The notes under the pieces were generated by a model. That model searched no databases. It was not told the origin of the DNA and saw nothing but the letters and a program-made list of their open reading frames with translations. This document shows positions 1 to 26,642 of a stretch of DNA of 26,642 nt, piece by piece (within the stretch, counting starts at the first letter, position 1; each line of letters begins with the position of its first letter). Location: the IMG/VR virus record IMGVR_UViG_3300009172_002344, positions 1 through 26,642 of that record; one strand, written 5' to 3'. The DNA comes from a virus. The position numbers were made by a program, and so were the translations under genes.

Positions 1-42
1 CAACAGGGTATGCAACAACAAGGTATGCAACAACAAGGTATG
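1..42 (+). repeat. 15-bp in-frame tandem repeat encoding QQQGM
   Basis: Two identical 15-bp units (CAACAACAAGGTATG) lie at 13-27 and 28-42. A partial unit at 1-12 differs by one synonymous change (CAG for CAA). The array is cut by the window edge, so the copy number is unknown. It encodes Gln-Gln-Gln-Gly-Met repeats in the upstream virion protein. Confidence 0.9.
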
Positions 43-1953
43 CCTGCGCCAATGGATGCATTTATGCCTCCAGCAGGTGAACCAGGTTTAGCTATGGAAA
101 ATAATGCTATGTTAGGTAATGCAATGTTTGGTAGTGAGCTTGGTGACTTTTTAAACAAAGCACAAGCTGGTACAGAAACTAAAAAAGAAGAAGAACCATT
201 TGTAGGTCCTATACAAGAAGATGTATCTGATTCATCTATTCCAGTAACTAAGAAAGAAACTGATAAAGTTGAGGATAATAAAAATCCATTTAAAGCAGGT
301 ACTGCGGATGCTATAGAGTATGATCAAAATATTAAAGATGGTTATAGTCCTGTTGTAGTAAAAAACAAGAGTGGTAAAAGTATACTTAGGTTTATTAAAC
401 CTGCGTCAGATGAAAGAAAAGATACAAGACAAAATAGAACTAAAGGAGACATTTCTGAAGGTGATGTAGTAGGTACTGGTAATAGGACAGATGTATATAC
501 AGATGAGGTACAGGAACAACAAAGGATAACAGACGCATCTGGAATAGCATCTTTTATACCTGGTATGTATGATGGAGCAAAACTACCTGATAAACAGCTT
601 GGAGCTGATGAATTTGGCTATGGTTCATCATTATTTTCTAGTGAAGAAGCAGAAGAAGATTTCATGTATAGAAATCAATCTATTGTTGATGAATTAGGAC
701 CTGAGTGGAAGTACAATTATCCAAGAGCTGATAAAGCAGGTTATGATAAAAACTGGAGTAGTTTCCAAAATAAATATGAGGAGAAAAGAAGAGATTACTT
801 TAAAAAGAAAGGTCTTCCATATATACCATATTTCTTTAATGATGAATCTTTAAAGCAAGCTTTTGCTGATAGTCCAGAAACCTATGATGCAGATGGTGAT
901 GGTAAAATAGATGCGAAATGGACAAAAAGAAAGTTTGATGGAATGAGAGGTGGTTATACTGCCAATGCTCCAGGTTTTGATATTGACTATAGTCCGGAAG
1001 ATATAAGAGAGATGTCATTACCAGAAGGAACACCAACAATAAAAACACCTGGGATAGAAGAGTATGATGGTTACCCAGCACAATGGTGGGCTCAAGATAT
1101 TAATAATCTTAATACTGTAGGGGCTATAAAGGATACTTTACGTTTACCATATGCTCCTGAACTAGAGGATCAAAGAATTGATTATGTACTTGATGATTAT
1201 ACAGGAAGAGTAAATGCTAATACATCAGCATTAAATACTATGGCAGGTGCATTAGGTGCATATGGACCACAAGCTATTTCAAGAAGTGATGTATTTGGAA
1301 AAACATTAGATGCTAATGCTAAAGCAATTAATCAAGTAAATAGCAATAATGTTAGAACAATGAATCAAGTTGCTACAATGCAACCTCAGTTAAACATGAA
1401 AGTTGATATGGCTAACAATGCTACTAATAAGCAATTGTATGATGACACAATAACAGCACTTCAACAAAAAGATAACTTTACTAACTGGAGAACAGGTAAG
1501 TACAATGAATTATTTAATGCTGGATTAACTAATTTAGCTAATACATTTAACTTAAATACAATTAATCCTAATATGAATGTCAATCCAAATCAATTTGGTA
1601 TGATTGAATTTACTGAAGATGGTAGAAAATTGTATAAAGATGGAGATACTGATATAGCATATCAAAGAGCACAACAATTTCAAAGAGCTCAGGAGTTGAT
1701 TGGAGAAGATAGTAGTGGTGTACAAAGACCTGTAACAAAAGATTATTTAGAATTTTTGTATCCTGGCAGTGGAACAACAAAAACAAGTAGACCCAACCAA
1801 ACTAGAGGGCAATATGATTTGCAAAATAATGGTTTGCCACCTGGCTATCAACAACCAATTGCACAATCAAAAATGGGTAGTGAAAAGAAAAAAGACAAAA
1901 CCAGTTTATCAAAGTGGGCAGTGCCGTTTTACACAGGTAAGATAGGTATGTAA
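1..1953 (+). CDS. Gln/Met-rich probable virion-internal protein, 5' truncated
   Basis: The reading frame is open from base 1, so the true start lies left of the window; the first ATG at 10 is inside a repeat and is probably not the start. The visible N-terminus is a tandem QQQGM repeat followed by Met/Pro/Gly-rich, then acidic, low-complexity sequence, likely disordered. The middle (about residues 200-390, counting from base 10) is rich in Tyr, Asp, Pro and Trp and holds a calcium-loop-like DADGDGKID at 293-301. Residues about 390-500 look helical and are rich in Asn, Gln and Ala. The C-terminus is basic (SEKKKDKT). No enzymatic motif was seen. The gene lies 59 nt upstream of a probable crAss-like cargo protein in the same direction, which suggests a packaged or injected virion component. 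I do not recognise a named family; the virion role is inferred from context and composition. Confidence 0.6.
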   Translation, partial: QQGMQQQGMQQQGMPAPMDAFMPPAGEPGLAMENNAMLGNAMFGSELGDFLNKAQAGTETKKEEEPFVGPIQEDVSDSSIPVTKKETDKVEDNKNPFKAGTADAIEYDQNIKDGYSPVVVKNKSGKSILRFIKPASDERKDTRQNRTKGDISEGDVVGTGNRTDVYTDEVQEQQRITDASGIASFIPGMYDGAKLPDKQLGADEFGYGSSLFSSEEAEEDFMYRNQSIVDELGPEWKYNYPRADKAGYDKNWSSFQNKYEEKRRDYFKKKGLPYIPYFFNDESLKQAFADSPETYDADGDGKIDAKWTKRKFDGMRGGYTANAPGFDIDYSPEDIREMSLPEGTPTIKTPGIEEYDGYPAQWWAQDINNLNTVGAIKDTLRLPYAPELEDQRIDYVLDDYTGRVNANTSALNTMAGALGAYGPQAISRSDVFGKTLDANAKAINQVNSNNVRTMNQVATMQPQLNMKVDMANNATNKQLYDDTITALQQKDNFTNWRTGKYNELFNAGLTNLANTFNLNTINPNMNVNPNQFGMIEFTEDGRKLYKDGDTDIAYQRAQQFQRAQELIGEDSSGVQRPVTKDYLEFLYPGSGTTKTSRPNQTRGQYDLQNNGLPPGYQQPIAQSKMGSEKKKDKTSLSKWAVPFYTGKIGM

Positions 1954-1983
1954 ACCTAAAGGGTTTATACAAAACACTTTGTA
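1951..1983. other. Two adjacent small inverted repeats after the first gene
   Basis: TAAACC (1951-1956, including the stop codon) is complementary to GGTTTA (1962-1967) with a 5-nt loop. Immediately after, TACAAA (1968-1973) is complementary to TTTGTA (1978-1983) with a 4-nt loop. GTTTA (1963-1967) can instead pair with TAAAC at 1982-1986, so alternative folds exist. The stems are only 6 bp and AT-rich and no T-tract follows, so a strong intrinsic terminator is unlikely. It could be a processing or weak pausing element. Confidence 0.3.
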
Positions 1984-2008
1984 AACTTATATAATTATAT
2001 TAATTTTA
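1978..2008 (+). promoter_or_regulatory. Possible Bacteroidota-type promoter before the 1090-aa gene
   Basis: TTTG at 1978-1981 and TAATTTTA at 2001-2008 are 19 nt apart. This resembles the Bacteroidota housekeeping promoter (TTTG, then about 19-21 nt, then TAnnTTTG), with the final G replaced by A. The start codon is at 2013, so transcription would begin at or near the ATG and give an almost leaderless mRNA. The region is very AT-rich and a chance match is quite possible. Confidence 0.2.
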
Positions 2009-2012
2009 CATT

Positions 2013-5000
2013 ATGGCAACATACATAAAAGGAGCAGATACATATTTACCGGATATTAAGCCGTTCACACCGGATTATAAATTCTTGTCTGCAGTTTTGG
2101 AGACAAGACAAGATAAGTATGATACTAATTTTAAGGCTACCAATGACTTATATAACAAGGTAGTCTATGCTGATTTGTCTAGGAATGATACTAAAGAAAG
2201 AAGAGATCAGTACGCAGAACAAATAGCACCACAGATAGAAAAAATATCTGGTATGGATTTATCATTAGCTCAAAATGTTAATGCAGCTAAGGATGTCTTT
2301 GCACCATTTTATGAAGATGATATAACTGTAAAAGATGTTGTATATACATCTAGGTATAGAGAAGAAATGAAGACAGCAAATCTATTGCTTAATTCACCAG
2401 ATAGAACTGTCCAAGCAAAATACTGGAAGACTGGTGAGAGAGCAATGCAATATCAAATGGATGCATTTATAAATGCAGATCCTGATAAAGCATTACAAAT
2501 GGGTTTACCTAAATATGTACCGGATGCAAATTTGTTTGAGATGAGTCAACAGATGTTGGAAAACATGGATCCCCCTTTAAAGATGAAGAGAGATAGGTTT
2601 GCCAAAAAAGCTAATCCAAAGTTTAATCCTAATAAACCTGTATCAGAAACTAATCAAAGAGAGATTGCAAATTCTGATTGGATTATTACAGAACAAAATG
2701 GTGCTCAAGTAACTGGTGCTGCATTACAGCAGATCAGAAATAGACTTATGGAAGCTCCAAGAGTACAAGCTGCATATCAAACAGAAGCATATGTTAAAGG
2801 TATGGATTGGGCAACGCAAGCTGTGCAAGAAGGTAGAGCTGCTAACATAGAACAAGGACAAGAACTTTGGGCTTCTGAAACAATAAGAAGGCTTGATACA
2901 ATTAATGGTTTAAGAATGGCTCAAGACATGCAGGCTTTATCTAAAGCAGAAAAAGCAAATGTCTCATGGGCAAATTATAAAGGTGCTAATGGTATTATAG
3001 AAGGGTCACAACTTGATCAAGCTAATACAGAACAACTTTCAAGAACTGAACAATTTAAAGCAGCTTTAGAAGCTAAAAAAAGAATCAGAGAAGAAGCAGC
3101 ATTACCTAGTAAGACGCTTGGTAATACTTTGAATAAAGCATATAGTATGCTAATGCAGAATAATATCATGGATGACATGAGAGAGTCTGCACAAGCATGG
3201 AGCGCTAGAGATTATGAGTATGAAATGCGTGAGAACAAGTATGCTCTTCAAGACAAACAATTTAAAATGGACATGTCCAAGATTAGAGCTAATGCAAAAA
3301 ATGCTCTTAATCTAGAAGGTGTTAAACAAAAGAATAGAGTTGATCTTGAAGTGTTAAAAACTCAATTAGAAGGATCTAGATCAAATAGCCCACTTGGGGA
3401 TGCTGTGTCAACTGGTTATACTACCCTTGGGGATGGAAATACAATTGATTTAGCAACTAATAAAAAAAATAAGATTACTCAAAATCCTGATATGATTCAA
3501 AGAACCAAGGATCAGTTTACTGAAGCAGATGGTAAACTAGCAGGAACTCAGGTTAATGATATTGTTAATATGATGTCATTAATGAATCCTAGGGGTGACA
3601 ACTCAAGCCAAGATCAAACATATGGTATTCAAGTAACTGGAGAGAATGGTGAGTTAAAAGAATTTAGAGGGTCAATAGAACAGATAAAAACAAAACTATT
3701 AGAGCAATCTACAGATGAGGAAGGTGTTTCTACAGGTTATAAGAATAGAGATTTAATAGCTAAGATATATTCTGATAAGAATACTGAGTTTACTAACACA
3801 AGACAACAAGCATTAGATAATCCAAATATGGTATTATCAAGAGACCAAAGAACTTCTTATGATCAGCTCTATGAAAAGATGAATGGTATAAATGGTACTA
3901 ACACTCAAGTAAAAGGTGTAGAGCAATTTGTACAAACAGCATATAATAAATTTGAGGAAGCTAATACTGTTACAACTGCTAGTGTAAAAAAAGAAGAGAA
4001 GCATGTTAGAAACTTAATGGACAATGGTAATTTCCCAAATATTTTTAAAGATGGTATACCTTTAAATAAAGAAGAATACATTAACATGGTAAAGGAAGGT
4101 ATCAAAGATGGTACAATTACTAATGTTAATTTAGATTGGAAAGTAGATACTGGAACTAATAATAAAGATTATATGATTCAAGCTACAGAGACAGTAATGA
4201 CTGAATACACTGGAACCACAATATACTTAAAAAATCCAGACGGCTCTAAGAAAATGGTTCTTGATGATAAAGCAGTTGATGATGAAGCAGGAATGGTTTA
4301 TGACGCACTTAAAAAAGGATTAAACAAAAGACTTACTGGTCAACAAGATTCTAATGTTAATTCAGGAGATTTTAATTCTGCTAGATATGGAATCAACGGG
4401 AGCTTTACAGATGTAGTCAGTAATCCTACGTACAACTATTCTATTAATCCTTTAGTAAACAATCCTGACAATGAGCAGGAAATGGCTAATATGATTAATC
4501 AAGTTAAATCTTTACAATCTAACAACACACCTTATGGATTAGGAGTTGGAAGATTAAATAAAGATTCAGAGTTGTTAAGCAAAAATGCTTTAGCATCAAA
4601 GGTTTATAATTTATGGTTAGAAGATTTAAATACTTGGATTAATAATCCTAAAAGATCTAACACAGATGCAATAGCACCTATTGGTGTTTTAGCATATATG
4701 CCAGTCTATGATAAAGCAAATGTAGGAGATAAAACTCATGCGGGTTATGAACTTAAGTTTAGTTCAGAGTGGCTTGCATCAAAAGTTAAAGGGCCAAAAG
4801 GTGCAGAGTATGGTGCATTAACTAAAGATGATTTAAAACAATTAAAAGGTGTAGGTGAAGATAATAATGATAGTGGTATATTTTTAGTTTTTGATCAGCA
4901 AGAAGATTTAAATGTTAAAGCAAAAAAGAATGATTATTATTCTTCAACAGAAATAGATATTCTTGGTGGTGATAATAGCACCTATCATGACTATACAGTA

Positions 5001-5285
5001 CCTAATGATAATGGTATAACTAATACAGCTGACTATAGAGTTGTTAAAAATGGGACTGGAAATTACATGCTTGATTATTCAGTTAATTATTACAATCCTT
5101 ATGATCCAAATGCTGAAAATTATAGTGAATATACAACTGACACAGGCACAGTTCAAATGGATTTTAGAAATGGTTTAATGGGGATTGATCAACAGATGGT
5201 AAAAATGCAAGCTCAGTATCAAGAAATTAGAAGAAATAACCAGGCCTTAAGAGAAAAAGATCAGGGTATTTACGGAAAAAAATAA
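2013..5285 (+). CDS. crAss-like virion cargo protein (1090 aa)
   Basis: The N-terminal 110 or so residues have a pattern I associate with internal/cargo proteins of crAss-like phages: a YLPDIKPFTPDYKF opening, then LETRQDKYD, then LYNKVVYADLSRNDTKERRDQ, then KISGMDLSLAQNV. Such proteins are packed in the virion and leave with the DNA. Residues about 240-460 are mostly helical and charged, with a likely coiled-coil stretch around 395-455 (ARDYEYEMRENKYALQDKQ and following). The second half is mixed and rich in Asn, Asp and Thr; the C-terminus (QEIRRNNQALREKDQ) is helical. No signal peptide, membrane segment or catalytic motif was seen. ATG at 2013 fits: the conserved pattern begins within ten residues of it and the leader is A/T-rich with no Shine-Dalgarno, as is usual in Bacteroidota. 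It lies 11 nt upstream of the polyprotein, in the same direction. The family assignment is from recalled sequence pattern, without a search. Confidence 0.7.
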   Translation: MATYIKGADTYLPDIKPFTPDYKFLSAVLETRQDKYDTNFKATNDLYNKVVYADLSRNDTKERRDQYAEQIAPQIEKISGMDLSLAQNVNAAKDVFAPFYEDDITVKDVVYTSRYREEMKTANLLLNSPDRTVQAKYWKTGERAMQYQMDAFINADPDKALQMGLPKYVPDANLFEMSQQMLENMDPPLKMKRDRFAKKANPKFNPNKPVSETNQREIANSDWIITEQNGAQVTGAALQQIRNRLMEAPRVQAAYQTEAYVKGMDWATQAVQEGRAANIEQGQELWASETIRRLDTINGLRMAQDMQALSKAEKANVSWANYKGANGIIEGSQLDQANTEQLSRTEQFKAALEAKKRIREEAALPSKTLGNTLNKAYSMLMQNNIMDDMRESAQAWSARDYEYEMRENKYALQDKQFKMDMSKIRANAKNALNLEGVKQKNRVDLEVLKTQLEGSRSNSPLGDAVSTGYTTLGDGNTIDLATNKKNKITQNPDMIQRTKDQFTEADGKLAGTQVNDIVNMMSLMNPRGDNSSQDQTYGIQVTGENGELKEFRGSIEQIKTKLLEQSTDEEGVSTGYKNRDLIAKIYSDKNTEFTNTRQQALDNPNMVLSRDQRTSYDQLYEKMNGINGTNTQVKGVEQFVQTAYNKFEEANTVTTASVKKEEKHVRNLMDNGNFPNIFKDGIPLNKEEYINMVKEGIKDGTITNVNLDWKVDTGTNNKDYMIQATETVMTEYTGTTIYLKNPDGSKKMVLDDKAVDDEAGMVYDALKKGLNKRLTGQQDSNVNSGDFNSARYGINGSFTDVVSNPTYNYSINPLVNNPDNEQEMANMINQVKSLQSNNTPYGLGVGRLNKDSELLSKNALASKVYNLWLEDLNTWINNPKRSNTDAIAPIGVLAYMPVYDKANVGDKTHAGYELKFSSEWLASKVKGPKGAEYGALTKDDLKQLKGVGEDNNDSGIFLVFDQQEDLNVKAKKNDYYSSTEIDILGGDNSTYHDYTVPNDNGITNTADYRVVKNGTGNYMLDYSVNYYNPYDPNAENYSEYTTDTGTVQMDFRNGLMGIDQQMVKMQAQYQEIRRNNQALREKDQGIYGKK

Positions 5286-5296
5286 ATCATAAGTAA

Positions 5297-8200
5297 ATGG
5301 AAAACGAATCAAAAACACCATTGCAAGAACTCAATCAAGCATCTTTAAGACCTGCCCCAAGTGTAATACCTGACGGGCAGTTCCGCTTTGAGCCTATTGA
5401 AGAGTTGTTTGAAACTCCAGAGGAAAAGTTTAATGATTATGCTATGAGTGGTGATTTAGCTGCTGATGATATATCAGGAGTTAATTTAGTGAAGTCTGAT
5501 ATAGATAAGTATGGTATTGGAGCTATGGCTAGTTTAGGTATAGCTGATCCTGGTACTGCTACTGATACATATAATCCAATAAAACAAAATAGACCTGATA
5601 ATAATGAGAATACCTTTTCAATGACGAAGAGGTTACTAACTTTAGATGACACACCTGTGTCAGAGAAAAAGGTTGCCCCTGCATTTTCAGGCATGAGGCA
5701 AACTCAATTTATGAGGTATTACGAACATCCTGAATTTAATAACTTAGGATATTCTCCGTATGCAAATATGGAAAACTACTATAATGAAAACTCAACTATT
5801 TATGATGACATGACTAGGATGAGAGGAAACTGGTGGTCATTAGTTGGTACTGGTCTTGATTCTGTATATGGATCTATGTTTAGTGGAGGAGATTTTTTAG
5901 AACCTGATCTTGATTCTGCTACTGCATTTGAAGACAAGATGGGAATCATGAGTTCTACAAGAGGTGGTTTTGGAGGCTTTGTAAATAACCTAGCAGCTAA
6001 CTCTGCTTACACGGGAGGTATACTTATTTCTATAGCAGCTGAAGAATTGATATTAGCTGGAGTAACTGCTTTGTCAGGAGGTACAGCAGCACCAGTTACT
6101 ATTGCTAAGACAGGTGCAAATGTTGTTAAAGGAGCTAAAGCAATTTTTAGCTTTACTAAAATGTTTGAAAAAACAAGAAAGATATTATCAAAAGCTAAAG
6201 AAATTGAAACTGCTAGAGATTTTTGGGTTGCCGCTAATGGTGGTAGAAAGATGGTTGCTGGTGCATTAAAAAAAGGATTTACCCCAAACACTTATAAAGC
6301 ATTTAAAGAAATAAAGACGGCAAAAAATGCAGGTCAAAATATGTCTAACCTTGCCAAAATGAATTTAAAGTTTGGTGGATTTTATAGAGATATGAGAGCT
6401 GTTAATTTAGCTGCGTCAGAGGCTAAGCTTGAAGCAGGTATGGCATACAACCAAGTCTTGAAAAATGGTATGAATAATTATTCTGCTGCTAATGGAGGCA
6501 AGAGTGTTGATGAATATGAAATGTCAAGAATTAGTAATGCGGCTAATCAAGCAGCATTTAAAACTATGATTGCTAATGCTCCTTTAATATATGCAAGCAA
6601 CTGGCTTGTTCTTGGTAATGCATTAGGTGGATTTCAAAGAGGTGTTCAAAATACATTGGGTTCTGCTTTTGGAAAAGGCATTACTAAAAATGTAATTAAT
6701 ACAGCAGGTAAAAAAGTTGTTGATGCTGCGGGTAAAGTAATTAAAAATCCTTTTAAATATTTAGGAGGAAAAGAAGCAGGGTTCTTAGGACTCAAAAGAT
6801 TAGGTGCAAAAATTAAAGCTGCTGGTGGTTGGAAAAGTGTGGCTGGTAGTGGTAGTATAGTTATGTTAGATTACTTTGCTGCAAATGTTGCAGAAGGTAT
6901 ACAAGAAGTTTCTCAAGAAGCAATTTCTGCAGCAACTGTTGGATACTATACAGAAATACTACAGAACCCAGCACAAGGTGGAGTTGCTTTGCAAAATCAA
7001 ATGATACTATCAGCAATGGGAGATCAGTTTTCTTCTGAAGGTGCTGGTGTATTTATGTCTGGTTTTTTAATGGGTGGTCTTGTACAACCTGTTCAATCAG
7101 TTTTTATGCAAGGTGTACCTTCTGTATATAAGTATGGATTACAGGAAGCAGGTATAGGTCTAGCCACAAAGAAACAAAAGGAAACCTATGCTGAGTTTAG
7201 AGAAGCAAAGGACAAGATGATAGAGAGAATTGTTGACTCCTATAATGAATCTTGGAATAGTCAGGCTATAGATCCTTCTGAACTTTTTGATGTAAAGAGA
7301 TTAAACTTCATGGTTCAGAAAGAGATGGCTGAAAAAATGAAAGATAGTACTTACAGACAAGATTTCTTTGGATTTAAAGATGCAGCAGATAACGCTAAGT
7401 TTCAGCAGTTCTATACTATGTTTGAAACTAATGGTACACAAAACTTTAGAAATCAACTACAAGGATTTTTAGAAATGTCTGATACTGAAATGATTGAGGC
7501 CTTTCCTGGAGTATCTAAGAAAGATCAAAAAGATGGTAAGTTAAGACAACGTATAAATGACACTATTATCCAGATGGATAAAATGGAGGAGAATTATAAT
7601 AAACTTAAAGATAAATTTATTAATCCATTTGATGAAACAAAATATAACCGCAAGACACAAGAGAAAGAATACATTAATGAGTTAGTAAATAGAGCAGGGT
7701 ATGATCATGCACGTTATTTATATATGTTTACTAATCAAGGATTCATGTCTGCTGTAGAAAGAGCAGATGGAATATACAGTAAACTTCAAGCAGAACCATT
7801 ATTTCAAAAAATGGCTGCTAGTGATATTACTACTTTGCTTGACCCAGCATCAATAGAAAGAGAGATAATTATTCTTGAACAAGAAATTGAAGCCTTTGAA
7901 GGAACCCCAGAAGGAGCAGCAACAGCAGCATCACCTAAAAAGGAAAAAATAAATAGACTTAAAGCTATTCAAAAGATTGTTAATGATCCTAAAAATAGAT
8001 TTAAGAACGGAACATTTAAAAGAAACAAGGCACTTAAAGACAGTTTAAGGTCAGAGTTTAAAAACTATGTAAGATTCCTAGCAAAGAATGAAGGTTCTTT
8101 TATTAATGAAGATAATATTGATTCTGCATTAACTGATATTGTAGACTACTATGCTTTAAACAATAGAGCTAAGGTGTATGATAAGGCAATAGAGTTCATG

Positions 8201-11200
8201 AATAACCCTGAGAAATTTGCTGAAATGGTAGCTAGATCTCAAGCTCTATCTAAAAATAGATTAGACGGCAGAATTAAAGAAACAAAAGCTGCATTAGAAA
8301 AATACACAGATATTATTTTAGCAAATCAATTAGTAAATGATTTAAGTAAAGATCCAATTGGAGCTTATGCTGATGAAGGGCAAATGGCATTGTTTTTACA
8401 AACAGGAGATTCACGCTTTTTGATAAACTTCTATGATGAAAATGGAGAGATAATTGAAGGTGTTCATGATGTTAAGTATAAAATGATACAAAGACTTATT
8501 GAGGTATATAACTCTACTAGGTCTGATCAAACAACTGAAAAGGATTTAACAGAAGATCAAAAAGAAGATGCTAAAGTTAATGATGTAGAAAATCAAAAGT
8601 CTGATATTGAAATGATGCTTGAGAATGCAGGTATTGAATTATCTGTTGATACAATAACTATAAGCCCATATCTAGATGAGGTCTTAAGAAACGCATATAG
8701 AAAGTATAAAGCAAGAATGGCTGCCTCTGGTAAGCCCAGCTTATCTGCACAAGAATGGAAAAGTACTGCTGAGGCATTAGATTTAAAAAATGTTTTTAAT
8801 GCTATTAAACAAGTATGGGCAGCTGGTGCAATGACACAAAACCCTGCTGGAGAAACTTTATTTGCAAGTCCTATAGAGCAATCACTTGTTGACTCTGATA
8901 CAGGATTTAAAGAATTTTTATCTACACCTAGACAGCAACTGTTAGCAGAGAACCCATTAATTACTTCAATATTAAATCAATCAACTATTACACTAGATGA
9001 TATATTTGAGCAACCAAACGTTGCTGATAATACAGAAGTAACTGGAAGAAAACCTCCTGTTGGTGAAGGTGTAGTTGCTGATCTGTATAAACGAGAAGTA
9101 AAAACATCAGGAGAAGAAACAATTATAATCTATGAGTTACTTGATAAAAAAGGAAATAAATTATCTCCTGAAATATTAGATTTTGTAGATGAACAATTTG
9201 ATTCATTAAGAGGAACATTTAATGAGTCTCAGGCTACTGAAGCATATGAAGCTTTAAAAGCTATTGATTCACAAGCACCAGATTCAACACCGTTTGAGTT
9301 TGATGGTGTAGACGGTTTGTTTTATGGAATGACTATTTACAAAGGAAGTGAAAAGTATATTATAATTCAAAAGCCTAACAAATCAAAAACATTTGGTAAG
9401 AATCAAAAGCTTAGAGTAATTAAAGCATCTAATAATGTAGGACCAATATCTGAAAGAAAATTTGAGTACATAAAACAAGGTGAGTTTTCAAATGTATTTA
9501 CTCAAGAAGAAATAACAATGGATGTATTGGATGACACTGTTAGTAAATTAGATGTCAACTCATTACTTAGTCCTTATGCACATGCAAATAGAGCAGATAC
9601 AAAAGGTATGTCTGAAGATGCAATAGCATCAATGATGACATCACAAAATGCTGAAGGTAAGGAAAGATTAAAAATTATATTAAAGGAATTAACTACTGAG
9701 GAAAGAGAACAGTTAGAATTTGTTGTATATGCAAATCCTAACCCAACAACTGTAAATGATTATGTTATACGTAATATGTCAGGTGTTGAATATAAATCAG
9801 CTAATCCCCTTATAAAAAGATATTCTAGTGAATATGTTATTGGTATTAGAATAAACAATACAGTAACTCAAGATAGAATAAATGCAAAATTAATTGAACA
9901 GAAGGTTGATCCAAGTGATTCACCAGATGGGATTTTTGCATATATGAATAATGCTTCATTCTTAATTAAAGATCAATTGACAGGAGCTGATGTAGATCCT
10001 AGAACAATGAACTTAAGACAAGCTCAAAATGTAATGTATAGTGCGTTTGGAAAAACCATTACTACAGAAGAGCAGTTAAAAGAAATACAAAAAGCATTTA
10101 TTCTAAATTCTATAATTACTACAACATTTAACAATCTTGGTGTAGATGGAGAGAAGCAATTCTTTGGTGTTAATGATCTACCTTTTAATATTGATTTAAA
10201 TCAGAAAGGTGGTAGAACAGTATATAGCAATGGTAATCCTGTGTTTATAGAAGCTCTTGACTATCAATATGCTGATGAGAATAATAACTACTTTGTGTTT
10301 GATTTAAAGTATGACAAAGGAGCCGGTGGAAGAATATATAACTATAGTTCAACTGCAGAGGATAGTGTTGCTTTAGAAAAACAAATTCTCCTTCAATTAG
10401 AAAAGCAAGGTATTAATAAAGATACTATGCTAGCTGGTAAAGACAGATATTTAGCTGCAGTAAAATTACCTAATGGGCAGTATAGATTAGTTAATCTTAA
10501 AGCTGTATCATATACAAAACTAGAACGTGATGAACTTTTTGTTGAAGTAATTAACAAGTCCAAAGAGATTCAAAAGATTAAGGATGCTGCCGAAAGACAA
10601 GCTGCAGCATTTAAATATAATGAGGAACTGCAAGAAAAACTTTTCCTAAGTAGTGCACGAGGGAATCAAATTGAATTAAACATTGGTGAAGACGGTAGCA
10701 TATACTTATCACTTGACAGAACTGTTGGAGAAGAAAATGAAAATATTGCTAATGAAGGAATTGGTACTGATGTAGTTAATTCAGATACAGATGCTGTTAA
10801 GATTATAGAAAGTTTATTTACTAAGTATAATAGTAATGAGGATGTAAATACTTATGATGCAAAAATAAGAGATAAGAATATAAGAAAGTCTTTTCCAACT
10901 GGAGCTCCTACTCAAGATATTATTGATAAGAGTACAACTGAGGTTGCTATACAGGTTGCAACGGACAATTCATTAGTACTTTCTGCTGAGGCAGATGCAA
11001 TAAATGCACAGAGAGCTGTTGCATTTGCTAGCATTAAACCTAAAAATGAAGACAGAAAAGTTGAAGATGAGGCAGCTTTACCTGAGATAGCAGAAGAAGC
11101 TGAGGATAGTACTGCAGATATGTCAGATGATGAAATACAAAAAAGAGTTGATAATGACTTTAATAGTAATCCATTAGGCATTGAGCATATAATCAATAAG

Positions 11201-14200
11201 GAACTTAGAGGTGAAGAACTTAATGATGCAGAAAAGAAAATGATGAATAACCCTGTTATTGCTAACGGGGTAAACATACGTGTTAGTTTAGCAGGTGGTA
11301 GAGGAAGTCTAGTACCTGAAGGAAAAACAAAAGAAACCTCATTAGATAAAGAAAAAGCAAAACTAAAAGCACTTAGAGATAAATTAATAGAAGGTAAAAA
11401 AGGTGTAGATAAAATTGATGCTTTAGATAAAAGTCCTGAGTATCAAAAACAATTAGCATTAGTAAAGAAGCTTTCTAAAACAGCAAACAAATTAGTTGAA
11501 GCAACTACAGAAACAGAAAGAATAGAAGACTATAATGAATTTCTTGACTGGGCTAATGAATCATTACCATCTATAATTGGTATTGAAGATATTTTAACAT
11601 TGGCTGATAACGGTATTAGCAAAGGCTACAAAAGAGTTGGTGCATTTGTATTAGATATCCATCAAGTAGCTGGAGGTGTCAGTGTAAACGGAACTGTTTA
11701 TGTTGGGGCAAACAATCCATTTAAATATCATGAGGCTTTTCATGGTGTGTTTAGAATGTTACTTACACAAGAACAAATAGATAGATACAGAAAGTTTGCT
11801 AAAATAGAACTAAAAGCAAAGTATGGTTCTCAATATAAAACAGAGCTAGAAAAATTTAGAACTTCTGCTAAGCAATATGAAGACATGTCTGATCTTGAAT
11901 TAGAAAATGAATTTGCAGAAGAATATATGGCAGATGAATTTGAAGCATTTAAGAAAGATCCTAGAAGTTCAAAAACCAATACAGAAATAAAATCATTTTT
12001 TACTAAGATAATAGAATGGATTAAAGGTGTGCTAGGTAAATACACATCTAATGAACTTCTAACATTATATGAAAATATTGATGCTGGTAAGTTTAAGAGT
12101 GCAACATTACAACAAAATGAATTTACTTCTTTAGCAGGAATAACTGTTGCTAATGCTTTAGTAAGACATGATGTAGTATCTAAAGATGAAGATGTATCAG
12201 GTTTCTTATATTTAGACTCTGATGTAGTAGATCCTTTAATTAGATCTATGGCTGGTATGTTTATAAGTAAGGTTAATAAAATAGAAGAAGCAACTTATAA
12301 TCCTAATGATGTTTATAATGACTTGTCTAGAGACTTTAGAGTCTTATTAGATCCAGATGACCCAAGCAATAAAATCTTAGGGCCTGGTAAAGTTAAACAA
12401 CTTCAAGAATTAGAAGATGCATTTACTAATTACCCGGAAGATATTAAGAAAGAAGTTTTTGGTTTAATTAATATTATATCAGATCAAGATTCACAAAATG
12501 AATTAAATTCAGAAATTGAAGAGGACGGAACAGGAGTAAGAAAAGCAGATGAATTTGATAAAGATGCATCTGAGATAGGTGGATTTAATTCATTGGCTCA
12601 GAAGGTGAGAGCATATATTGCTACAACAACAATGGTAGGTGTTGACTTTTTTGGTAAGACTGAATTAAAAGATGGTGTGCCTTTGATTGTACCTGTCAAA
12701 TTTAATGAAGCATATAACGGATTATTAAAAGCTGTTTCAAACATAAGTGATCCTATAGTAATGCTAAGAAGGATGTATACATACTCAAGGTTAAATCCTA
12801 ATATGTCCTCTGTAGTTGATAAGCTATTTAATGATGCAAACTTAGACCTTGATACCTTGGCTTCTGATACACCATTTATAAATGTATCTAATCCAAACCT
12901 ATTACAATCAATGCTTAAAGGCTTTGAAAACTATAAGGTAGATTATTTATTTAATGAAAGAGATGGTGCAGGAAACATACTAATATACACCGCATCTGAA
13001 AGAGATGATATAAATGCTCAACTAGACGAATGGTCTCAAGCATATATATTTAAAAGAAAACAAATGAACCTTGATGCTTCAGGTAGCAGGATTGAGGATT
13101 TACTTGGTTTGGTTAAGAACATGGAGAATATACTTGGATCAAAAACCAAGAACAAATCAAACGAAGCAACTCAAAAACTTGCAGTAGAGCATTCAGAAAA
13201 ATTATTTGAATTAACTGGGATAAGATTAAGTCCAATGTTTCTTAACTACAGTTACGTTAAAACATTTGACTACAGTAAACTAGATGCTGAGCAAAAGATA
13301 TTATATAACTCATATTCTATAGAGCCAATATCAGAACAGTTCTTAGTGACTTTGTATGATCTTATGTATAAGGATTCTAATATATTTTCTAAGAAGTCTG
13401 ATGGTATGGCTTCTAGACTTACCTATATCAGTTTAAGTAACGCTGCGCTTGATGAGTCTATTGGAGCATCTTCTTTCATTAATCCTAATGGAGATTTGGT
13501 TTATGGACATCAACTACCAACTTATCATTTAAAAGCGGTAGCACAATTAAACAACTCAAATATATTAGATAAATTTTCTGCTGATAAATATTTAGATAGA
13601 AATTATTTATTAAATAATGTAGCATTTCTAAATTTATCTGATCAAGGTAGAATTAAAGTAACTAGAATAGCAGGTAGTAAAATAAAATCTGTTGTTTCTA
13701 CTGATCTAAACAATGATGCTCAAGAAGATATATTAAATACATCTTTGAATGATAGTAGATCTACACAAAGCTTTGGTGAGTTTACTCCTCAAGAGTTTGC
13801 TGTATCTTTAATTAATAATTACGTTGCTAACTTTAACAGAAGAAGTGGTAAGAATGATATGGTAGATGGTGTTGGACAAATACCTACAGCAACAGCACCT
13901 GTATTCTTACGAGTTATGGAAGCTGCTAATACAGGAGACTTAGTTAGTCTGCCTATAATTAAAGCAGTAACAATGAAAGGTGATAATGTTGAATTAACAC
14001 CTCAACTTGTAAATGCATTTATAAATAGAATAGCATCAGAGTTTGAAAGAATAAACAGAGAAGCTATAGCCTTTGAGGAATTTGGAGATAACATTGCAGG
14101 TTATAATGATTCTATGCAAGGCAGAGCATTTAGTTTTGTAAACACAGGTTTGTTATTAGATCCTCTTACTCAGCAAACATTAGCTAATGTAGCTATCACA

Positions 14201-17200
14201 GCAGGTAAGGCTAAACAAGAAATGACATTTGAACAAGGAGTTAAGTTAGCATTGGGTATATCTACTTCAGGTATAAGAGCCGAAGTGGAAAATGGATTAA
14301 ATGAAGCATTTGCAGGATTTGATGCAATGCTTAATAAACTTCAAGTAAAGAATAATTTATCTACTCAAGTTAGACAAGGGTTAACAATAGGTGAAGGGGT
14401 GGCTAGAACTATGGTTGATATAGCCGGTTCTCAGTTAAACTTAAATACTAATGAATCACATAACCTACAACAGATATTTTTTAATAACTGGATTAACGCA
14501 GCATCAATTAATGATCTTCTATTAGGAGATCAAGCAGTCTCTTTACAAAGTATGATTGATAAAGTTAAAAGAGCTAAGCTAAATAATTCTGCATATTATA
14601 GTGCATCTAGTTTACTTGTTGCACCTGAACTTGGAATTAATCATTCTAGTACAAACTTTGACATGTATGCTTTTGATGAGATCCAAGAGGTATCTTCTTT
14701 AACAGGAAATAATATTGATAGTGCAGATGCGCAAGCATACATAACAACTAAAGGTTCAAGGTATGCAACCTTTGCTTTTGGTAGACTAAGCCCATCTATG
14801 GCTGGCATGTATGATACATTAGATAGAGGAGAAGCACCAACGAGTGATGATGTTTTTGGTACTAATGAAAACCCAATTGGTTTTGCTAAAAAACAAGATT
14901 TAATAAACTCTAAGAAATATGTTTATATGGATGGTAAGACTGCCATCAAAATGTCTGTTACTGTTTTAACTAAAGAGTACACGTCTAATTATAATGCTGC
15001 ATTGGGCAAGTGGGAAGCTAAACCTACAATGAAACAACTTCATTATTTGCGTGAGCAGATGGAAGCCAATGAAGATGCAAATAATAATTTTGCTATGGCG
15101 GCTCCATTATCTGCTGTAAAGATGATGAAGAGTAACATAAACAAATTGAATGATGACTCTAGTGGTTTTGACACAAGTCAAAATTTAACATCTACTAATT
15201 TAAGAACTGAGTATTTAGGTTTACAAGTTGTTCAACCATCTAATAAGATGGAGATAACTGACATGACTCAGATTAAAGATATAATTACATCTGAACAAGA
15301 TGACCTTGTTGAAATTCCTGGAATGGGTTTAAATGAAAAGGGTCAGGTGATGAGAGTTGGAGATGTCAGAAGATTATATAATGAAGCTATATCAAAAAGG
15401 GTTACATTAAAATATAAAAACAAAAGGAATTTAATATTTACTTTTGACACTGCATTAGATGAATTTAAATTATCTAAAAAGAAAGGTGCTATAACTCCAA
15501 ATCTTGCAGCATTTTTAAATTATGCACAGGGTTCTCTAAAAGCATCTGGCTCAGCATCAAACTTGTTAGAATTTTTTGGAACTGAAGGCGGAGAGCAAAA
15601 GTATAATCTTAACAATCCTTTTACAGCTAAAAAATATGAGCAATTGTTTCTTTCATATTTTAGTAAAGGAACACTAAGAGAGAAAATCCCTGGTACTTCT
15701 TTAGCTTTAGTATCATCATTTGGTACTAGATACTATAGAATGGTATATGAAGTTAAGAACGGTATACCTGTAAGATCAGAAATAATAAGACAGACACAAT
15801 GGAAAGGTGGAGATGCGGTTGAAACTATGCCTGGTGATGGAGTATATCCAAATGGACAAGTTGTTATAGATGTATTGAGAACAGGTCTTATGGATTACAC
15901 AGATCCTACTGATCCATCTACATCAACAGGTGAAAGGTATAGTGAGGTTGTTATGCCAGCTATGGATAAAAACGTAATGGATTTAATAGCCAACACTGAT
16001 GCTAAAATACCTGATGCTATATCTAAAATGTTTGGTGTACGTATACCAACACAAGATAAACACTCAGCAGTAAATATGAAAGTTGTTGATTTTATGCCTG
16101 CATACTATGGTTCATCTGCTATATTTCCTAAAGAATTAGTTGAGGTATCAGGAGCAGATTTTGATATAGATAAGGTGTATGCTAAAATTAAAGAGTACTA
16201 TTTAGATAGCAAAAATAACTTTGTTGCTTATGGTAAAGGAGATCCGTATACTGAATATGTGTTGAACATAAATAAACTAACTGCCAAAGAAGGTACTACG
16301 TATAATTCTGCAGCTAAATTATTTAATAATGATGAGATAGCAATTAGATTAGAGAATTCATTAACACCTTCAGAAATGAACAGACTGACTGATCCGGATG
16401 GTGCTAACAGATTTACTGAAGATTCTTTAAGAGCAGCATTAGTTCTAGGTCTTCCATCAACTAAAGCTAAGTTTGATGAGTATGTTAAGAAACATGGTAC
16501 ACCAAATGAAGCTATATTAAACAATGATATTTTAGATTACAATTATGCTCTTGCAGGTAACACAGGAATGACTGGAACTGAATTGAGCATGCAAGAAAAC
16601 AAAAGTGATTTACCTATTGCATACCAAGCAGCAGATATAGAAGTATTAAAAACTGCGTATGATGAGCTTGTTAATAATGAGAATATACAACTGTTTAAAG
16701 ACAGACAAGATTCACCTATAGATATAGATACATTGACGGGTATGATACAATCATTTGAGGCAAACAAGGGCTCTGCAATTGGAGCAGTTGTTTTACCAAA
16801 TGCATATTTGAATTTACTTACTGAATACAAAATTGAATTATTTAAAGAAGTTAGAATAGGAAATAATAAATATCCTGGGTTTGGAGGTAAGTTAATAAAC
16901 GGTGAGAGAAAGCAAGATATAATATCTTCTTTAGTTACAATGGAAACAGATAATGCTAAAGAAAGATTTATTGCCAAGTTGGGATTAAACAGACATGCTG
17001 TAGGTATGGCTGCTAATATGACATCATTAGGAATACCTTTAAAAACAACTCTTCTTTTATTGAACTCTGCAGAAGTAAGAGATCTATATGATCTTTCTAT
17101 GAACAAAAAGGATAAGATGGATCCGGGGTTAGATGATTTATTAGAAAGAAGAATTGGTTCATTAGATGCTAATATAAAAGCTGAGGCAGATAGAACAGGT

Positions 17201-19096
17201 AAGAAAACTAAATTTGTTAGTGTAACTGATGAATTATTAGAAAGTGCTGTAGATAGTACAGCTGCACTGTCTGATAACCAAAGAATTCAAATCTTATTTT
17301 TATTTAATAGAATTAATAAAATAAAAAAATGGTCAGCAAAAATGAGACCTGCAGTTACTTTATCTCAAGGGTTACCTAAAGATGTTCCTACAATTAAGAA
17401 AAATATAAAAGATCTTCAAGATTTATTTGGGCCTTTTGCTCAAGCAGATGTGAGTGCTATTTTTAAAAGTAAAACTTGGCAGAGTAATAACCTTAAAATA
17501 TTTTCTCAAATTTATCAAGAGCTATTACCAAACACTCTTTTAACAATGTCTCCAGAATTTGGTAAGATGTTAGATCCTGTATTAGAAAATTTAGATACTG
17601 ATAGTAGTGGATTTACATTTGAGTCTCAAGCACAAGTAGAACAAGATTTGCTTTCCTATCTTACAATTAAAAGTTACCAGCATTTATTAAACAATAGTTC
17701 AAGTAACGCTGCACCCGTAACAAATAATTTAATTTATCCAGGGCCAATTAATACAACAGATTTATCTATTGTAAAAATGATTAGAGATGAAAAATTAAGA
17801 AGGTCAGAAAACAATGAAGAATCAAATTTCTTTTTAGATTCATTTGTTGGTACAGAATATGCAAATGACCAAGGGAATAATACAGGTTTAAATATAGCTA
17901 CTTCAAATACATGGAGAAGATTGAATGCAGCAAATATGATTGACCTGCAAACATCTTTTGCTAAACTATACGGAGGGCTTGAAACAAGAGATTTAGCAGT
18001 ATCCATTCTACATTACATGATGATAAAAGATGGATTACAATTAAAGTATGGTAGTTTAATGAAAGCAATGAGTCCTTTTGTTATTGAAAAGTATCTTAAC
18101 AATGTAAATACAGTTGAGCTAGCATTAAAACAAGTTGTTCCTTATGAAAAAGCATTTGGTTTAAGTTATGAAGATTTGGCAAATGAATTTAAAGAAGGTT
18201 ATTTACAATCTAATCCAGTAGGTCCATTGCTTAATAACTATGAAGTAGGTGACCTTAGAAATGGAACAGGTATATTAAACATAATTGAAGATTTTGATGC
18301 AGTCAAAAATGAATTTGTAATTATGGATGGTGCTTATGGAGAAGCTAAAACACCAAAAGATTATGTTAGGTTAGCTATACCAGGGAAAGTAGTTAGCTAT
18401 AGATTATTTAAACTAGACAATTTAGATGAGAGAATAGCAACATATAAAGAAGTTCCATCAATGGGATCTAATCAACAGTTTGCAGCTGGTTTTGTTGGTG
18501 GACCAAGATTAACTTACAAACAAACAAGAAATACTAAAACTAATAATGATGTTGCAGGTGTTGCACCATCTGCACCAGCACAACAAACTAGTGAGTCAGC
18601 TGGTGCAAGTGTTGGTACTGATGCTAAAGCTACACAAGAAAAACAAGATGTGTTAAGAACTCCAGGAGCAATTGTTGAAGTCACAAACAAAAGTGTTGTT
18701 GTAAAAGAAGATCCTGATGCACCTGCAGTTAATATAGCTGACCCAGCAAAAGCACTAGAAGCCTTGTCTAAGTTAACTGCAAGTGGTACCTTTGACGAAG
18801 CAGCTAATGCCAATATTGAAAACAATTCTCAGCAGTTAGATGGTTTAACTGATGAACAACAAAGTGAAGTTGATGATTTGAAAGAAGATCTTAAAGAATC
18901 AGAAGAAGTTGCTGAAGCTGAAAAATTAGAAGATTGGTGGGAAGCTAATGTATCAGGTAATACAGAAGCAGAAAATAAAATGAAAGAGCAAGGTATGGCA
19001 TCATTGGAAGACGCACTACTTATATATGGTGATTTATTTTCACAAACCACGTTGGGAGAACAAGAATTAATAGAAAGACTTAAATGTTTTTTATAA
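5297..19096 (+). CDS. Giant virion polyprotein: cargo region, zincin-like protease and virion RNA polymerase (4599 aa)
   Basis: One uninterrupted 13.8-kb frame. Residues 1-110 are acidic and probably disordered. About 140-240 hold an aromatic-rich segment (MRYYEHPEFNNLGYSPYAN). Hydrophobic or amphipathic helices lie at about 240-275, 518-550 and 581-605, which suggests membrane contact during injection. About 650-1110 are charged and helical, with a coiled-coil-like stretch near 854-900. An acidic linker lies near 1921-1950, then a zincin-like domain with H2145-E2146-x-x-H2149. Residues about 2230-4400, roughly 2200 aa, match the size of the stand-alone crAss-like virion RNA polymerase, with RIPTQ at 3582-3586 and D3621-F-D3623-I-D3625. 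The last 190 or so residues are low-complexity and acidic. In Cellulophaga phage phi14:2 the related polymerase is a separate injected protein that transcribes early genes. The polymerase assignment is strong; domain borders are approximate and the cargo role of the N-terminal third is inferred. ATG at 5297 is 11 nt after the previous stop, without a Shine-Dalgarno. Confidence 0.88.
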   Translation: MENESKTPLQELNQASLRPAPSVIPDGQFRFEPIEELFETPEEKFNDYAMSGDLAADDISGVNLVKSDIDKYGIGAMASLGIADPGTATDTYNPIKQNRPDNNENTFSMTKRLLTLDDTPVSEKKVAPAFSGMRQTQFMRYYEHPEFNNLGYSPYANMENYYNENSTIYDDMTRMRGNWWSLVGTGLDSVYGSMFSGGDFLEPDLDSATAFEDKMGIMSSTRGGFGGFVNNLAANSAYTGGILISIAAEELILAGVTALSGGTAAPVTIAKTGANVVKGAKAIFSFTKMFEKTRKILSKAKEIETARDFWVAANGGRKMVAGALKKGFTPNTYKAFKEIKTAKNAGQNMSNLAKMNLKFGGFYRDMRAVNLAASEAKLEAGMAYNQVLKNGMNNYSAANGGKSVDEYEMSRISNAANQAAFKTMIANAPLIYASNWLVLGNALGGFQRGVQNTLGSAFGKGITKNVINTAGKKVVDAAGKVIKNPFKYLGGKEAGFLGLKRLGAKIKAAGGWKSVAGSGSIVMLDYFAANVAEGIQEVSQEAISAATVGYYTEILQNPAQGGVALQNQMILSAMGDQFSSEGAGVFMSGFLMGGLVQPVQSVFMQGVPSVYKYGLQEAGIGLATKKQKETYAEFREAKDKMIERIVDSYNESWNSQAIDPSELFDVKRLNFMVQKEMAEKMKDSTYRQDFFGFKDAADNAKFQQFYTMFETNGTQNFRNQLQGFLEMSDTEMIEAFPGVSKKDQKDGKLRQRINDTIIQMDKMEENYNKLKDKFINPFDETKYNRKTQEKEYINELVNRAGYDHARYLYMFTNQGFMSAVERADGIYSKLQAEPLFQKMAASDITTLLDPASIEREIIILEQEIEAFEGTPEGAATAASPKKEKINRLKAIQKIVNDPKNRFKNGTFKRNKALKDSLRSEFKNYVRFLAKNEGSFINEDNIDSALTDIVDYYALNNRAKVYDKAIEFMNNPEKFAEMVARSQALSKNRLDGRIKETKAALEKYTDIILANQLVNDLSKDPIGAYADEGQMALFLQTGDSRFLINFYDENGEIIEGVHDVKYKMIQRLIEVYNSTRSDQTTEKDLTEDQKEDAKVNDVENQKSDIEMMLENAGIELSVDTITISPYLDEVLRNAYRKYKARMAASGKPSLSAQEWKSTAEALDLKNVFNAIKQVWAAGAMTQNPAGETLFASPIEQSLVDSDTGFKEFLSTPRQQLLAENPLITSILNQSTITLDDIFEQPNVADNTEVTGRKPPVGEGVVADLYKREVKTSGEETIIIYELLDKKGNKLSPEILDFVDEQFDSLRGTFNESQATEAYEALKAIDSQAPDSTPFEFDGVDGLFYGMTIYKGSEKYIIIQKPNKSKTFGKNQKLRVIKASNNVGPISERKFEYIKQGEFSNVFTQEEITMDVLDDTVSKLDVNSLLSPYAHANRADTKGMSEDAIASMMTSQNAEGKERLKIILKELTTEEREQLEFVVYANPNPTTVNDYVIRNMSGVEYKSANPLIKRYSSEYVIGIRINNTVTQDRINAKLIEQKVDPSDSPDGIFAYMNNASFLIKDQLTGADVDPRTMNLRQAQNVMYSAFGKTITTEEQLKEIQKAFILNSIITTTFNNLGVDGEKQFFGVNDLPFNIDLNQKGGRTVYSNGNPVFIEALDYQYADENNNYFVFDLKYDKGAGGRIYNYSSTAEDSVALEKQILLQLEKQGINKDTMLAGKDRYLAAVKLPNGQYRLVNLKAVSYTKLERDELFVEVINKSKEIQKIKDAAERQAAAFKYNEELQEKLFLSSARGNQIELNIGEDGSIYLSLDRTVGEENENIANEGIGTDVVNSDTDAVKIIESLFTKYNSNEDVNTYDAKIRDKNIRKSFPTGAPTQDIIDKSTTEVAIQVATDNSLVLSAEADAINAQRAVAFASIKPKNEDRKVEDEAALPEIAEEAEDSTADMSDDEIQKRVDNDFNSNPLGIEHIINKELRGEELNDAEKKMMNNPVIANGVNIRVSLAGGRGSLVPEGKTKETSLDKEKAKLKALRDKLIEGKKGVDKIDALDKSPEYQKQLALVKKLSKTANKLVEATTETERIEDYNEFLDWANESLPSIIGIEDILTLADNGISKGYKRVGAFVLDIHQVAGGVSVNGTVYVGANNPFKYHEAFHGVFRMLLTQEQIDRYRKFAKIELKAKYGSQYKTELEKFRTSAKQYEDMSDLELENEFAEEYMADEFEAFKKDPRSSKTNTEIKSFFTKIIEWIKGVLGKYTSNELLTLYENIDAGKFKSATLQQNEFTSLAGITVANALVRHDVVSKDEDVSGFLYLDSDVVDPLIRSMAGMFISKVNKIEEATYNPNDVYNDLSRDFRVLLDPDDPSNKILGPGKVKQLQELEDAFTNYPEDIKKEVFGLINIISDQDSQNELNSEIEEDGTGVRKADEFDKDASEIGGFNSLAQKVRAYIATTTMVGVDFFGKTELKDGVPLIVPVKFNEAYNGLLKAVSNISDPIVMLRRMYTYSRLNPNMSSVVDKLFNDANLDLDTLASDTPFINVSNPNLLQSMLKGFENYKVDYLFNERDGAGNILIYTASERDDINAQLDEWSQAYIFKRKQMNLDASGSRIEDLLGLVKNMENILGSKTKNKSNEATQKLAVEHSEKLFELTGIRLSPMFLNYSYVKTFDYSKLDAEQKILYNSYSIEPISEQFLVTLYDLMYKDSNIFSKKSDGMASRLTYISLSNAALDESIGASSFINPNGDLVYGHQLPTYHLKAVAQLNNSNILDKFSADKYLDRNYLLNNVAFLNLSDQGRIKVTRIAGSKIKSVVSTDLNNDAQEDILNTSLNDSRSTQSFGEFTPQEFAVSLINNYVANFNRRSGKNDMVDGVGQIPTATAPVFLRVMEAANTGDLVSLPIIKAVTMKGDNVELTPQLVNAFINRIASEFERINREAIAFEEFGDNIAGYNDSMQGRAFSFVNTGLLLDPLTQQTLANVAITAGKAKQEMTFEQGVKLALGISTSGIRAEVENGLNEAFAGFDAMLNKLQVKNNLSTQVRQGLTIGEGVARTMVDIAGSQLNLNTNESHNLQQIFFNNWINAASINDLLLGDQAVSLQSMIDKVKRAKLNNSAYYSASSLLVAPELGINHSSTNFDMYAFDEIQEVSSLTGNNIDSADAQAYITTKGSRYATFAFGRLSPSMAGMYDTLDRGEAPTSDDVFGTNENPIGFAKKQDLINSKKYVYMDGKTAIKMSVTVLTKEYTSNYNAALGKWEAKPTMKQLHYLREQMEANEDANNNFAMAAPLSAVKMMKSNINKLNDDSSGFDTSQNLTSTNLRTEYLGLQVVQPSNKMEITDMTQIKDIITSEQDDLVEIPGMGLNEKGQVMRVGDVRRLYNEAISKRVTLKYKNKRNLIFTFDTALDEFKLSKKKGAITPNLAAFLNYAQGSLKASGSASNLLEFFGTEGGEQKYNLNNPFTAKKYEQLFLSYFSKGTLREKIPGTSLALVSSFGTRYYRMVYEVKNGIPVRSEIIRQTQWKGGDAVETMPGDGVYPNGQVVIDVLRTGLMDYTDPTDPSTSTGERYSEVVMPAMDKNVMDLIANTDAKIPDAISKMFGVRIPTQDKHSAVNMKVVDFMPAYYGSSAIFPKELVEVSGADFDIDKVYAKIKEYYLDSKNNFVAYGKGDPYTEYVLNINKLTAKEGTTYNSAAKLFNNDEIAIRLENSLTPSEMNRLTDPDGANRFTEDSLRAALVLGLPSTKAKFDEYVKKHGTPNEAILNNDILDYNYALAGNTGMTGTELSMQENKSDLPIAYQAADIEVLKTAYDELVNNENIQLFKDRQDSPIDIDTLTGMIQSFEANKGSAIGAVVLPNAYLNLLTEYKIELFKEVRIGNNKYPGFGGKLINGERKQDIISSLVTMETDNAKERFIAKLGLNRHAVGMAANMTSLGIPLKTTLLLLNSAEVRDLYDLSMNKKDKMDPGLDDLLERRIGSLDANIKAEADRTGKKTKFVSVTDELLESAVDSTAALSDNQRIQILFLFNRINKIKKWSAKMRPAVTLSQGLPKDVPTIKKNIKDLQDLFGPFAQADVSAIFKSKTWQSNNLKIFSQIYQELLPNTLLTMSPEFGKMLDPVLENLDTDSSGFTFESQAQVEQDLLSYLTIKSYQHLLNNSSSNAAPVTNNLIYPGPINTTDLSIVKMIRDEKLRRSENNEESNFFLDSFVGTEYANDQGNNTGLNIATSNTWRRLNAANMIDLQTSFAKLYGGLETRDLAVSILHYMMIKDGLQLKYGSLMKAMSPFVIEKYLNNVNTVELALKQVVPYEKAFGLSYEDLANEFKEGYLQSNPVGPLLNNYEVGDLRNGTGILNIIEDFDAVKNEFVIMDGAYGEAKTPKDYVRLAIPGKVVSYRLFKLDNLDERIATYKEVPSMGSNQQFAAGFVGGPRLTYKQTRNTKTNNDVAGVAPSAPAQQTSESAGASVGTDAKATQEKQDVLRTPGAIVEVTNKSVVVKEDPDAPAVNIADPAKALEALSKLTASGTFDEAANANIENNSQQLDGLTDEQQSEVDDLKEDLKESEEVAEAEKLEDWWEANVSGNTEAENKMKEQGMASLEDALLIYGDLFSQTTLGEQELIERLKCFL
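11534..12076 (+). other. Zincin metalloprotease-like domain inside the polyprotein
   Basis: Approximate residues 2080-2260. HEAFH at 2145-2149 is an intact HExxH zinc-binding and catalytic motif, preceded by strand-like segments (VGAFVLDIHQVAGG, VNGTVYVG) as in phage zincins. A downstream helix NEFAEEYMA (Glu2205, 2208 and 2209) can supply the third ligand, as in gluzincins. The segment is followed by FFTKIIEWIKGVLGKY and a LYENIDAGKFK motif, a pattern I associate with such domains in phage polyvalent proteins. It is preceded by an acidic, linker-like region. Activity and substrate are unknown; cutting the polyprotein itself or host proteins is speculation. Confidence 0.7.
15014..16216 (+). 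other. Catalytic double-psi beta-barrel region of the virion RNA polymerase
   Basis: Residues about 3240-3640. The second barrel holds GADFDIDKVYA, whose aspartates 3621, 3623 and 3625 are the expected magnesium ligands. They correspond to NADFDGD in cellular beta-prime subunits and DxDGD in QDE-1-type polymerases, with the usual Gly replaced by Ile. RIPTQ starts 39 residues upstream, paralleling RAPTL about 35 residues before the aspartates in E. coli beta-prime. A candidate lysine motif for the first barrel is PLSAVKMMKSN with Lys3275 and Lys3278; this second assignment is inference from position and pattern. Confidence 0.85.
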
Positions 19097-19110
19097 TAAA
19101 AAAATAAGAG

Positions 19111-22100
19111 ATGGCTAAATGTTATAATAGAAATGATGCTGCATATCTAGCATTAAAAGATATTTACAAAACTGATCTAAAAACTTCTCAGGTAATTAGT
19201 AATTGGCAAGAAGCAAATGATTCTGACATTTTTCCAAGTGCTGTACAGGCTAAGTCAATGGTTTCTGATCAAGAGATTGTTTTTAGTTTAAAGCAAAAAG
19301 AATTTGGTCAAGCAGTTTTAGATAATGTAAGACGTGAAAAAATAGGTAGTAGGCTAGCTGGTCAATTTTTAATTAATAACTCTAACCCTGAGACATTATT
19401 ATATGATGAATCCTTTCTTGAAAATAATCTGAAAAGGTTCTATAGATATTTAGAAATAAATAATATAGATGAATCATCATTTAAAGTAACAAGAACAAAT
19501 CAAAGCTATAAGATTGAACCAATCAATAGTGCATTTGGTAGAAGAGACATTTTAGAAAAGTCAAGATCATGGGATACTAATAGATCAAGAGCTGTAGTAA
19601 TGCATCTTAAAAGAATGTTTCCACAGGTAAATGTAAAAATGTTATCTGTAGCAGAAGCTAGAATATTACATGAATCCCTACCGAAGTATAATAAAAAAAA
19701 TGTTGGTTTTGACAACGTAAAATCTTTCTATTACAATGGCACTGCATATCTGATTAAAGGTAGAGTAACTGATGAAATAGCAATTGAAGAAATGTTGCAT
19801 CCTTTTATAGATGCAATAAAAATGGAAAATGAAGAACTGTTTAATAATTTATTAGATGAAGCAGTAACTAACTTTCCTGAATTATCTGAGGAAATTAAAG
19901 ATGCATACAATAATCAATCTAGAAACTTCAGTGAAACTGAAAGGGACTTAGAAATTGTAACGCAAGCTTTAGCCAGACACTTCAAAAAAGAATATGAGAC
20001 AACTCCTACCAAAGGATTTTTAGATAGGATTGCTGAATTATTAGAGTGGTTTAAAAGTGTTATAGAAAATTTAAGCGAATACTTAACAGGTAAACAACTA
20101 CCAGTATCAGCAATTAAAGCTACTACATCTATGAGTGATATAGCTAAGTTATTGAATACAGAAGGTATACAGTTTAAATTAGAGAAGAGAGTCAACGGTA
20201 ATGTAAGGTATAACTTAACTAAACAAAAGGCTAAAGAATTAAAGGCTGCAAGAGGTGAAGCTAATGATGTACAAAAGCCAATATTAGATCAACTATATAA
20301 TCTTGCTCAACTTGCAGATCAAGAAATACATCAATTTTCTGTATCTGAAAAGAATGCTGCAGCTGGTGATACACTTGTGGTTTTGAATGAAGAAGATCAT
20401 GTATACTATAATCCTAATAAAACTAAAGATATATACACCTCAGCTACAACAGCTATTAAAGGAACATTACCTGAAGATAAACAAATAGCACATAAGATTA
20501 ATTTGGATATTGGTAATGAAATAGATACTCTTTTAGAAGGTGTTATTGGTGGTCTATCATTTGATGCATCATTTAAAAATTTAACAACTGACAATGTATC
20601 CAAAGAAAAAGCAAAAGAAGTTTTTGATACGTTGGATACTATAATACAAAACTTTAAAGATCAAGGGTCTATTGTTTTATCACAAGTAGTATTGTTTGAT
20701 GAAGCAACAAAGATAGCCGGTATGGCTGATATATTTATTATAGATGAATATGGGAGAGTGCAAATTCTAGATTTAAAAACAAGTAAGAACAATCTAGATG
20801 ATGTAAATGATGATGGCATTAAAAAATATAAAGTTAAATATCCTTTAGCAGCTGATAGTAAACTTATACAATATGGTATCACAGAACTAAATACAGAAGC
20901 TCAACATAATTTACAAGTTGCTTTGTATAGAAGAATGATTGAGAACATGGGCTATGAGGTATCTTATCATGAATGGTCTATGGCAACTATTCACTTTAAT
21001 GTTGGAATAGAAGGTTACGGGGTTGATCAGGTTTTTAACGGTGAAGTAAACTATGACAGAATATATGCACACCCTATCTCAACTCAATTAGATAAGGTAA
21101 ACAAGTTAATACCCATATCCAAAAATTCTGCTAAACAAGAATCATTGTCCAAAAAGCAACGTGATGCTTATAATAAAATTTGGAATGGTAAAGATCAAAC
21201 AACTGAAACCACAGAGCAAGATAAAACTGATGCAGAAAATTTTACTGAATATAATATTGCTGCTGGTTTACTAGAGGACTATATGGGTAAGCTTATTGCT
21301 AAAAGAGATCTAATCCCTTTAGTAAAGAATAGTATTTATATCCAGTCTACTCAGAAAAAAGAGATTGATCAAATTTCAAAAACTATAGCATACATTGCAA
21401 TAGCCTTATCTGAAGATGCGGGTCAACAGTCTGTTGTTTTATCTGAGGTATTACAAGATGCTCTAGCACAAATAAAAGAGTTTAGATCTTTTATGGAAGA
21501 TCCTAACAATATAACAAAGCCAGAATATTTATCATATGCATTACACTTTGAAAAATACCTAGAAACATTTAAAGGTCTTTATGAATTGACAGATCTGGTT
21601 GGGTTAAACAACACACAGAAAAATTTAATTTTATCTTTACAAACACAACTAAATGCATTAAGAGGATCCAAGGGAAGCAGAGGTATAGTTGATGATGCGT
21701 TATATGATTACGTACAAGAGCAAGTAAGAACAAAGTCTAGTAATAACTACGGAGGAGAAGGAAGTTATTTTACCAAAGAAGATTTAGACTTAGTAATGGA
21801 GTTTGCACAAGATATAGATGGTGTTGAATACCAAACTAGAGATATGGATACTTCAGGTGATGTAATGTTATCTGTTATGGCTAAAATAAGAAAAATACAA
21901 ACTCAAAAACTTTTAGATAAGGTTGCTCAAAGAGAAGATATAATTAGAAAGCTTGCTCAAAAACTTGTCAAGCTTAATCCAGGAGTACCTTTAAATGAGC
22001 TCTATGACTTTATGTTAGAGTTTGTTGATGTTGACGGAGTTAAAACCTTTAGTGGTAATTATGTAACAGCAATAGGTAATAAATATAATATAAAGCAAGA

Positions 22101-24882
22101 TCAACTAAGATCTGTATTGAGTGATAATGAGGGTACTTGGTATCAATATAGACCGGTATTTAATTTAGATGATGCAATGAAGACACCTCAAGGTAGAGCA
22201 GATTTAAAGTATAATCAAGACCTAGCAGATAAAAAAGCAACATACAGTCAGTTCTTTAGAGCAGAAGCAAAAGATGATGAAGGCAGGCTTATAGATGGTA
22301 TGTATCACAAATATACACAGGAGTTTAAAGATGTAAGATCCAGATATGAAATGTGGAATTCTGGTGGTAGTACATCTGAGACAGGATACTGGAAAAGAAA
22401 AGCAGGTATTCCACAAGCTGATTGGATTACATACCGTGCTAGATACTATGATAGAATTCCTTATACAAAAGCCAATAGAGTTAACGGTGTAGCAGATGGA
22501 ACTATTCAAATTAAAGAAAATAGTTTTGATGTTCCTAAAGTTGAGAATAGAGAAGTAGTATTAGAACCACGTAATGGTGATAGTATGTCAAATCCTAAGT
22601 ACAATTCAATAATGGATCCTACTAAGACTGATGCGCTTTCTGTAGCACAAAGGGAGTTTTACAATATGTATGTTGATATGTATGAAAAGGATCTACTTAA
22701 AAAAATCCCAATTGGTGTAGCAGCAGACATGCTGGGTAGAGCTCCTTTAGTAATGAATAGATTACTTGATCAAGTAAGTAGAAAGGGTACTACATATAGT
22801 AAGCTCTATGCTAAAGCTGTAAGGTCTAAAGCATTTAATATGTTTAAGACAACTCAACAACAAAAAAATATACAAGTAGATAATCAAGGATATATAATAA
22901 ATCAACTTCCAATTTACTATACAGGAAGGCCAAGAACAGATGAAGAAAGAGAAAGTGTTCAAAAAGATATTGATGTACTAAAAGAAAAGTACAAGAGTAA
23001 TAAAATAACTAGAGACGAGTATAAAGATAAGGTTGCAATTCTTAATGGTAAAATGGCTAAGATAATGGCTACTCCAGCATTAGGTCAAATAGATACTGAT
23101 ATGGCATCTAGCTTATTAAAGTTTAGTGCTATGGCAGAAAACTTTGAAACAATGGGTCAAATAGATGATACTCTAAATGCTTTTGTAAAGGTAATAGAAA
23201 ACAGAACTTATAGCCCTGCCCCAACAACAGGCCTAACTTTATTGAGTAGAGGAAAAGATAAGATTATAAGTAATGTTGGAACTAAAGCAAACCGAACAGA
23301 GCAGCAAAAAAATGTTGTAAGAAGAGCAAAGAAGTTTATGTCTATGATTCATTATGATAATGAATTAGTAACTAAAGGAGCTTTTGATAAAATAGCAGAT
23401 GGTATAATTCAGTTTTCTTCCTTGTCTTATGTAGCATTTAATCCATTTGGTAACTTTAATAACTACTTAATAGGTAGATTAAATAACAACGTAGAATCTT
23501 TAGGAGGTAGATTTTATTCTAATAGTGCATTTAAAAGAGCAACTTGGGAATTTAATAAGAGAGCATTGCCAGCATTAGTTCAAAGAACAGCACATGGTGG
23601 TGCAGAAGATTTACTTGACGTAATAACATTAGGAGTTATACCTGGCTTAGCTAAGGCAGATTATAATAAAAAACTACCTAACAATAAATATGAAGGCTTT
23701 GTAGATTCATATAGAATGATGGATAGTATGACAGACATACGTGAACAATCTTCAGCAACTGATGATGGAAAAAGTTGGTTCCAAAGAGCTACTGAATGGG
23801 GTTATATAATGCAAGATGCTGCTGAATATAATTCACAGACTAAAGTAGGAATGGCTATATTAATGGATTATATGATTGAAGATGATAATGGAAATTCATT
23901 GTCATTATTTGATGCTATGGATTTTGATACTAAGTCCCATAAAAATGTTATGAAAGAAGGTTATCATATCTTAGTTAAGAAAGATGGTACAAAGGTGGAA
24001 TGGTCAGATGACATGAGGTATGAAATAAGAAATGAAATTAGAGAAGTTAACAAGCAAATTCATGGTAACTATGCTAAAGAAGATAGGATGGTTTTACAGT
24101 CTCATACTTTAGGAGCCCTTGCAGTTCAATTTAAAAAGTGGGTTGCTCCTGCAATTAGAGCAAGATACCAAAGAGAATACTTTGATCAAAACTTAGGTTG
24201 GATGGAAGGTAGGTATAAATCTGCTTTGAGTTTTATAAACTATGCAATGAGAGAAGTGTTTGTTAATCAAAACCTTCATTTTAAAACAATGGGTAAAGAT
24301 TATATGGATGCCCAAGTAAACTATTACAGTAAAGAAAAATATGGTGTAGAAAGAAAATATGGTGAAGGTGGTAACATGGATCAAAGAGCAAAAAATAAAT
24401 TGTTTGGCTTTTATAGATCTATGGGTGAACTAGGTATAATGTTTAGTGTGATGTTTGTATCAATGTTATTTGATAGAATTCTAAGAGGTGATGATGATGA
24501 TAGTGATTTTGAAAAAAGACTTAAGAACTTAACAAGATATCAAGCAGATAGAGCTTATAAAGAATTAGTATTATTTATGCCTTCTTTTGCTGGTGCAAAA
24601 CAAATTGATCAAATGGCAAACTCACCTATAGCCTCAGCTAGATCTGTAACAGAAATGTCTGAGTTTTTGGAAATGTTTATTGTTGGAAATGCTAGATACG
24701 GCTTATCAAAAGTAACTGGAAATGAAGAAGAGTTTTTATCAAACTCATCATATGTATACCAGAGAGGGGATAGAAAAGGTGAATTTAAAGTTCATAAAAA
24801 CTTCAGGGATGTATTTCCAATAGTCTATTCAATTCAAAAATGGAAGTCATATATCAAAAATGCTGATTTCTATATCAAATAA
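19111..24882 (+). CDS. Giant virion protein with degenerate zincin and PD-(D/E)XK nuclease-like domains (1923 aa)
   Basis: This resembles the second giant injected protein found next to the polymerase in crAss-like phages. Residues about 150-330 form a zincin-like module in which HExxH is replaced by E226-E-M-L-H230. Residues about 425-640 look like a Cas4/RecB-type PD-(D/E)XK nuclease: a YTSATT segment, GMAD540, ILD554-L-K556 and Q602-V-A-L-Y606. Residues about 690-1480 are long, mainly helical and charged, with likely coiled coils. The C-terminal third is aromatic-rich and includes FNPFGNFNNYL, VQFKKWVAPAIRARYQ and a hydrophobic helix at about 1775-1791 followed by an Asp run (RGDDDDSD). 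It ends with FPIVYSIQKWKSYIKNADFYIK-like aromatic/basic sequence. ATG at 19111 is 14 nt after the polyprotein stop, in an A-rich leader. No signal peptide is present. The role as injected cargo is inferred from context and family resemblance; the nuclease motifs are visible, activity is not known. Confidence 0.75.
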   Translation: MAKCYNRNDAAYLALKDIYKTDLKTSQVISNWQEANDSDIFPSAVQAKSMVSDQEIVFSLKQKEFGQAVLDNVRREKIGSRLAGQFLINNSNPETLLYDESFLENNLKRFYRYLEINNIDESSFKVTRTNQSYKIEPINSAFGRRDILEKSRSWDTNRSRAVVMHLKRMFPQVNVKMLSVAEARILHESLPKYNKKNVGFDNVKSFYYNGTAYLIKGRVTDEIAIEEMLHPFIDAIKMENEELFNNLLDEAVTNFPELSEEIKDAYNNQSRNFSETERDLEIVTQALARHFKKEYETTPTKGFLDRIAELLEWFKSVIENLSEYLTGKQLPVSAIKATTSMSDIAKLLNTEGIQFKLEKRVNGNVRYNLTKQKAKELKAARGEANDVQKPILDQLYNLAQLADQEIHQFSVSEKNAAAGDTLVVLNEEDHVYYNPNKTKDIYTSATTAIKGTLPEDKQIAHKINLDIGNEIDTLLEGVIGGLSFDASFKNLTTDNVSKEKAKEVFDTLDTIIQNFKDQGSIVLSQVVLFDEATKIAGMADIFIIDEYGRVQILDLKTSKNNLDDVNDDGIKKYKVKYPLAADSKLIQYGITELNTEAQHNLQVALYRRMIENMGYEVSYHEWSMATIHFNVGIEGYGVDQVFNGEVNYDRIYAHPISTQLDKVNKLIPISKNSAKQESLSKKQRDAYNKIWNGKDQTTETTEQDKTDAENFTEYNIAAGLLEDYMGKLIAKRDLIPLVKNSIYIQSTQKKEIDQISKTIAYIAIALSEDAGQQSVVLSEVLQDALAQIKEFRSFMEDPNNITKPEYLSYALHFEKYLETFKGLYELTDLVGLNNTQKNLILSLQTQLNALRGSKGSRGIVDDALYDYVQEQVRTKSSNNYGGEGSYFTKEDLDLVMEFAQDIDGVEYQTRDMDTSGDVMLSVMAKIRKIQTQKLLDKVAQREDIIRKLAQKLVKLNPGVPLNELYDFMLEFVDVDGVKTFSGNYVTAIGNKYNIKQDQLRSVLSDNEGTWYQYRPVFNLDDAMKTPQGRADLKYNQDLADKKATYSQFFRAEAKDDEGRLIDGMYHKYTQEFKDVRSRYEMWNSGGSTSETGYWKRKAGIPQADWITYRARYYDRIPYTKANRVNGVADGTIQIKENSFDVPKVENREVVLEPRNGDSMSNPKYNSIMDPTKTDALSVAQREFYNMYVDMYEKDLLKKIPIGVAADMLGRAPLVMNRLLDQVSRKGTTYSKLYAKAVRSKAFNMFKTTQQQKNIQVDNQGYIINQLPIYYTGRPRTDEERESVQKDIDVLKEKYKSNKITRDEYKDKVAILNGKMAKIMATPALGQIDTDMASSLLKFSAMAENFETMGQIDDTLNAFVKVIENRTYSPAPTTGLTLLSRGKDKIISNVGTKANRTEQQKNVVRRAKKFMSMIHYDNELVTKGAFDKIADGIIQFSSLSYVAFNPFGNFNNYLIGRLNNNVESLGGRFYSNSAFKRATWEFNKRALPALVQRTAHGGAEDLLDVITLGVIPGLAKADYNKKLPNNKYEGFVDSYRMMDSMTDIREQSSATDDGKSWFQRATEWGYIMQDAAEYNSQTKVGMAILMDYMIEDDNGNSLSLFDAMDFDTKSHKNVMKEGYHILVKKDGTKVEWSDDMRYEIRNEIREVNKQIHGNYAKEDRMVLQSHTLGALAVQFKKWVAPAIRARYQREYFDQNLGWMEGRYKSALSFINYAMREVFVNQNLHFKTMGKDYMDAQVNYYSKEKYGVERKYGEGGNMDQRAKNKLFGFYRSMGELGIMFSVMFVSMLFDRILRGDDDDSDFEKRLKNLTRYQADRAYKELVLFMPSFAGAKQIDQMANSPIASARSVTEMSEFLEMFIVGNARYGLSKVTGNEEEFLSNSSYVYQRGDRKGEFKVHKNFRDVFPIVYSIQKWKSYIKNADFYIK
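19558..20100 (+). other. Degenerate zincin-like domain (EEMLH in place of HExxH)
   Basis: Residues about 150-330. The order of elements matches phage zincins: YNGTAYLIKGRV strand region, AIEEMLHPFIDAIK helix, ELFNNLL, and a later helix LEIVTQALARHF with Glu281 in the place of a third ligand. A following FLDRIAELLEWFKSVIENL segment parallels FFTKIIEWIKGVLGKY after the intact HEAFH domain in the polyprotein. The first metal-binding His is Glu226, so the domain is either inactive or uses changed ligands. Confidence 0.5.
20383..21030 (+). other. PD-(D/E)XK (Cas4/RecB-like) nuclease domain
   Basis: Residues about 425-640. The N-terminal part has H430 and YTSATTAIKG, matching the H-x-Y and Y-x-S-x-T start of many phage RecB-like nucleases. 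Asp540 (in AGMAD), Asp554 and Lys556 (in ILDLKTSK) form the catalytic D...DxK pattern, and Gln602/Tyr606 (QVALY) form the QxxxY motif typical of the RecB/Cas4 branch. No cysteine cluster for an iron-sulphur centre was seen in this stretch. All key residues appear present. Confidence 0.72.
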
Positions 24883-24981
24883 AATATTAGTTTTTGCTTG
24901 TTAAATCAGAGAATTTGTGTGATATATACACCAAAAAAGTGTATATTATTATATAGGATACAAAGATAAGTGAGACTAATT
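24883..24981. other. Non-coding gap between virion operon and lysis genes
   Basis: This 99-nt AT-rich stretch is the longest non-coding region in the window. It holds one clear hairpin (24924-24946) and an AT-rich leader ending in ATACAAAGATAAGTGAG. No convincing TTTG/TAnnTTTG promoter pair with correct spacing was found; a promoter for the following genes may still be here in an unknown phage-specific form. Confidence 0.5.
24924..24946 (+). terminator. Hairpin, possible weak terminator after the giant genes
   Basis: ATATACAC (24924-24931) and GTGTATAT (24939-24946) form a perfect 8-bp stem around an A-rich 7-nt loop. The following bases are T-rich (TATTATATA) but not a clean T-tract and the stem is AT-rich, so termination would be inefficient. 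It lies 41 nt after the stop of the 1923-aa gene, where the operon could end. It could instead be an mRNA stabiliser or an operator. Confidence 0.4.
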
Positions 24982-25401
24982 ATGAGAAACATATTGGCAT
25001 TAGCAGTAGTAATAATCATAACATTCTCATCTTGTGGTACATATGATATATCTACAAGCTATAAAATTAAAAGTATTTTGACAATAACAGAAAAAGGTGA
25101 CACTCTTGCGGTCCCTGTTAGAGACTTTAAGTTTAGAATACTTGATAATAGAATAAGAGAATTTATAAACCGTGATCCTTATAGATACAATTATAATCAA
25201 AATTGGCAACATAGAAATTGGAATCACTATAGTGTTCCAAATATTAATGTTAGAAGTACAAACAGTCCACCGGTAATATACCAAAGACCTATAACTGTAC
25301 CAATAACTAAACCTGTTAGACCAGTTAAACCTGTTAAGCCTATCAGAATTGTTACTCCTGTGGGATTATCAAAAGAAAATAAAATTAACAATGACAACTA
25401 A
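24982..25401 (+). CDS. Small proline-rich lipoprotein (139 aa), possible spanin-like lysis protein
   Basis: The N-terminus MRNILALAVVIIITFSSCGTYD is a short type II signal peptide; FSSC is a good lipobox with lipidation expected at Cys18, so the protein should end in a membrane, probably the outer membrane. The mature part has a beta-like segment (KSILTITEKGDTLAVPVRDFKFRIL), then a Tyr/Asn/Arg/Trp-rich stretch, then a Pro/Lys/Arg/Val tail with PVRPVKPVKPI. A GTG at 24970 would add four residues; I chose ATG at 24982 because it gives the standard signal-peptide length. The end overlaps the holin-like gene by 11 nt, suggesting translational coupling. A proline-rich lipoprotein beside a holin recalls outer-membrane spanins (Rz1 type), but it is larger and no inner-membrane partner is visible, so that role is tentative. 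Confidence 0.65.
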   Translation: MRNILALAVVIIITFSSCGTYDISTSYKIKSILTITEKGDTLAVPVRDFKFRILDNRIREFINRDPYRYNYNQNWQHRNWNHYSVPNINVRSTNSPPVIYQRPITVPITKPVRPVKPVKPIRIVTPVGLSKENKINNDN

Positions 25402-25804
25402 ACTCTTATTAGTGAGCATAACAGCATTCTGCACGTACTTGTGTACGTACTTTTTTGATTTATCAATGGAAAACATGGAACAATACCTGGCGGTTTGTTC
25501 AGTATTATGGTTAGATGGCATCTTTGGTGTTTGGGCAGGCTGTAAAAGAGAGGGCTTTAAAACATATAAAGCATTAAGAATTACCAGAAACACTTTTGCT
25601 TGGATAGCCATCCTGACAGTAATCCTTATGGTGGAGAAAGGCTTTACAGGTACTGGTTGGCTATCCGAAGTAGTTGTAGTACCCTTTATGATACTACAAC
25701 TTATAAGTGCTCTTAAAAACGCTTCTATGGCCGGATTAATAAAAACAGAAGAGCTTAATAAAATCCTAGATAGAATTGACAATCATAAGGGATTAAGAAA
25801 ATGA
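25391..25804 (+). CDS. Holin-like membrane protein (137 aa)
   Basis: Four hydrophobic segments are visible: about residues 4-22 (KLLLVSITAFCTYLCTYFF), 31-48 (including VLWLDGIFGVWAG), 66-84 (RNTFAWIAILTVILMVEKG) and 92-111 (LSEVVVVPFMILQLISALK), followed by a charged C-terminal tail (EELNKILDRIDNHKGLRK). The LDGIFGVWAGCKREGFKTYKALR stretch resembles the D-x-x-x-G-x-x-x-A plus basic pattern of Gram-positive/Bacteroidota phage holins (holin_4/TcdE type). ATG at 25391 is preferred over an ATG at 25349, which would put a charged 14-residue extension before the first membrane segment and overlap the upstream gene by 53 nt. Role inferred: pore formation in the inner membrane at the end of infection. 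No endolysin gene lies nearby in the window. A hairpin with a T-tract lies within its first 25 codons. Confidence 0.65.
   Translation: MTTKLLLVSITAFCTYLCTYFFDLSMENMEQYLAVCSVLWLDGIFGVWAGCKREGFKTYKALRITRNTFAWIAILTVILMVEKGFTGTGWLSEVVVVPFMILQLISALKNASMAGLIKTEELNKILDRIDNHKGLRK
25433..25456 (+). terminator. Terminator-like hairpin with T6 inside the holin gene
   Basis: ACGTAC (25433-25438) and GTACGT (25443-25448) form a perfect 6-bp stem with a TTGT loop, and two bases later a run of six T follows (25451-25456). This is the standard shape of an intrinsic terminator on the + strand, though the stem is short. It falls at codons 15-22 of the holin-like gene, encoding CTYLCTYFF. An 8-bp direct repeat ACGTACTT (25433-25440 and 25445-25452) is part of the same structure. 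Confidence 0.35.
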
Positions 25805-25805
25805 A

Positions 25806-26642
25806 TTAACCTTCACAACTAGAACATTCTAATATATTTCTTGCAAAGTCTTGAGCTGAACTTTTACTAAATTGATAGTATAAAGTTTTAACTCCTTCCT
25901 CCCAAGCATACATATACAGTTTATTTATATCTTTAGCTGAGACAGATGGATCAATCATTAAATTCAATGACTGAGACTGGTCAATATACTTTTGTCTTTG
26001 TGCTGCTTGCAATACTAACTCTTTAGGGGATATCTCAACAAAAGACTTAAACACTCCTTTATTAGGAAAGTCTAAATGTTGTACACTTCCATCTTTCTTA
26101 AGTATAGATTGCCAAGTCTTAGGATTATTTAAACCATGCTTTTCCAATTGAGCTTCTAAGAAAGGATTCTTATATACTGTTTTAGATTTAGCAAGATCTT
26201 TAATAAAATAGTTAGACTTAATAGGCTCAATACCCATGCTCACAGCTCCATGAATGAACGAACTTGATTTAGTAGGTGCAATGGCCATTAAAGTTGTGTT
26301 AGCATAACCATCCCTAATAGAATTGTATCCGTGTTCTGTATGTAACTTTCTTGATGCTATTTCACTTCTGTCTTTAAGAGTTCTAAATATTTCACTGTTC
26401 AAACCTTTAGCTTGTAGTGAGTCAAATTCAATAAGCTTTGATTGAAATAATGAATGGTAACCCATAACACCTAGACCAACAGCTCTGTGATTTTTTGCAA
26501 AATTATAAGCTCTCTTCATACCGGGCATTGTTTCAGCCTTAATAATAAACTCATCCATTACAGCATTAAGAAAATACACATATGTTTCTACAGCATCTGT
26601 TTCTTTAATCTCATCCCAGTGTAACAGGTTGATAGATCCTAA
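25806..26642 (-). CDS. nrdA: Ribonucleotide reductase class I large subunit, C-terminal part (5' truncated)
   Basis: The large (alpha) subunit reduces ribonucleotides to deoxyribonucleotides, supplying dNTPs for phage replication in the cytoplasm; it needs a small radical-generating subunit (NrdB) not in the window. The frame is open to the right edge and begins LGSINLLHWDE, the family's segment just after a redox cysteine that lies outside the window. Further on are KNHRAVGLGVMGYHSLF, YANTTLMAIAPTKSSSF and GVKTLYYQFSK; the two adjacent tyrosines (codons at 25875-25880) match the radical-transfer pair Tyr730-Tyr731 of E. coli NrdA. The C-terminus ends CSSCEG, the flexible thiol pair that regenerates the active site, here CxxC as in eukaryote-type R1 rather than the CxxxxC of E. 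coli. The true start is beyond the window; the internal GTG at 26579 is not it. It is convergent with the holin-like gene, 1 nt apart. Confidence 0.95.
   Translation of the reverse strand, partial: LGSINLLHWDEIKETDAVETYVYFLNAVMDEFIIKAETMPGMKRAYNFAKNHRAVGLGVMGYHSLFQSKLIEFDSLQAKGLNSEIFRTLKDRSEIASRKLHTEHGYNSIRDGYANTTLMAIAPTKSSSFIHGAVSMGIEPIKSNYFIKDLAKSKTVYKNPFLEAQLEKHGLNNPKTWQSILKKDGSVQHLDFPNKGVFKSFVEISPKELVLQAAQRQKYIDQSQSLNLMIDPSVSAKDINKLYMYAWEEGVKTLYYQFSKSSAQDFARNILECSSCEG

Follow-up and report, generated by a model that had tools for sequence, protein, structure and literature searches.

A crAss-like virion RNA polymerase fused behind an N-terminal region with a probable zincin domain in a giant open reading frame of an environmental virus

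The window analysed here, the whole stretch of 26,642 nucleotides of the IMG/VR virus record IMGVR_UViG_3300009172_002344, encodes within the giant open reading frame P0001 (Table 1) what we hold, with a probability of about 95%, to be the catalytic core of a DNA-dependent RNA polymerase that has two barrels on a single chain and is of the crAss-like virion type. The enzyme is of a known kind, but the environmental branch that carries it is less known. Its identity as a crAss-like virion RNA polymerase, already proposed in the initial annotation of this DNA, is supported by homology to crAss001 gp50 and the phi14:2 polymerase and by a predicted fold like that of PDB 6VR4. PMC7886860 describes the crAss RNA polymerases as DxDxD enzymes and the phi14:2 enzyme as having two barrels and an early-gene role; in vitro activity is reported in PMC10136315, and PMC10172136 locates crAss001 gp47, gp49 and gp50 in the virion.

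Table 1. Features of the window. Nucleotide positions are those of the window; residues are those of P0001 unless stated otherwise.
Feature	Residues or size	Position (nt)	Strand	Remarks
P0004	at least 647 aa	10-1953	+	frame open at window start
P0003	1,090 aa	2013-5285	+	putative cargo or ejection protein, judged by its upstream position alone
P0001, polymerase-bearing ORF	4,599 aa	5297-19096	+	probable zincin in the N-terminal half, which is joined to a crAss-like virion RNA polymerase; from ORF list, fusion intact in relatives
Large N-terminal region	1-2039	5297-11413	+	position and size like crAss001 gp47 (2,341 aa)
Probable gluzincin-type metallopeptidase domain	~2080-2275	11534-12121	+	motifs and profile matches
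HEAFH	2145-2149	11729-11743	+	
E2208-E2209-Y-M-A-D (EExxAD)		11918-11935	+	
Virion RNA polymerase region	~2340-4599	12314-19093	+	tblastn and profile matches
Polymerase core	3001-3951	14297-17149	+	AlphaFold2 model
First (beta-like) double-psi barrel region	~3117-3321	14645-15259	+	model strand pattern and conservation; limits approximate
First-barrel conserved residues	D3144-A-Q3146, K3207, K3275	K3207 14915-14917; K3275 15119-15121	+	
PLSAVKMMKSN	3270-3280	15104-15136	+	contains K3275 and K3278
Second (beta-prime-like) double-psi barrel region	~3461-3636	15677-16204	+	model strand pattern; limits approximate
RIPTQ	3582-3586	16040-16054	+	by-eye counterpart of beta-prime RAPTL
GSSAIFPKEL	3605-3614	16109-16138	+	
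GADFDIDKVYA	3619-3629	16151-16183	+	contains D3621, D3623 and D3625
DFDID	3621-3625	16157-16171	+	predicted metal-binding aspartates
P0002, second transcription-block protein	1,923 aa	19111-24882	+	C-terminal part of the crAss001 gp49 / phi14:2 gp076 family
Degenerate zincin-like domain	P0002 180-328	19648-20094	+	EEMLH replaces HExxH
PD-(D/E)XK-like nuclease domain	P0002 439-605	20425-20925	+	GMADIFIID...ILDLKTSK

All the motifs that the initial annotation had placed in the polymerase are found at those positions in the translated frame, and the distance from R3582 to D3621 is 39 residues, as it had stated, compared with 35 between R425 of RAPTL and D460 in E. coli beta-prime. The DxDxD motif lies in the YRIPT...GxxxxxPxE...GSDFDxD context of the crAss-like virion RNA polymerases. 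In the sequence alignment, D3621, D3623 and D3625 correspond to D1361, D1363 and D1365 of the phi14:2 enzyme (PDB 6VR4; KC821624 gp077, gp66 in the literature), whose GYRIPNQ...GSDFDIDKMY context is like that of the window. R3582, P3584, D3621, F3622, D3623, D3625 and K3275 are invariant among the aligned sequences of both profiles used here (11/11 in A1 and 49/49 in A3). The isoleucine noticed earlier at the Gly position of DxDGD is not specific to the window, since the eight known crAss enzymes compared, like the window, have Ile or Val at this position. By analogy with the studied relatives, the three aspartates would hold the catalytic magnesium ions, and K3207 and K3275 may contact nucleic acid or substrate; together with R3582 these residues make a predicted active site available for testing.

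A tblastn search with residues 2230-4599 matched 95 phage records at E <= 0.01. Among the 60 matches listed, the best E value is 1e-11 and all cover DFDID; they come from named crAss phages, 'uncultured phage cr...' genomes (those examined belong to Crassvirales) and unannotated faecal phage pieces, and many are annotated as RNA polymerase. A profile search recovered both crAss001 gp50 (E 5e-28) and the phi14:2 polymerase (E 1e-13, 53.5 bits, with the HMMER bias filter off) when run with profile A3, which was built from the window and its environmental relatives only and includes neither phi14:2 nor crAss001; 505 shuffled or reversed control sequences scored at most 8.3 bits. Under HMMER's default filters, A3 did not report 6VR4 and recovered only 3 of the 11 reference polymerase pieces. 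The match of profile A1 to 6VR4 is by construction, because A1 contains phi14:2. Core identity between the window and phi14:2 polymerases is about 21%. At the nucleotide level, the near-mode search against phages found nothing, and the top match of the distant mode is to Rudgehvirus (E 1e-10) and spans 157 bases over the motif, the remaining matches being far weaker and mostly to unrelated phages.

The whole ORF had no match in Pfam, PHROGs or single-sequence PDB searches, and the Pfam matches of 11 core sequences are all weak and scattered, none of them to a polymerase; neither Pfam nor PHROGs recognised here the environmental branch whose virion-type polymerase the RIPT...DFDID signature marks. 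The lack of a curated family match, together with a non-significant profile-profile comparison with beta-prime (see below), would also be expected if DFDID were a DxDxD that arose by chance or convergence in some unrelated giant structural protein, but the homology and the fold match to the phi14:2 polymerase extend over hundreds of residues and already contradict such an origin, whose probability we regard as negligible.

The AlphaFold2 model of residues 3001-3951 (pLDDT 83, pTM 0.82) has 6VR4 as its top fold match, aligned end to end over 714 residues with a Z score of 22.6 (Foldseek E 1.3e-26). It is followed by QDE-1 (Z 17.0, rmsd 5.1, 430 residues aligned, model positions 67-914), maize RDR2 (Z 16.4), gp64 of phage P32 (Z 10.7) and gp96 of P23-45 (Z 9.3). 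These alignments with the phi14:2 enzyme and QDE-1 bear out the proposed relation to two-barrel, QDE-1-type polymerases. Like the modelled window polymerase, QDE-1 and RDR2 carry two double-psi barrels on a single chain; however, they are cellular RNA-silencing polymerases, not phage-borne, with 12-14% identity over the aligned part, and the QDE-1 match of the model is a likeness of fold and not membership of the eukaryotic family. The predicted structure thus has both double-psi barrels that the initial annotation had anticipated, and DFDID forms a loop flanked by a helix and a strand within the region of the second, beta-prime-like barrel, its placement at the active site resting on the sequence alignment with phi14:2 and the predicted secondary structure. 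At this level of prediction, neither of the refuting outcomes named in the initial annotation was encountered. Of the two candidate first-barrel lysines, K3275 is invariant, but position 3278 is not Lys in four of the eight known crAss enzymes: crAss001, cr85_1, cr110_1 and cr3_1 have Lys there, whereas phi14:2 has Ala, crAssphage Gln, and both Rudgehvirus and crAss002 Thr. Besides K3275, the lysine that is invariant in the first-barrel region is K3207.

The resemblance to cellular beta-prime that had been pointed out from the motifs and their spacing holds by eye, but it is not significant by sequence profile. PF00623 (cellular beta-prime) had no match in the window at E <= 10 and matched 14 of 14 control genomes. 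Profile-profile comparison with an alignment of 20 proteobacterial beta-prime sequences (E. coli and 19 of 80 loci fetched, Neff 1.6) gave a probability below 1%, inside the range of column-shuffled controls, 1 of 30 shuffles outscoring the real beta-prime alignment for A3 and A1 alike. The register of the initial beta-prime alignment was reproduced by A3 and not by A1. The multisubunit chains listed for the core model reached Z scores of 7.0-7.5 over 99-207 residues, a weak likeness that may reflect a common arrangement; the largest-subunit chains align mostly from model residue ~461. Because the sequence profile is not significant, the beta-prime link is carried by the fold (weak, Z about 7) and the literature. 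Direct descent from a cellular beta/beta-prime fusion, outside the QDE-1/crAss two-barrel group, would account for the likeness of RAPTL...GxAI...HPL...NADFDGD to RIPTQ...GSSAIFPKEL...GADFDID at near-equal spacing, but the nearest folds are those of phi14:2 and QDE-1, the multisubunit chains score far lower and PF00623 finds no match; we therefore consider such a descent highly improbable.

In the same chain, the crAss-like virion polymerase follows the large N-terminal region, its left edge (~2340) being placed from the end of the zincin and the lengths of unfused enzymes. Residues ~1510-1930 resemble, by profile, an ORF of Leptolyngbya phage Lbo-JY46 (E 8e-10 in 31 proteins and 1.5e-8 in six-frame ORFs), and tblastn of residues 1-2229 against phages gave nothing at E <= 0.1. 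Homology of the N-terminal half to crAss001 gp47 is significant only at the zincin end. Judging from its motifs, the segment of residues ~2080-2275 is probably a zinc metallopeptidase: the N-terminal half has HExxH with a downstream glutamate in ExxAD, which we take to be the signature of gluzincin metallopeptidases. H2145, E2146, H2149, E2208 and E2209 are invariant in all 40 aligned sequences (the window and 39 relatives), an alignment that leaves out locus L045, whose ORF is without the region, and does not include L241, L216 and L272. The zincin profile matches the C-terminus of crAss001 gp47 (E 8e-14 in 31 proteins) and cr85_1 gp47 (1.7e-8). The model of this domain has a pLDDT of 62 and no Foldseek match at E <= 0.001, and its weak PDB profile match is to the Pro-Pro endopeptidase 6fpc (E 0.052).

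Of the 80 best viral matches, 71 carry HEAFH within the polymerase ORF, whereas an HExxH protein is encoded by a separate gene in 8 of the 10 known crAss-like genomes examined. The fusion counts are biased, since one set kept the 80 best among 523 confirmed loci and the other the 80 best among 396. Pooling gave 156 loci, or 88 distinct ones by the 1,200 nt around the motif. HEAFH lies in the same ORF in 76 of these, 6 run off the stretch and 3 are frame-broken; two are open without HEAFH (L241, with HEPFH, and L272, with none in place), and one, L216, escaped the motif pattern with GWDFDID and has HEAGH upstream in the same ORF. An intact copy was found within 2 of the 12 non-HEAFH groups (L041 and L055). 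In a tree built by a quick method without bootstrap, and subject to long-branch risk, all 51 environmental rows fall on one side of a long branch; since the rows were selected for their closeness to the queries, not every row is long enough to reveal the fusion and the branches are long, we claim no clade beyond this split. In the search listings and text passages covered, no description of an N-terminal zincin-polymerase fusion was found, and given this limited coverage we do not claim the fusion as new. Fusions of virion polymerases to large proteins without known function do occur in crAss-like phages according to PMC10770324, and RNA polymerase genes of up to about 6,000 aa are mentioned in PMC10136315.

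If the enzyme behaves as its studied relatives do, it would be carried inside the capsid, be injected together with the phage DNA and transcribe early phage genes. The N-terminal region could plausibly keep the polymerase with the injected cargo or the entry channel. The 4,599-residue chain may instead be a precursor that its built-in zincin cuts, the polymerase then acting separately as a protein of ~2,250 residues like crAss001 gp50, although we think this unlikely. Such processing would fit with the invariance of HEAFH and EExxAD in the 40 aligned sequences, with the end of the zincin domain just before the inferred polymerase start, and with the occurrence of these domains in unfused relatives as separate, similarly sized genes. 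However, in gp47 of crAss001 and cr85_1 the domain also sits close to the C-terminus without being joined to the polymerase, and cutting the junction can therefore not be its sole job; the fused frame of L272 is open yet has no HEAFH, and L241 and L216 carry HEPFH and HEAGH; finally, the zincin is itself putative, its predicted fold having no Foldseek match. It is equally doubtful that this branch makes the polymerase only as the last part of a ~4,600-residue chain, behind an injected cargo protein and a zinc metallopeptidase that is active and would free it in the capsid or after injection. If true, the self-cutting chain would amount to a giant, self-processed polyprotein encoded by a DNA phage.

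The fused virion polymerase can be compared with several known systems. The order of the large genes in phi14:2 (gp078-gp077-gp076) matches the window, but its polymerase is a separate gene of 2,180 aa, and HExxH is absent from gp078 and carried by gp076. In crAss001, gp50 (2,412 aa) is the homologue of the window polymerase, gp49 belongs to the P0002 family and gp47 carries this HEAFH domain towards its C-terminal end; these are three separate genes, gp47 lying on the other strand, and the PD-(D/E)XK-like domain is in gp47 rather than in P0002 as in the window. The crAssphage (Carjivirus communis) gp44 is a giant polymerase ORF of 4,070 aa that shares the motif with the window; it is annotated as a polymerase fused to another RNAP subunit, whereas the window's partner is N-terminal, and the annotated zincin protein is a neighbouring separate gene (gp44/gp45). 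The two-barrel virion polymerase of P23-45 is also joined to a very large virion protein, as PMC10770324 describes, but there the polymerase forms the N-terminal end of the tail tape measure protein, whereas in the window it lies behind its partner region. The polymerase ORF of cr116_1 (gp_24128, Steigviridae) is N-terminally extended like that of the window, with 2,507 aa before the catalytic motif versus 1,483 in crAss001 and HExxH at 635 and 877; its start, however, resembles that of P0002 (2.9e-6) and not P0001, and it has no match to the window's zincin profile at E <= 0.05. The cr116_1 ORF is a different join of related parts. The HEAFH domain thus belongs to the polymerase chain here, whereas crAss001 and cr85_1 encode it in a separate gene, the nuclease-like domain has another partner and cr116_1 has its own join; related domains are retained in the crAss transcription block as its gene boundaries shift; the role of the conserved metallopeptidase thereby becomes a concrete question.

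The setting of the window is that of the crAss transcription block, with a gp47-type zincin end fused upstream of the polymerase and the gp49-type P0002 downstream. The P0002 profile matches crAss001 gp49 (9.6e-22) and phi14:2 gp076 (7.4e-8), and the family is also found by tblastn. Its degenerate zincin-like domain aligns to the intact HEFMH of Lbo-JY46 (3.8e-14) and its PD-(D/E)XK-like domain to a domain of crAss001 gp47 (4.3e-11); D540, D554 and K556 are invariant in 5/5 close relatives, and the family name comes from the motif, as Pfam gave no nuclease match. Among the reference crAss ORFs, P0003 has no relative at E <= 0.01 and P0004 has only a marginal match (0.0099), in Lbo-JY46. TerL and portal proteins of the crAss type are present in all seven relatives' records tested, and the crAss001 major capsid protein, used as a single-sequence query, was found in one of the seven. 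The TerL from the phage of the closest record matches terminases of 'cr...' phages.

The C-terminal half of P0001, a giant ORF, is best explained as a crAss-like virion RNA polymerase (probability about 0.95), for which homology and predicted fold are established here. The four motifs singled out in the initial annotation (RIPTQ, GSSAIFPKEL, GADFDIDKVYA and PLSAVKMMKSN) are all present at the residue numbers that it gave. Single-sequence searches with P0001 found no Pfam, PHROGs or PDB sequence match. When 50,697 phage records were searched by tblastn with residues 2230-4599, 95 matched at E <= 0.01; the 60 matches listed come from named crAss phages, 'uncultured phage cr...' genomes and faecal phage pieces without annotation, and all of them extend across the DFDID residues. 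The motif was located in eight known polymerases, where its context is identical in kind to that of the window, for example YRIPNQ...GSDFDIDKMY in phi14:2 (D1361/1363/1365), YRVPTE...GSDFDVDKLY in crAss001 (D1483) and YRIPTE...GSDFDVDSVY in crAssphage (D1433). Profile A3, whose only members are the window and environmental relatives, scored crAss001 gp50 at 5e-28 and the phi14:2 polymerase at 1e-13 (E values for a 177,635-sequence database); the latter reached 53.5 bits against a maximum of 8.3 for 505 shuffled or reversed controls. The default bias filter of HMMER conceals the A3 match to phi14:2 and six other reference matches. The very strong match of A1, the 11-sequence core alignment, to the phi14:2 polymerase structure 6VR4 is by construction, since A1 includes phi14:2. 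MT774394, MT774384 and their RefSeq copies (H36, H37, H46, H47) label the catalytic segment a nuclear pore complex-like protein.

An AlphaFold2 model of residues 3001-3951 (49 sequences; pLDDT 83.2, pTM 0.82) gave 6VR4 as its top Foldseek match (E 1.3e-26), followed by QDE-1 chains. VIA-align comparisons likewise put 6VR4 first (Z 22.6, 714 residues, model 1-951), then QDE-1 7y7p_A (Z 17.0, 430 residues), maize RDR2 (Z 16.4), phage P32 gp64 (Z 10.7) and P23-45 gp96 (Z 9.3). The large subunits of multisubunit polymerases among the matches listed scored Z 7.0-7.5, aligning mostly from about model residue 461 onward, the second barrel. The DFDID loop (model 621-625) lies between a helix (613-618) and a strand (626-631) in a block of pLDDT 77; its probable placement at the active site rests on the phi14:2 sequence alignment and the predicted secondary structure. 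With the A3 matches to crAss001 gp50 and phi14:2 and the 6VR4-like predicted fold, the proposed identity is borne out: the original observation is real, its reading is correct and the enzyme is of a known kind.

Two finer claims held in part. The likeness to cellular beta-prime stands as motifs and spacing seen by eye, E. coli rpoC having RAPTL at 425 and NADFDGD with D460, 35 residues apart against 39 in the window. It has no statistical counterpart in sequence profiles: PF00623 gave no match to the window at E <= 10, and profile-profile comparison with beta-prime (a narrow set of 20 proteobacterial sequences) gave a probability below 1%, inside the shuffled-control range. Agreement between fold and literature is what makes the likeness credible. 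Of the candidate first-barrel lysines K3275 and K3278, only the former held. D3144, A3145, Q3146, K3207 and K3275 are among the invariant residues of this region in 11 sequences covering Steigviridae, Intestiviridae and the window's relatives, and K3207 and K3275 are kept in 49/49 environmental sequences. Position 3278, lysine in at least 90% of the environmental set, is lysine in only four of eight known enzymes (crAss001, cr85_1, cr110_1, cr3_1), being Ala in phi14:2, Gln in crAssphage and Thr in Rudgehvirus and crAss002. According to the literature, invariant residues of the first barrel in QDE-1 include one glutamine, Q736, and two lysines, K743 and K767 (PMC1750930), and the first barrel of two-barrel polymerases generally supplies two lysines (PMC4996933). 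K3207 and K3275 are therefore the better pair, and we infer them to be counterparts of the QDE-1 lysines.

The window, 26,642 bases long, is an entire virus record and has four large plus-strand ORFs, P0004, P0003, P0001 and P0002. The fused architecture of the polymerase is of modest interest.

Features of the polymerase block and the right end of the window
Feature	Position	Strand	Remark
P0001	5297-19096	+	4,599 aa
Probable zinc metallopeptidase, P0001 residues 2080-2275	11534-12121	+	HEAFH, EEYMAD (HEAFH...EExxAD)
P0002	19111-24882	+	1,923 aa
Degenerate zincin-like domain, P0002 residues 180-328	19648-20094	+	EEMLH, first histidine replaced
PD-(D/E)XK-like nuclease domain in P0002	20425-20925	+	match to crAss001 gp47, 4.3e-11
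Ribonucleotide reductase alpha gene	25806-26642, right end	-	PF02867, E 2.9e-45

The HEAFH/EEYMAD region lies upstream of the polymerase within one chain, and H2145, E2146, H2149, E2208 and E2209 are invariant in 40 aligned sequences (omitting L045, whose ORF is without the region). Among 31 proteins compared with the profile of this region, crAss001 gp47, which has an identical HEAFH at 2157 of 2,341 residues, matches at its C-terminus (8e-14); the profile also matches the C-terminal end of cr85_1 gp47 (1.7e-8). The crAssphage counterpart is named a zincin protease in its GenBank record. P0001 therefore has the appearance of a fusion between a gp47-type protein and a gp50-type polymerase, whereas crAss001 and cr85_1 encode the zincin domain apart from the polymerase, in another gene. 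The sizes fit (2,341 + 2,412 residues for crAss001 gp47 + gp50, 4,599 for P0001); no significant gp47 match was detected beyond the zincin end. By analogy with phi14:2 and crAss001, whose packaging, injection and early transcription are treated in PMC7886860, PMC10136315 and PMC10172136, the polymerase would be packaged in the virion, injected and used to transcribe early genes; for other fused virion polymerases, PMC10770324 suggests coupling of transcription to DNA entry. A built-in peptidase might free the polymerase from the chain, but this is unlikely: the zincin domain occurs unfused too and therefore has another job or target, at least in unfused cases.

Among the best 80 of 523 viral loci, 71 have HEAFH within the polymerase ORF; of the remaining nine, six continue beyond the sequence that was fetched and three are frame-broken. 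When these loci were pooled with the best 80 of 396 from a scan seeded with a distant member, HEAFH shared the ORF in 76 of 88 distinct loci. These sets were picked by similarity, and the proportions describe them rather than crAss-like phages at large. The giant ORF is broken in L040, L045 and L056. The L040 break, at least, may be an artefact of assembly, since L041 has an unbroken ORF and matches L040 exactly across the 1,200 nt surrounding the motif. A tree of 59 cores has a long branch (SH-aLRT 100) that separates the 51 environmental rows from eight known crAss enzymes. The relatives' records have crAss-type TerL and portal genes in 7/7 cases and MCP in 1/7; TerL of the record holding L006 matches 129 phage records, the 25 listed being terminases of 'cr...' phages or faecal phage pieces that lack annotation.

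In eight of ten known genomes (crAss001, cr85_1, crAssphage, Rudgehvirus, cr110_1, crAss002, cr3_1 and bajarodcaudo virus 1), the polymerase ORF lacks HExxH, and a separate large protein has one within its C-terminal fifth. Among these, the window zincin profile matches only crAss001 and cr85_1 well and cr3_1 marginally (0.016), the remaining five falling short of E 0.05. HExxH is confined to gp076 in phi14:2. The polymerase ORF of the gut phage cr116_1 (gp_24128, L021 5098-12621) is N-terminally extended, with HExxH at 635, 877 and 2199 and a start resembling that of P0002 (2.9e-6): another join of the block's parts. An extension of another kind in deposited crAss genomes makes the window arrangement less novel. 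In bajarodcaudo virus 1 (L022 4362-12545) and cr116_1 (L021 5098-15963) alike, the catalytic motif itself is interrupted: the polymerase frame stops at the same point, after GSDFD, and continues in a later ORF that starts MVDK. The gene in between is annotated as an endonuclease in the former and as a phage gene product in the latter. The pattern suggests an element inserted at the active site.

P0002 is, by sequence, a crAss gp49-type protein, its C-terminal part matching crAss001 gp49 (9.6e-22), phi14:2 gp076 (7.4e-8) and residues 3436-3620 of the 4,105-residue Rudgehvirus polymerase frame (5e-6). Its PD-(D/E)XK-like domain is in gp47 (L012 6120-13145) in crAss001, so block domains have changed partners. 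The counterpart of its zincin-like domain in Leptolyngbya phage Lbo-JY46 has an intact HEFMH. This cyanophage (PP438436; L014, L103, L104) shares parts of the P0001 N-terminal half and P0002; none of its ORFs convincingly matched the polymerase core profile (best E 0.37), and it thus has giant proteins without a detectable polymerase. The ribonucleotide reductase gene of the window faces the polymerase block, and phi14:2 likewise has reductase genes no more than about 10 kb from its own block.
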